64,000 bases of DNA from Romanomermis culicivorax (Eukaryota > Nematoda > Enoplea > Mermithida > Mermithidae), in contig CAWUHX010000294.1 of the NCBI GenBank assembly GCA_963922205.1, forward strand, positions 360,845-424,844. Direction: 5' to 3'. A program made the translations under genes and the position numbers. The notes under the pieces were generated by a model that had not been told where the DNA came from, did not search any database, and worked only from the letters and a program-made list of their open reading frames with translations. Each line of letters starts with the position of its first letter. Position 1 is the first letter of the stretch. Shown here piece after piece: positions 1-64,000 of the stretch.

Positions 1-735
1 GGGTTCGGGTTTGGGAGGTATAAATGGAAGGGTGTTGGACTTTAACTCATTTCTAAGGATTTGCTGTTCAATGTAAGTTGCTTTGTCTGACATTTCTTTT
101 AGGGTTGCAAATCATCTTTACTTAATTGCTTCCCTGATTTCGTTTTGCATGCCTTCTACAAAAAGGGGTTTTATGATCATTTCTCCTGCGTCTGTGTTAA
201 AGTTGGGGTAGGCAAGTGTTGCTAGGTGTTCTAGATCAAACAAGAATTCAGTTACTGTTTCTGATCATTTTTGTTTCCTCTCTCGCAAAAATTGTTGATG
301 AAGCTCATTATCTCGATTGTTTGGGAAAAAGGCCTACAACGCAATTTTATACTGCTCATATGTGTTGGGAGGGTTTTCGGAATTGGCTAAACTTTTGAAT
401 TTTGCTAACGCGGCTCCTCCTAAATGAATCTCTAAGCATGCTAACTTTAACTGTACGTCTGTATCTTTCATGCCTTAGAGTGCCATGAATTGTTCTGAAC
501 GTTTATTCCATTCACCAAAATATTGGGTCAGGCCGCCCATTAATACTGTAGGTTTCACATAAAAATTATTTGCGATGTTATTACGAATGTTTGCTGTTCT
601 TAGATCATCAATTAGGGTAGGGTTTACTGTAATCTGGTTCAGTTGTGTGTGCAGAGTACGAAAATGTTCAGAAAATAAATCATTTATCTGTTCTCTGACG
701 ATTTCTCTTAAATGATCATGCGTTTGGTGGGTCAT
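1..735 (-). pseudogene. gag fragment of an LTR retroelement, broken
   Basis: The minus strand encodes a protein closely similar to the first ~245 residues of the gag at 6424-7596. It begins at the ATG complementary to 733-735 with the same MTHQT start, followed by the REQINDLFSE and NNFYVKP blocks. After residue 86 (..FMAL) a TAA replaces the glutamine codon of the intact copy, and the similarity continues beyond it to the window edge, where the LPFIPPKPEP block is still recognisable. This is therefore a nonsense-mutated copy, cut by the window edge rather than by a natural breakpoint. It lies directly inside the LTR at 980-1877, so it is the 5' part of an element pointing left. Gag would form the particle; this copy cannot make the full protein. 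Confidence 0.85.
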
Positions 736-979
736 TCTTTGTTCAGGCTGGGATTTCTGCTTAAATGCTTCAATTTTTGCTTCACGCTGTATTCGTAAAA
801 ATGTATCGCTTAATGTTTCGTTGGAGGGGATTTCCAGTTTGTTTTCTACGAATGTCTGTCCTACTGTAGGAAATGATTACTACTGTATTATCTGATGCTC
901 GGGGATGCCCGGATAAAGGATGCACCTAACTGGGGCAGGGAGTTCCAGTGGTTAACAGTATGGTACGGTTACCAAAATA
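736..979 (-). other. 5' leader between LTR and gag of the left element
   Basis: This stretch aligns in reverse with 6182-6423 of the intact element. It is the untranslated leader between LTR end and gag ATG, and includes the TTTTGGT segment at the primer-binding position next to the LTR (about 972-979). No independent gene is seen. Confidence 0.7.
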
Positions 980-1877
980 TGTAACGACTAGTTTTTGAAG
1001 CACTTTACTTTATCCTAAAACAGACTGTGGTTACAGTAGGCAGCCCGGGATACCGTAATGAGGGGCGATATGAAATGACAATTGATGGCTGCTTCGGTCG
1101 TCGACAACAAATAAAGAGACAACGCGTATTCCGCTTGCAAATAATAAAACAGACTGGGTTTAACTGCTTTCATATAAAAAGACGCAGCGCTTGCAAATAA
1201 AAACATATTCGTAAACTAAATTGGAAACGAACAGGAACTAACTAAATCACACTTTGCTTCTCTTCAAGTACGGCTTCTTTGGCCACTCCCTGGGTGTCGT
1301 GCGAGGTCTTGCTTCTGTCCATCTTCTTCCGCCAATCGCGGCTTCCTGCTTCGCTATTCTCGCTAATTTGGTCACGCCCTTAAATGCTTTCCTAGTACAG
1401 TGTGCTTTTCGTGTCTTCTCTGTGCTTGCTTCCTACGGTGGGTTTAGCCACACCTCTGTCCTTCTGTGCATGCTTCTGTATCTATTTCCTCTGTGTACAT
1501 ATGTTTTGTGGGACCATCGCTACCGTCCTACTTGAGACTACTGTCTGGCGGGGCTTTTACTTTTTACTGTGTGCAGGTGTTGTTTACGATTTTTATGAGG
1601 AATTACAGTAGCTGTGGAATGTGTATTTTAGTGTAGGTTCTAGGGGACCAGCTGCCGTTGTGCCAATTAATTGGGGCGTCTTAATTGGGTCAATAGCAGC
1701 TACCCGGGTGTGAATGGATCAAAATAAAGTACTTCACATAATTTTACAGGAATGTTTGGGTATGAATCCCAGACACCCTTGAGATGATAAATTATGAAAA
1801 TGGAATAATATTTAATAAATGACTATCACATACAGTATGCTATATATTTACAGTACTGCATTAGCGGGTACGTCACA
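980..1877 (-). repeat. diverged LTR of the left gypsy-like element
   Basis: The ends match the LTRs at 5283-6181 and 13637-14535. In reverse orientation it starts with TGTGACGTACCCGC at 1877 and finishes with GTCGTTACA at 980. The length is 898 bp, against 899 bp for the intact LTRs. The interior is clearly more diverged than those two LTRs are from each other. The next base outward (1878) is unrelated flank. The other end of this element lies beyond the window, so no target duplication can be checked. Confidence 0.85.
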
Positions 1878-1919
1878 ATAATATCAGCTTGTCTATTATG
1901 GAAATATCGAAAAAATTTA

Positions 1920-2660
1920 TCTGACCTGGTGGTTGTTCAACTCTTTTACTTTTATAAGAGTGATAAATTTTAAGGTTTTGGATTTCAGTCAACTACATTT
2001 TTCAATAAAAAGTGCATTTATGTTTTGTCTCACGCATGTTTTCTCACTTTTATATACATGTGGCCGAAATTGCCTCATAAGGATTTGAACCCACAAAACA
2101 GAATTATTGACGATTTAATGACTGTTCTATCCAAAAATGATATCAAATGGTTTACCCAACTATTTGGTTGTTCATTATAACCTGGAGGTTGTTCAAGCCT
2201 TTTGCAGTTAATCAAACATCCAAACGCATTTATTGCATTTTAAACGTTTTTCAATAGACATGCTTTTATTCTGTGTTAACCCGTACATTTTTTAATTTAA
2301 CACTTCCCTCCTGTTTATTTACATGTGAGGAAAAAAGCCTCAGTGAGGAATATAAAGTCATCGATTTAATGACTGTTCTATCATATATTGATGAACACAA
2401 GCCCAAATCGACCTCGTGGTTTTTCATTTTTTTACAGCTTTGACTTGGTACTTGATTTTTGTACCACCATTTATTTTATGTTCTCCCATAGACATGATGT
2501 TTAATTGCTTTACTCATGTTTATATTCAACAAACCAAACAGGAATTGAACATGTCCCTGCTTTATTTGATGTTTAAGTCAAAGACTTGCAACTGTTCTAT
2601 CTGTTCTAATCAATCTAAACTTCACAGTTGTTCAATCCTTTTACAATTTACACATATAAT
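1920..2660. repeat. diverged tandem repeat, period about 215-253 bp
   Basis: Three to four degenerate units recur. The phrase acctggtggttgttcaa (1925) returns as acctggaggttgttcaagc (2178), acctcgtggtttttcat (2408) and cacagttgttcaatcc (2620). The phrase cgatttaatgactgttctat occurs at about 2112 and 2354, with a relic near 2592. No coding potential is convincing in any frame. Confidence 0.6.
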
Positions 2661-3062
2661 AATTTTGATATCCGCATATCTGCACTACATATCTGTGGAT
2701 TAGACATTTTCTGGATGGCGGATATTTCTCCGCCAGCTGGCACGATATCCGTGGATTAGACGTGCATATCCGCCAAAAAGGTTGAGAACTACGACAAAAA
2801 ATTTCAAAGTTGACAACAAAATATCCGCAATCCGCAAAACTTATCCGCCGATTAGACATGCCAATGGCGGATCTCCGCATTCTTTTTATCCCCTGATTAG
2901 ACGTCAATATCCGCTCGGAAAAGGCTGATTCGGCTTTTTCATCCCTGGATTAGAGAGTGGATATGCAGATTCCGCATTGGCCACCCATATCGGCATCTGC
3001 CAATTAGATCATATCTGCCATCTGCATCTGCACACGGATTCCGCCGATTAGTGATACCCTAA
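2661..3062. repeat. array of GATTAGAC / ATCCGC words
   Basis: GGATTAGAC-like words (near 2697, 2755, 2850, 2895, 2945, 3003, 3047) alternate with ATCCGC, CGGAT and ATCTGC words on both strands. The right edge reads GTGATACCCTA. Its complement TAGGGTATCAC looks like a hAT-type terminus, so this may be a truncated hAT element with subterminal word arrays. I found no matching left end. Confidence 0.5.
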
Positions 3063-4171
3063 TTTGTAGAAGTTGAGCAGCAACTTCGCCGCACCAGTCA
3101 TTTTAAAAAAATGTGCAACATAAGTAGCATATCGCAGGGACGTTTTCTATTGTATGTTTTTCTTCAAATAGTTTATAACTATACCCATTCATTTTGAAAT
3201 GATCAATGCAGCGAGGTCGCAATCAAACTTTTATTCAAAATTATGACCCTTTTTAGTCATTTTAGAGGCCTGGGCTCTTAAAAATTTGGAAAGGGCTCCT
3301 AAAATTTTAGGTCTAGTAGCCGATTTGGCTTTTGGACTTATTTATTTTATTTCAGTAAATTCTAGTTATTTTCATTCAATTTAAGATATAATGTAAGTAG
3401 CTTACAAACTATAAAATAAAAAAACATCGAAATTTTGCAGCACTTTACGCCCGATTTCGTTCTATAAAGTTTTAAGTTGGTCTATTCACTGTTTTTCTAC
3501 TAATCAAACTTTCTGGGAAGAAAATATTCGAAAAGGGGAAAAATAGGGGTGTTCGACAAGGAAAACATAAATTTTGGTGCACTAAGAGGTCAACATTTTT
3601 CCGACTTTTTTGTAGCTCTAATTTTAAATATTGAGCCAGGTTTGAATTCATAATCATAATGGAGGTGATTTTCATAAATTTCAAGTTTAATTTGAATTTT
3701 TTCTAACTCATGAAAGTATGAACATATTTTTAATTCGTGAAATGATATGTTTTCGAGTCTTACGTTTGTTGAATAAGTTATCCTTTAATTGATTTCCCAG
3801 CATTTTAGAATGTCAGAATCTATAAAAAATTTCGTTGCGTAGTGCCGGAGAGATGTAGGAAACAACAGAAGAATAAGAATGGAAGCTGCATTTTCAAAAC
3901 CCTATACTTTTGTGCTAGACCGAAATGAACTCAAGTGCTATCTTAGAAGAAGGTTTGTGCAAAAATAAACGAAATATCCTGTTTTTGCATGAAATTTTTT
4001 TTGCAACAAACATTTCTTGACCGATCTTCGTACATGTAGAAAGAAGCCTGTGACTGAAAAACGTTCAAAATGTTAGAAATAACATTTTGAACGGTAATTT
4101 TTTTGAACATGTATAAAAAATTAGAAGTTGAAAGGATAAAGTTCATTGAAAAACATCATCCTTGGTTTTTA
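3063..4171. other. no gene recognised
   Basis: AT-rich sequence with only short spurious frames. A small patch at about 3255-3345 has GGCCT/GGGCTC words like those at 4545-4690, probably the remains of one word-array repeat. I see no splice-supported coding region. Confidence 0.4.
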
Positions 4172-4525
4172 CGGGGGTTGCATAGGGAGGTTATTCAGCA
4201 CGGGGAATCCGATGGACATATTGTTTTTTCATAAAAAATTTATTTTTTGAGATTTTACAGAAAAACGTCAAAAATGCTTATTTTTCACTCAGAATGCAGT
4301 AATTGCGGAGAATAATCAAAATTTTGTACTTCAGTGGCTATTCTTTTGATGCTTTTTACTTGCTCAAGAACTAAACAAATGGAAAAAGATATTTTTTGGA
4401 TGAAAAACGAGCATTTTTGACGTTGCTCTGAAAAATCTCGACAAATTAAACATTTTTATGAAAAAAACATTATGTGCATTGGATTTCCTGTTCAAGATAA
4501 CTCCTCGGCCAAGGGCACCCTCCGC
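4172..4525. mobile_element. foldback/MITE element with long imperfect TIRs
   Basis: The left ~125 bp (from CGGGGGTTGCATAGGG) is an imperfect reverse complement of the right ~125 bp (ending GGGCACCCTCCGC). Shared inner blocks include GAAATCC, the TTTTTTCATAAAAA segment, GAGATTTT and the ACGTCAAAAATGCT segment. TA stands outside each end (4170-4171 and 4526-4527), which fits a Tc1/mariner-type TA target. There is no coding capacity, and the class is inferred from TSD and structure only. Confidence 0.6.
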
Positions 4526-5282
4526 TAGTAAATCTTGATCTCATATTAGGGCCTGAATCAGGTTTGGAATTTTCGGCCCGACTCAAAAATTTTTTTAAGA
4601 GCCCAAACCCGGCCAGATCCAAAATCGGGCTTTAACCTTGAGGCCCAACCCAGCCCGATTAAAAAAAAACAAGGCCGAAAAGTTCGATTTTAAGACACCG
4701 TTTTTGAGAAAATTCAGCTTCTCGTACAAAGATTTGTGATAGAAAAAAAATTACACTACCTGAAAATCACATATTTTGTGTAACTTGATGCGCGAGAAGC
4801 CAAAATGATATTGAATTCATCTGAAAATCAAAACTCGCATAGCTACAGGAAGACAGAAATTGATAATTTTCAACCTTTTCGATTTTCGACATACAGTTCT
4901 TTCAACTTTTGCAACTTTAGCGAGGCGAGACATCGTGTTCTGAAAATTTACCCAATATAAGGCCAATCGATGGGTCACAATTTACTGTAGGATTCATTGG
5001 TGTAAAGTAAGTATTAAAAATGCAGTGGAGCTCGAAACATGAAATTTTGAAGCTCAAAAGCACCTAAAATTCCCTATTCAATAGATAGTTTACAAGGTCG
5101 TCTACCTGCTGACAAATAAATAGGGAAATTCACCAGTGACTTCTGACATTATCCGATAAACCAAGGGTACCCTACTTTAGCAATTCCTGACTTCAGAAAT
5201 TCACTATAAACTGTCACACTAACTGAATTTGGAGCCATGTCACATTGAGTAAAATTGTGGCCAATCACATTGATGGGAAAAC
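4526..5282. other. GGCCCGA word patch, otherwise nothing seen
   Basis: At 4545-4690 short words such as GGCCCGA, CCCGGCC, ATCGGGC and GCCCGATT are repeated between A/T runs, resembling the subterminal arrays of other elements here. The remainder up to the LTR at 5283 is AT-rich without a supported gene. The last four bases (5279-5282, AAAC) are the left target duplication of the gypsy-like element. Confidence 0.4.
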
Positions 5283-5516
5283 TGTAATGTACCTGCTAAT
5301 GCAGTACTGTAAATATATATAGCATACTGTATGTGATAGACATTTATTAAATAATATTTCATTTTCCTATTTTATTGTCTCAAGGGTGTCTGGGATTCAC
5401 ACCCAAACATTCCTATAAAATTGCGTAAAGTACTTTATTTTGATCCGTTCACACCCCGGTAGCCCAATTAAGATGCCCCAATTAATTTGCACAAACGGCA
5501 GCTGTTCCCCTGGAAC

Positions 5517-5765
5517 CTACACTAAACTACACATTCCACAGCTACCGTAATCCCCCCTAAAAATCGTAAACAACACCTGCACACAGTAAAATACGTAGAA
5601 GCCCCGCCAGACAGTAGTCTCAAGTGTAACGGTAGCCGCAGCCCCACAAAACATGTGTATGCAGAGAAACCGATACAGGAAGCATGCACAGAAGCACAAA
5701 GGTGTGGCTAAGCCCACCGTAGAAAGCAAGCGAAGCACGAAAAGCATACAGTACCAGGAAAGCAT
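5517..5765 (-). other. antisense frame inside the LTR
   Basis: An 82-codon frame rich in Cys, Phe and Leu runs antisense to the element. It is open at the same place in the 3' LTR (13871-14119). The diverged LTR at 980-1877 keeps a related frame (1402-1611, plus strand there) sharing TVGLATPL, FCACF and ETTVWRGFY, but its start codon is GTG. It could be a shadow of LTR conservation rather than a gene. Confidence 0.2.
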
Positions 5766-5879
5766 TAGAAAGGCGTAACTAAGAAAGCATAAAAAGCGTA
5801 GCAGGAAGCGACAATTGGCGGAAGAAGATGGACAGAAGCTCGACCTCCCGCGACGCCCAGGGAGTGGCCAAAAACGTCG

Positions 5880-5887
5880 TATAAAAG
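5880..5887 (+). promoter_or_regulatory. LTR TATA box
   Basis: TATAAAAG lies 597 bp into the 5' LTR and at the identical offset in the 3' LTR (14234-14241), which suits an RNA polymerase II promoter driving the element. The transcription start is inferred to lie some 25-30 bp downstream. Confidence 0.55.
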
Positions 5888-6186
5888 AAGAAGCAAAGCG
5901 TGATTTAGGCAGTTGTTAGATTGTTGTAATCATCTCGCTTTTGATCCGCGGCCGTTCCCTCTATTTGCAAGCAACCGTCTTCGAAAGCAATTGAACCGTG
6001 TTGTGTATTTTATTTGCAAGCAAACGCGCCGTCCATTTTTGTATTGTTGATGTTCAAGCGACCGTCGATCATTCGTGTATTCTCGTATTATCATCACACC
6101 GCGCCCTGTCCCGTTATAGCCGTTCCCGCCGTAACGCTGTTGGTTGAAAGTAAAGTACCTCACACAAATCTGGTCATTACATATTT

Positions 6187-6204
6187 TGGTGACTGTACCG
6201 TACC
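6187..6204 (+). other. candidate primer-binding site
   Basis: TGGTGACTGTACC begins five bases after the LTR end. A TGG start is expected for a site complementary to a tRNA 3' CCA end. I cannot assign the tRNA without a comparison. Confidence 0.45.
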
Positions 6205-6423
6205 GTTAACCACTGGAACTCCCTGCCCCAATTAGGTGTACTCTTATCCGGGCATTTAGAAGCATTAGATAATACAGTAGTAATCATTTCCTACAGTAAG
6301 ACAGTATTCGTAGAAAGCAAACTGGAAATCCCCTCCAATGAAACATTAAGCGATACATTTAAACAAATACAGCCTGAAGCAAAAATTGAAGCATTTCAGC
6401 AGAAATCCCAGCGTAAACCAAGA

Positions 6424-7596
6424 ATGACCCACCAAACGCAAGATCATTTAGGAGAAATCATTAGAGAACAGATAAACGATTTATTTTCAGAATATTTTCG
6501 TACCCTACGCACACAATTGAATCAGAATACAGTAAACCCTACCCTAATAGAAGATCTAAGAACAGCAAACATTCGTAATAACATGGCGAATAATTTCTAT
6601 GTGAAACCTACAGTATTCACGGGCGGTGTGACCCAACATTTTGGTGAATGGAACAAAAGATTAGAACATCTCATGGCACTCCAAAGCATGAAAGATACAG
6701 ACGTACAGTTAAAGTTGGCATGTTTCGAAATTCATTTAGGAGGAGCCGCATTAGCAAAATTCAAAAGTTTAGCCAATTCGGAAAACCCTCCCCACACATA
6801 CAAGCAGTATAAAGTCGCATTACAGGCATTTTTCCCAAACAATAGAGATAATGAGCTACATCAACAATTCTTACGCAAAAGAAAACAAAAGCGTTCAGAA
6901 ACAGTAACTGAATTCTTATTTGATCTAGAACATCTCGCAACCCTCGCCTACCCTAACTTTAACACAGACGCACGAAAAATGATCATAAAACCCCTCTTTG
7001 TAGAAGGCATGCAAAACGAAATCAGGGAAGCAATTAAGTATAGAAGGTTCGCAACTCTAAAAGAAATGTCAGACGAAGCAGCTTACATTGAACAGCAAAT
7101 CCTTAGAAATGAGCTAAAATCTGACGCCCTTCCCTTTATACCCCCAAAACCCGAACCCATCTTTTCCCTAATCAAAAACACAGATCAACAGGATCTTTTG
7201 CATCAGTTAGAACAACAAGTAAAAGATTTACAGTTGCAGATCAAACAAAAACCTCAATCCCCACAACAGAGTAGCTACAACAATTTCAGTAACAATACTT
7301 TCAGCAGGAATAATGCTCACAGGAACAATACCACCCCCAGACAACCCACATGCTTCCAGTGTGGACAAATTGGACACGTAGCTCATAATTGTAAATCAGT
7401 AGGCATCCGAAAATCATGTGAAATCTGTTTCCCTAATAATCACAGTACGCGTGATTGTAAAAGCCGATGCATCCACTGCTCCCAAACAGGACATAGATCT
7501 GATAACTGCCTTTCAAAACCCTACTCCAATTTTCAATTATTTATATGCAAGCAGAGAAGTCATACAAGCAGGTACTGTCCAAATCAACAGTCATAA
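6424..7596 (+). CDS. gag: Gag polyprotein with CCHC zinc knuckles
   Basis: This 390-residue protein is the structural capsid/nucleocapsid protein of the LTR element. Residues ~1-240 form a helical Ty3/gypsy-type capsid region (for example a FGEWNKRLEHL block, and QFLRKRKQKRSETVTEFLFD resembling the retrotransposon gag core). A Q/N-rich linker with a coiled-coil-like QDLLHQLEQQVKDLQLQ segment follows at ~250-280. Three CX2CX4HX4C knuckles start at residues ~310, 332 and 349 (CFQCGQIGHVAHNC type), and a fourth degenerate one lies near 370. The ATG at 6424 is chosen because the broken copy at 735 begins identically. The last ~190 nt overlap the next frame, which lies in the +1 register, so Gag-fusion expression would need a +1 shift. 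The frame is intact, unlike pol. Confidence 0.9.
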   Translation: MTHQTQDHLGEIIREQINDLFSEYFRTLRTQLNQNTVNPTLIEDLRTANIRNNMANNFYVKPTVFTGGVTQHFGEWNKRLEHLMALQSMKDTDVQLKLACFEIHLGGAALAKFKSLANSENPPHTYKQYKVALQAFFPNNRDNELHQQFLRKRKQKRSETVTEFLFDLEHLATLAYPNFNTDARKMIIKPLFVEGMQNEIREAIKYRRFATLKEMSDEAAYIEQQILRNELKSDALPFIPPKPEPIFSLIKNTDQQDLLHQLEQQVKDLQLQIKQKPQSPQQSSYNNFSNNTFSRNNAHRNNTTPRQPTCFQCGQIGHVAHNCKSVGIRKSCEICFPNNHSTRDCKSRCIHCSQTGHRSDNCLSKPYSNFQLFICKQRSHTSRYCPNQQS

Positions 7597-10423
7597 TATT
7601 CAAAATTGCATTGAGTACAGGCAACCCCAACCTCTCATGGACATTGATGACCCCACATTTTACTCAAAATTACCCGCCATAACTAATGGCCCTCAGACTA
7701 CTTTAGGAACCATTTTGCCCACTACCCATCGCGGTAGTGACGAATACGTCCTCAACCTGGACGTACCCGATTGGTGGGCCATGTCACCACCCCCCACGCC
7801 TGAAGGGGCAAAAATCGAAAAGTCGCCGCCCACCATCCCTGTAGGCTACAAGATCCCCCGCAAGCAAGACACAAAGCCGCCCACCGCCCCCGAAACCCCA
7901 CCGAAAGCAGGCCGCAACTTATTGTCCCTTCTACACAACCTGACCCCTGAACCCTACCAATTTCACCCCGGCCAAACACTTCTACTGACCCCCACAAGTA
8001 AGCAAGTCCAAACCCCATCCCATGATTCAACTTCTAAAATTTTACAGACTGTTCAGATTTCAAACCAGCCACCCCCTCAACCCAAAACTGAACAACACCA
8101 AAAGCTGCCAGGCCAAACCGGCCACAACGAAAACATACAGTGCCCCGCCGCCTCCACTAAAACATTCTATTGGCCGATGTTTTGTATTTTTCTTTGTATA
8201 ATAATCCCCACATCGTGTACTGCCCAATTTCAGATGTGTGGAACTTCATTGAGCGGTCACTCAGTCAGCATACCAAAACTTGTATCATGTATGCCCCCTT
8301 CCACAACAGACAAACCCATACAGACATTCCGAAAAATCTATATTCCCTCCACTAAGCCTCACATTACAGATGCATACAAATGCAGTGTTCGCAAACGGAA
8401 AATTTGTACTAATACAGGATTTTTTGGATCAAAAGGTATTGTCTTCGACCAAACCGAAATGCATAATCTAACCCCGCATGTTTGTAAGGCAATCGTTATA
8501 GACAATGAACACAATGGTCAAAAATTAAATGAAACCCAACCAGGATTTTGGTCAACAAACAACTCCCTAAGCGTAGAATACACATGGTGTTGTACAGACC
8601 ATTGTAGCTTGGTCACTAACGTCATCATAGAAATAGGACAAATATCATCTTGGAATGGAAAATCTATGACAGGTACATTAGGTGACCTGGGGTCATGCAA
8701 ACCGACATCAGGTCATTGTGTAACAACTGACGGATCCATTATCTGGAATGAAACAGCATTTGAAAACTTATGCCCCTTCGAATACAAAAATACACATCCC
8801 ATCAAATCCACGCAAACCCACATGATAATAGAAGAGCTACAAGGTACATTCTCGGTTAAACACACACTCTTTTCGAACCCCAATTGCCCAGAAATCCAAG
8901 ACAGCATTCTAACCGAACAAGGCATTATTGTACTATTAGACAAAAGCACACCACATGGTAACGCATTTTTAACCCCAAAAACCAACGAAACCCATACTAC
9001 AATCTACGATTTTGATGATTTTGAACCCATTAATGTGAAACTAAACTATCTAGCAGACAAAATCCAGGAATTCGAAATTCAAAATTTCAAAAATGTATGG
9101 AGTGAATTATGCAGACAGGCACAGTGTCACCTTGATCTCGTATGGCAAATTTTGCGCCTTGATGCAACCCTTGGGGCGCGTGCATTCCTACAGCCAACCG
9201 ACATAGTAGCAGAATTTACAGGAGAAGCCCTCACAGTCTGGCCCTGCAAGCAGGTAAATGCATCTAAAATCTTTTACAACCACAAAATCAACCAAACATG
9301 CTACAAACTTTTGCCCATCTTGGTAGGAACCAAACTCATGTTTTCAAATCCAGGAGGCAACAATTTGACCCCTTTTTCACAAACCGCTGACTGCCATCAT
9401 ATGCATGTAGCCCTTTACGAACAGAATAATTTATGGGTCAGTGAAACAGGATCCCCCCCCCCATGTCACAAATTTACCTTTAGAAATCGTCTGGAACCAA
9501 AATTTCTCCCTTTCCATTTTAATACACCCGCCATTTTTCATGATCAACTTGCAACTATTTCAACCAACTTACTCTTTTTGAAACAATACATTCACAAAAC
9601 TCACACACTCGGAAATGTTGTTAAAAAACTCTTCAATTACACCGCCCAAATGTCCCTTAACTCGGATACAGTTTACAATATGATCTCAGGCACTGGTCAA
9701 GCAATCGGAAATACCCTCTCTGGCGCCGGTCAAGGCATAAAACATGTAATAACCGGTACCACCCAAAGTCTCACAGACGGATTAAACAATTTACTCAAAG
9801 GGCCCCTGCAAATCATTATCAATCTAGCCGTTATTACTGTAGTTATTGCAGGCGTCTTTTATTCTTTTCTCGTTCTCCGGAAATATTTCCCCTCTCCAAA
9901 GCACCATGCCACAACTGAACATGCATATGAAATACCATCAAACAACAGACGTCTACATGAGACTATGCCCCCATCATTCGGCCATGCTCTCTTAGAATTA
10001 GCTAATCGTCGTGGGGCACAAACGCAACAGAAATACATCCTTGTCGATATTGATACCCCCCGAACTCCTGCAATCGAACTCATTAATCAAATTCATCAAT
10101 CTGGATCAAACAAGCCACCCCAAAATGTACCTGAGAAACATACCCCTCATATTCCAATCACACTTAACGGCAAATTAATCACAAAAGGCATGATTGATAG
10201 TGGTGCAGTCTACTCTCTCATTGATTCACGCATCGCTCAAATTTTGCAGTTAGACATGAAACCCCCGCTAGTCCAAGCAAAAGCAGCAAATAATCTCCCG
10301 ATTCACTTTGTAGGAACCACTTTTGTCACAGTGACAGCTCAAACGATACAGGAAACAATAATGGTCCATGTCCAAAAAGATTGCACAGCAGACATCCTTC
10401 TAGGCAAAAACTTTCTCAGCTGA
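7403..10423 (+). CDS. envelope-like glycoprotein fused to aspartic protease
   Basis: The frame is open from the TAG at 7400-7402 to the TGA at 10421-10423. It has no ATG in the gag overlap (first ATG 7637), so a +1 shift from gag or internal/spliced initiation is needed. Numbering residues from 7418, ~1-245 is a Pro/Thr/Gln-rich linker. A hydrophobic stretch at ~251-268 (FCIFLCIIIPTSCTA) looks like an internal signal peptide with a plausible cleavage site. About 265-795 is a Cys-rich ectodomain with several N-X-S/T sites. A transmembrane helix lies at ~799-822 (NLAVITVVIAGVFYSFLVL), followed by a basic tail. A retropepsin domain is at ~900-1000 with the DSGA active-site motif at 927 and a late ILLGKNFL block. 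The ectodomain family is not identified. A class III-like viral fusion protein is only a guess. The frame has no internal stop. Confidence 0.8.
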   Translation, partial: ASENHVKSVSLIITVRVIVKADASTAPKQDIDLITAFQNPTPIFNYLYASREVIQAGTVQINSHNIQNCIEYRQPQPLMDIDDPTFYSKLPAITNGPQTTLGTILPTTHRGSDEYVLNLDVPDWWAMSPPPTPEGAKIEKSPPTIPVGYKIPRKQDTKPPTAPETPPKAGRNLLSLLHNLTPEPYQFHPGQTLLLTPTSKQVQTPSHDSTSKILQTVQISNQPPPQPKTEQHQKLPGQTGHNENIQCPAASTKTFYWPMFCIFLCIIIPTSCTAQFQMCGTSLSGHSVSIPKLVSCMPPSTTDKPIQTFRKIYIPSTKPHITDAYKCSVRKRKICTNTGFFGSKGIVFDQTEMHNLTPHVCKAIVIDNEHNGQKLNETQPGFWSTNNSLSVEYTWCCTDHCSLVTNVIIEIGQISSWNGKSMTGTLGDLGSCKPTSGHCVTTDGSIIWNETAFENLCPFEYKNTHPIKSTQTHMIIEELQGTFSVKHTLFSNPNCPEIQDSILTEQGIIVLLDKSTPHGNAFLTPKTNETHTTIYDFDDFEPINVKLNYLADKIQEFEIQNFKNVWSELCRQAQCHLDLVWQILRLDATLGARAFLQPTDIVAEFTGEALTVWPCKQVNASKIFYNHKINQTCYKLLPILVGTKLMFSNPGGNNLTPFSQTADCHHMHVALYEQNNLWVSETGSPPPCHKFTFRNRLEPKFLPFHFNTPAIFHDQLATISTNLLFLKQYIHKTHTLGNVVKKLFNYTAQMSLNSDTVYNMISGTGQAIGNTLSGAGQGIKHVITGTTQSLTDGLNNLLKGPLQIIINLAVITVVIAGVFYSFLVLRKYFPSPKHHATTEHAYEIPSNNRRLHETMPPSFGHALLELANRRGAQTQQKYILVDIDTPRTPAIELINQIHQSGSNKPPQNVPEKHTPHIPITLNGKLITKGMIDSGAVYSLIDSRIAQILQLDMKPPLVQAKAANNLPIHFVGTTFVTVTAQTIQETIMVHVQKDCTADILLGKNFLS

Positions 10424-12255
10424 TTCTCGGAATATACTATCAACAATCAAAAATCTCAGGTCAAATTTGGCAATGTCATACTACCCTGTGATGGCCTAGA
10501 ATATAGCCCCCTTTCGACCCGTGGTGGTACCTATCTTGACAAAAAATTAGAATTACCACCCCGTACAGTCACTGAATTTACTGTCCCCTTGCCCAAATCG
10601 TACTCACAGGTCAAACAGCTTGAATTCACCCCGAAACCCAAACAGAATCCTAAAGTCCATTTTGCAGCCTGTATCTCTGAAAACCAAAACAGTCGCATAC
10701 GCATATCCATCCTAAACACACAAGAAACAGCCCAAATTCTTTACCCTGGAACATGTATTGGTACAGTCTCATGTTACATCCTAAAACAAGATGCTTCCAC
10801 TAATGTAACCCCCTCCACGCAAAACCAGCTCAACCATTTTGATACATTCACATGGTTATAAGAAAAGGTTAATTTAACCTCCAGTGACCTGACAGAAGCA
10901 GAAAAAACACAACTCCTACACGCCCTATCGAAGTATCCTACATTATACGCTAAATCCAAAATGGATGTAGGTAGAACCACCCTCGTTTCACATACAATTG
11001 ACACCAATGGCTCCCAATGTGTACGTAGACAACTTTATTGGACTTCCCCAAAAGAAAAGCAAATCATACAAGCAGAAGTTGAGCAACTCGCAGCAGCAAG
11101 TGTAATAAGCCAGAGCAATTCTCCATGGTGTACCAACACAGTTTTAGTCCCCAAAAAAGATGGAGGCCAAATGTATGCATTGATTTTATAGGCCTTAACA
11201 AAGTCACCAAAAAAGATACATACCCCTTGCCCCGTATAGACGAAATTCTAGACACCCTACGTGGAATGAAATATTTTACGTCCCTCGATCAATCCAATGC
11301 ATATTATTCCATTCCCATAGCACAAGCAGACAGAGAAAAAACAGCCTTTAATTGCTCAGCCGGCCAGTATCAATTCAATTACCTCCCCTTTGGACTCAAC
11401 AATGCCCCAGCCACCTTCCAAAGGCTAATGGATGTTATTCTTTCGGGCTTGCAATGGAACACATGCCTTGTATATCTCCACGATGTTTTGGTATTTGCAG
11501 ACTCCCATGCCCAAATGCTGGAACGTTTAGACACTATTCTTGCCGGATTCTCACAAGCAGGCCTTAAGCTAAACATACAAAAATGCAAATTCTGCCAGCC
11601 CCAAGTCCAATACTTAGGCCACATCATTTCTCAGCAAGGCATTTCACCAGATCCCCATAAGGTACAGGCCATCTATGACATACCCAGGCCCAAAAGCTCA
11701 AAAGAAGTTAAGTCATTCCTTGGCCTACCTTCTTATTATCGTAGATTCATCCCAAATTGCTCTCAAGTTTCTAGCCCACTCACATCGTTACTCAAAAAGA
11801 ATTCCGAATCTTCGTGGGGCCCCGAACAGCAAAACGCATTCACCAAGCTAAAAGAAATACTCATTCATGCCCCAATACTGCAGCATCCCGATTTCACAAA
11901 ATCATTCATTCTGCAAACTGATGCCTCAAAACTCAGAATTGGCGCCATTCTCAGTCAGCTAGATAGTAAAGGTCAGGATCACCCCATTGCTTTTGGGAGA
12001 TACACATTGAAACCCGCAGAACGCAACTACCCGATAACCGATTTAGAAACCCTTGCAGTAGTTGAGTTTGTCAAGTACTTCCGCCCCTACCTTTTCCAGC
12101 AACATGTTATTGTACACACTGACCATACAGCAGTTCAAGCAGTCTTACAAAAGGAAAACCCGTCCCCTCGCATTGCCCGTTGGGGATTAGCCCTCCCTGG
12201 TATTCAGCTAGACATTCGCTCGATTCCCCTCACAGACAGCGAAGCAATCCTTTGA
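10424..12255 (+). pseudogene. pol: reverse transcriptase-RNase H, inactivated
   Basis: The protease frame continues after the TGA at 10421-10423, meets a second in-frame stop (TAA 10859-10861), and runs to a TAG at 11189-11191. It carries the pre-RT linker and the start of RT (SPWCTNTVLVPKKDGG). At about 11160-11172 the coding register shifts, and RT continues in another frame from CIDFIGLNKVTKKDTYPLPR through LDQSNAYYSIPI, FNYLPFGLNNAPATFQRLMD and the polymerase motif. That motif reads YLHD (11476-11487), so the first catalytic aspartate of YxDD is a histidine. RNase H follows with LQTDASKLRIGA, an ITDLETLAVV block and HTDHTAVQAV. The frame closes at 12253-12255 near another register change. 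These are at least two stops, two register changes and one catalytic substitution. Ty3/gypsy assignment is secure. Confidence 0.9.
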
Positions 12256-13240
12256 TATTGAGCAATTAGAAACCCGCCCTGAAATATCCACCATCAATTC
12301 GGTCCTGGAAGCTGAAGCAACTGAACAAGAAGAGCAACAGAAAAACTTTGCCAAACTCCAACGCACTGATCCAACTGTAAAAAGTATTTTCGCGAAAATC
12401 GCCCAAAAACACCCCCTTACTCTGATCAAATTCGCAGTCGACCACAACATTCTCTTCCGTATAGTCGACAAACAGGCAAAACAATACATTCCCATGTCCC
12501 AGGTCCAGCACCTCATTGCCTCTCACCATGACAGCAAATTCACAGGTCATTTTGCTGCCAGGAAAACTTTACACTTGCTCAGACAAAAATATTTTTGGCC
12601 CCAAATGAGCCATGATATCAAACGTTACTGCAAAACTTGCCACCCATGCCAGACACAGAGAGCCCTCCGACACAAAATACATGCAAATCTCGTACCAATT
12701 CAGCCAACTGGCCCATTTGATAGAGTGGGTGTTGATTGCATGGGACCATTACCCCTCACTGAAGACGGCAACCGATTCATTGTCGTTTTCATCGATTATT
12801 TCACAAAGTATGTAGAGGCATTCCCGACCCCTGACATCACTGCAGCCACTATTGCCAAGCTATTCATAACCAAAATTGTTTGCTGTCATGGGTCCCCAAA
12901 AATCATCCATTGTGATCGTGGCTCCGATTTTGTCTCGGATCTCTTCTCACGGATAACTAGTTTATGCAATACTCAGAAAATTCATACCACCCCATACCAT
13001 CCCACTGCGTATGGGGAAGTTGAGCGTTGCAACCAGACCTTAGCCACCCGTATCCGCATGTACATCAATTCAAATCACACTGATTGGGATACTTATCTGC
13101 CCTATGCCATTTTTTCGATCAACATTCATAAAAATGATAGCACCTCGTATCCCCCATTTGAATTACTCCACGGTAGGCAAGCTAATCTGCTGTCAGACGC
13201 AGCCTTAAATTTTTCCCCACCTCCTACATGGTTGATTTAG
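12242..13240 (+). pseudogene. pol: integrase zinc and catalytic domains
   Basis: In a register different from RNase H, this frame encodes the connection region and a gypsy-type integrase. The HHCC zinc module is HLIASHHDSKFTGHFAARK ... YCKTCHPCQ. The DDE core has VGVDCMGPLP, HCDRGSDFVSD and GEVERCNQTL carrying the two aspartates and the glutamate. The core itself looks undamaged, but it is cut from RNase H by a register change near 12210-12255 and closed by the TAG at 13238-13240 before its C-terminal domain. Confidence 0.88.
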
Positions 13241-13605
13241 ACGATTACGCCCTTGGTGTAGAATCACATTTTACAGAAGCGCTCTCAACCGTGCAGAAAA
13301 GCTTTCAAAAAGCACAAGACCACTATACCCGTCAGTATAACAAGCATGCTCAGAACATACATTACAAGGCAGGTGATCTTATTCTGTACAAAAATCATTC
13401 GTGTAAACAAGGGCTGACTCCCAAATTCCTCCCTCCCCAAAATGGGCCCTATACAGTTACAAATTTCATGTACCCCAATGTTACACTTAAACACCCCCAT
13501 AAAAATATCAGATTTATGGTGCATGTAAACGAGACAACCCCTTTCTACCCTCGGAAAGCAACTATCGAATCTACTCCCACCCCTCCTCAACCTCGAAAGC
13601 CTTGA
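13228..13605 (+). pseudogene. pol: integrase C-terminal domain, out of register
   Basis: This frame overlaps the previous one by a few codons and continues integrase after another register change. It contains FQKAQDHYTRQYNKHAQN and the GPY/F-type module (YKAGDLILYK ... FLPPQNGPYTVTNF). It ends in a Pro-rich tail just before the purine tract. No env-like frame lies after it. Confidence 0.85.
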
Positions 13606-13620
13606 ACGAGGACGTTCAAC

Positions 13621-13636
13621 TCCCAAAGGAGGGAAA
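13621..13636 (+). other. polypurine tract
   Basis: TCCCAAAGGAGGGAAA directly abuts the 3' LTR, as expected for the plus-strand primer of an LTR element. Confidence 0.75.
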
Positions 13637-14535
13637 TGTAACATACCTGCTAATGTAGTACTGTAAATATATATAGCATACTGTATGTGATAGACATTTA
13701 TTAAATAATATTTCATTTTCCTATTTTATTGTCTCAAGGGTGTCTGGGATTCACACCCAAACATTCCTATAAAATTGTGTAAAGTACTTTATTTTGATCC
13801 GTTCACACCCTGGTAGCCCAATTAAGATGCCCCAATTAATTTGCACAAACGGCAGCTGTTCCCCTAGAACCTACACTAAACTACACATTCCACAGCTACC
13901 ATAATCCCCCTTAAAAATCGTAAACAACACCTGCACACAGTAAAATACGTAGAAGCCCCGCCAGACAGTAGTCTCAAGTGTAACAGTAGTGGCGGCCCCA
14001 CAAAACATGTGTATACAGAGAAACCGATACAGGAAGCATGCACAGAAGCACAAAGGTGTGGCTAAGCCCACCGTAGAAAGCAAGCGAAGCACGAAAAGCA
14101 TACAGTACCAGGAAAGCATTAGAAAGGCGTAACTAAGAAAGCATAAAAAGCGTAGCAGGAAGCGACAATTGGCGGAAGAAGATGGACAGAAGCATGACCT
14201 CCCGCGACGCCCAGGGAGTGGCCAAAAACGTCGTATAAAAGAAGAAGCAAAGTGTGATTTAGGCAGTTGTTAGATTGATGTAATCCTCTCGCTTTTGATC
14301 CGCGGCCGTTCCCTTTATTTGCAAGCAACCATCTTCGAAAGCAATTAAACCGTGTCGTGTATTTTATTTGCAAGCAAACGCGCCGTCCATTTTTGTATTG
14401 TCGACGTTCAAGGGACCATCGATCATTGGTGTATTCTCGTATTATCATCACGCCGCGCCCCGTCCCGTTATAGCTGTTCCCACCATAACGCCGTTGGTTG
14501 AAAGTAAAGTACCTCACACAAATCTGGTCGTTACA
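13637..14535 (+). repeat. 3' LTR
   Basis: Starts TGTAACATACC and ends GGTCGTTACA; 899 bp, colinear with the 5' LTR with about 34 base differences counted by eye. TATA box at 14234-14241. The following AAAC (14536-14539) is the right target duplication. Confidence 0.93.
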
Positions 14536-14589
14536 AAACCTATGCCATATTGATAGAAAATACAGCCATGTCACTGTGAGTGACATGCT

Positions 14590-14830
14590 GTGACCCTGTT
14601 GGGTGGCTCTGTTTGGTTATTCAGTTCGGGAACCTGACCCGGCTGGCAGTGGCTATAGGAGGGCCTATAGAGTACCTTGGTGCTGTGCTGAGATTGTGCT
14701 GTAGAGTAATGGACAACACCGCCAGGTCAGGGGTGCCGATCCCTGGTTCCATTCAGTGAAAATGAAGGACAAGGTCAGTCGTGGACTGACCTAATGTAGG
14801 GGACCCAATTGTAAACCTAAATCCCCTTTT
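14590..14830 (+). repeat. dispersed repeat S, copy 1
   Basis: This relatively GC-rich stretch aligns with the reverse complement of 59370-59620. Shared words include TGGCTATAG, TATAG.GTAC, the GGACAAC.CC.CCAG block and a GATCCC segment. It may be a SINE or an untranslated part of a retroelement; no terminal features were found. Confidence 0.5.
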
Positions 14831-16232
14831 TGGCCCTAACCCAAGAGGTACAAGGGCTCCTCTAACTGAGGAGAATCTCAAGAGAAGACCGACTTAGGGA
14901 AGGGTTCCCCAAAATACGCCCTCAACGACAATAATCCCCTGAGAAGACTTACCTAGTCCTGTTCTCAATAATGATTTGGCGCGAGGGCAATGGGTCCCTG
15001 TGGATCCACAAGTTCACGGGTCTTGGACAGCGGGAATGGAGAGTGGCAGCGATCTGGTTGGTTTGGTGCTGAGGATGAGATGAATCAGTCGATGGGAGAT
15101 GCGAGGGATCCAAGGGTGGAGCCGCAGAAGGTAACTAGATGCAAGGGGCGATGGGTATATTCCTGAGTAGGATTCAGGCCGTGGATGCAGTGGACACAAT
15201 TAACATATGCAAATTTATTGATGATCTGTAGGGCGGCGGATGCAATACAATATAATAAAAATCTATAGAGTTCCACGGACGCAGATGCAGAGCTAAAAAC
15301 GCAAGAGAAACTTGGAAGGCCCAAAAATGAGAAAAAACTAATGAAACAGGCCCTGTTAAGGACCTCATAGACCTACAGTATGCCCTGGGCGGAGCTAATA
15401 GATGCCCAAGCTAACTTGTGCAGCGGAAATCAGTGCAGAAGATGCCTACGGTCACATAGACATTTTCCAGTTCCAATACATCAAGCATTGGGGCGAGTTT
15501 CACTCTCCATGCTTAACATATATGAATGTCTTTTAATGAGAATTTCCAAACTAGTCGTTTTGCATTGCAAAATGTTGCTAGTTTTTACTGATAAGAGGTG
15601 CACATAATGCTCCAATTATGGCCACAAGCTCGTAGAGCTTATCTGGCAGAAATTCTGATTAACGCGTTACATACCGTAGTCTATGAGCGCAATGGAAAAA
15701 ACAACAAAATGTAACAGAAATGAAACACAAAAATGCACACAAGAATGCATGTAAAACATAATGAACGAAATGAAATAGAAGTAAGTAACTGTTTAAGCAA
15801 AAAGTGGCGAAAAACATAAAGTATGAACATGATGTAAATCACCTGACTTTGGGCAAAACCGATCGGCACGTGACAAAACGTAGGAGGCGGAGCAACGTTT
15901 TTGATTAATTATTCACAAAATTTTCATCCTCCGTTGTTCTAATGTCTTGGGATTTTTTTCAGATGGACATCTTACTTTTTTCGAAGATTCTATTTTGATT
16001 TTTACTTAGGTTTATCGTAAAATTTTTGCGGTGCATCTTGGAAGAACACTGGGTATCTTTTATCTCCGAGTGCCTTATCGTATTCTATACGACTCGTGTC
16101 AACTGGCAGGGTGGATGTTTGTTTCTCCGTAGTAATATACAGGTGTCAATGCGCATAATGCTTTATGCAGTTGACTTCGAAATTACTGTAATTCAGTCAC
16201 TCTTCTTCACTAAGCTAAGCATTAGGGACGAT
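14831..16232. other. no gene recognised
   Basis: Frames here are short and unconvincing. The last eight bases (16225-16232, GGGACGAT) are the left target duplication of element C1. Confidence 0.4.
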
Positions 16233-17098
16233 CACTGTTTTTTTTTCCACAAATGTGGAAAGGGGTCAAATTTTTTTTCGTCTTAATATCCTCGTTTTTT
16301 GGCTTAAAAATGATCACAGGCGCTTTATCGCACTGTTTTTGAGCTTTTTCAAGCCTTCCGGTGTTTTTAGAGAAGTCAATTCATTAAAATTGATGAAAAA
16401 ATTGAAATGTTCGCCTTTAAAGCCTAATCTACAAGCATTGTTGAACAAATTTTCTAGCAAACTATCCAAGAGCATAATTGACTTGAATTACACAAGAAAT
16501 CAATGGTCAAGTCCTCTATGATGACAAGTGAAAGCCCAAAAAAGATGGTAATCTTTCCGGCGCGAAGCGCCGGAAAATTTTTGGGTATATTGGCATTCTG
16601 GGATGCTGGAAAATCAATTTTCCGAACATTTATTTCAAGAATTCTGTGTTCAAGAGTCGTAGCTTCTAGAATTTTACTTGAAAAATTTTAAAATCTGTAA
16701 TTTATTTGTAAACCCCATGAACTTGGTCGAAAATATATGAGTAAGAAGATTATAAATTTCCGAAAGATATTTCCATGAAGCTTTTGAATTGATTTTACGT
16801 TAGCAAAGAAATAATCGCATCATAAAGCGTAGAGACTTGACGTAGATTGATCTTTCTCAAAAGGTAAAAATGCGAATCTTCATTAAATATTATGATAAAA
16901 TGTTGAAGATTACCAATCAAAACATAAGATACTACGTTTAAGATGATGAAAACTATTATAGATTAAGTGATAAATGAAGGTAGACATGATAAAAGCCGCG
17001 CCTGAGCTACTTTATGAATAATGATGATTATTAATGTTATAGCCGGCGCGTAGCGCCGGAAAATTTTGAGATTTGGACCTCCTAAAATGTACCAAAAT

Positions 17099-18893
17099 CA
17101 GGGTTGGCAAAAACCAAACTTTGGAAATTTCGACTTTTTGGTTTTTTGGTTTTTTAGTGGTTTTTCTATGGTTTTTTATGGTTTTTTAATGGTTTTTTTC
17201 TGGTTTAATTCTTTAGAATGTTTGGTACATCAAAATAACTATGTAAAAAACTGCTGGAAGCTCCCTGTATCATCTAAGACTAGTTAGGGAGCAGTAAAAT
17301 GGCAGCTAGAAGTATTAATCTTGCTTATAAGAAATCCCTATTAAGCAATAGAAATACAGTAATAGTGGGCACATAAGAAAGGAACCATTAGTGAAGAACA
17401 TAAGAAAAGTAAAAATGGAACAGAGCATGCGATATGTAAAGGGCAAATTCAAAGAAAAGAAGAAAAATTACAAATAAAGAGAAATATACATTACACAAAG
17501 TAAGTATTCAAAACTCAAAAGAAATCAACTACAGAAATGTATCAATGCATCTTACATATACTTATGCACAGAAAAGTTGAAATGACACTATACCATTTTC
17601 GATAAGAGGGTTTTAACTTGATGGATTATTACATATTTTATTAATATTACAAACTGCAGTTGAAAGTCACACATAGACATTTCAGATGTTTCCAAATTTT
17701 TGCTTTTCAAACCTGTCTGCGAGCTATAACTACAGCAAATCGGTCTTGTTATATATATTATTCTCGCTTGCATGATAGATACATATTTTTGTACGATTTT
17801 TTTCTACCTAGTAGTGACGTCAAGTCACATAAAAATGGGCCACTCAAAAGCTCTTCTCTTTGTTAACCTACAGTATGCTCAAATGATCTGTATAAAATTT
17901 TATTATTGTTGTCTCATTTATATTTTGAAATTTCGAGCTAAGAAAATTAAAAAGCTTACCGTAACAATAAAATCAGTTATTAAACTCAATCATGTTTCAT
18001 AACATTTTGATGATGATATGGATCAATGGATGTCACCCCGTATGGTCGGAGTCATACATGTAACGGAGCTCCGAGGTCTGGGGGGGGGGGGGTTGGAGCA
18101 CTTTTTTGGGGCCGGGGGTCAGTGATTCCCAAAATTTTGGGGGGAGGGGTCCCTGAAGGAGAAAAAAATTCGATTTTTTCCATGAAAAATGTCCGAAAAC
18201 GGTTTAAAAAGTAGTAATTTTTGTCTAAAAAATGATAAAATATGTACTTATGGCGCGAAGCGCCGAGAAAATTGACGTTTTTGACCATTTTTTGCTCGAA
18301 AATTGACATTTTTCATAGAAAAAATGACATTTTTCAGTAATTTTCCGACTAAAACTATGGGGGTCCCTAGGGCTACCATATGGCTAGCCATAGGATTGGA
18401 AAATCCTGGGGGGGCGGTCGCCCAATGGCTAGCTATATGGTCGACGATTTCTGGGGGGGGGGGGGTTCCCATAGCACTTCCCCCCCCCAATTACATGTAT
18501 GGTCGGAGTACACTCCACAAAAGATTTAGTGTCTACTTTTTTGTGAGCAAATTATAGCAAAGTTGACTCATGTACTAAATGTGTGGTTGCAAGATGGATA
18601 CAAAGGATATCGATTGATTTATATTACATCTTTTGAGTACGAAATGTATCATAAAAATACGACTTTTTTCTACTTTGTAATGAAGTCAATTCAACTCAAT
18701 TAATAGTTTTGTTGATTTAGATAGACACCAATACATGCCTAGAAGATCGACTAATGTGAAAAAACACTTTCCCAATGATTTTGGAAAAAAACCAAAAAAA
18801 CCAAAAAACCAGAGATTTTCCAATTTTTTGGTTTTTTTAAAAAACCAAAAAAAAAACCAAAAACCAAAGCCTTGCCAACCCTGACCAAAATGC
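17099..18893 (+). mobile_element. hAT-like element B1, nested in C1
   Basis: Ends are CAGGGTTGGCAAAAACC and GGCAAGG-type inverted ..CCTTGCCAACCCTG. A perfect 8-bp duplication ACCAAAAT flanks it (17091-17098, 18894-18901). Both subterminal regions are built of GGTTTT / AAAACC words (17140-17215 and 18785-18870). Copy B2 (23130-24440, opposite orientation) is the same element without the inserted A1. No transposase is detectable. Confidence 0.9.
18053..18501 (+). mobile_element. MITE family A, copy A1, nested in B1
   Basis: 449 bp between CATACATGTAA and TTACATGTATG, flanked by GTCGGAGT on both sides (18045-18052, 18502-18509). The B2 copy of the host element has an uninterrupted site at the corresponding position (about 23500-23540), which confirms both ends. 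It holds a CTAGCCATATGG / GGTCGACGATTTCTGG block, G and C runs, and the hairpin GGCGCGAAGCGCC at 18252-18264. Confidence 0.92.
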
Positions 18894-19832
18894 ATCTTTT
18901 CAATATGAAAACCCCAAATTTTTCTTCCACATTTGTGGAAAGACCTCAAAAATTTTTTCCACATTCCAGATTTTTTTTCCACATTATAGTGCAAATGTGG
19001 AAAAAAACAGTGTGGACGATTGGCCGAAATTACTCTCAGTGTTGCCAAGTTAGGGGTTTTTTTCCCAAATCTATGGGTTTTTCGAGGGCGTTGAGGTTTT
19101 TCTAGGGGTTTTTTCTTTTTATTTTTGAGGTTTTGGGGGTTTTTCAACGAATTCGCTTGCTTGAGTGTTGTGTGCTTGATGGAGAATTACTGTATAAAAT
19201 AAGAAAAAAGCGTGATGAAATTGAAAAAATGAAAATCGAAATGGATATTGATTGAATAGTGTGGCCAGTTTGTGTATTTTACAATTAAATTAGCATATTT
19301 TTGGCTCAATTACCAAATTTTGACTTTTGGTGCAGCGTGTTTTTTTCCAAAAAATTTTTCCCCAAGTGGGGAAGAAAGACTCTAAAAATGTTTTGCTAAA
19401 GTAATAATAAAACTGTATGAATTTAGTGTATAGAAGCACTGAAAAAACATTAAAATTTGATCAATCGCGGCTAAGTAGTTACGTACATAAGACTATGTGC
19501 TAATTTATTTGGTATTTTATATAATGCCACGAAGCAGCCGAAAGTATTTATTTTACCCCATTAAAGTACATTCAAGTTTAAAATGCTAATCTAGGGGAAG
19601 TTGATAAAAACTTTTTCCCCATGTGGCTAATAGTGCTGAAATTTTTTCTCTTTTTTCCAAAATTTTTTTCCCAAAATAAACGTTTTGGTGAAAAACATGC
19701 TGGTTTGGTGTAAAAATACTCTGTTGACATGTTTGGGACGGTGTGCACACTGCATATTCTTTTAGAGATAGAATAAACAGTTTTTCGAAATTTGGATTTT
19801 TGGATTTCGTGGGCTTTTTGCTGGGGTCTCTT

Positions 19833-20310
19833 CATACCTGTACTTGGCATACCTGTACTTGGGAGGGGGTTGGGGGGACCCCCCCCCCCCCAACTCGGCC
19901 AACCCTGTACCCAAAATCATTTCCCCCCCCCCACCCCCCTCCAGTTTGGAAAAAAAAAATTTCAAAAAAGTGTATGTTTTTTGGCCTTTTTTGGGAAAAA
20001 TTTAGACTTTTTCCTATCCCCCCCCCAAAAAAAATTTCGGATTTACCCCCCCCCCCCCCCAACTGGTCGGAGGTCTTACAGGTATGGTACTTGGGGGGGA
20101 CCCCACCAACTCGACCAACCCTGTACCCAAAATCATTTCCCCCCCCCCCCCCAACCCCCCCTCCCCAGTTTGGAAAAAATTAAAAAAATTTTCCAAAAAG
20201 TGTATGCTTTTTGGCCTTTTTGGGAAAAATTTCGACTTTTTCCTACCCCCCCAAAAAATTTCGGATTTACCCCCCCCCCCCCCCAACTGGTCGGAGGTCT
20301 TACAGGTATG
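19833..20310 (-). repeat. G-family tandem cluster
   Basis: Two near-complete G units in tandem (boundary near 20086) follow a short duplicated start (CATACCTGTACTTGG twice, 19833-19862). Each unit has a C-run, a block meaning 'ccaaccctgtacccaaaatc', an A/T core and GGTCTTACAGGTATGG. The Pro-rich and Gly-rich frames here are artefacts of the C and G runs. No clean target duplication was found for the cluster. Confidence 0.7.
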
Positions 20311-20598
20311 GTATGGACAGTGTTTTTTCTGCACAGTGCAGACTTTTTAGGCTTCGTGCAAAATTTTTTTCGGTGATTTCTGCACTGGTGCAGAATTTTT
20401 TTTGTCTTTGTCTTTCATTACATATATTCTTCTATAATGTGCCAGTCATTGATTCTGAACCTTTAAAATCAATTATTTTTCTTATTTTAAGATTTTAAAA
20501 TGTCTTGTAAAAAAACTATTAAATCGTTCAAATTTAACATTGAATTACACATTCAATTTGCATTTTTACTATATCCACTATTATTCTCTTGGAGCGGA

Positions 20599-21537
20599 CA
20601 CTGTTTTTCTCCAAAATCGTTCTTTTTTGGAAAAATTCAGAAAAGGAAAAAATTTTCGGCTCTTACCCCATTCGGGGAAGAAAATTTTGGGGATCTGATA
20701 CAGAAAAGATGCATTTTGGTGCATTTTAGAAGGTCATAACCTCGAAATTTCCCTTCAATAATCATTATTATGTATCAATTAGCTCAGGCGCGACTTTTAG
20801 CATGTCTACCTTCACTTATCACTTTATGTATATAATAGTTTTCATCATCTTAAACGTATTATCTTATGTTTGTTTCAATTGGTAATCTTCAATATTTTAT
20901 CCTGATATTTAATGAAGATACGCATTTTTTTCCCTGACACATTTTTTGAGAAAGATCAATATGTCAAGAACTTTTTGAAGTGACTATGCCTTTCTTAACG
21001 TGAAATAAATTCAAAAGCTTCATGGAATTAGTTTTCGAAATTTCTACTCTTCTTACTCATTTCTTTTCGATCAAGTTCATGAGACTTTACGAATAAATTA
21101 CTGGTTTTAAAATTTTTTGACAACGTTTGAACACAAAATTCAAATCGAATTCTTGAAATAAATTTTCGGAAAATTGATTTTCCAGCGTTGCAGAATGTCA
21201 GTGCCCAAAAAAATTTCTGGCGCCTAGCGCCGGAAAGATTAATATCTTTTTTCGGCCTCTCACTTGACATCATAGGGGACTTAAGTGTCGATTTCTTATG
21301 TAATTCAAAGTCAGTATGCTCCTGGGTAGTTTGCTGGAAAGTTTGCTTGTAAATTAATGCTTGTAGATTAGACCTCGATCAAACTCGAAAATTTCAATTT
21401 TCCCCTCAATTTTGATAAATTAACGGCTCTAAAAACACCAGAAGGTTTGAAAAAGTTCAAAAACACGTAAATAAGGAATCTATAAGCATTTTTAAGCGAA
21501 AAAAACGACTTCGGGAAAAAAGAAAAAAATTTTGCTG
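20599..21537 (-). mobile_element. C-family element C2, inverted, inside D
   Basis: The left end CACTGTTTTTCTCC matches the C terminus. The body is the reverse complement of C1, including TGGCGCCTAGCGCCGG at 21219-21234 and the CTTACTCAT and CACTTGACATCATAG blocks. The right end is eroded (..AAAATTTTGCTG), and the flanking octamers agree poorly, so the right limit is approximate. Confidence 0.7.
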
Positions 21538-21753
21538 GATGCAGAAGGCTTATAAGTTAGAGATTTTATGTGTATTTGTGCAAGCACTGCAACCTGAAGC
21601 TTAGGCTTCATTTAAGAAGCTTCTAACTAAATTTGTGAATCTTTTCAAAGTTAAAACATACATGTTTAATCTAGTTTGATCTTTGAAGTTAGAAACCCGC
21701 AATTTTCTGACTGTATTGTTGGACAGTATTCTATGTATGCAATATGGCTTGGC

Positions 21754-21899
21754 CAGGGCCGTGCACAAGAGCGGGCGGGGGGCGCCCCCCATCGAGGCAG
21801 CATACAAAGAGTGTATCGCGTAAAATCCACATTTTCTGGGGCTATTCAGTAAAAAAATTTAGTCCGCCCCTCCATGAAAGAATCCTGCGCACGGCTATG
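21754..21899 (+). mobile_element. 146-bp hAT-like MITE P
   Basis: Starts CAGGGCCGTGCACAAG and ends ..CTGCGCACGGCTATG. A perfect 8-bp duplication GGCTTGGC flanks it (21746-21753, 21900-21907). GC-rich ends and no coding potential. It is one of the smallest complete elements in the window. Confidence 0.85.
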
Positions 21900-22479
21900 G
21901 GCTTGGCTTTAAGGAATGAAAGTTGTAACTCTTTTACTGTAAGAAAACCTATGTTGAAAAAATTTACGTCGGGCATGTTTGGTGCAGCAATCGGCTGAAT
22001 GTGATGATGAAGATGAAATTCTGCAGCTAGCAGCTGAATAAAGTTGTTGATTCTTAATAAACTTATGCTTGATTTATTTTTTCATCTATGAATTGAATTT
22101 ATTCTCTTTTCAAAAATTGGGGTTTTTCTAGGGGTTTTCAAAAAATTTTGAGGTTTTCTAGGGTTTTTTTGGAACGATTGAGGTTTTTTTGAGATTTTTT
22201 GGCGGAAAAATTGGGGTTTTTGAAGGCGACTACTTGGCAACACTGATTACTGTCCTCTTGTTCATTGGTCAAAATTTTTGAGATGTCGAAAATGCATTAT
22301 ATGCGTTTTAAATGGTTTTAACTAACAACTTCATTTGGAAGAGCCTGTACCCTAAGCCTAAGCCTAAGGAAAAATTAATGAAAAATACATATTAAACGAA
22401 AAACCGTCTGGGGGGGCGGTAATTTCGGCCAATCACAAGAGGGCTAACACTTCGTCCCTTATGCTTAGTCTCTTCTTCA

Positions 22480-24660
22480 TTCTGGACGTGCTCCCGTGTT
22501 TTTTTTTAAAACATGGTTCTGGACGTGCTCCCGTGTTATTGGCACAAAAAAATTGGAATGGCACAAAAAATTTTGGGCGTTTGTGCCAATTGGCACAAAT
22601 TTTTTGACTATAGTCGAATGCCGAATTTCTTTGATTTTTAGTCATTTTCAGGGGCTGAAAACGTAAATTTTTTTCGGCGCTTCGCGCCGGATCAATTACT
22701 TAAGTGTAATATTAGTCAAGTGTCAGGAAGACCTGAAAGAATTGTATTCGAATAGTAGATTTGTATGATCGCAGCAAACGTTGAGATTGTCAATGATTGA
22801 AAAATGAAATAGTTAATTTCCACTGTTCATCAGTGTGATTGGAAACCAAAATTTTTATTTTTGGTGTTTGATCCGAACAGAAAAATTTACCTTGTTGGCA
22901 CAATTTTTCAACCAAAAATTTACGTGACGTGCCTTCCGTTCTAGTTTTTTTCAGGAAAAATCATTATGGACATCCATAATTTATTTACATCGGTGTTAAG
23001 AAGAAATCCGTAGCCGAAAATCAAAGAAAAATATAAAATGCCTGACAAATTGTAAACTGAATTCTTGCAGCATCTGATTTCTTTCCAAATCGTATAAACT
23101 GCTTTCTTCATTAGTTTTTCTCATCGTCCCAGCGTTGGCAAGGCTTTGGTTTTTTGGTTTTTTTTGGTTTTTTAAAAAGCCAAAAAATTGGAAAATCTCT
23201 GGTTTTTTGTTTTTTTTGGGTTTTTTCCACAATCATTGGGAAACTGTTTTTTCACATTAGTCGATCTTCTAGGCATGTATGGTGTCTATCTAAATCAACA
23301 AAACAATTAATTTAGTTGAATTGACTTCACTACCAAGTACAAAGTAGAAAAAAGTCGTATTTTTATGATACATTTCGTACTCAAAAGATGTAATATAAAT
23401 CAATCGATATCCTTTGTATCCATCTTGCAAGCACACATTTAGTACCTGAGTCAACTTTGCTATAATTTGCTCACAAAAAAGTAGATGCTAAATCTTCCGT
23501 GGAGTGTACTTCGACCATACGGGCTGACATCCATTGATATCTTCAAAATGTTATAAAATATGATTGAGTTTGATATACTGAATTTATTTTTACGTTAAGC
23601 TTTTTAATTTTCTTAGCTCAATGAGACAACAATAATAAAATTTTATACAGATCAGTTAAGCATACTGTAGGTTAACAAAGAGAGGAGCTTTTGAGTGGTT
23701 CATTTTTATGGGACTTGACGTCACTACTAAGTAGAAAAAATCGTACAAAAATATGTGTCCATCATGCAAGCCAGAATAGTATTTATATAATAAGACCCAT
23801 TTGCTGTAGTTATAGCTCGTAGACAGGTTTGAAAAGCAAAAATTTGGAAACACCTGAAATGTCTATGTGTGACCTTCAACTGCAGTTTGTAACATTAATA
23901 ACATATGTAGTAATCTATCAATTTAAAACCCTCTTATCGAAAACGGTATACCTAAAAATTGTGTCATTTCAACTTCTCTGTGCATATGTATATATGTGAT
24001 GCATTGATATAATTCTGTAGTTGATTCCTTTTGAGTTTTCATTACGTACATTGTGTATTGTATGTTTCTCTTTTATTTGTAATTTTTCTTCTTTTCCTTG
24101 AATTTGCCCCTTACATATCGCATGCTCTGTTCCATTTTTACCTTTCTTGTGTTCTTCACTCATGGTTCCTTTTTTATGTGCCCACTATTACTGTATTTTT
24201 ATTGCTAAATAGGGATTTCCTATAGCATAAAATAATGACACTCCTGATAAGATTGGTACCTCTAGCTGCCATTTTACGACTCCCTAACTAGTCTTAGATG
24301 ATACAGGGAGCTTCCAGCAGTTTTTTACATAGTTATTTTGATGTACCAAACATTCTAAAGAATTAAACCAGAAAAAACCCATAGAAAAACCAAAAAACCA
24401 GAAAGTCGAAATTTCAAAAGTTTGGTTTTTGCCAACCCTGCATCGCCCTGACGTGCTTAAGATAAAATAGAGTTGGCACGATTTTTCATGCAAATTAGTG
24501 CGGCAAAAGTAGTAACCTTTAGTTATATTTTTATCAAACTTTTGGCATAAAACTTTTTGTAAGTTTCTGGGCTGGAAAAAATTTTTTGTGCCATTGGCAC
24601 AAATTTTTTTGGCCCTTTGTTCCAATTGGCACAAATATCCGTGCACAAAAAAAAACGCCG
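22480..24660. repeat. TTGGCACAAA-word repeat I, split by B2
   Basis: TTGGCACAAA words (about 22540-22605 and 24585-24645) stand on both sides of B2. GGACGTGCTCCCGTGTT occurs twice at 22482-22537. The hairpin GGCGCTTCGCGCC is at 22676-22688. The pattern suggests a hAT-like element with subterminal arrays, but I could not fix its ends or a target duplication. The stretch 22246-22480 shows no gene. Confidence 0.45.
23130..24440 (-). mobile_element. hAT-like element B2
   Basis: This is the reverse complement of B1 along its whole length: TIR CAGCGTTGGCAAGGC at the left and ..TTTTGCCAACCCTG at the right. Flanking octamers are CATCGTCC (23122-23129) and CATCGCCC (24441-24448). It lacks the A1 insertion and so supplies the empty site. 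GGTTTTTT words fill both subterminal regions. Confidence 0.88.
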
Positions 24661-25255
24661 ACGTGCTCAGAGTTTTTTTTCCTCAATCGACGCTTTTTGA
24701 GGAACTTTTTTTGAAATTGAGGAAAATTTTTTTATGCTTAGGCACCCCTTTGTGCAAATTTTTTTTGATGGTTTCCTGTCTGGAGATGCATTTTACGCGT
24801 TATAAAACCTAAAATTTTCCAGCGCTTCGCGCCGAATTTTAATTATTTAATACTTTTTCTCCATTATTTCAATGCGCGGTTAGAAAATTTCATTCCAGCT
24901 AATGCATATAGCTTTTAATCAGAGCACCCCATGGGGGGTATGGGGGGGGGTATTACCCCCATCTTAAATTTGAAAATTCATTTACTACCCCCATAAAAAC
25001 AGCTCACTATACCAAAAAATTTTGGTAGACTTCATCCTCTCCCCAGTAGGTTATACTAATTCGAGAAAAATTGCAGAATGTGTGATTCTGAGGAATTACT
25101 CACTGCTCTTTTTGACACATTTACTGAGCAAATGATAATGGGAAAGTATGCAACTTCTGTGCCATATAGCGATTTTTAGGAAAGGATATCAGCACATTAA
25201 TATATACTACTTGTAGGAAATCATTATAAATATAATTGGGAGATGAAATAATGAC

Positions 25256-26490
25256 TAGAGATAGGAATTTAAAGGGCAAAAATAAGACCAAAAAAGGGCG
25301 GGAAAAAGGACAAAATATCAACCAAAAAAGGGCACAAAAAAGGGCATTTTTAATTTCATAAAACCGTTAATTTTTTACAAGATTCATTCCATAACATCAT
25401 CATCTTCGTCAGAAATCGAAGCAAATTTGTTAAAAGCAACAACATTAAGCATTTCAATGTTTTCAAAAGTTAAACGTTGTCGCCTGTCACTTAAAATCAT
25501 TTTGTATTGTGAAAATGACCGTTCAACTTCAACTGAAACCAATGGGGCATACAACGTCTTCAGGAGAAACTCGGGATCATTGTTTTCAACGAATCCCTTA
25601 ATATCTGGATTTTTTCTTAAACTAGCATCAAATTTTTCCCTGGCAAATCCAGTTAGCATTTCGCCAGCTTCCATAAAAATTTTCCACTGCTCTTCTTTCT
25701 TGAAATTTCGAGTTTCAAGCGTTTCAATTGCACCAGTCTAAAAAGAATGTCTTAAAACTTTTAAAATATGCAACCATTGTTTTTTACACAAATAAGGCCT
25801 TATTCAGGGAAAAAATTTGGAAATGAGGGGAAAAATTTGGACCTTTTCCGAAATTGGGGAACCTGCCTTTGGGGGAAAAAACTTGTACACAACTCTCTAA
25901 TCCACTTATGCTTACCAGTGATTTAAACATTGCTGCATTAAAAAGTTCATCTTTGAGCATGTCACTGCTAACTAACTGCTTGACAGTTTCACATGATTTC
26001 GAGTCATTGGCAACAGCATTCACAAATTCGACAATTTTGTGAAAATTCTCACAGTAAAATGTTGCCGACTTTATCCAAGTACCCCATCGGGTAACTACTG
26101 GATCAGGTGGAATTGGAAGAGCTGAAATGTAAGTGAAAACTTAATTTTGGCTTGGTTTAAAGTGAAAAACAAAAAAAACATGGTGTAAAACAATGAAATC
26201 ATTTTTGTACTTAGCAACAATGCTAAAAAGCTTGCTGCGGGTTACTTTTGACATAATAAAAGTTGGGGGCACAAAGCTAAAATTTCGAAAAAACAATATT
26301 TTGAAAAAAATATTACAGTAAACCTACCTTTTTTACCGTTTTAATAAAATTATGAACTTTATGATCACAAAAATTGTGCAAAAACGGGCAAAAACATAAT
26401 AATTTGCTAAAAACGGGCAAATCATCTAAAATCATTAAAAAACGGGAAAAAAAGGGCAAAAAAGGGCTGCCCTTTAAATTCCTATCTCTA
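25256..26490 (-). mobile_element. hAT transposon K with relic transposase, nested in F1
   Basis: Perfect terminal repeats begin TAGAGATAGGAATTTAAA on both sides. A perfect 8-bp duplication ATAATGAC flanks it (25248-25255, 26491-26498). The paralogous F2 sequence reads straight through at 39710-39735, proving the insertion. AAAAAGGGC words fill both ends (25272-25350, 26380-26470). It encodes the C-terminal half of a hAT transposase on the minus strand. Confidence 0.95.
25384..26121 (-). pseudogene. hAT transposase, C-terminal half with intron
   Basis: Two exons are readable. Exon 26121-25916 encodes LPIPPDPVVTRWGTWIKSA and the region after it, typical of the hAT catalytic domain after its RW block. 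A GTAAG donor at 25915 and a TTTTAG acceptor at 25738 enclose a 178-bp intron, and exon 25737-25384 continues in frame. It holds the hAT dimerisation domain (PLVSVEVERSFSQYKMILSD, then RRQRLTFENIEMLNVVAFN) and an acidic C-terminus. Upstream a TTTCAG acceptor at 26122 implies a further exon, but the N-terminal half (BED finger, first catalytic residues) is missing within the element. The product is thus an internally deleted relic. Confidence 0.85.
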
Positions 26491-27214
26491 ATAATGACTT
26501 ATGTATATGTGATTAATCAAAAAATCGCCCCTTGGGAAGAAAAACATTATGTTCTTAAAATTCTGCCTCTTCATGCTCTCCTTTCCTTTTCCCCGCTTCT
26601 GTGTTGGGTCTTCTGTGTGCTTCTGCGTTGGATCTTCTGTGCGCATATGGTTACCCAAGCTGTGGCATAGTTTCCTTCTATGAGTTGAGACATGTGAGGT
26701 CTGTTGACGTGGATCAGGAGTGGTACTTGGTTTCAAACTCGTAGTTCATAGTCTAATGGGATTAATAATACTAAAGTCACATTCAGCATCAGGACTTTCA
26801 AATGGAAGCACTGTTCCAAGCCTAATCAGTGATGGGATAAGCCCATACTGCTGAAGATGCTGGTTGAAACAATGTTTCCATAGGTATGTTGTGCCGGATT
26901 CTTGAAATGTGCAGGAATCAGTTGGCACAACAGTCTTCAAAGTGTGACTATTCTGTACGTATAATTAGTGCATTAAAGTTGCATGATTGGGAGCTGGAAA
27001 ATGGAGTTGAACTAGTAAATGTTTTTTGACTGTAAAAAGTATAAAGTAGGGGCATTATTCATTTATGTAAGTTCTATGTGGTTAGAGTACTACAACTCCC
27101 CCCTCCTTGGCAAAAAGTTGGGAGCAAAAAAAAAAGGTCACGGCATATTTCAAGTACTACCCTTAACATTTACGATTTTATCCCTACCTAAATTTTTGAC
27201 CTTGGGGACCTCTG

Positions 27215-27774
27215 CTTTTGATTATCAATATATTATCAATAAATGTTTGATCCTGTGTCGTTTTTTTGAGAATTTGACGAAAAGCAAGATTTTTCTCGGT
27301 GTATTTTACCAAAGTCTTTTTGCGGTCTTTAAAAAGATTTTGACATTTGCGTGATTAAAACTTTTCGAGTCAAAGTGGGAATTCTTGCTGGTTAAAGAAT
27401 CAAAATTGTTGGTTGCTTCCCTAGTTTTTGAATTGTAGTCTGCCCGACTGAAAATTCATTGCATATAAATTCACTGAAAAATTAAACCTTCTGTCTAGGA
27501 AATAAAAGCTGTAAAGATTTATTTTCCAGCGTTCTAGAATATCAAAATTCCAGAAAAATTTTTGGCACTAGGCGCCGAACAAGTTACCCATCTTTCCATT
27601 TTCTCTTCAAAACTCAAAAAAATGGTTTCAAAAGCCAGAAACTGACCCAAATCGATTGAAATAGAAGAAACCAGCTTTTGGTTTTTTTCTGATAAAATTA
27701 AGCTAATTTATGGATTTTAGGGTGAACAACCAAAAATTTATCTGTGCAACCAAAATTTTCCCCCAAGTTGCACA
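27215..27774. other. C-family fragment, otherwise nothing seen
   Basis: 27520-27590 resembles a short inverted piece of family C (ATTTTCCAGCGTTCTAGAAT, then ..GGCACTAGGCGCCG). The rest has no supported gene. GTTGCACA at 27767-27774 is the left duplication of the next element. Confidence 0.45.
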
Positions 27775-27960
27775 CATACCTGTAAGACCTCCAACCAGTT
27801 GGGGGGGTCGAAAAAAGTCGAAATTTTTCCCAAAAAATGCCAAAAAACACTTTTTTGCAAATTTTTTTAATTTTTTCCAAACTGGGGGGTTGGGTGATGT
27901 TGAGTACATGGTTGGCCAAGTTGGGGAGGGTCCCCCCCAACCCCCCCAAGTACAGGTATG
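27775..27960 (+). mobile_element. MITE family G, single unit
   Basis: 186 bp from CATACCTGTAAGACC to ..AAGTACAGGTATG, flanked by perfect duplications GTTGCACA (27767-27774, 27961-27968). It contains GGTCGAAAAAAGTCG, an A/T core and CCAAGTTGGGG with C runs. This copy defines the G unit used to interpret the tandem copies. Confidence 0.92.
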
Positions 27961-28441
27961 GTTGCACATTGGAACCTGGCTTTTGCAGAAAAAGGCCCTG
28001 TGGTTCAGTTCATACCTTTATGTCAGATTGTCAGCTATCCAGAATCAGTTTTCAAATTCTATTTTTCATTGTTATCTTTTCATCAAAATTTACCGTTTGA
28101 TTTACCTGTTACGTCAAAATTAGGTTGTTTTATGTCAACAAAGAAATATAAGATATAAAGGTTATGCGGTTGAATCATTCTCTTGCTCATGTAAACTCAC
28201 TTGAATATTTATCTACAAACAGGTCACAGCTCGAGTCTTTTTGCAAAAAAATGTCAGTTTATTGGCAGAATAAGATGCGAGTTAATTAGAAACGTTCAAA
28301 AATCACATAAAAAATTATTTTGAGCGATTTTTAAGCAAAGAAACTAAAAAAATTGATTTTTCATCATGAGGAACATTTTTTGGGGGATTTTCCTCAAATG
28401 GGGCAAAAAGTTTTGAGCGAAAAAAACATTGGACGTGCTTC
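27961..28441. other. no gene recognised
   Basis: AT-rich sequence with only spurious frames. CGTGCTTC at 28434-28441 precedes the C3 terminus. Confidence 0.4.
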
Positions 28442-28934
28442 CACTGGCCTTTTTCCCAAATGGAAATAAATGTCAACATTTTCCCCCATTTTCTCGAAGT
28501 CGTTTTTTGCTTAAAAAAGCTCATAGACGCCTTAAGCGTTTCTGAGCTTTTTCAAACCTTCTGATATTTTTAGAGCTGTTAATTCATTAAAATGGAGAAA
28601 AGAAATCGAAATTTGCAAGTTTGAAGTCTGATTTAGAATAGAAGCATCGTGGAACAAATTTTCCAGTAAACTATCAAAGAGCATAATGACTTTGAATTAG
28701 ATGAGAAATCAACAGTTAAATCCTATATGATGACAAGTCAAGAGCACAAAAAAGATGTTCATCTTTCGGGCCCTGGGCACCAGAAAAATTTTTTGGGTAT
28801 TGACTTTCTGTGATGCTGAAAAAACAATTTTCGAACATTTATTTCAAGAATTAGAGTCAAATTTTCTGTTCAAACGCCATAATTTCTAGAATTTTATAAT
28901 TTGAAAACTTTTGAAATCGTAAACTTTGTAAATT

Positions 28935-29118
28935 CTGGGGTCCTCAAGGTCAGATTTTTCAGGTAGGGGTGGTAAAGTTGAAAATTTGCTGGAGCAGTGT
29001 AGTTAAATGTTCACAAAACACCTCGTTTCGTCTCAAAATTAGGCAACTAGTGATCAATTTTCAGGACTTTAAGACAGGGGTAATACTCCCCTCATGCCCT
29101 TCCCCATAGGGTAGTCTG
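28935..29118 (-). mobile_element. F-family MITE F3a
   Basis: 184 bp, from CTGGGGTCCTCAAGG to the complement of an F terminus (..GGGTAGTCTG). Flanks are TGTAAATT (28927-28934) and TGTAAACT (29119-29126), 7/8. It keeps only the two ends of the ~1-kb F element joined together. Confidence 0.78.
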
Positions 29119-29207
29119 TGTAAACTTGTAAACTCATAAGCTAAGGTGGGGTTACTTTGATCAGAGTATGGCATTTGATAACTACTTGAGATCAGCAGGT
29201 CATTTTT

Positions 29208-29241
29208 GCTGTGTAGACAAAACCTAGGTTGTCTACACAGC
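29208..29241. repeat. perfect hairpin, 13-bp arms
   Basis: GCTGTGTAGACAA and its exact complement TTGTCTACACAGC flank the self-complementary spacer AACCTAGG. Confidence 0.85.
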
Positions 29242-29270
29242 TTTTTCCAACATGGCCAACCAGAGGTCCC

Positions 29271-29440
29271 CAAGGTCAGATTCTTCAGGTAGGGGTAAAA
29301 TTGAAAATTTGCGGGAGAAGTGTTGCTAAATGTCCACTAAACACGTCATTTCGTCTCAAAATTAGGCAGCCAGTGATCGATTTTAAGGACTTTAGGTCGG
29401 GGTAATACCCCCATCATACCCCTCCCCATGGGGCACTCTG
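29271..29440 (-). mobile_element. F-family MITE F3b, nested in G3
   Basis: 170 bp from CAGAGGTCCCCAAGG to ..CCCCATGGGGCACTCTG, flanked by perfect duplications TGGCCAAC (29263-29270, 29441-29448). It is closely similar to F3a along its whole length. Confidence 0.92.
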
Positions 29441-29908
29441 TGGCCAACCCTATACCCAACCCCTCGTAACTTGGAAAAATTAGAAAAAGTCGGCCAAAAA
29501 GTCCTTTTTTGGCCATTTTTTGGGAAATTTTCGACTTTTTTTGACCCCCTCCCCCAAAAAAAAGTTTCAGGTTTGTTCCCCCCCCCCCCTCAACTGGTCA
29601 GACCTCTTACAGGTATGTGTAAACGTAAAATCTAAACTTGGCCGAAAAGATATGAGTAAGAAGAGTAGAAATTTCTGAAAACTTTTAATGTGAAGCTTTT
29701 GAATTTATTTTACATTAAGAAAAGAATAATTGCTTCGAAAAGTTTAGAGACTTAACATATTGATCTTTCTCAAAAAATGTGTGAATAGAAAAATGTAGAT
29801 CTTCATTAAATTACAAGATAAAATATTGAAGATCACCAATTAAAACATGTGATTATACATTTAAGATGATGAAAACATGTATATTCAAGTTTCCAGTATG
29901 GTGCCAAG

Positions 29909-30347
29909 CATACATGTAACGGAGCTCCGAGGTCTGGGGGGTTGGAGCTCTTTTTTGAGGCCGGGGGTCAGTAATTCCCAGAATTTTGGGGGGAGGGGTC
30001 CCTGAAGGAAAAAAATTCGATTTTTTACATGAAAAATGTCCGAAAAACGATTTAAAAAGTAGTAATTTTTGTCTAAAAAATGATAAAATATATACTTATG
30101 GCGCGAAGCGCTGAGAAAATTTACGTTTTTGACCATTTTTTGTTCAAAAATTGACATTTTTCATGGAAAAAATGACATTTTTCAGTATTTTTCCGACTAA
30201 AACTATGGGGGTCCCTAGGGCTACCATATGGCTAGCCATAGGATTGGAAAATCCTGGGGGGGGTCGCCCAATGGCTAGCCATATGGTCGACGATTTCTGG
30301 GGGGGTCCCCATAGCACTCCCCCCCCCTCCTCCCAATTACATGTATG
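29909..30347 (+). mobile_element. MITE family A, copy A2
   Basis: 439 bp from CATACATGTAACGGAG to ..AATTACATGTATG, flanked by perfect duplications GTGCCAAG (29901-29908, 30348-30355). Closely similar to A1, with hairpin GGCGCGAAGCGCT at 30100-30112. Confidence 0.92.
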
Positions 30348-30471
30348 GTGCCAAGGGCGCAATATACCGACAACCTCTCTATGTCGAGGGAGGCCTGAAA
30401 CATCAGAAAAACTTTAGTTTAGATGGTGGCAAACATCGAGCACCAATTTATTGGTTGGGGGTAGGGACGCA

Positions 30472-31215
30472 ACGAGTCTGGGATTTTCAGTTATACGAGT
30501 CCGAGTCCGAGTCTGTCAAAAAAATTTATCCGAGTCCGAGTCTGTCAAAAAAATTTGTCCGAGTCCGAGTCTGCAAAAAAAATTTATCCGAGTCCGAGTC
30601 TGAGTCCGAGTCTGGAAAAATGACGAGTAATAACGAATCCGAGTCCCGAGTCCGAGTATATATAGATACGCAGAAAAGTAAAATTGTTTGGAATTGTGTA
30701 CTTGTTTATTTACTGTTATATATTAAAATTTACTTTTCATTAAAATAAGAAAATAAGCGACGGTTTCCTTTGCTTAGTACACTTGCTCGCCGGTTCCTAG
30801 CTGAGCTCCCAAGGAGTGTCCCATTGGAGCAGCTCTTCAGCAGCGCAGGATTGGTTTACAATGATCTGCGCTCTCGTCTGGCTGAGGATTTATGCGAAAA
30901 ACTTTTGTTTTTGAAATACAATCTGACTTTGATCGAAATATAGCCATCTATGCAACGTTGGTCTGTTAAGTTTTGCAAACTAAAATAAAATTGGTGATAA
31001 ATTGAGTCTACTAAACTAAAATTTTCAAAAAAATTTACATTTTTGAGTGAAAACTCCGAGTCTGATACAAATTTTATTTGAGTCCGAGTCTGGCAAAAAA
31101 ACTTATTCGAGTCCGAGTCCGAGTCTGGAAAAATTTTTTATTCGAGTCCGAGTCTGGAAAAATACTGAGTAATACCGAGTCTCGAGTCCGAGTCCGAGTA
31201 CTTGTTGCATCCCTA
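30472..31215 (+). mobile_element. hAT element J with GAGTCCGAGTCTG arrays
   Basis: Ends are TAGGGACGCAACGAGTC and ..GTACTTGTTGCATCCCTA. A perfect duplication GTTGGGGG flanks it (30464-30471, 31216-31223). Both subterminal regions (30505-30660 and 31055-31200) consist of GAGTCCGAGTCTG words spaced by A/T runs, in the same orientation at both ends. The centre holds the end of a hAT transposase. Confidence 0.92.
30761..30943 (+). pseudogene. hAT transposase dimerisation domain relic
   Basis: A 60-codon open stretch ends at TAG 30941-30943. It reads LARRFLAELPRSVPLEQLFS followed by SAGLVYNDLRSRLAEDLCEK and LLFLKYNL, which is the standard hAT/ZBED C-terminal dimerisation module. No upstream part of the transposase is present, so this is an internally deleted copy. 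Confidence 0.85.
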
Positions 31216-31334
31216 GTTGGGGGGGGGGTTAAAAAAGGGTGGGAAATGGATATTTTTAATTCTTTTCTGCAGTGTTATTGTGGATTTTTTTGTCATTTTT
31301 TCTCATTTTCAACACCTGATTTTGGGGTTTTCCA

Positions 31335-31515
31335 TGATGCTGGACATGATTCTGAACTCGAAAATAGTGGCGCTCATGAACTCCAGTATGGCTGTTTCGA
31401 GTACTTGAACTCGAACTCGATTAAAACTCGACAATTTTGGCAACTAGAACTCGAACTTGAAAACTTGGAAATTTAAAACTCAAACTCGGACTCGATTTTT
31501 TTCAACCATTATTTC
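31335..31515. repeat. GAACTCGA word array
   Basis: GAACTCGA / AACTCGAACTCGA words recur between A/T runs. This is the same style as the arrays of J but a different word. It is probably a truncated element; no terminus was recognised. Confidence 0.5.
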
Positions 31516-31787
31516 GAGTTCTTTTCGAGCTTTGGAGAATGTCAGTACCCCAAAAAATTTTCCAGCACTTCGCGCCGGATAGATTAATATCTTTTTTGAG
31601 CTGTCACTTGTCATCATAGAGGACGTAACCATCGATTTCTCATGTAATTCAGAGTCATTATGCTCTTGGATAGTTTTTTGTAAAATTTGTTCCACGATGC
31701 TTGTAGATTAGACTTCGATCAATGTCAAAAATTTCGAATGTTTCCTCAATTTTAGCGAATTAACGGCTTTAAAAACAGCAGAGAGCA
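31515..31787 (-). repeat. C-family fragment, inverted
   Basis: Matches the reverse complement of C1 from the GCGCCGGA block to the CTCTGCTGTTTTTAAAGCC region. It is cut by element A4 on its right. Confidence 0.65.
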
Positions 31788-32166
31788 TACATGTAAAGGA
31801 GCCCTGAGGTCTGGGGGGTAGGGTGACGATTTGGGGCCGGGGATCAGTAATTCCCAAAATTTTGGGGGGAGGGGTCTTTCAAGGGAAAAATTCGATTTTT
31901 CACTAAAAAAGTCCGAAAAAGAGTTTAAAAAATAATAATTTTTCCCTAAGAAGACCGAAAAAATGTATCAATGGCGCGAAGCGCCAAGAAAATCCACATT
32001 TTTTATCATTTTTCGTTCAAAAATTGACATTTTTATTAAAAAAATTCACATTTTTCAGTATTTTTCCGACCAAAAGTATGGGTATATTCTGACCAAGATT
32101 TTCCAATCCAATCGCTAGCCATATAGTCGACGATTTCTGGGGGGGTTCCATAGCCCCCCCCCCAAA

Positions 32167-33421
32167 GTGGGGCTACTTTGGACAAAATTCAACTTCAAAC
32201 TGATGTAACTTTTGATACGACTGATCAAATTTCATGATTTTTTTTAAAAGATCAGTCATTAGGCATACAATCATCATACAGACAAGGGAGGATGCAACTT
32301 TGTTGTATCCTCCCTTTTTTTAAAAAAACCATGTGTCCAAAGTTACCCCATGTTTGGGGCTACTTTGGACGGCGGTAATTTTTCATTATAAAGTGTTATC
32401 AAACTAATTTTTAACAATAATTGAGGCTACTTTGGACAAGTAAAACATTTTTAAAAAATAAAAAAATGCAAAACAACTTCACAACACCAACATAACAAAG
32501 TTACCAGGACTTATAAGTCGTAAAGTCACTGATTTACGTGATGAGAATCATATCGAATCTTTAAAGGCACTAAATTTTGACTGAATACTGACGAGATCAC
32601 TTTCACAATGTCGCACCCAATCTCCACCAGGACGATTGTTAACGAAATTTGCCACGTTTCTACCTATTTTTTCTAAGAAAGACGCGGCTAATTCCTTTAG
32701 ATCTCTAGTTTCAACTGGGAAACCCCATTCCGCTAGCAGCAATACTGCTTCAACAATCTATGTTTCTTCTTCTTCGGTAAAGACTGTTGGTTTTCCAACA
32801 GGTTCTTGATGCTTTTCCTTGGCCTTGTTTGCTAAGGTAGACTTAGGAATATTAAACGCTGATGCAGCTTCTCTCAACGGCATTCCATCTTTAACACACT
32901 GAACAGCATCAGCTAAGACGCTAGCCGAATAATTAATATAATTTCGAGCACCTAGCTTTCGTTTATAAACTCTAACCATTTTTAAATGCTGAAAAATATT
33001 TAAACCGTTTGTCCAAAGTTACCCCGCGACCAACAGATTTCAAGTTTATCTAAAAAAACGACTCCTCCACGAATCGTTATTGAACTCATGCTAAAACTGA
33101 TAATAGAATCCTAAACTAGGTTGTTTGAGGATCAAAATAAAAAAAAAATTAACGCCGGAACTTGACTTTTGAGCTTACACTTGCAAAAGTTTGCGTACAA
33201 ACTTTTTTACTCAAAAAATTGTAATTTTTAAAAATGTAAATTGCCACAGTAAGACGATGGTTATAAAATAAGTCAACTGTACCAATATTGTTGAACAAAA
33301 ACCAAACTACAACATGATATAAAATTTATTTGCAAGAACATATTTACAAAACTTAGAAATCGCGCCAAACGAGAAATGTAAAATTTGTCCAAAGTTACCC
33401 CGCTGTCCAAAGTAGCCCCAC
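32167..33421 (-). mobile_element. pogo-like element Q
   Basis: AAAGTGGGGCTACTTTGGAC at the left is matched by the inverted GTCCAAAGTAGCCCCACTTT at the right. Further copies of the CTACTTTGGAC word lie at about 32353, 32423, 33004 and 33387. It carries the N-terminal part of a pogo-family transposase. A clean TA duplication is not visible on the left. Confidence 0.75.
32548..32979 (-). pseudogene. pogo-family transposase, N-terminal DNA-binding part
   Basis: It starts MVRVYKRKLGARNYINYS and contains a psq-type helix-turn-helix (GMPLREAASAFNIPKSTLAN). An in-frame TAG follows EEEET (32758-32760). The same frame then continues with AEWGFPVETRDLKELAASFL and NNRPGGDWV, as pogo/Tigger proteins do between their HTH domains. 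The DDE catalytic domain is absent and the frame stops at 32548. It could bind DNA only in the short N-terminal part. Confidence 0.85.
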
Positions 33422-33567
33422 TTTACGGTATGGCAAGCTCAAAAGCGTCTTCGCTAAATCAAGTCGTTGTTACGAGGTTTCAAGTACTTTTGAATGATGG
33501 TGCGATTGATTAGCAATTTAAGTTTTAATTTTAGACCAGATTTTACATTTATGAACTGCATCAAATA

Positions 33568-35262
33568 ATGGGAAATTGTTTACAATCTTCGGACTCAGAC
33601 GGTGCGAATCTAGTTCCTTCTAGTGAAAATAGTGACGAACATCATCATAATACTGTCAACGCAGATTATAGGCGACAATCCGACGAACGTGTAGTCGTCG
33701 AAGATTATAGGCTTTCCGAAGTAATTGATTAGTAGGTCGACTACATGCAGTTAGATTAAAAATCTTTAAACTTCGAGTTGATTTTCTTTCTTAGGTCTGA
33801 AAATTACTTAAAATGTACCAGTAACCCTACTAACTTCTGATCTTCGTTTTTTCATTTTTGATTCTGCGAATTATATATCCCATTTCATTTCAGAATATCA
33901 CTGCCAGTTCCACAGTCCAATCTTCGGGAAACGTTTTTTACCCGTCGCCGGGCGTTTCTAGAACCGCGTGTCAATTGACCGAAGAGGAACAAGTAAAAAT
34001 AGCTCAGCGTATCGGCCTTATTCACCATTTGCCCGTTGATATTTTCGTCGAGGCTAGTAAAACGGACAAGGAGTGAGGGAAATTTGTTGTCTTTCTTGGA
34101 ATGTAATATATAAACCTTAAAAAATTTCTCTAACTTTTTGAAGAAAATTCGTTAAATCCATAACATGTAATTGGGGAAGTGTTTTAAGAACCCCCATAAA
34201 TTGTCAGCCACATGGTGACCCCAAAATTTTCTAACCATATGGTTGAAATGGGCTAGCTATAGGAAGCCCATCCTCTTGGTCAAAAACCTGAAAAATTTCC
34301 ATTTTTGGTAGAAAATCGTAATTTTTGAACATAAACGGTCAAATATGTCTATTTTTCGGTGCTTCGCGCCGTAAAAATAGATTTTTATGTTTTTTTTGGC
34401 AAAAATACTATTCTCTGAACCGTTTTTGTGCCTTACAGGTGAAAAAAATCCACAATTCCCACTAAAATTTTGAGCAATTGATGACCACACCCATTAAAAA
34501 GTCGCATCTCACGCCGTCCCCAGATATCGTTGCTCCTTTACATTTATGTATGGTAAATCTATTTTCTGGTAAGCCAGGAAGTATATGCATCTGTGTCGAC
34601 ACGTATGCAATGTGGCCCCCTCCACCAAGGTCAATGCGGGCTTTAGGCGACCTTTTTATGTGAGGGTTTTTCTATTGCCCTGAATTATAAGGCTATAGTC
34701 AATGGTCATTGAAGAAATAAATTCTAATTTTTCGCCTAAAACGTCCGAAAATGGTTTAAGGCACTAATTGTTGCCTAAAAGCCATAAAGCTGTATTGTGC
34801 GCAGCGCCGAAAAAGTGACATTTTTCAGTATTTTTCGTCCAAATAGATGGTGTTCCTAAAGCCCCACTCATTTTTCGGGAAAAATAGATTTTTTCTCCTG
34901 TTCTTACGAATTTAGAATTCTCACTTCCTGGAAATGTAGTCATTCATTTATTTCGGTCGTTTAGGTGTATAATATGCATGATGGAATTTTGCGAAAGCGA
35001 TCCGATCCGTTTCCTGCCCTGTTTGCATACTTTTCATGTTGGGTGCATCGATGATTGGCTGATGCGTTCGTTCACATGCCCTTCGTGTTTAGAGCCGGTC
35101 GATTCGGCTTTATTGACCAGTTACGATAATCAATCAGCTATAGCATTTACGCAAACGGCGCCCTTGTCCCTTAGCCAACAATTGAACAATATAAAAATCG
35201 CATCGTCGGGAAAATGCCTTCAAGAAGTTGAAAGTAAAGTTTGGGAAATTTTTATAGGCTGA
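33568..35262 (+). CDS. RNF11: RNF11-like RING-H2 E3 ubiquitin ligase adaptor, three exons
   Basis: Exons are 33568-33720, 33894-34072 and 34965-35262, with GT..AG introns of 173 and 892 bp that join in frame; about 209 residues. RNF11 recruits HECT ligases and helps regulate EGFR, NF-kB and TGF-beta signalling on endosomal membranes. The start MGNCL supplies the Gly2 myristoylation and Cys4 palmitoylation sites typical of RNF11. Exon 2 holds the signature QLTEEEQVKIAQRIGLIHHL. Exon 3 holds the RING-H2 domain (CIIC, then DPIRFLPCLHTFHVGC, IDDWLMRSFTCPSC) and EPVDSALLTSY; all eight zinc ligands are present. Two oddities: no PPPY motif lies before the TEEEQ block, and about 45 residues extend beyond the usual C-terminus (human protein 154 residues). 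An unseen exon or alternative splice could change this. Confidence 0.93.
34159..34552 (-). mobile_element. MITE family A, copy A6, in RNF11 intron 2
   Basis: Inverted copy from CATAACATGTAATTGGGG to ..TTATGTATG, with the hairpin GGTGCTTCGCGCC at 34358-34370. Flanks share TAAATC (GTTAAATC / GTAAATCT). It is more diverged than A1 and A2. Confidence 0.7.
34620..34920 (+). repeat. decayed A-family remnant in RNF11 intron 2
   Basis: Retains the CGTCCGAAAATGGTTTAA, GCGCAGCGCCGAAAA and GACATTTTTCAGTATTTTTC blocks in A1 order. Ends are not recognisable. Confidence 0.55.
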
Positions 35263-35567
35263 AAATAGATAAGAAAAACGCCAAGTATAATATTTAGTAC
35301 AAAGAAAGTCTGATAATGATTGAGACTTTCGTAAAACTTTTGAAATTTAAAAAGAACCGGTTTAGAGCTTACATCGGAAACTTTGCCATTAGTGGCAGTA
35401 TTTCTGAAAATTTCGTTATTGCAAAAATCATTAAGACCCACGCATGTCCAGCATTATTTATGCATGAAATAACTTATTATATACGTTATTTTCTTCTTTA
35501 TTTTGAGACGCTAGGTTTGGTGTTCCACCAAGAATAAGATTGATTTAGAACTAAGAAGGATTTTGCA

Positions 35568-35687
35568 ATGGATTACCAAGAAGTTCAGACCTTAATGAAA
35601 AATACTTTCGTGTTGGGCTGGGGCATGTACGCCTTTTTTAAACGACCGCAACAGCGAAAACCCACTCGAAAAATAAACGAAACTTGA
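35568..35687 (+). CDS. possible 39-residue membrane microprotein
   Basis: A short ATG frame (MDYQEVQTLMKNTFVLGWGM..) has one hydrophobic segment (NTFVLGWGMYAFF) and a basic tail ending NET. It is not recognised as any family. It could be the 3' UTR of the gene at 33568 or a small independent gene; nothing else supports expression. Confidence 0.2.
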   Translation: MDYQEVQTLMKNTFVLGWGMYAFFKRPQQRKPTRKINET

Positions 35688-35875
35688 AAATATTCTAAAT
35701 CGAAGATTTCACTATTTAGAATATTAAATAATCGGCGATGGTGGAGTGCGTATTGAGAGCGAGTGTAAGTCGACTAGAAGGCAGAATACAAGCCGAAGAT
35801 AATAATCACTGACCAATTTTCTGCACACCTGACGCAATTACTAAAGTAATTGCATCGACCCTGTCTATAAAACGA

Positions 35876-35906
35876 TACGCATGTTTCCATGGTGGAAACA
35901 TGCGTA
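35876..35906. repeat. perfect 14-bp palindrome with 3-nt loop
   Basis: TACGCATGTTTCCA, loop TGG, then the exact complement TGGAAACATGCGTA. The surrounding 35263-36535 shows no other supported feature apart from short frames. Confidence 0.8.
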
Positions 35907-36539
35907 CCTATCGGTGGTTGTAAGGATTGCGAGAATGTAATGTCTTGACTAAAGCAGAGTTGGAGACCAAAATGACACTACAACAAACTAGAGTTGGTCT
36001 GGAACAGGATGTTTTTATGCAGGTTTTTTAAATTTTGATTATTAATTTGAACTTTGAGATATTTAAATTTGAATTTTATAATGAGTTCGAAATTTAAAAT
36101 AGACATATGAAACAGTTTAGTAAGTATTAAATTTTATAATGAGTCATAACGTAATTTGATAATTGTAGTAACCATAAGATCTGCCTTCAAATGGATACGG
36201 TATGGCTAGGTAAGTCATACAGTTAACCATGTGAACCTTTTCTTCCATGAAGAGGAAAAATTTAAAAAATGCTCCTTCTTCGCTCTGATTACTTTTTGGA
36301 CCACAGTTTTTAAAAAAGGTCAACTGTCCGACTCTGCGTGTCCTGACGGACATTTGACGACTCCAAGATCTGACGAGGGACTGGCGGGTCATGGTTGGAT
36401 TAGAATTTTTTAACGACATGATAGTAAATCTCAGGGAGAAAGGTGAAGAAATTTTTGGTTGTTGAAGAAGTAAAGGCATTCTTCCTGCGATAGCGTTCCG
36501 ATGTCATCTAGGTGTGTCAGACAATTTTCATGGATATGG

Positions 36540-36865
36540 TCATTGATAGCCCAAAATCTCAGGGTGTGGGTCATTGAAGAAAAAAATCAATCTTTTCGCT
36601 TAAAAAATACCAAAAAATGGTTCAAAGAATTGCATTTCTGGTTTTAAAACCATATTACTCTGCGAAGCGTCGAAACAATTGACGTTTCTGATCACTTTTA
36701 TTCGAAAATGATCATTTTCTACCCCAAGATAGACAATTTTTAGTTTTTTCCTCCAAAAAGATGGGGTTCCAACTTACAGCCCGAATTTAGCCATATGATT
36801 GGCGAATCGTGAGGTCAGTATACGGCCAGTCATGGCCGAAGATTTCTACGGCTTTATGGCTGAAG
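36540..36865 (+). repeat. decayed A-family remnant
   Basis: Keeps the order ..AAAATACCAAAAAATGGTT.., TGCGAAGCGTCG (hairpin relic at 36661), TTGACGTTTCTGATCA and GCCGAAGATTTCTACGG of family A. Its ends are lost; N follows directly. Confidence 0.5.
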
Positions 36866-37093
36866 CAGGGTTTTATTTTTCATTTTTTCTCCACGGGCCA
36901 ATTGGCTCCTAAGATAAAAATTTTACAGGCCAATTCGAATTTTAATGAGCCAAAACTGAAATGTTTGTAAATGAATGTGGCAGTGAAAAACAGTTTTTTC
37001 AACAAATTTTTTAAAAACCACGCTTCAAAATCACAGTAGAAGCTCATATAAACAGATCGAGCATTTCGAATACATTTTCGATCACAGATAGAA

Positions 37094-37536
37094 CATACAT
37101 TTAATTCGGGGGGAGTGCTATGGGAGTCCCCCCCCAGAAATCGTCGACCATATGGCTAGCCATTGGGCGACTGCCCCCCCCCCCAAGGATTTTCTAATCC
37201 AATGGCTAGCCATATGGTAGCCGTTGGGACCCCCATGCTTTTGGTCGGAAAAATACTGAAAAATGTCAATTTTTTGATTAAAAATGTCAATTTTTGAACG
37301 AAAAATGATAAAAAAAATGTGGATTTTCTTGGCGCTTCGCGCCATTGATACATTTTTTCGGTCTTTTTAGGGAAAAATTACTATTTTTTGAACTATTTTT
37401 CGGACTTTTTTCGTGAAAAATCGAATTTTTTCCCTTGAAAGACCCCTCCTCCCTAAATTTTGGGAATTACTGATTTCCGGCCCCAAAAAAGTCGCCCAAC
37501 CTCCCCCCCAGACCTCGGGGATCCGTTACATGTATG
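37094..37536 (-). mobile_element. MITE family A, copy A3, nested in N
   Basis: 443 bp, reverse orientation, from CATACATTTAATTCGG to ..CGTTACATGTATG. Flanks are AGATAGAA (37086-37093) and ACATAGAA (37537-37544), 7/8. Hairpin GGCGCTTCGCGCC at 37331-37343. Confidence 0.88.
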
Positions 37537-37560
37537 ACATAGAAAAGTGAGGCTTACATA

Positions 37561-38133
37561 CAGGGTGGCCACCAACCGGGAAAACCGGGAATTAACCGGG
37601 AATTTTTTTCGAACCGGGAAAACCGGGAAATAACCGGGAATTTTGTGGCAAATGAAATATTTTTCGTGCAAAAGTACACAAAAATGAGAAAAAAATTTCG
37701 CCGCTTCGCGGCAATTTTTTTTTCTTGTTGTACTTTTTTATACATACTTATTAACTTATGGTAGTATATAAGTTGAATTAATCAATACTTTCAGCATTTT
37801 TACTTTTTCACAAGCATCGTCCGCGTATCGTGTCATCATGAATTCATTTATTGATGAAAATTCATGTCATTTCTACTGATTACTATTTTATATACTTTTC
37901 AAGATTTTTATAATTCATTTTTAGAGACTCGTATTCATGAACTCAAAAAACAATTGTAATGCTATGTCTTGCGAACGAATAAACTTTAGCCTAATATTAG
38001 TGTTATATTTCTCAATATTAGTTTGTTAGATGAAACTTATACCTATTTGAAAAACCGGGAAAATTCTAAAACATAACCGGGAAAACCGGGAGAAAACCGG
38101 GAATTTCATTTTGAAAAACCGGTGGCCACCCTG
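37561..38133 (+). mobile_element. hAT-like element L with ACCGGGAA arrays, nested in N
   Basis: Ends are CAGGGTGGCCACCAACCGG and ..AACCGGTGGCCACCCTG. TACATA is duplicated (37555-37560, 38134-38139). AACCGGGAA words are repeated in both subterminal regions (37575-37645, 38050-38115), in the same orientation. A variant hairpin GCCGCTTCGCGGC lies at 37700-37712. Confidence 0.82.
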
Positions 38134-38918
38134 TACATATCAGATCAGTTGTTATTCAATCAATGATATGTATTACAATTTCAGTTAAAATATTCAATCT
38201 TATAGTGAGGCACTACATGTTTTTTTGTCTATTCTTCATCTAATTGGGCGAAATGCTCAGGCTACAACGTATGCAACTATTTTGCTGTACTGATAGCAAC
38301 TCTGCTTTTACGAGGAATAATAGCATGATTCTACCAAGAATAGGTGATACCAATTTTGCAACAACTGCCTTTTTAGCTGTTTCGAATTTCTGGCACCTCT
38401 TTGGTGCCTGCACAAGACTTTTTTCACATATAGGTCGTGCGACATCACCTTGTTGATTCGAGCGAATGCAATATTTAATATAGTTTTGGACAGTTTGAAC
38501 TCCTAAAAATCAAAATCAAATCAATGCTTCGTGTATTTAAGCTCTCATTGTCGTGTAAATGAACGTTTCGTGCAACATGACATAAACAACTACAGCATCA
38601 CAGAATAATATTTAAAACGTAAGATATGTGCAGATGATATAATTCCGCGAAACGGCGATAGTTTTTGAAATTCGAAGCTGAAAACACCTTAATTATGCCA
38701 AAATTCCGAAAATTTTACAAGCCAATTTGGCTTGTGCCGCTAAATTTTTGGGAGCCAATCAGAAATTTTAGGAGATATGGCTCCCATTTGGCCTAAAAAT
38801 AAAACCCTGGGCTCAAGATTCATACGGCACTTCCCCTCCAAATATAGGTGTGATTTTTCCACTTTTGCTGTTGAATGTATATGCCTTGAGACTCCGAAAA
38901 TACAATCCGTTCATTATC

Positions 38919-39398
38919 CAGAGCCGTTCCTAGGGGGCGGAAAAACTGGGCGGCCGCCCAGGCTCATTAAAAATTTTTATTGTATGCTTGAAAAAGGTTT
39001 TTTGGTAGCTTTTAATAAAATTTTTTATTGTTGTATGCAAACAGTACAAAATTTCCGTGTCAGTTTGTTAGTGTTCTTATGCGTTTTATTAATGTGTTAT
39101 GTGCATGCAGACGTTGCATAAGATAAGTTATATGCTGTGTAATGTCGTCGATCATGCATGAGCATGCACAGAGTTGAAGGGCCTGCTGTAGTCATTCAAC
39201 TGGTTCATGAATATCATTTTTAGTGAATAAAATCTTGTAATAATGGAATTACGCGTCGTTTTTAGATATTCTGAAGTATGTTGAGTAGTGAATCATCCAT
39301 TACCTAAAATGGCGTGTTGTATAATAATTATTCAACAAATCTGAGAACCGCTAAACCTGCGTTCGCCCTTGGCTGATAAAATCCTTAGAACGGCCCTG
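38919..39398 (+). mobile_element. hAT-like MITE O
   Basis: Starts CAGAGCCGTTCCTAGG and ends ..CCTTAGAACGGCCCTG. Flanks are TCATTATC (38911-38918) and CCATTATC (39399-39406), 7/8. 480 bp, no coding capacity recognised. Confidence 0.85.
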
Positions 39399-39421
39399 CC
39401 ATTATCAATCAGACTACTGAT

Positions 39422-40459
39422 CAGAGCACCCCATGGGGAGTATTACTCCGGTCCTAGGTTTGGAAATTCATTTACTACCCCCATAAAAACAGCTCACTAT
39501 AGCAAAAAATTTTGGTAGACCTCATCCTCTCGTCAGTAGGCTATAGTAATTCGAGAAAAATTGCTCAATGTGGGCTTGAGAGGAATTACTCACTGGTCTT
39601 TTGTGACACATTTACTGAGCAGATGATAATGAGAAAGAATGCAACTTCTGTGCCATATAGCGATTTTTAGGAAAGGATATCAGTAGAAAATCATTATATA
39701 TATAATTGGGAGATAAAATAATGAGTTATGTAAATATATGATTTGTCAAAAAATCGTCCCTTGGGAAGAAAAACATTATGTTCTTAAAATTCTTTCTCTT
39801 AATCCTCTCCTTTTCTTTTTCCCACTTCTGCGTTGGGTCTTCTGTGCGCATATGGTTATATTTCTCCACCCAAGCTGTGGCATACTTTCCTGCTATGAGT
39901 TGAGACATCTGAGGTTCGTTGACGCGGATCAGGAGTGGTACCTGGTTTCAAACTCGTGATTCAGAATCAAATGTGATAATAATACTAAAGCCACATTCGC
40001 CATCAGAACTTCCAATTGGAAGCACTGTTATAACCCTCATCAGTGATGGTATAAGCTCATACTCCTGATGATACTGGTTCAAATAATGTTTTTAAAAGTA
40101 TGTTGTGCCCGATTCTTGAAATGTGCAAGAATCAGTTGACACGACAATCTTCAAGGTCTGACCATTCTGTGCGTATAATTAGTACATCCAAGTTGCATGA
40201 TTGGGAGCTGGAAAATGGGATTGAAATAGTAAATGTTTTTTGACCGTAAAAAGCGTATCGTAGGGGCATTATTCATTTTTGTAACTTGTAAGTGAGAATT
40301 GTTTTGTTGTTTTGTGGTGAAAGTACGTACACCACCCCCCTCCGCAAAAAAGTTGAGACCAAAAAAAAGCTCACGGCATGGCGTGCAGCATATGTCAAGT
40401 ACTACCCTTACAATTTACGATTTTACCCCTACCTAAATTTTGGACCTTGGGGACCTCTG
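39422..40459 (+). mobile_element. hAT-like element F2
   Basis: 1038 bp from CAGAGCACCCCATGGGG to ..CCTTGGGGACCTCTG, flanked by perfect duplications CTACTGAT (39414-39421, 40460-40467). Colinear with F1 but without element K, so it shows the empty site at about 39710-39735. Confidence 0.93.
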
Positions 40460-41474
40460 CTACTGATCAACCCTATTCACCAGTTCCCCGAACTCCAGGG
40501 CTTTTGCGTGTATGCTGGGACGATTTTGGATTCAATTAGCTAATTACTTGACCTAAATCACAGGTTTAAGTAATTTTTAAGCGTAGATCTGCTCGATTGG
40601 TCTTCTTTGGGATCTCTCTACTTTCATGAATCTTTTTTGATGTTCAATTTGGTAGAATCCTTCCATCCGATCTAGTACAAAGTTCCCACTTCTTAAACAT
40701 TCTCCTTCACCAGCACGTAGATTACAGCTCAATGGCAAAGAGTGATGCATTTCAACATGTCGACACTTAGAACATTTTGAAACGACTTTGATATATGCCT
40801 ACGATTTTCAATTTTTTCGCTGAGAAAAATTTTAATGTTGTGTAAAAATCGTCTTTTTAATAGGGAACAAGGTCTCTAATGATGCAACAAATAAAATCGC
40901 CGATGCCGGAAATCTTCCGAAAAGTGATGACAATATCAACATAAATGCGCTTATATAGACGTCGAGTAAGAAGTTAATATTGTCCTTTTATTTCTCTTGT
41001 ATTCGCCGTTTTACTTATGTAATTCTTTGGTTTTACTGTGATTTTTATTTTTACTATCTATGAGCCGATATTCCGCGTTGATCGCATTTATTTCTCGTGA
41101 TTGTGGTACATAATTCATGTTGACGATGTAGTTTAATCGAAATAACGGAAAATGCAATTTTCTTGGTGGTTCTTGAAAGATTCAATTATTAATCAATTAC
41201 CGCCTTCTATCAACAAAATTTGCAACAGTCAATTAAGCTCTTCCTGGTAATCTTTCGACTAAAACTTTGCTCGATGCACTGCACAAAAAAATGAAAAAAT
41301 GTTCTTGATTTTTTTTTTAATTTGATTTAACTCCCGACTGATCTTCAATGCTTATCAAAAGTATTTTGCTGTTGTTTCTTGCTGCAAATTTTATTAACTG
41401 TGCTCAAGTTTCATATAGAAATAATACGGTATTTGTAATTTCTGTATTATCAACTATTTATTGACAGTGAGATT
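40460..41474 (+). other. no firm gene; one possible short terminal exon
   Basis: At about 40861 a TTTTAATAG acceptor is followed by an open stretch (NKVSNDATNKIADAGNLPKS ..) that stops at TAG near 40956. It is too short to identify. The remainder is AT-rich and empty. Confidence 0.2.
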
Positions 41475-41800
41475 CCTACATGTACGGGGTTCTGTGATAG
41501 AGGATCAGGCGACCTTTTCTGTGGGTAGGATAATCGATTGTCCCAAAAAGTTCGAGAAACGGTTCAAAAATAGTTTTTGTCCGAAAAACCATAAAGATAT
41601 GTATTTATGGCGCGAAGCGCAAAGAAAATTTAAATTTTGACTGTTTTTAAAAATGATCATTTTCTATTGAAAAATTTACATTTCGACCAAAGGGATGAGG
41701 TTGCTATGGCTTGCTCATTCCAACCGTTTGATTGGCAAATATACAAAGTGGGTCAGCATATGGCGAACGATTTTATGGTAGACTCCAGTTATATGTACGG
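41475..41800 (+). repeat. A-family copy A7, diverged
   Basis: Begins near CCTACATGTACGGGG, has GGCGCGAAGCGCA at 41609-41621 and the GGCGAACGATTTTATGG block, and ends near GTTATATGTACGG. Flanking duplication not clear. Confidence 0.6.
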
Positions 41801-41818
41801 CGGACTTTATGTGTATAG

Positions 41819-42090
41819 TTCATCTAAAATCTGCCCTATTCCCAAATGTTATAAAACTTAATTCCTCCCTTCAAACCGTCGACTACGTTTACAAGAAACT
41901 TTTATGCATTTTGCAATCTGAATCCAGCAACTCTAGCCGTGTACTGGTTCTGAAAAACTGTCAACATGAAATGGAGTGGAAAGACTACTCTAAAGTCAAT
42001 AATGGCGTATGGGAAACTTATCGAGATTTACACATCAGGCACATTCGAAATGTTCTATTTTCCGCTCTTCGCGAGTTATCCAGTGTTTAA
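41819..42090 (+). CDS. possible terminal exon of an unidentified host gene
   Basis: After an ATAG acceptor a frame of about 90 codons runs to a TAA/TGA-free end at 42090. It reads VHLKSALFPNVIKLNSSLQT, then YVYKKLLCILQSESSN and WETYRDLHIRHIRNVLFSAL. The composition is protein-like, and an AATAAA signal lies 200 bp downstream (42289-42294). I do not recognise the family, and no upstream exon is identified. Confidence 0.35.
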
Positions 42091-43663
42091 CTTCTGCAAC
42101 ATTTTTTGTACATTTCTAAGGTTTCGGCAAGTTCCAAGGCAAAACTTGGTCGAAAAATGTCTAACGATCTAAAATTTCTACAACGTGGCTTCGGATTTTT
42201 CGCTTCATTACTTTAAATTATTGTAAAACTATGTATAAAGCATAAACATTCTGTGAACACAGTTTTATCATTTTTATTTCAAATAATGAATAAATTTGCG
42301 ATTAATTGCTTTCGCGGGATTCTCGTTCAAATCGCATATTAAAATTGGCGTATGCTTGAAAAAATTGCAGGATTGTTATTGGCGAATTGAGCTCGTTTGA
42401 TTTCGTGTTTTTTTTACTTTAAAAAAATCCATAAGCTGACGCTATAGACGTTTGATTCGGTTTTTTATAGAGAACCATAAAAATGCGTGGTGTGGGTGAG
42501 GAAAAAATGGTTTTCAAGTGATTGGAAGAGACCTCCATGGAAACAGAGAAAATCGAATTTTGGCTCGGCAGGAATTTACAATACGGTAAGTTCGACTTTT
42601 TACCAAAAACCTCCATTTTTCAATGTTTCAAATCAAAAACTTAAAAAAATTTTGGAAAAAAAGGGCGGAAAACAGTGATTTCCAAAAAAAAACTTGAAAA
42701 AAATTTGAAAATTTTTCATGGAAATTACAGTAATCATACCTTTCTACCAAAATCCTAAGCCTAAGCCTAGGCCCCCCCCTCTAAGTTCTTTTTGACCTCG
42801 CCATTCACCATTCCACTCCGACCGCCCTAAAAACCAAACTAATTCTGTACTTTTGAGCAACCACCAACAAGGAAAACACAACTTCAGGCAGTTTTGGTTA
42901 CTTACCGTATTGTTAAAATTAGCCTTTGGCTCATTGGTGAACAGCTTTGGAACCCACGTTGATTATTTTGCGATTGTCACTCACATTGCAATTATTCATA
43001 AATTGCAAAGACATTATTATTGGTTATTATTCGGTCCTGTATATTTTACTACAACTATAGTCTGTTTTTTCAAGTGCCTGTAAATAATAAAAGTAGAACA
43101 CAAAATACCATTTCATACTTCCATGATTTTCTGCAGTACGGGACGGAAAATTTGTAAGTTTACTCAATAACTAACATTTAACAATTTTTCGGGAAAAATA
43201 TTCTTCCGCTAAAGTTCAGTGTAAACGATCTCGACGTCAGTGCTAATTTTTGTCATTTTTCAGATTTTCAAGCTTAAGCCAGACTCGCTGATTTTGTATT
43301 CGGTGCATTTAGGCCGTAAACTTTCTACACGATGTTCCACCGGTTCGCTATTTTCTTATATTTTATGGGACTTGACGTTTCTAAACTTCCTAATGTAAGT
43401 TTAGTGCTTTGACTTGCCGTCTGTGTTCTAAAAAAGAAACGGAAAAGTGAATAACTTCATTATTTTTTTGTCTTCGTTAGATCTACAAATTTGCGAGCTA
43501 ACAACTTTCTCAACGATTCTTGCTTGCGATCTTGATCTTGCGATTCTCGCCGCAATTTCAACTTGGTGGAGAATTTCATACTGTAGAAAATACTAAATGT
43601 CTTTCTATGGTTAAATTCATTGAAAGACATCATGTTTACCCATACTATCGAATTTGACGGAAC
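42091..43663 (+). other. unassigned, with weak exon-like pieces
   Basis: A short start-exon-like frame (METEKIEFWLGRNLQY, ATG at about 42537) is followed by a good GTAAGT donor near 42586. 43264-43395 is open after a TTTTTCAG acceptor (IFKLKPDSLILYSVHL..). Neither can be linked to a family or to each other. The sequence ACAATACGGTAAGT occurs again inverted near 42900. Confidence 0.2.
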
Positions 43664-44015
43664 AGTATTAGTATAGCATGCCTCGACATGGGTCAAAAAT
43701 CGATTGAAAAAAAAATTTTGAGTTGAAATTAGAATAGTTTTTTTGGGTAAATCCATGTCGCTGATTACGAATATGATATCATAAATTCTATGGGAGCAAG
43801 TCTTAGCTTGTTTTTCCAACAAAAATAATTTCAAAGTTCTATCAAAATTTATTCTTGCAGTTTATTCACATTTTTATCAGGCTAAGGGGAACTGACGATC
43901 TATTTCCGCACAGATATCATTGACTGGCGTATCAGTGTGCATATTATTCCACCGGTATTCAACACAGTGGCCGGCAAAAGGTTGGCGACGTGCCGCTCAT
44001 CGATCGAACTCTTAA

Positions 44016-44750
44016 GGCCCTGCTAACCTCGACGGCCGGCGCCGGATGAAATATTTTTAAACCGACGACGGCCGTCACCGATTGCAAATTTTCGCTGCTA
44101 TACTTCATCCGATGCCGGCCGTGAGATACCTTGTACTGCAAATCTACGAAAAAATGATAGAACACCAAGATGCATTTTTCGCACCATAATTCATATGTTA
44201 CGCGACGGCTAGTGACGGTTCAGAAATTTCGATTGAATCGAAATTGACAACCGGCGCCGGCCGTCATCAAAAAGACGAAGTATAGCAGCTCGGAACCGGC
44301 GCCGGCTATGAGCTGCTATACACTACCAGGCGAAACTAACCCTCAAAAATTCGCGTCCGGGACGCGTCCAGGTCGCGTCCGGAACGCGTCTTTTTCGGTA
44401 GCACCAAGAAAACTTCCATCTTTCTTAGTAATTGACATTCATGCAACAACTATCATAGTTCTTTCATAATGTGTAGTGGATATGCACTTTGTTTTGACCT
44501 ACAGTTGACCTTTCGTTTATATCTGGCAAATAATGTGTGCTTTCTATAGAGAGGTAAGAAGGAAGCCTCAGCAAAATTCTTTGGCTTTGTGTGACACAAG
44601 CACATGGCCTGTCAATTTTATTGTCGGTATGGTGTGCTTTTCGCGTCCTGGGTGAGTCCGGGACGCGTCCTGGACGCGACCGGCATGGACGGTTAGTTTC
44701 GTCTGGTAGTGTACTTCTAACAGTGATGGCCGGCGAAGTATAGCAGGGCC
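44016..44750. mobile_element. TTAA-flanked MITE with GGCCGGCGCCGG words
   Basis: Ends are GGCCCTGCTA and TAGCAGGGCC, with TTAA on both sides (44012-44015, 44751-44754), as in piggyBac-type insertion. GGCCGGC / GCCGGCGCCGG words recur at about 44032, 44065, 44115, 44255, 44295 and 44728. No coding capacity. Confidence 0.75.
44321..44711. mobile_element. TA-flanked MITE with CGCGTCC words, nested
   Basis: Ends are CACTACCAGGCGAAACTAAC and its near-perfect complement GTTAGTTTCGTCTGGTAGTG. TA stands on both sides (44319-44320, 44712-44713). GGACGCGTCC words lie near both ends (44352-44392, 44640-44680) in inverted relation. Confidence 0.85.
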
Positions 44751-44908
44751 TTAAGGCTTAGGCTTAGCCCATAATCAAGGAACTATTCTAATTTAAACTC
44801 AAAATTTTTTCAATTGATTTTTGACCCATGTAGAGACATGCTATACTGATACTGGACAGAACTGCATCGATACCTGAGGGCTACTCGAGAGATTTTAACC
44901 GCATAAAC

Positions 44909-45052
44909 ATGTTTGTGACGGAAATTTTCAGCTGTTGTTTGCCGCTCGCCAATGAAATAATAAAAATGATGAAAAAAATTTCGCCAGCGAGCGACCAAGC
45001 AGAACAGCTAAAAAATATATTCAATAACCTGGTTTGTTTAAATTCCTCCCAG
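44909..45052 (+). CDS. possible first coding exon, unidentified
   Basis: ATG at 44909 opens 48 codons (MFVTEIFSCCLPLANEIIKM ..) that end exactly in phase at a CAG|GTATCG donor (45052/45053). No family recognised and no second exon found. 45053-45360 holds nothing else supported. Confidence 0.25.
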
Positions 45053-45360
45053 GTATCGACGAAATTTTGTTGTGGGCAACATACCCGTATCCAGGATTTT
45101 CAAAAAAGGGGAAATTTTCCCAAATTTTTTTAGAATTTGCTGAATAAAAAGAAAATCAAAATGATTTAAAGACGACTTATTTTCAGTTAGTTTATGTGTG
45201 CTTGGATTAGTGTCAAATTCTATGTTTGACGAAAAGTATGTAAGTATAATAATTTAATTTGGGAATTCTGATATAAATACAATGATATTGCGGAAAATTT
45301 TTTTCTAAAAAAAAGTTAGGGGGAATTCTCCCCCCTTCCCATGTCTAAATACGGGCCTGT

Positions 45361-45731
45361 CATACCTGTTAGAGGTCCGTGAGGTTGGGGGGGGGGGATA
45401 AATCCAAAATTTTGGGGGAGGGGGTCGAAAAAAGTCCAAATTTTTCCCAAAAAAGGCCGAAAACATACACTTTTTGGCAATTTTTTCTAATTTTTCCTAA
45501 CTGGGGGCGGGGTTGGGTATATGATTGGCCAAGTTGGGTGGTCTCCCACCCAAACCCCCCCCCCCCCCAATTACCATACCTGCAAGACCTCCGACCAGTT
45601 GGGGGGTCGAAAAAAGTTGAAATTTTTCCCAAAAAAGGTAAAAAAAACATACTTTTTTGCAAATTTTTTTAATTTTTTCCAAACTGGGACGGGTGGTTGG
45701 CCAAGTTGGAGGGGCCCCAAGTACAGGTATG
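45361..45731 (+). mobile_element. G-family dimer within one target duplication
   Basis: Starts CATACCTGTTAGAGGTCC and ends ..AAGTACAGGTATG. Flanks are GGGCCTGT (45353-45360) and GGTCCTGT (45732-45739), 7/8. Two G units lie head to tail, the second beginning CATACCTGCAAGACC at about 45575. There is no duplication at the internal junction. Confidence 0.82.
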
Positions 45732-45775
45732 GGTCCTGTGGGCAAACATGTTTTTCCATTGATTTCGGCTTTCCC

Positions 45776-45862
45776 ATACTAAGCATTGCGGAATGCGGAG
45801 CGAGATCTGTCATCAATTTAATTGATCAAAAATTTATCGACTTTTTATCGTTTACTGTACTT
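45776..45862 (+). repeat. arm of a distant inverted repeat
   Basis: Matches the reverse complement of 49168-49255 nearly base for base, including GAGCGAGATCTGTCATCAAT and the TCGACTTTTTATCGTTTACT block. 45863-46599 shows no supported gene. Confidence 0.65.
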
Positions 45863-46599
45863 ATAAAAAACATGACGATCGTTTTCAAAATATCACAAGA
45901 AAATTGAACTAGTAATTAGATCTAAATTTTTAAAACTTTCTAGATTGCACGCAGCTTGTGGTAATTTGTATATGGTATACCTTATTTCCTACATGCGAAT
46001 CAACAATTAAACTGCTATGTGTATACTTTATTCCGTCATGAGAACCAACAATTTCAATACATTGACTATAACAACTGAATCACAGAAATGCAACAAAATT
46101 TATAATGGTTGGCTGCACTTGTTCAGCAGTTTCTTTACTCTGCAGCTATTCCACTGAGCATAAACTATTTTCTTTTTTTAAATGTTATTTTTCTTGCGAT
46201 ACTGGTCTTCCTTTTAATACAAGAACGACGTTGAGCTTGTAAATTCTAAATAACAAAACAGGTTGTGTAATGGTAAATGTAGGTTTTCTGCTTTTGAAGA
46301 AAATAGAGACAAAAACTGGAAATTTTAATAGGCAAATAGTTTGTTGTGTATAACTCGGGTCATAGTACAAAATTGTTTAGATCGCAGTTGATTTTGGCGA
46401 TTCTCAATACCATGGTTGATGTATACGTTGTTAAACGTGGATGGATTCATATTCATCTATTTGATTGCTCGATGAAGAATCAGCTGAATTGCTCGAAATA
46501 AGTAATTTGGATCGAAAAATTGGCACTTTGCGCTAATATCAACTTCATCTGAAGTTTGTGGGCTATCAATGTCCATGAAAGTCGCATAACAGAATCACA

Positions 46600-46975
46600 C
46601 ACGTAACAGAGCCCTGAAGTCTGGGGCGGATAGTCAGGCGTCTTTCTTGGGCTGAAGGTCAGTAATTCCAAAAATTTTGGGGGAGGGTCTCTCAGGGGAA
46701 AAAATCGATTTTTTTCTTGAAAAAACTCGGAAAAATAGTTCAAAAAATAATAATTTTTTTCTAAAAGGACTGAAAAAAGTGTTCGTGGTGCTAAGTGACC
46801 AGAAAATTCACATTTTCGACCATTCTTTTTTCGAAAATTGACATTTTTCCGTATTTTTCCGACCAAAAGTATGGGGTCCCTACGGCTACCATATGGCTAG
46901 CCATAAAATTGGAAAATCCTAGGGGGCGGTCGCCCAATGGCTAGCCATATGGTCGACGTTTTCTGGGCGGGGGCT
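46600..46975 (+). repeat. A-family copy A5, right end lost
   Basis: Starts ACACGTAACAGAGCCCTGAA and follows A1 through the GACATTTTTCCGTATTTTT, CTACCATATGGCTAGCC and GGTCGACGTTTTCTGG blocks. The hairpin has decayed (TGGTGCTAAGTGACC near 46787). The right TIR is missing. Confidence 0.65.
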
Positions 46976-47815
46976 ATAGCACAACCTATGCATTCACGTA
47001 AAAATTCAAAAAATATTTTATGTCAAGTTCAAAACACAATGCTATATAATATCGTCCACTTGAAAAAATTTATTATATTGAGAAAACAAAACCTTGAAAA
47101 AATCATTACTTTCGAACATCATGCACATTATTTTTTTCAAGATTATTTTCAAAAAAATCAAGATGTCATCTTGAAAAAATAGAGATCCCATCTTGAAAAC
47201 ATCTCGAAAAAGATTCAAGATAGGCAGCTCATCAAAGAATGAAAATTTCTGAAACTAGCTCTGCCTCCTAATGCACAGATGCACATAAGCGGGGTACGGG
47301 GTAAACCATCCTGCCTGAGACCCTGGACATCCCCTGGCTCGGAAAAAATCGTCAAACACCCCCTTGAAGTTTTTCCAAGAGTTCGTTTGATGACTTTATC
47401 TATATTTTGTATGAAAAACATGATTGTGGAACCTTATTTATTTTTCACATCACATCCATCGATACAAAGTCCAAGGACCCCTCAGGAAAATTCAAACCGT
47501 GTTTGCTCCTGCTTCTATGTTACGAGAACCCGTCAAAGTGGACTTTTGAGGTCACGGCTTGCTGGCAGAGGACATCCTTGGTTTTTACAACAGGTAGCTG
47601 TGGAGAGATTCCCTACCTGCTCACGAAAATTTGGATCCTTCTATATTACCGCATTTTGCGTGAAAAACAAGTATTTTCGAAAAATCTTATACTTGAATTA
47701 AAATTCGGTTCTCCTTGCAAAACATGACGCATCTTGAAATTTTAACGAAGCGTCTTTGATTTTTTGCGCTTCCTCTTAAAAAATTGTTATGCGTCACTTT
47801 CGAAGCACTGTTTTT
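46976..47815. other. ATCTTGAAAAA-word region and unassigned frame
   Basis: 47085-47220 repeats CTTGAAAAAAT / ATCAAGATG words. An open stretch at 47407-47727 (.. KFKPCLLLLLCYENPSKW ..) is not recognised and has no splice support. TTTCGAAG at 47808-47815 is the left duplication of C4. Confidence 0.35.
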
Positions 47816-48657
47816 TTCGCCGGGAGCCTTTCCACCAAATCAAAATTTTTTCCCCATTTCCCGAAGTCGTTTTTCGCTTAAAAATGCGCACGGATGCTAT
47901 TTAGTGTTTTTGAGCTTTTTCAAGTCTTCTGGTGTTTTTAGAACCGTTAATCCATTGAATGTGAGCAAAAAATTGAAATTTTCGAGTTTAAAGTCTAATC
48001 TACCAGCATTGAGGAACAAACTTGCCAGCAAACTATCCAAGAGCATAATGACTTTGAATTACACGAGAAATCGACGGTTAAAACCTCTATGATGACAAGT
48101 GAGAGCCCAAAAAAGATGCGCCGGAAAAATTTTTTGTGTCCTGCGACGCTGGAAAATCAATTTTCCGAGCATTAATTTCAAGAATTAGATTTGAATTTAG
48201 TGTTCAGAAGTCGTAATTATATAATTTTATTTGAAAAATTAGAAACCAGTAATTTTTTTGTAAACTCTCATGAACTTGGTCGCAAACAGGTGAGTAAGAA
48301 GAGTATAAATTTCCGAAAGATGCTTCCATGAAACCCTTGAATTGATGTTAGGAATCATATAATCGCATCAAAAAGCTTAGAGACTTGACTTATTGATCTT
48401 CCTCAAAAACTGTGTCAAGGAAAAAATGTGAATCTTTATTAAAAATTATGATAAAATATTGCAGATTGCCAATGAAAACATGAGATAATACGTTTAAGAT
48501 GATGAAAACTATTATAGATTAAGTGATAAATGAACGTAGACATGCTTAAAGCCGCGTCTGAGCTAGGTAGTACATAATAACGATAAATTAAATTTATAAC
48601 CGAAAATTTTGAGATTATGGCCTCCTAAACGCACCAAAATGCATGAAAAAAACAGTG
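47816..48657 (+). mobile_element. hAT-like element C4, uninterrupted
   Basis: 842 bp from CACTGTTTTTTTCGCCGG to ..GCATGAAAAAAACAGTG, flanked by perfect duplications TTTCGAAG (47808-47815, 48658-48665). It is the cleanest C copy and shows C1 without B1: CGCACCAAAATGCATGA reads through at 48630-48645. Confidence 0.93.
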
Positions 48658-48665
48658 TTTCGAAG

Positions 48666-50507
48666 GTACTTAACGGTTTTTTTAAGTGGTGAACAAATTT
48701 CTCAAAGTGCCCTCCTCATATTCCGTAAATTTACCTTTGGAACTTTTAAACCTTTGGATCTACTCTCAAATTTTTCGCTTCGATGACACTATAAATACAT
48801 CGTGCCGGTTTTGTTTCCTTCGTGCAAAACAAATTCGAAACGTTTTCCTTTTTCGACTTCGGAACGCCAATTTTCAAAACAAGCCTTTAGTTGAAAATTT
48901 GTAATTTCGAATGGTAATTTTCAAATCATGGTCGTTCTTTTAATGTTGACGACATAATTCGGGGGCATGTTCCTTAAATTTCTGAGCGCATACCACACTG
49001 ACGCGTAATTTTTCTTCTTTCTTCTGAGGATAATGTTCGTTGATGCCGAGCTACAATTGACCGAACTGGAAAAGGAAGTTTCGCATGTTCCGCACTTGAA
49101 CGGTTTGCTTGCCTAAAAAATAAAACAAAACAAACTACACAAAAAACAACCAATCGTTATTCGAATTGACTACAGTAAACGATAAAAAGTCGATAAATTT
49201 TTCGACCAATCAAATTGATGACAGATCTCGCTCCCCAATGCTTAGTCGTTCCCATTCTCATAGAGGAGTTTAGCGTATTTTTACAGTAAACAAATTACCG
49301 CAAAGTGAAAATTGCGTATCAAATTTAACCTGCTTTTTCGAGTGCCGCTGCGTTTTTCATTTCGAATCAAGTGGGCTATATAAATCAATAAATAAATTGC
49401 TAGTCTGCATCATATAGAATAAAAATTCTTGAATATCCTGCATAATTTCGAACTAGTTTTCGTTGCGACTCGATCATTTCAAATTAGCAGTATGTAGTGT
49501 ATCCTGATTTCGGAAAATCAGGTGCATCTTGACTTTTAAAAAACTAAGTTGGGTTTATGGATTCAAAAAAATCAAGTATTCCACAAAGAAATCAGGATGA
49601 GCGACCAATCAATCTGATTAAAAATTTTTGCAATGAAACGGTCAACCTTTGGTCACCTCCTATTGTGTCGTCGATTTTCAAAAACGAATTCTATCAAGGG
49701 CACGCCGCACAAGGTTGCATTTGATTTTACAGGGGAGCGGGTTAAATTCGCGCTGAAAATCCATTTTCTAAATGTGAGATTTTCCAAAAAATAATAATTA
49801 CGGGTTCTTTTTTGTCAGGTTTCTGAGCTGGTAGAGAATCGTGGGGAGGAGCGACGAAGTCAAAAATAAGTATATCTTATTTGGAAACAAGATGCTCTTA
49901 ATGATCAAGATGCAACTTGATTTCTTTTTTTTGAAAAAATCAAGGTTCATCTTGATGATTTTTTGATATCTTTTCTTTGAAATCAAAATGCACTTGTTTT
50001 TTAATGTAGTTTCAATTTGATTTCTCGTGTGCCGTATGTTTCGTCGACAGAATATTGTGATGCAATGGTATATGGAGTGTGATTTTCGATGAGTCGCCTG
50101 AAATTCCACACAGGTTTTTCAACTTTCGCATTCTTCTAAATTATTACGAAACAATCAAGTGACCCGGAATCTAAAGGTAGCAATAGCAAGTCGCAGGCAT
50201 TTTCTAAGAAAATTTTTTTGAAGATCATTCCACGAATTCGTTCATAATGAGACGCTGTATTATGAAATTGAATCACAAATTTTTTAGATTTCAAAATCGC
50301 TTTCATCTTAAAATACGGTGTTAGATACCATGAAGAAAACTTTGTCTTCATGTTACGATTGGGAGCCTTGTTATTTTTTGAAGTTTGCCAAATTCCGATC
50401 CGACAAGGGATCAGATTTCGTTTTCATTCCATCCTGGTAATTATTTATTTCATCTTACTTGATTATTTAATTATGTTTTATTTATTTCATTAATTCAATT
50501 TTTACAG
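48666..50507. other. no firm gene; AAGATGCA-word patches
   Basis: 49168-49255 is the second arm of the inverted pair with 45776-45862. 49500-49600 and 49880-50010 repeat words such as TCAAGATGCA, CATCTTGAT and AAAATCAAG, like those at 47085-47220, and include the small hairpin CCTGATTT..AAATCAGG at 49504-49522. Other frames are short. Confidence 0.4.
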
Positions 50508-50692
50508 CTTCAATCGGGAATCCTTATGATAAATTTTTGTTTCCGTTTGTTTCGAACGTTTCCCAAAAATGTTTTTCTGATAGATACTTATGTGATTTTG
50601 AAATGGTCCATTCCTGCATACCTACCGCAACTGCAGCACAAAAGTATGTGGAACTTACAGATGGCCAAATGCAGATAGACTATCTCAAGTAG
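50508..50692 (+). CDS. possible terminal exon, unidentified
   Basis: After a TTTTTACAG acceptor (50507) an open frame (phase 2) reads SIGNPYDKFLFPFVSNVSQK, CFSDRYLCDFEMVHSCIPTA and TAAQKYVELTDGQMQIDYLK, then TAG. The composition is protein-like. A possible donor lies at about 50445 (CCTG|GTAATT) upstream. The family is not recognised. Confidence 0.3.
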
Positions 50693-50764
50693 AAAAACGA
50701 TTTTAATATATCTAATTTGCATAGTTTTCATAAACATGTGTGTGCGTTTACTCTAATGCACAGA

Positions 50765-50905
50765 ACTTTTTATTATTCGCTGTATTGAGATTTGCTCTTG
50801 TGAGAATCGATGTATTGAGATTTCGCTGTATTGAGAATCGCGGTTTTGAGACTTCGCTGTTTTGAAAAACGTTGTTTTGAGTCTCGCTGTTCTGGGTTGC
50901 GCCAT
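50765..50905 (-). repeat. imperfect short tandem repeat
   Basis: About seven units of a TTCGCTGTATTGAGAAT-like word, period 17-21, with A/T exchange at one position and steady decay to the right. Confidence 0.7.
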
Positions 50906-51193
50906 ATTGGTGGCACGTCTTTCTACATACAAACTTAATTTCTAGTTTTACATTCAGCAATAACAGATTTTGGTGGATCAGGAATCATGAGTAGATCAAC
51001 TTTCCTTAAATCAAAGACTAAGGTTTTCTAACTTATCAGCAGGTCATTGAACCTGAAACTAGACCAATGATGCAAAGAAGATCCGAAAAACGTTGTTCAA
51101 TTCATAGGGCTCATATGAATGATTAGTTTTATGTAAAATTTTTTAGGTGTCGATGTCCGGACGAAAAATCATGCATTTTTTCGTACTACGTTA

Positions 51194-51655
51194 CAGTGTT
51201 TTTTTTGTACTTTACAAACGAACCGGTCCAGAGTACAAACGAAAATTTGGGCTTCGTTTGTACCAGTACAAATGAAAATTTTTGGACAAAAAAATTTTTT
51301 GTTACTCAACAGCTGTCAGTATTCAGTATCAATGGACTTTGTAGGACTTGTTTGTTATGCGTCCACATCGAAACTGACAAACTAGCAGCTGTGGCATAAT
51401 AATAAAAGCTTTTTGTGGAGTATTTCACTAGTGCATGTTATGTGCCTCATGATCAAGTGTTTTATGTGTCTGAATTTGTAGCCTTCTTATGTGTCTCATG
51501 GAAATAGCCAACATATTCATATTTCACAGCATGTTTGTTGCATTTTATAACAATGAATCCTTTTTTCAGCAATTTTTCGCAAATTTTGGAGTACAAACGG
51601 TTTTTGAGAGGTCGTTTGTACCAGTACAAATGGACCGAGTACAAAAAAAAACACT
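51194..51655 (+). mobile_element. hAT-like MITE U with GTACAAACGA words
   Basis: Ends are CAGTGTTTTTTTTGTAC and ..GAGTACAAAAAAAAACACTG. Flanks are CTACGTTA (51186-51193) and CTACGATA (51656-51663), 7/8. GTACAAACGA and CGTTTGTACCAGTACAAATG words lie at both ends. 462 bp. Confidence 0.87.
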
Positions 51656-51832
51656 GCTACGATATCCGTCGAATGGTCGGCATTTTTCAGTGTACCACCG
51701 TCTCCGATACTCTACTGTACTGAGATGTTGATTACTTATTTGAGTAGTAAAGATGACAATATGTTATAAATAATAGTTGCTGGCTCATTCCACGACAAGT
51801 TGTCCAATTTTTGAAATTATCCGCGCCCGACC

Positions 51833-52130
51833 ATTTTAGATTTCGACCAAATTTTGTCTATGTGTCATCCGAAGTCCAAAACTAACTTCGACAAATTTTT
51901 TTCATCCAACTCCCAAAACTTCGGGAGCTATGGTGTTCTTGGTGGACCCTACTTTTTTGAAGAATTGCCTTCTTTCGGGTCACACTGTCGTCCTGAAAAT
52001 AATGCTTGCGATTTAAAGGTTTGCACCCTTACACACTTTTTGCTCTGATTTCATCTATGCTGTTTAGAAAATTCTGCATTGCGACAAAATAGTTTAGGGT
52101 GGTCATAAAATCGAAAGGTTGATAATTCAT
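51833..52130 (+). repeat. dispersed repeat R, copy 1
   Basis: Matches the reverse complement of 61778-62080. The best conserved blocks translate to similar peptides (FGSHCRPENNACDLKVCTL here). It could be an old gene fragment or a non-coding repeat. Confidence 0.5.
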
Positions 52131-52142
52131 GCACCAGCTAGG

Positions 52143-52384
52143 GTCACTTTTTCATAAAATGCTTCTAAAACGAAAAATGACACAAATATTATGTGTCTTG
52201 AAAATCCTGTACATTAAGCTTTTACTGTAGATTTTTTCACTGAAAAAATTTCCAAGTGTCAGTTGAGTGTCCCCACAAAATTTTAGTTCCACCTGACGTA
52301 CAGCTTGGCAGAAAATGCTGAAAATATAAAATGGTACTTGCTTTCCAGATTCATTATTTGGAAGCATTTCACGAAAAACAGACT
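52143..52384. mobile_element. small inverted-repeat element T, copy 1
   Basis: The left CATAAAATGCTTCTAAAACG is matched by the inverted ATTTGGAAGCATTTCACG and AAAACAGACT at the right. A sister copy lies at 59132-59367. The target duplication is not clear. Confidence 0.6.
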
Positions 52385-52390
52385 GTAGAG

Positions 52391-52590
52391 TGCAATAGAA
52401 TATTTTGCTAGGCCTTTAGGCCAATGTGAAATATATATTCTTCTAACAAAAATGGCGAAGACTTGACATATGCTTATTCACTCGAATTATAAGCCAATGA
52501 TCTCGTTTAAAAGCTAAAAAACGGCGGAGTCTTAGCTTGCTTTGGTCTCTGAGCCTAGTGACCATTCAGTATTCATGAGAGCCATTTATT
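52391..52590 (-). repeat. DIRS right inverted terminal repeat with extension
   Basis: Complementary to 56390-56505 across about 115 bp. Its outer extension (52391-52446, ATTTTGCTAGGCC and CCAATGTGAAATATATATTC) is complementary to the left half of the internal region at 52976-53015. Confidence 0.78.
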
Positions 52591-52975
52591 GAAACGCCAA
52601 ACAAGGAAAAGCAGGCAATAACTGCTACACTTGAATTAGTTCAAACAGGTTGAAAAAGGCCCCAAGTGGGGTCAGAGGTCGGACAAAAAGAACATGAATT
52701 CATTACATACTTTGCGAAATATTTCATGAATACAGTATGGCGGACAAACAGATGTAATTGAAAATAAATTTTGATTCAAAAGGGGCGCCTGCCACGGCCA
52801 AACGCGCGAGTATTACGATGACCCGCTGGTCGGTTCTTGTACTGCGAGTCCTTCTGCTTGAGAGTCGTCCTGGTATTAGTTTGGCTGTAACCAGGGTTTC
52901 CTAAACAAAGGAACCGGATTAGTAAAAAAGGGGCAGGGAGGTGGGTATGTTAAGTCTTCACTGTTTTTGTTAGTA

Positions 52976-53065
52976 GAATATATATTTCACATTGGCCTGA
53001 ATGCCTAGCAAAATATTCTATTCTACTACACAAAAACAGCTCGACTTAACATATGCCTGTTTAAA
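52976..53065 (-). repeat. DIRS internal complementary region
   Basis: The first half (AATATATATTTCACATTGG ..) is the complement of the right-end extension at 52391-52446. The second half (ATTCTACTACACAAAAACAG ..) is the complement of the left end at about 56495-56531. Such a composite is diagnostic of DIRS elements and templates their circular intermediate. The stretch 52591-52975 shows no clear coding sequence. Confidence 0.75.
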
Positions 53066-53129
53066 GCAAACAGAACAAATACTGTACCTTAGTATAAAAA
53101 ACTGCTTATATAAAAGTCACTCTTTTGTG

Positions 53130-53340
53130 AATGATTGTTTTATTATAGAAGCAAAATAAGGTTTTTGAATTGGGTGACCAGTTGGCACTTATACTGTACA
53201 AATAGCTAATTTAGCTCCAGATATGGTCTGGTATCTTAGACCTTCTTTATCTAGAGATGTTAAATAATTAGCCAAGTCGACTACAGTTGCCTGAATGGGA
53301 TCGACTTTCCGTTCATTACACCAGCAAACCCATTTTTTGA
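53130..53340 (-). pseudogene. tyrosine recombinase, N-terminal core-binding part
   Basis: The minus strand reads ..WVCWCNERKVDPIQATVVDL, ANYLTSLDKEGLRYQTISGA KLA.., the SAM-like region of DIRS-type tyrosine recombinases. The catalytic domain with its R..HxxR..Y residues is not found to the left, so the enzyme is truncated. Confidence 0.65.
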
Positions 53341-53348
53341 GAGCCCAG

Positions 53349-55615
53349 TTATAATGCTTTTTTGTGTGGGCCTATGACTGTAATAAGACATCGGCAGCAT
53401 CCTGCATAGGCCTCGGCTCTGCCAGGGTTCCCCGATATTTTCCACCCTGAAAGATGAAGGATGTCATTCTCAATCAGTGGATACAATCTATCCTCTGAAT
53501 CTGTCAAGATAGAGGAATAGTTGTGGAGAAAAAGTGGAAAATCTGTAGCCAAAGACAGCAATGTTGGCCACCAAATTTGCATTGGCCAGATTGGAGCAAT
53601 CAATACCATCTCAACTTCTTCCTGCATAACTTTTCTCATGACTTTGCTCAGGAGACAGAAAGGGGGGAAGGCATAAAGTGCTCCACAGTTCTGCCAAGAA
53701 AAACTCAAGGCATCTATACACAGAGCATCTGAATCTGGTTTCCAAGAAAAAAAAATATTTAGACATTTGTTGTTCCTATCTGCAAAAAGGTGGGCCCCAT
53801 TTTTCATTTATCAGTGAAAAATGGAAAAGCTAAGTTTCCTGTTGCTTCTATCTGCCTTAGCTCTGGAGGCTTGGTCAGCTTGCACATTTTCACATCCTGG
53901 AAGGTGTACAGCCTGGGGGTTAGGTTTCGGTCCAGGCACCAACTCCAAATTTGTATTAAAAGATTACAAAGAAAACTGTTTTTTGTTCCACTTATTTTGT
54001 TAAGGTAAGCTATGGCTGTAGAGTTATCTGGCATTAATGTTATCAAAACTCCGTGCAAATCTGGGGTGAAGATCTTTAATGCAAAAAATGCTGGCAAAAG
54101 TTCTTTGCAATTAATATGCAGGCATTTTTTATTTTCATTCCATAGACCAGACAAACTTTTGTCATTACAGTAGGCACCCCAGCCAGTATTAGATGCATCA
54201 GAAAAGACAAAGATGACGCTTTTCTCTGGAAGTATTTTTTTTCTGCTCCAACTGGACGATTGTCTGGACTATAGGCCTAATTCATTTTTCGTTTCAGTGA
54301 ACAGAACATGGGGTGCATTGTATAACCCATGAAATTTGAGCACCTCAATCAGACAAGTTTGAAGATGCCTACTATATAAATGTGCTTAAATAATTGCCCG
54401 GCTAACTGAAGTTATGGTTACTAGCAGGTGGGCTAGGTCCCTGACAATAACAAAATTCGCATTAATGAGAACTCTGCATTTGTTTATGATTGACATGAAT
54501 TTGTCATCAGAAATGCTAAACAACATTGAAACTGAGTCCACTAGGAGGCTGAAGAAAGATATTTTCTGGACAGGTGCTGTCTCAGATTTATCTTTGTTTA
54601 TGATCAACCCCAAATTTGTTAGAATATACTAAACTAAGGTGATATCATTTTTCAAGCCTAGGGCAGTTTAGTTCATCAAGAGCATATCATCTAGATATAT
54701 AATGATTCACAGACCCATCTGTCGAACCAGAGAAGCAAAAGGTTTAAGCATTTTTGTAAAAACATGAGGTGCTGAGGCCAGTCCAAATGGTAGACAATTA
54801 AAGTGAAAACATTGTCCTGACCATTCGAAAGATAAGAATTTTTTGTGTTTCTCGGCAATTGGTATAGCAAAATAAGCATCTTTTAGATCATTTTTTGCAA
54901 AAATTGCCTGGTTTCAAAAGGTGCTTTCCATTTTGAAATGTTCATGAATAATGAAATGATTTAAGTGTCAGAGATTATTGACTGGCCTCAAGTCTCTTGT
55001 TTTCTTGGGAACAAAAAAGAGATGAGAAAACCAAATGTCATGTGTATCAGTTGGAGAGATTGAAAAGGGAGAAATGGCTCCTTTCTCTACCAGTGCAATG
55101 GTTTCTTCATTTATCAGTTCTTGATCCTTTGGAAAAAATTCTAATGGTTTAGGCCCAAAATTCTTCCTAGGAGGCCATGTATGAAAATCAAGTGAGAGGC
55201 CAGCAGCAGTGGCTAGGGCCCAAGGGTCAGAAGAAATAAGTTTCCAGTTATGCAAGAAAAACTGTAAACTGCCACTCATTTGATGATTTGGTGTGACACA
55301 AGATAAAAAATGTAAATTTTTCAAATCATACCTGAATATGTCAGATTTGGGATGAAAGTCCTTCCAGTCATCAGATGGAGTTTTGAACCATTTTGGGGGT
55401 CGACTCCAACAGTTCGATGGCCGGCCTAGATTTTGTAAGGCTATGGCTAAGGTTTTATCTTTACGGCCTGGCTCTTTGAGTTTGCTGCAAAGCAAATGTC
55501 CAAAAAGAAGTGGAGTAGCCATTTTGGTCGACGGGTCCAAGCATCCCTTGATGTTCTCGTCGCTAGCCATATTGACGGACGAAATTTTGGTTATAATTTT
55601 AGTATTTATTTCCAA
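53349..55615 (-). pseudogene. DIRS reverse transcriptase and RNase H
   Basis: From right to left: the pre-RT and RT entry (LQFFLHNWKLISSDPWALAT, VEKGAISPFS, FSHLFFVPKKTRDLRPVNNL), the palm (KNDLKDAYFAIPIAEKHKKF, FNCLPFGLASAPHVFTKMLK), an intact YLDDM motif at about 54687-54704, the thumb (INKDKSETAPVQKISF), then RNase H (HINCKELLPAFFALK, PDNSTAIAYLNK) and its DIRS-specific tail (FFSWKPDSDALCIDALSFSW, YAFPPFCLL, VLIAPIWPMQIWWPTLL). Several in-frame stops (for instance before the YLDD block) and register changes split it. The assignment to DIRS rather than gypsy or Pao rests on the WKPD..DALS and IAPIWP blocks. Confidence 0.85.
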
Positions 55616-55639
55616 AATGTTAAAATTTTGAAACGTCTG

Positions 55640-56432
55640 TCAACCGTAATGTTGTGTAACACCAAAGAAAAATGGTGTAAACTGGCCTACTGCCTTCTGG
55701 ACATGGGACAAATTGCCACTACTTTTCTCAATTTCATTCAGAATGGCCATTAAAGGGAAGGCACATTCTAATAAGGCCTGGTTAACATTATGAAGATGCT
55801 TATCTTTATGTACTGGCCATTTGTTGGCCCATTCCAGGAAGAGACATAAATCATCATCAATAGCTGAAGCAATGGCCACGTTGCAATCGGGGATTGCCAT
55901 TTGGGCTTAAGGCTCCTTGTGTGCCTTAGTTTCCTCGAAGCATGTCGATAGTTCCCGAGTGGCTATCAGCTTGGTTTTCGGCTGAAGAGATAAACCTTGA
56001 CGTTTGACCAAGGGGTCATCAAAAAACTGGCATTACCACCTGTGGGTCATTCAATGCTGGAGCATCATCCGCTGGTGTATCATCAATGACTGATGAGCCA
56101 GGACTGCTTGAGCGATGGGGTTCCCTAGTAGAGGAAAAGCTCTTGTTGCTGAGGGAACTACCATTGCTGGCTACGCTTCTGTCTCCATCATCATCTAAAT
56201 CGCCTACAGACATTTTAGCCCTGTGGCTATGAATATGGGAAACTGCCTCAGTGTCCAAAGCTTTGTCAGCAATGAGGTATAATTTGATCGAATCATCCAA
56301 TGATTTCAAAGAAGTTCTCAAAATCTTTGACACAATAGACATAGTGTCAGAAAAAAACAAAAACAATAATAAGAGTGACCACAAACTAAGACTCCGAGTG
56401 AATACTGAATGGTCACCAAGATCAGAGATCAA
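55640..56432 (-). pseudogene. gag-like region of the DIRS element
   Basis: Two minus-strand frames (56019-56432 and 55640-55900) precede RT. The first has an acidic/Ser-rich tract (KMSVGDLDDDGDRSVASNGS) after a helical start. The second (LCLFLEWANKWPVHKDKHLH) continues as a hydrophilic gag-like chain. The position before RT supports gag; no zinc knuckle is seen. Confidence 0.5.
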
Positions 56433-56531
56433 AGCAAGCTAAAACCACCCTTTTTAGCTTTTAACTGAGCTCATTGGCTTATAGTTTGAGTGAATAAGCA
56501 TATGTTTCGAGCTGTTTTTGTGTAGTAGAAT

Positions 56532-57764
56532 TAACTTATAATGCCTGGAGTGAAAATTTATGATACTTTACCGTAATTATATCCACACCCTCCCACTTCA
56601 CATCTGAAATTTTTTCAATAAGTTATCAGTGCACTCAAAATATGCAAATGTGTGAAATTTTGAAACGCAAATAGTAAACATACATGGCCCTCAAATTTTT
56701 CGATTTTTGTGTATTTCGAAAGACCCTTTTTTCTTCTGTAAGAAGCATGCAAAAATTTCGTGGGACTTCTACTTCCCGAAGAGATAATCAACCATGAAGA
56801 TAAGTAATGATGTCATCCTCCAAGCATTAAAACAAAGTTGTGTTCAAGTAGTGTGCCTCTCGAAATTTTATTGTCAGAGCTTGGAGTGCCTCCAGTAATT
56901 CTCATTTTACTGATAATGTCTGGTGGATGCTCTTGTGATGTATCAAAATCAACAACGTCACCTGATTCTTTTTATGTTGATACTTTATTGTTTCAATCAT
57001 TTTTCAATTTTATGATTGTCTGTTCCATTTGTGCTTCATCATGCATTTGTTTCAGCTACAGTATGCCCGATAAACATGAGTTCCTTCGAAGAGCACTCCT
57101 TGCTCACAGCTATTTTGGGTCACATTACATGCGATCTATGTCAACAAACTGAGTGTCGCTCTTCTTGATGCAAACAAATAGGTGTGGGAACTTTTGCTAA
57201 AAGAGATTCATATGTTTAGCACAGGTACTAAGTCGGCCCCAATGCTAAACATATTCAAACAGGGTAAGTGCCTATGTGCACACGGGCCCTGTTTGGCCGA
57301 GAAAATTCTGCAGGATTCAGCCTGGGCATCATCAACTCTGCCCCAATCTTACTGTAGACATCAAGTGCTTATAATCACATGTTGCACTATGTTATCATCT
57401 ATTTTTGGACTCCAGTGCTTTTCCCTTCGGTTTTAGCCTCTCTTATGCTTGTCTTATTTGCCTTTGGTTTGTCTTCATGCTCATCCTTGTCTGTCTCATC
57501 TTTATGTTTGTTCACACTCCGCATCGCATCTCCATTTGCATATTTTTGGTACCTGTCATCTCTGCACCATTCCTCATTTATTGTTAGCCAATCCTTCCTG
57601 TCGGTTGTCACACAAATAAAGTTGTCTACCATATGTTGGTTTAGATGTTCCTTATCTGATTCCCATCTGAAGTTAGCTGATCCCCGGATCCGGCTCCACC
57701 GTCCTCTGTGACCCCTGTTTCCACCCAAACATTACTGTAGCTGCTTCCCCTGGGGGACTAGGTA
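56532..57764. other. unassigned; hydrophilic minus frame
   Basis: 57399-57728 (minus) is a 109-codon, Lys/Asp-rich frame (.. WCRDDRYQKYANGDAMRSVN ..) whose plus-strand mirror is also open. It resembles a decayed retroelement gag in composition only. The rest has no supported feature. Confidence 0.25.
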
Positions 57765-59060
57765 TGAGGGTTGTCCCATAAGTCCTTAGCTTTTTTTGAG
57801 CTGATTGATAATCATACACTTTTAAATATTATTTTGTGTTATGCACCATATGTCGTGAGTACATATAAAATTTCATTCATTTTGCCTTTATCTTTTAGGG
57901 AAAACTTGAAGTTTAATAATCCTTATTCTTAATTATGTCTGAAAATTTGAATATTGAACAATGTTGTGTCATTCCTTATTGGGTGCAGCAGGATGTCAAA
58001 GCATCCTAAATTCATCAAAAGTTGGTGGATGTTTATGGTGCTAATGCCCTTGGATTCAGCACTGTTAAGCATTTGATAGCGTTGTTCAAGACCGGGAGGA
58101 AATTGTTTCAAGATGACTCATGACAGGGTGCCCTGAAAGATGTGTCTACCCCAGAAAACATTGAAGCCATTAGACAACTGGTGGAAACCAATCAGTGAAT
58201 CAAGGTGCACCAAATAGCTGAGACTTTAGGCATGTCAGTGTCTACTATCGATCGAATTTTTAAGGAAGAACTCTTGCTGTCCAAAGTTTGTGCCTTTTGA
58301 ATCCCAAAACTTTTGACTCCAGAGCAGAAGCACATCCCGGAAACTTTGAGTTTGGCCCTGTATCACCAATTCAAAGATGATGAGGGAAATTTTATCAATA
58401 GATTCATAATAGGGGACAAGTCATGGGCTTACTATTACAACCCAGGAACAAAACAGCAGTTGATGCAGTGGATACCCAAGGGTGGTCGACTGCTGTTGAA
58501 AGCAAAGGTCTGCAAGTCAGCTGGGAGGTCATGGTTACCGTTTTGTGGGATGTTAAAGGCCCATTGTTGATAAATTTCCTGCCACCAAAGACAACAATCA
58601 CTGGTCAATATTATGCTAATTTGTTGGTCAAACTATGCGGTGCATCAAAGAGAAAAGAAGGAGAAAGTTGACCAAAGGTATCCTTTTGTTACATGACAAT
58701 GCGCCGGTTCACAAATCGAAGGTTGCCCAAGACCCCCTGTCTCAGTGCAACTTCAAGGAGCTCAATCATCCACCCTATTGGCCAGACTTGGCCCCCACCA
58801 ACTTCTACCTATTTAGAAATATGAAGCAGTTCCTCAAGAGAAAAAGATTTGCCTGTGATGATGAAGTGATAGGTGAAGCTAGAATGTGGTTGCATACCCA
58901 ACGTTTAACCTTCTGGATGACAGGTGTAGAAATGTGTAAGAGATGTTGGCTTACGTGTCATAATATGAATGGTGATAATATCGAAAAAATAAAATGTCCG
59001 CTCACTTCTAGCATTTATCATTTCAAAAAAAGCTATGGACTTATGGGACAAGTTTCCAGG
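57765..59060 (+). mobile_element. mariner-type transposon
   Basis: The terminal repeats share TTGTCCCATAAGTCC and AGCTTTTTTTGA (57771-57800 against 59020-59055 inverted). TA stands outside both ends (57763-57764, 59061-59062). The length of about 1.3 kb is normal for mariner. The transposase inside is broken. Confidence 0.88.
57935..59010 (+). pseudogene. mariner transposase, broken
   Basis: Starts MSENLNIEQCCVIPYW and has stops after QDVKAS (58007-58009), FQDDS, VETNQ and KVCAF, then a register change between about 58500 and 58640. The HTH (VHQIAETLGMSVSTIDRIF) and catalytic parts are recognisable: IIGDKSWAYYYNPGTKQQ with the first Asp, LLLHDNAPVHKS with the second, and HPPYWPDLAPTNFYLFRNMK. 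At the position of the third Asp of the mariner D34D triad (34 residues between) there is Asn. A normal mariner protein is about 345 residues. Confidence 0.88.
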
Positions 59061-59131
59061 TATATTAGTGCTAGAGGATAGTTAAGGGTATTCCCCTCTA
59101 AGCAGGTTCTCCTCCCTAGCTTTTCCCCTAT

Positions 59132-59367
59132 AGTCTGTTTTTTGTGAAAAGCTTCTAAATAATGAAAGGGGAAAGGAAGTATTATTTCAGTTTGCCACGA
59201 TTTTCTGGTAAACCATGTAGGACTGGAGATTTGTGGGCATACTTATCAAACCTTTAACAATTTTTAGAGTGAAAGATTTTATAGCAAGAGCCCTATGTAA
59301 GCGATTTTGACTACAGTACTGATTTGTGTCACTTTTCTATTTGGAAGCATTTTATAAAAAACAGGCT
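59132..59367. mobile_element. small inverted-repeat element T, copy 2
   Basis: Ends AGTCTGTTTTTTGTGAAAAG and ..TTTTATAAAAAACAGGCT are inverted repeats, with GCTTCTAAATA against TATTTGGAAGC inside. Sister of 52143-52384. Confidence 0.65.
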
Positions 59368-59369
59368 AA

Positions 59370-59620
59370 CCAACAACACCCCCTGAGGTTGGGTCAAAAG
59401 GGATCCTTTGGTTAACAATCGGGATCCCATCCCTCAGGTCATCTCATGGGTGGCCCTATCTATCATTCACACTGACTGGACTAATATTATTCACCCCTAA
59501 TCTGGTGGCGTTGTCCTTACCCTACAGTGATAACCCCAGAGCAGCACGACAGTACCTATAGTTTCTTCTATAGCCAGTACTGACCAGGTTAGGTAGATGA
59601 TGGGAAAGCCCACACCTTAG
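59370..59620 (-). repeat. dispersed repeat S, copy 2
   Basis: Reverse complement resembles 14590-14830, including the CTGGCTATAG and GGACAACGCC blocks. Confidence 0.5.
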
Positions 59621-60485
59621 TGCCAGGCCTCAGGGTCCCAGTTTAGATGTCATCACATGGCATCTATTCAAGGTGACATGGCCATTCCACTTGATGTGAC
59701 ATGGCCAAGTTGCATTCTGGGGACATGACCATGAAGGGCCAATTTCTCATCTAGGTGACACTCATTAAAATTAAAATATTGCTATGTAATATTTATAAGC
59801 AAAAAAATAATTGCATTCATTCATGGTGGTGTACTGTCAGAGGCTGTCAACCCCCCATCGCCTAGAAGTCATGACAGATAGCCAGGCGGGGTCAAGCTCC
59901 ATGCCACTCATCTATGTACCCACCAAACAACAAAAATATGGTATGTATGTAGATGAGAGGGGTTTTCTTAAGAAAGCTTGATTCTTAATCACGGTTCCCA
60001 AGCTTTAATGGTGCTCTTTATCCAGAATCCCAGTCTGACATGTGTAGAGTATCCTAAAAGCCTGCCTTAATAATTTTCATTTGGCATAGAAAAAACATTG
60101 GATGCCATGTCCTTACCCAATACAACAACCCTTAGAAGTCACAATCGGATTTAGAAATCGAATGATAACATATTGTTCCGGAATGTAGCAAATATCCTTT
60201 GTGACAGGCCACTATAATGAAGTAGATGGACCTGAAGCATAAAGTTGATCAATATGTCGTGCTCTTCAATAGACATTGCACATGAGTTGCCAACTCACCA
60301 TTTACCATCAAATACGAACTAAAAATTTACCAGGCTACTGATCAGGTTGCACTTTACTATGACTAGGTACAGAGCTCGAGGTCACATCAACAATAAACCA
60401 CCAGTCATCATTTGGCTGTCACCGATTTTGTTAACTTCTATTGGCTACCTCAATCCCTACAACAGTAGTTGATATTCAAAAGTTT
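59621..60485. other. no gene recognised
   Basis: Moderate GC, no frame above background. 59655-59740 contains a short repeated GACATGGCCA word (three times). Confidence 0.4.
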
Positions 60486-60662
60486 CAACACTTGAGCTCC
60501 AGCTGAGCTGCAGCTTAAGCTGTATCTTAATTCCGTGTGTTATAGCATTGCCGTTAAGTTGTAGTTCGCTGTAGCTAATTCATACACACAAAACCTGTTG
60601 GGAAAGACTACATTATAACATACAGAGTTGAGCTACAGCTGGAGCTTAGGTCTAATTTACAA
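60486..60662. mobile_element. AGCTCCAGCTG hairpin element W
   Basis: The left TTGAGCTCCAGCTGAGCTG .. and right ..GAGCTACAGCTGGAGCTTAG are imperfect inverted repeats of about 55 bp, continuing inward through TGTGTTATAGC against ATTATAACATAC. Length about 175 bp. Probable MITE; duplication not determined. Confidence 0.6.
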
Positions 60663-62702
60663 AACGATCCCTGGTTCGTGTGGGGCCTGCTTGGCAGCTT
60701 GTAGCTGATAGTCTCTCTCTTAATCAACATCCAAGACAGTCTTTTCTCATCGTTCCAAAAAAATTCAGGTTATAAAATCCATCTCATAATGACTATTTAA
60801 GAATCAAGAACATTATATCCAATAGGAATGTCATGTTTTTGTCTATTCTACATTTGAATTTTTGAGTAAGTCAGGCTTAGGAAAAGCCCAATGAAAGCCT
60901 GAGAACCTTGATGTAGAACCAACTTGAAGGCTTGGGGAGCCTCCCAAAAAAAGCCCCACTTATCAACTTGCCATGATATTTTGTTGTGTGGTAAGTAAAT
61001 AGATGAATGACCCGTGGCTGAATCTCGCCTGATTATCTGGTGGACAGCATAGAAATTCTGCTGGAGATCAGCCAGGGCAGGGAGCCGGATAGAAATTGCC
61101 GTTCTTGATAACGAAAAGAAAAGGTCTTCATCCAAGCAGCATATTATTTATTCATTAGTCAAATATATGAAATCATTTGAATGAACAGCACTTCTTAAAA
61201 TTTTAATGTTACTTCTTTGGGTAAGCATTATTTTCATTTTAATAATGAATTTCTCCTATCTCGCTCATTTTTATTCGTCATCTTCTCAATGTCATTGCTG
61301 GGGGAGATCAAATCTGCTGAGGGTCAGCAAGAATCTGCTGAAGGTCAATCAAAATCTGCTGGATGGGCTAAATACCCCTAAATCCCCCCACGTGCATGTA
61401 TGCCTCTAAGCGATGGAATTACCAGCGTGTGACATGGAGCTCTGATAATAAAATTCTGAGAGGCTGTACTTGAAAACGAAGTTGTTTTTATGCTTGGTCA
61501 GGAAGTAGAAGTCCTACAAAATTTTTCCACGTTTCTTACTGAAGAAAAAACGATCTTTCGGAACAAGTGGAAAATTAAGCGAATCAAAATTAAAGGAAAT
61601 GGAAAATTAAAGGGAAGCTTAAGAGTTCATACATTTGTATATTTTGAATTTTGTCACAAATTCAACCCTATCTGGCGCATTGATTACTTATCAGCGAAGC
61701 CCAAAATTTTCAGACATGAAGTGAGCTACGACGAAGTATCGTAAATTTTCACTTCACATGTCATAGTCATGAGCACTCTAGTCGGTGCCATGCATTATCA
61801 ACCATTCGATCTCCTGACACCGTTTTGTCGAAAAACTATGCAATGTACAGTTTTCTAAACAACGTAGCTGGAATTGACCAAAAAGGTGTTTAAGGCTGCA
61901 AACTTTTGAATCGCAAGTTAGATTTTCAGGATGACAGTGTGGCCCGAAAATCGGCAATTTATCAAGTTGGAAGTTCTTGTCCACCAAAAATCCCATCGCT
62001 TCCGCTGTTTCGGGAATCGGACGGAAAGATTTTACCGAAGTTATTTTCGGACATCGAATAACATGCATACAAAATATGATTAATCTGAGATGGTCGAGCG
62101 GGGACCCCTGGACCACTTGGCGTGGAATGACTCTGCTGGACGGCCGAGCGCAAAGAAAGTTGGCGGGTAAATTTTGTCTGAAGATGTTTACTCCTGGCTA
62201 CATTAAAATTTTGCGAAATGCAAATCAGACTTTCACTGATGCTTCTTCGTCGTCGAAACTTGTTTTTTCGATAAATTTTCCGTCGCGGCACTTGTTCCTT
62301 GCGACTTCTTGCTCGACGGTTGCATGCGTGCGGGCGTTTCAGTCATCTCGGCGAAGCTGCTCAAATCGCGTTTCGATTCTTCGAAAAAGGTGCCCAATCC
62401 CTCAACCTTAAGATTCCTCTCGTGGATGACGAATGTATCCCTAAAAAGAGGCTGGGCAACATTCAAACGAATAACTAATTCGACATGATGGAATTCTGTG
62501 GAAACTTTAAAACAAGGTACTTATTTTTCCGTTTAAAGTTTAATAATATTTTTTCATGTCCAGAGTGGATCAGTATGGTCACATCTCTTTTTCAGGGCCT
62601 CACGCTTTCATTAAAACCAAATCGATTGAAATTTTTTTTTGTCGAAAAAATGTAAGATGCAGAGCGCTACAGTCTGGTCTCTCATGATTGAAACAAGTTT
62701 TC
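60663..62702. other. unassigned; includes repeat R copy 2 (61778-62080)
   Basis: 61778-62080 is the inverted copy of 51833-52130. GATCTGCTGA.GGTCA-like words recur at 61310-61365. A frame at 61490-61744 and its neighbours at 61977-62411 (plus) are open but not recognised. No splice-supported model could be built. Confidence 0.35.
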
Positions 62703-63305
62703 CTAGATTTCCTTCAAGGCTAACAGGAAATGAAAATCGCCCGCCCGTCTTCCATTTCGGACCAAGCTGTAAAATCCTAAACACCTGTTTTCGGCATTAA
62801 ATCCATAATACGCCGTTTCAGTGACAGGCTGTAGACCAAAATATAATTCTAAATCATTCAAAAAAGTACTCCTATCGCTCTTTGATTTTCCAATATCGCT
62901 CAAATCGGCCCACGACGACGAAAACCGACAGTCACTCTTGACGGGGCAAACGCCGAAAGATCCCTTAAATACTTCATTCGGGCTACATTTCGTCGTTTTG
63001 AAGACGAAAATCAATAGATAATGCCTGAATTCGCAGCCGACGCAAGCTAAAATCGAATTCTTCAAAATTAGACGTCTTTTGTTCAATTTAAAACGCTTTC
63101 TGATTAAACGAATGATCAATAAACTTTCGTAAACGATGAAAATTGATAGTAATACGAAGAATAACGTTAGTACACTCTGAAAGTTAGAAATTACGCGGCA
63201 AAGTAACATTTTAGTGTGCTCGACTGAAATTTTTATAGCGATCAATGCAACATTACACTGAGCATATACAGTAACGTAACATTTATATGATAACACGAGG
63301 GTCAT
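62703..63305 (-). CDS. unidentified membrane-anchored protein, possible host exon
   Basis: A 200-codon frame, probably starting at the Met near 63209 (MLLCRVISNFQS). It has a transmembrane helix (VLTLFFVLLSIFIVYESLLI), a basic stretch (RLIRKRFKLNKRRL) and a soluble part ending FGLQPVTETAYYGFNAENRC, LGFYSLVRNGRRAGDFHFLL. The end weakly recalls the N-terminal region of invertebrate PEP-synthase-like (YvkC/rifampicin phosphotransferase-like) proteins, where a 'G...G..L....R...R..D' pattern is common. That is a memory-based impression, not evidence. No downstream exon was found. 63306-64000 shows no firm feature. Confidence 0.35.
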   Translation of the reverse strand: MTLVLSYKCYVTVYAQCNVALIAIKISVEHTKMLLCRVISNFQSVLTLFFVLLSIFIVYESLLIIRLIRKRFKLNKRRLILKNSILACVGCEFRHYLLIFVFKTTKCSPNEVFKGSFGVCPVKSDCRFSSSWADLSDIGKSKSDRSTFLNDLELYFGLQPVTETAYYGFNAENRCLGFYSLVRNGRRAGDFHFLLALKEI

Positions 63306-64000
63306 TTATACGTGCCTTTTCCGGCGGAACCGAACTGAATGCAATCGATACAACGTAACCGAACGAAAGGAAAATTTTTGTCCCGTTGGGTTCGGTTGAA
63401 GGTTAGTTTCGATCGTTTTTCGCAATATCTCAGTTATCCTTCCTGACAGAAAGTGAATTTTCAGGCTGAACGGTTCAAGCTGTTCACAATCTGTTCCATT
63501 CGTCGAAAAAGCCAAGTATAAATAAGCCTTTAGTCTATCTGCCATTCTGTATCGATAGAGCTTTATAAGCTGGAAATTATGGAAGATAGATCTGAGTGAC
63601 AAGCAAGTGTGTACGGCTTGTTTAAAACTCTGTTATTTTTATTTGCTACTGTATTAACCCGCGTGCATCAGGAATTTGGAAGCGCTGACGTTCCTCCTTC
63701 TAGTTTTCGCTCTTTTTCTTTCTGTTTCTGCCTTATCTGGACGCCTATCGCTCGAAAATAATTTCCGATTATGGCTACAGCTGCAATTCACAGACAGCCA
63801 GTATCTATGAGTCGTAGTGCTGCGTCAAAAACGCACGCTATGGCCATCGCTCGAGATTATATAACGCAGCCTCGTTTGAGTGAGCTAATTTTATACTCGT
63901 TGATTTTTGAAATAAACAGACTTGCATTAGAGATCAAAATTCGATTTCGATGTAATTTAGAACTCGTTTTCTTGCAGTACTCTGCGTTGATACCACTGCT

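What the first reader, a model, noticed from the sequence alone, without database searches (positions are those of the whole stretch)
7403..10423. Envelope-like glycoprotein encoded between gag and protease, in frame with protease
Seen: one uninterrupted ~3-kb frame holds a Pro-rich linker, an internal signal-like hydrophobic segment, a ~530-residue Cys-rich and N-glycosylation-rich ectodomain, a transmembrane helix and then a retropepsin DSGA domain. Known: gypsy, errantivirus and retrovirus env follows integrase; here nothing env-like follows integrase. Inference: the element captured a viral fusion glycoprotein in an unusual place. If translated as a fusion, the glycoprotein would be a lumenal loop with Gag and protease-Pol on the cytosolic side. 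Spliced expression is the alternative.
Basis: partly seen in the sequence, partly recalled or inferred. Interest (0 to 1): 0.88.

Follow-up and report, generated by a model that had tools for sequence, protein, structure and literature searches.

The report
Envelope gene fused inside Gag-Pol
A recently active retrovirus-like element of a mosquito-parasitic nematode carries a virus-type membrane-fusion protein in the middle of one giant protein, between its capsid and its enzymes, instead of as a separate gene at the end.

Summary
Confirmed. Window 7403-10423 is one open frame: linker, internal signal-like segment, Cys- and glycan-rich ectodomain, transmembrane segment, retropepsin, inside a decayed Ty3/gypsy-type LTR element (5283-14535). 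The order is no rearrangement. In the host genome (size and contig count match Romanomermis culicivorax v2), 46 of 72 scored copies have frames of at least 2400 codons. In 30 fetched loci, window included, protease is in the env frame in 30, gag in 24, and no stop separates Env from protease in any. Twenty of 20 sampled sister copies keep LTR pairs, 18 at 99% identity or more. Five of 5 copies picked by RT also have env upstream of RT; nine env lineages are 32-58% identical. The ectodomain is class III by profile: Pfam Monjiviricetes_fusion in 10 of 10 aligned proteins; nine of nine PDB hits herpesvirus gB (best 6e-4). A structure model failed. Selection is strong (ectodomain shared-variant pN/pS 0.03). 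So sister copies seem to encode one Gag-Env-Pol polyprotein, probably processed at the ER as flavivirus polyproteins are; splicing is not excluded. Position has one precedent that I found (planarian Burro); a compact Ty3/gypsy element with a class III Env there appears new.

The parts
5279..5282 (.). target-site duplication AAAC, left copy
   Evidence: sequence beside the LTRs
5283..6181 (+). 5' LTR, 899 bp, TGTAA...TTACA
   Evidence: 865/899 identical to the 3' LTR
6424..7596 (+). gag (first ATG 6424; open frame 6193-7596), Retrotrans_gag and CCHC zinc knuckles
   Evidence: Pfam PF03732 4.9e-6, PF00098 8.4e-5
7586..8155 (+). linker between the zinc knuckles and env; read in the gag and env frame in most sister loci fetched
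   Evidence: shared-variant pN/pS 0.16 in the env frame
8177..8224 (+). internal signal-like hydrophobic segment ending in a small-residue motif
   Evidence: the cleavage site is inferred by the recalled -3,-1 rule
8225..9805 (+). lumenal/extracellular ectodomain, class III fusion glycoprotein by profile; putative fusion loops about 8405-8449 and 8537-8608
   Evidence: PF24664 5.7e-15, gB in PDB, loop conservation; the label fusion loop is mine
9806..9877 (+). transmembrane segment
   Evidence: hydropathy maximum
9878..10153 (+). predicted cytosolic tail joining Env to protease without a stop
   Evidence: open frame; no stop between transmembrane segment and protease end in 30 of 30 loci
10154..10423 (+). 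retropepsin (DSGA)
   Evidence: PF13975 1.6e-6
10424..10861 (+). protease-RT spacer, faint dUTPase-like match
   Evidence: PF04797 E 0.047, below cut-off
11083..12255 (+). reverse transcriptase and RNase H
   Evidence: PF00078 3.6e-33, PF17919 5.1e-35; best PDB relative Ty3 RT, 1.6e-75
12212..13605 (+). integrase, in two frames in this copy; that 13186-13605 is its C-terminal part is inferred from position
   Evidence: PF17921 3.6e-20, PF00665 2.1e-8 in 12212-13240; frame change near 13186-13240
13625..13636 (+). polypurine tract
   Evidence: sequence directly before the 3' LTR
13637..14535 (+). 3' LTR
14536..14539 (.). target-site duplication AAAC, right copy
   Evidence: sequence beside the LTRs

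Best explanation
This is a decayed member of a recently active lineage of Ty3/gypsy LTR elements in a nematode genome that matches Romanomermis culicivorax. Intact sister copies appear to encode one polyprotein, Gag-linker-Env-Pro-RT-RH-IN. Env is, by profile, a class III fusion glycoprotein of the chuvirus/gB type. Shown: fixed order, gag C-terminus to RT N-terminus in one frame, conservation, purifying selection, copies with identical LTRs. Inferred from frame length: RNase H and integrase in the same frame. Inferred mechanism: a ribosome on unspliced RNA reaches the internal signal and docks on the ER. Env is threaded into the lumen between signal and transmembrane segment, while Gag (before) and Pol (after) stay cytosolic. 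Signal peptidase separates Gag-linker from Env, and the element's protease cuts Pol from Env's tail. This is how flavivirus-type polyproteins (capsid, envelope, protease, polymerase) are made (recalled). Because no stop lies between Env and protease, Env is born as an Env-Pol fusion, so Pol may enter particles as Env's cytoplasmic tail.
For: Open frames of at least 2400 codons in 46 of 72 scored copies, 18 of them exactly 2486 (one of the 46 has a TGA inside the match). In 30 fetched loci, window included: gag wholly in the env frame in 24, protease in 30, no stop between transmembrane segment and protease end in any, 21 open over the whole locus. The linker is constrained in this frame: shared-variant pN/pS 0.16, 13N/25S. 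Ectodomain shared pN/pS 0.03 (8N/75S) against pro-RT 0.02 (5N/69S) and gag 0.11 (14N/31S). 16 Cys and 9 sequons kept in 21 of 21. Gag, env and protease in one frame in 4 of 6 divergent loci fetched by PF24664 (two families; two of the four have one stop in gag or linker), env 39-51% identical to the window's in alignment A3. Env upstream of RT in 5 of 5 RT-picked copies. Exactly two strong hydrophobic segments in four families. Twenty of 20 sampled sister copies keep LTR pairs, 3 identical, 18 at 99% or more; 17 of 20 have matching 4-bp duplications. Class III.
Against: No RNA, protein or topology data. The pN/pS rests on 18 of 21 open copies taken from the 30 best env matches, so it is biased towards intact copies. 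Linker singletons give 0.52. In two other families single pairs give env pN/pS 0.09 (5N/16S) and 0.48 (9N/5S). Two acceptor-like sites 107 and 116 nt before env keep their AG in 18 of 18 copies, so a spliced env mRNA is possible. One ORF gives equimolar Gag and Pol, unusual for a budding element (recalled). The AlphaFold2 model failed (pLDDT 30.7). The integrase end of the frame was not read in a sister copy.
Confidence: 0.7

Rival explanations
1. Env is made mainly from a spliced, or spliced-leader trans-spliced, subgenomic mRNA starting at the Met just before the signal segment, as errantiviruses and retroviruses do. The single frame is incidental or serves only gag-pol.
For: Acceptor-like sites 116 and 107 nt upstream keep their AG, and an in-frame ATG right before the hydrophobic core is kept, in 18 of 18 open copies.
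Against: The ATG position is not shared between families: in the other loci read, the nearest in-frame Met lies 6 to 72 residues before env start, and one locus has none upstream in its open part. The shortage of ATGs in the linker is not significant. The linker evolves as in-frame coding sequence. Such an mRNA would still make an Env-Pol fusion, since no stop follows Env in 30 of 30 loci. None of 30 env loci lacks gag upstream, so no spliced-type retrocopies were seen in that sample.
Confidence: 0.25
2. The env segment is a passenger inherited by a rearranged master copy and has no function.
For: The window copy is broken in several places.
Against: Ectodomain shared pN/pS 0.03, near that of pro-RT; all ectodomain Cys and sequons kept in 21 of 21 open copies; nine env lineages 32-58% identical, each an open stretch upstream of protease or RT.
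Confidence: 0.03
3. Env is translated but serves a membrane or cell-cell role inside the host (for example spread between soma and germline) and not virion entry.
For: Class III proteins can fuse cells (recalled); the element has amplified inside one genome.
Against: No direct test; strong constraint is expected under both readings.
Confidence: 0.2

Closest known systems
Burro / GYPSM1 giant gypsy elements of planarians (PMC6431247, passages and section 7 read)
   Same: Env in frame between Gag and protease in one ORF; the authors call it the first such case; gypsy-like pol. Their env region also hit fish and arthropod mononegavirus glycoproteins, which might mean chuviruses (my guess).
   Different: Internal region up to 25 kb with many host-like domains, against a 7.5-kb internal region in which none was found; env described there through gypsy Env homology; planarian host.
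Anakin (BEL/Pao with chuvirus glycoprotein, mosquitoes; PMC7642597, passages and section 18 read)
   Same: Chuvirus-type glycoprotein captured by an LTR element, amplified by retrotransposition.
   Different: BEL/Pao pol; here RT is Ty3-like. The passages read describe GAG-PR-RT-RH-INT elements with or without a glycoprotein, and put the envelope proteins of three other BEL-Pao elements downstream of the polyprotein.
Errantiviruses (gypsy, ZAM and the like)
   Same: Ty3/gypsy pol plus an Env; host-genome element.
   Different: Their env is a separate 3' gene, spliced, class I (recalled); here class III by profile and inside gag-pol.
Flaviviridae polyprotein strategy (analogy only, recalled)
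   Same: Capsid, internal signal, lumenal envelope, membrane return, cytosolic protease and polymerase in one polyprotein.
   Different: No homology claimed; this is an LTR retroelement.

Membership tests
Ty3/gypsy (Metaviridae) | PR-RT-RH-IN order | tested here: met
   Pfam order in the window
Ty3/gypsy (Metaviridae) | RT closest to Ty3 among solved structures | tested here: met
   4ol8 1.6e-75, 7q5b 1.7e-75; next 8r0s 2.5e-52, retroviral RTs from 2.2e-28
Ty3/gypsy (Metaviridae) | LTRs with TG...CA ends, polypurine tract, short TSD | tested here: met
   TGTAA...TTACA; 4-bp TSD in the window and 17 of 20 sister copies; polypurine tract
Errantivirus | env after integrase | tested here: not met
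   31 bp between the last pol frame and the 3' LTR
Errantivirus | class I (F-like) Env | tested here: not met
   no class I family among Pfam matches at E 0.1 or among PDB matches at E 5
Anakin | BEL/Pao polymerase | tested here: not met
   RT nearest Ty3 among solved structures; no BEL/Pao RT was compared directly
Anakin | chuvirus-type glycoprotein | tested here: met
   PF24664 in 10 of 10 aligned env proteins
Burro | env in frame between gag and protease | tested here: met
Burro | giant internal region with BIR, MATH, BCL2 and similar domains | tested here: not met
   7.5-kb internal region; no such Pfam match in the window frames
Burro | dUTPase-like domain between protease and RT | tested here: inconclusive
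   E 0.047 (window) and 0.0024 (L084), both below cut-off; not seen in L011, L083 or L085
Burro | RT kinship to Burro | not testable with these tools
   no Burro sequence was at hand
Class III fusion glycoproteins | sequence-profile homology | tested here: met
   PF24664 above cut-off; 9 of 9 PDB hits gB, best 6.1e-4, two below 1e-3
Class III fusion glycoproteins | trimeric class III fold | tested here: inconclusive
   AF2 pLDDT 30.7, not usable
Class III fusion glycoproteins | membrane fusion activity | not testable with these tools
   needs a bench test

The most novel reading that the evidence does not exclude
A whole lineage of LTR retroelements has abandoned both Gag-Pol recoding and spliced env. 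It makes one Gag-Env-Pol polyprotein with a lumenal class III fusogen, and packages reverse transcriptase and integrase as the cytoplasmic tail of the envelope protein.
Probability: 0.35. Interest if true: 0.92.

Novelty: new variant of a known kind. Interest (0 to 1): 0.78.

Why it matters
Retroviruses and env-bearing retrotransposons are taught as gag-pol-env with env on its own spliced mRNA. A constrained, recently active lineage with a fusogen inside Gag-Pol would show a second workable design, with virion assembly coupled to ER translocation. It makes testable how Pol can be packaged without Gag-Pol recoding. It would also extend chuvirus-type glycoprotein capture to Ty3/gypsy elements: the authors of PMC10084718 (passages read, among them the abstract) found no clear evidence of that in the genomes they screened.

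Tried and rejected
Structure prediction of Env from a six-row alignment gave pLDDT 30.7, and no fold search was run on it. Scans of viral contigs with env and RT, and of genome contigs with both, found no relatives. Two env protein searches found only P0001, named Romanomermis culicivorax and so probably the host's own, and P0002, on a 1383-bp contig labelled Gammaproteobacteria. The first PDB searches found no relative (nothing; two unrelated chains at E 1); one search gave gB at 0.023, a ribosomal protein at 0.051 and ORF8 at 0.075, with more lineages, gave nine gB hits. A shortage of ATGs in the linker as evidence for splicing was not significant. 2A-like NPGP and RX[KR]R sites: none in the five pieces searched. 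Troyka (PMC12440569) was rejected: its ends are CG...CG with 3-bp TSDs. The gag column used a query in the wrong frame and was replaced. L086 has a stop in the env stretch that I gave and was left out of the alignments. L016, L022 and L035 were dropped from pN/pS because they differed from the rest by more than 15% without gaps, which I took for indels shifting the columns. A search for env-less gypsy copies with the window's own gag or RT did not complete, so env-less relatives elsewhere in the genome are not excluded. The eLife 2025 paper on envelope-carrying retrotransposons is not held, so it was not read.
Full report
What is there. The window holds one LTR element, complete in outline but decayed, at 5283-14535, flanked by a 4-bp target-site duplication AAAC. 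Its LTRs are 899 bp and 865/899 identical. From 5' to 3': gag with zinc knuckles, the finding's frame, RT-RNase H, integrase, a polypurine tract and the 3' LTR. The finding's frame, 7403-10423, is open for 1006 codons. Pfam places a viral fusion glycoprotein, Monjiviricetes_fusion, at residues 431-683 (5.7e-15), and a retropepsin at 918-1006 (1.6e-6). After the last pol frame only 31 bp remain before the 3' LTR.

The arrangement is not a chance rearrangement. A search of the window's own genome with the whole frame scored 46 copies, and with the env piece 72; first-look candidates were 6079 and 4766, so both are lower bounds. In 46 of the 72 the open frame is at least 2400 codons, and in 18 it is exactly 2486 (numbers copied); one of the 46 carries a TGA inside the match. 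Of the 30 env loci fetched, the window copy included, 21 are open over the whole locus, protease lies in the env frame in 30, no stop lies between the transmembrane segment and the end of protease in any, and gag lies wholly in the env frame in 24. The gag/env frame overlap seen in the window is a lesion of this copy; another copy, L002, has a lesion of its own at the same boundary. The fetched loci run from gag into RT. That RNase H and integrase follow in the same frame is inferred from the frame lengths: 2486 codons is 7.46 kb, and gag to the end of integrase in the window is 7.41 kb.

The lineage was recently active. I sampled 20 of the 72 copies down the list. All 20 have an LTR pair at the expected distance, 3 pairs are identical, 18 are at least 99% identical (gaps not counted), the lowest is 95.2%, and 17 show a matching 4-bp duplication. 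The window pair, at 96.2%, is among the older ones.

The arrangement is also old. A Pfam PF24664 search of the genome scored 68 matches, of which I read six. Their env is 35-51% identical to the window's in tblastn. Gag was found upstream in 5 of 6. Protease was found downstream by tblastn in 5 of 6, and weakly by Pfam in the sixth (0.0023). Gag, env and protease share one frame in 4 of 6, which are two families; two of these four have one stop in gag or linker, one further locus is frameshifted, and in the last gag was not found. To avoid choosing by env, I searched with a relative's RT: 104 matches were scored and I read stretches upstream of five. Env is there in an open frame in 5 of 5; in four of them only env itself was read, in the fifth env runs on into protease. 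Nine env lineages of this genome are 32-58% identical to each other.

Env is a class III fusion glycoprotein by profile. All 10 proteins of alignment A4 match PF24664, 8 match bornavirus G (best 1.4e-8), 3 match herpesvirus gB (best 2.3e-5) and 1 matches the rhabdovirus fusion domain (0.093). A profile of the ten searched against all PDB chains gave nine hits up to E 5, all gB: eight are named glycoprotein B, and the ninth is named ORF8, which I recall as a gammaherpesvirus gB. The best E-value is 6.1e-4 and two are below 1e-3. Shallower alignments had given no relative, or gB at 0.023 beside one unrelated chain at 0.051. Two loops, around GFFGSKG and W-STN before a conserved WCC, are largely kept across the lineages and are candidate fusion loops; that label is mine. 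AlphaFold2 on six rows failed (pLDDT 30.7), so the fold itself is not shown.

Env is under selection. Among 18 open copies, variants shared by two or more copies give pN/pS 0.03 for the ectodomain (8N/75S), 0.02 for pro-RT (5N/69S), 0.11 for gag (14N/31S) and 0.16 for the linker (13N/25S); singletons give 0.11, 0.13, 0.15 and 0.52. All 16 ectodomain Cys and all 9 sequons are kept in 21 of 21 open copies. Limits: the copies are the best env matches and were chosen for open frames, three of 21 were dropped, and single pairs from two other families give env 0.09 and 0.48 on small counts.

How it most likely works. In four families with both ends covered, the readable frame has exactly two strong hydrophobic segments, one just before and one just after the ectodomain, 541-555 residues apart. 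The linker evolves as coding sequence in the gag/env frame, so a ribosome on unspliced RNA should pass from gag into the signal. I infer ER docking, a lumenal Env, cytosolic Gag and Pol, signal-peptidase release of Gag-linker, and protease release of Pol. This is the logic of flavivirus polyproteins (recalled), presumably reached independently. No stop lies between Env and protease in 30 of 30 loci, so even a spliced env mRNA would make Env-Pol unless pol too is spliced out. Splicing stays open: two acceptor-like sites 107 and 116 nt upstream keep their AG in 18 of 18 copies, but the Met before the signal is not shared between families.

Host. The held genome has 359,112,060 bases in 595 contigs. 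PMC10879605 (passages) gives 359.1 Mb and 595 scaffolds for Romanomermis culicivorax v2, a mermithid nematode that parasitises mosquito larvae. An R. culicivorax protein, P0001, is 76% identical to the L085 family's env. The identification rests on these matches.

What is known. PMC6431247 (passages and section 7) describes env in frame between gag and pol in planarian Burro elements as the first case. PMC7642597 (passages and section 18) describes Anakin, a BEL/Pao element with a chuvirus glycoprotein. PMC10084718 (passages) reports no clear capture of such glycoproteins by Gypsy elements in the genomes screened. Of my ten library searches, one returned no paper; in the listings of the others no title or abstract start named another env between gag and pol, but listings do not show the full texts. 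Besides the papers above I saw the outline and the first of five text parts of PMC12440569 (Troyka), and passages of PMC10309623, PMC13172572, PMC8556966 and PMC10989877. So the position has a precedent; a compact single-ORF Ty3/gypsy lineage with a class III Env, found in nine env lineages and recently active, I judge a new variant.

Noticed in passing
window 1-1847: A second copy of the same element on the minus strand, cut by the window start: gag part 89% complementary to 6306-7158, then an LTR.
   Followed up: no
L088 about 1568-1976 and 2561-2918 (G000:C307): The family with frames of about 3100 codons has two retropepsin-like DTG domains between Env and RT, 21% identical (E 5e-4); the first is a weak Pfam match (0.0079), the second a good one (1.8e-7).
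   Followed up: partly
G000:C180 404-17640; G000:C122 529088-539320: Env matches spaced 8365 bp (three on C180) and 8409 bp (two on C122), as expected for tandem copies sharing LTRs.
   Followed up: no
window 17099-24440: Long inverted repeats, most arms 93-96% complementary (17174-18853 against 23158-24397).
   Followed up: no
L084:3238-4401; window 10424-10861: Faint dUTPase-like matches between protease and RT (0.0024; 0.047), the place where Burro has one.
   Followed up: partly
window 11083-12255: The RT catalytic YxDD motif of this copy is altered against a relative, one more sign that the copy is dead.
   Followed up: no
P0002: The only env relative found outside this host sits on a 1383-bp contig labelled a Gammaproteobacteria MAG; probably eukaryotic DNA binned wrongly.
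   Followed up: no
host: The host parasitises mosquito larvae, and mosquitoes carry Anakin elements with chuvirus glycoproteins (PMC7642597); whether there is a link was not tested.
   Followed up: no
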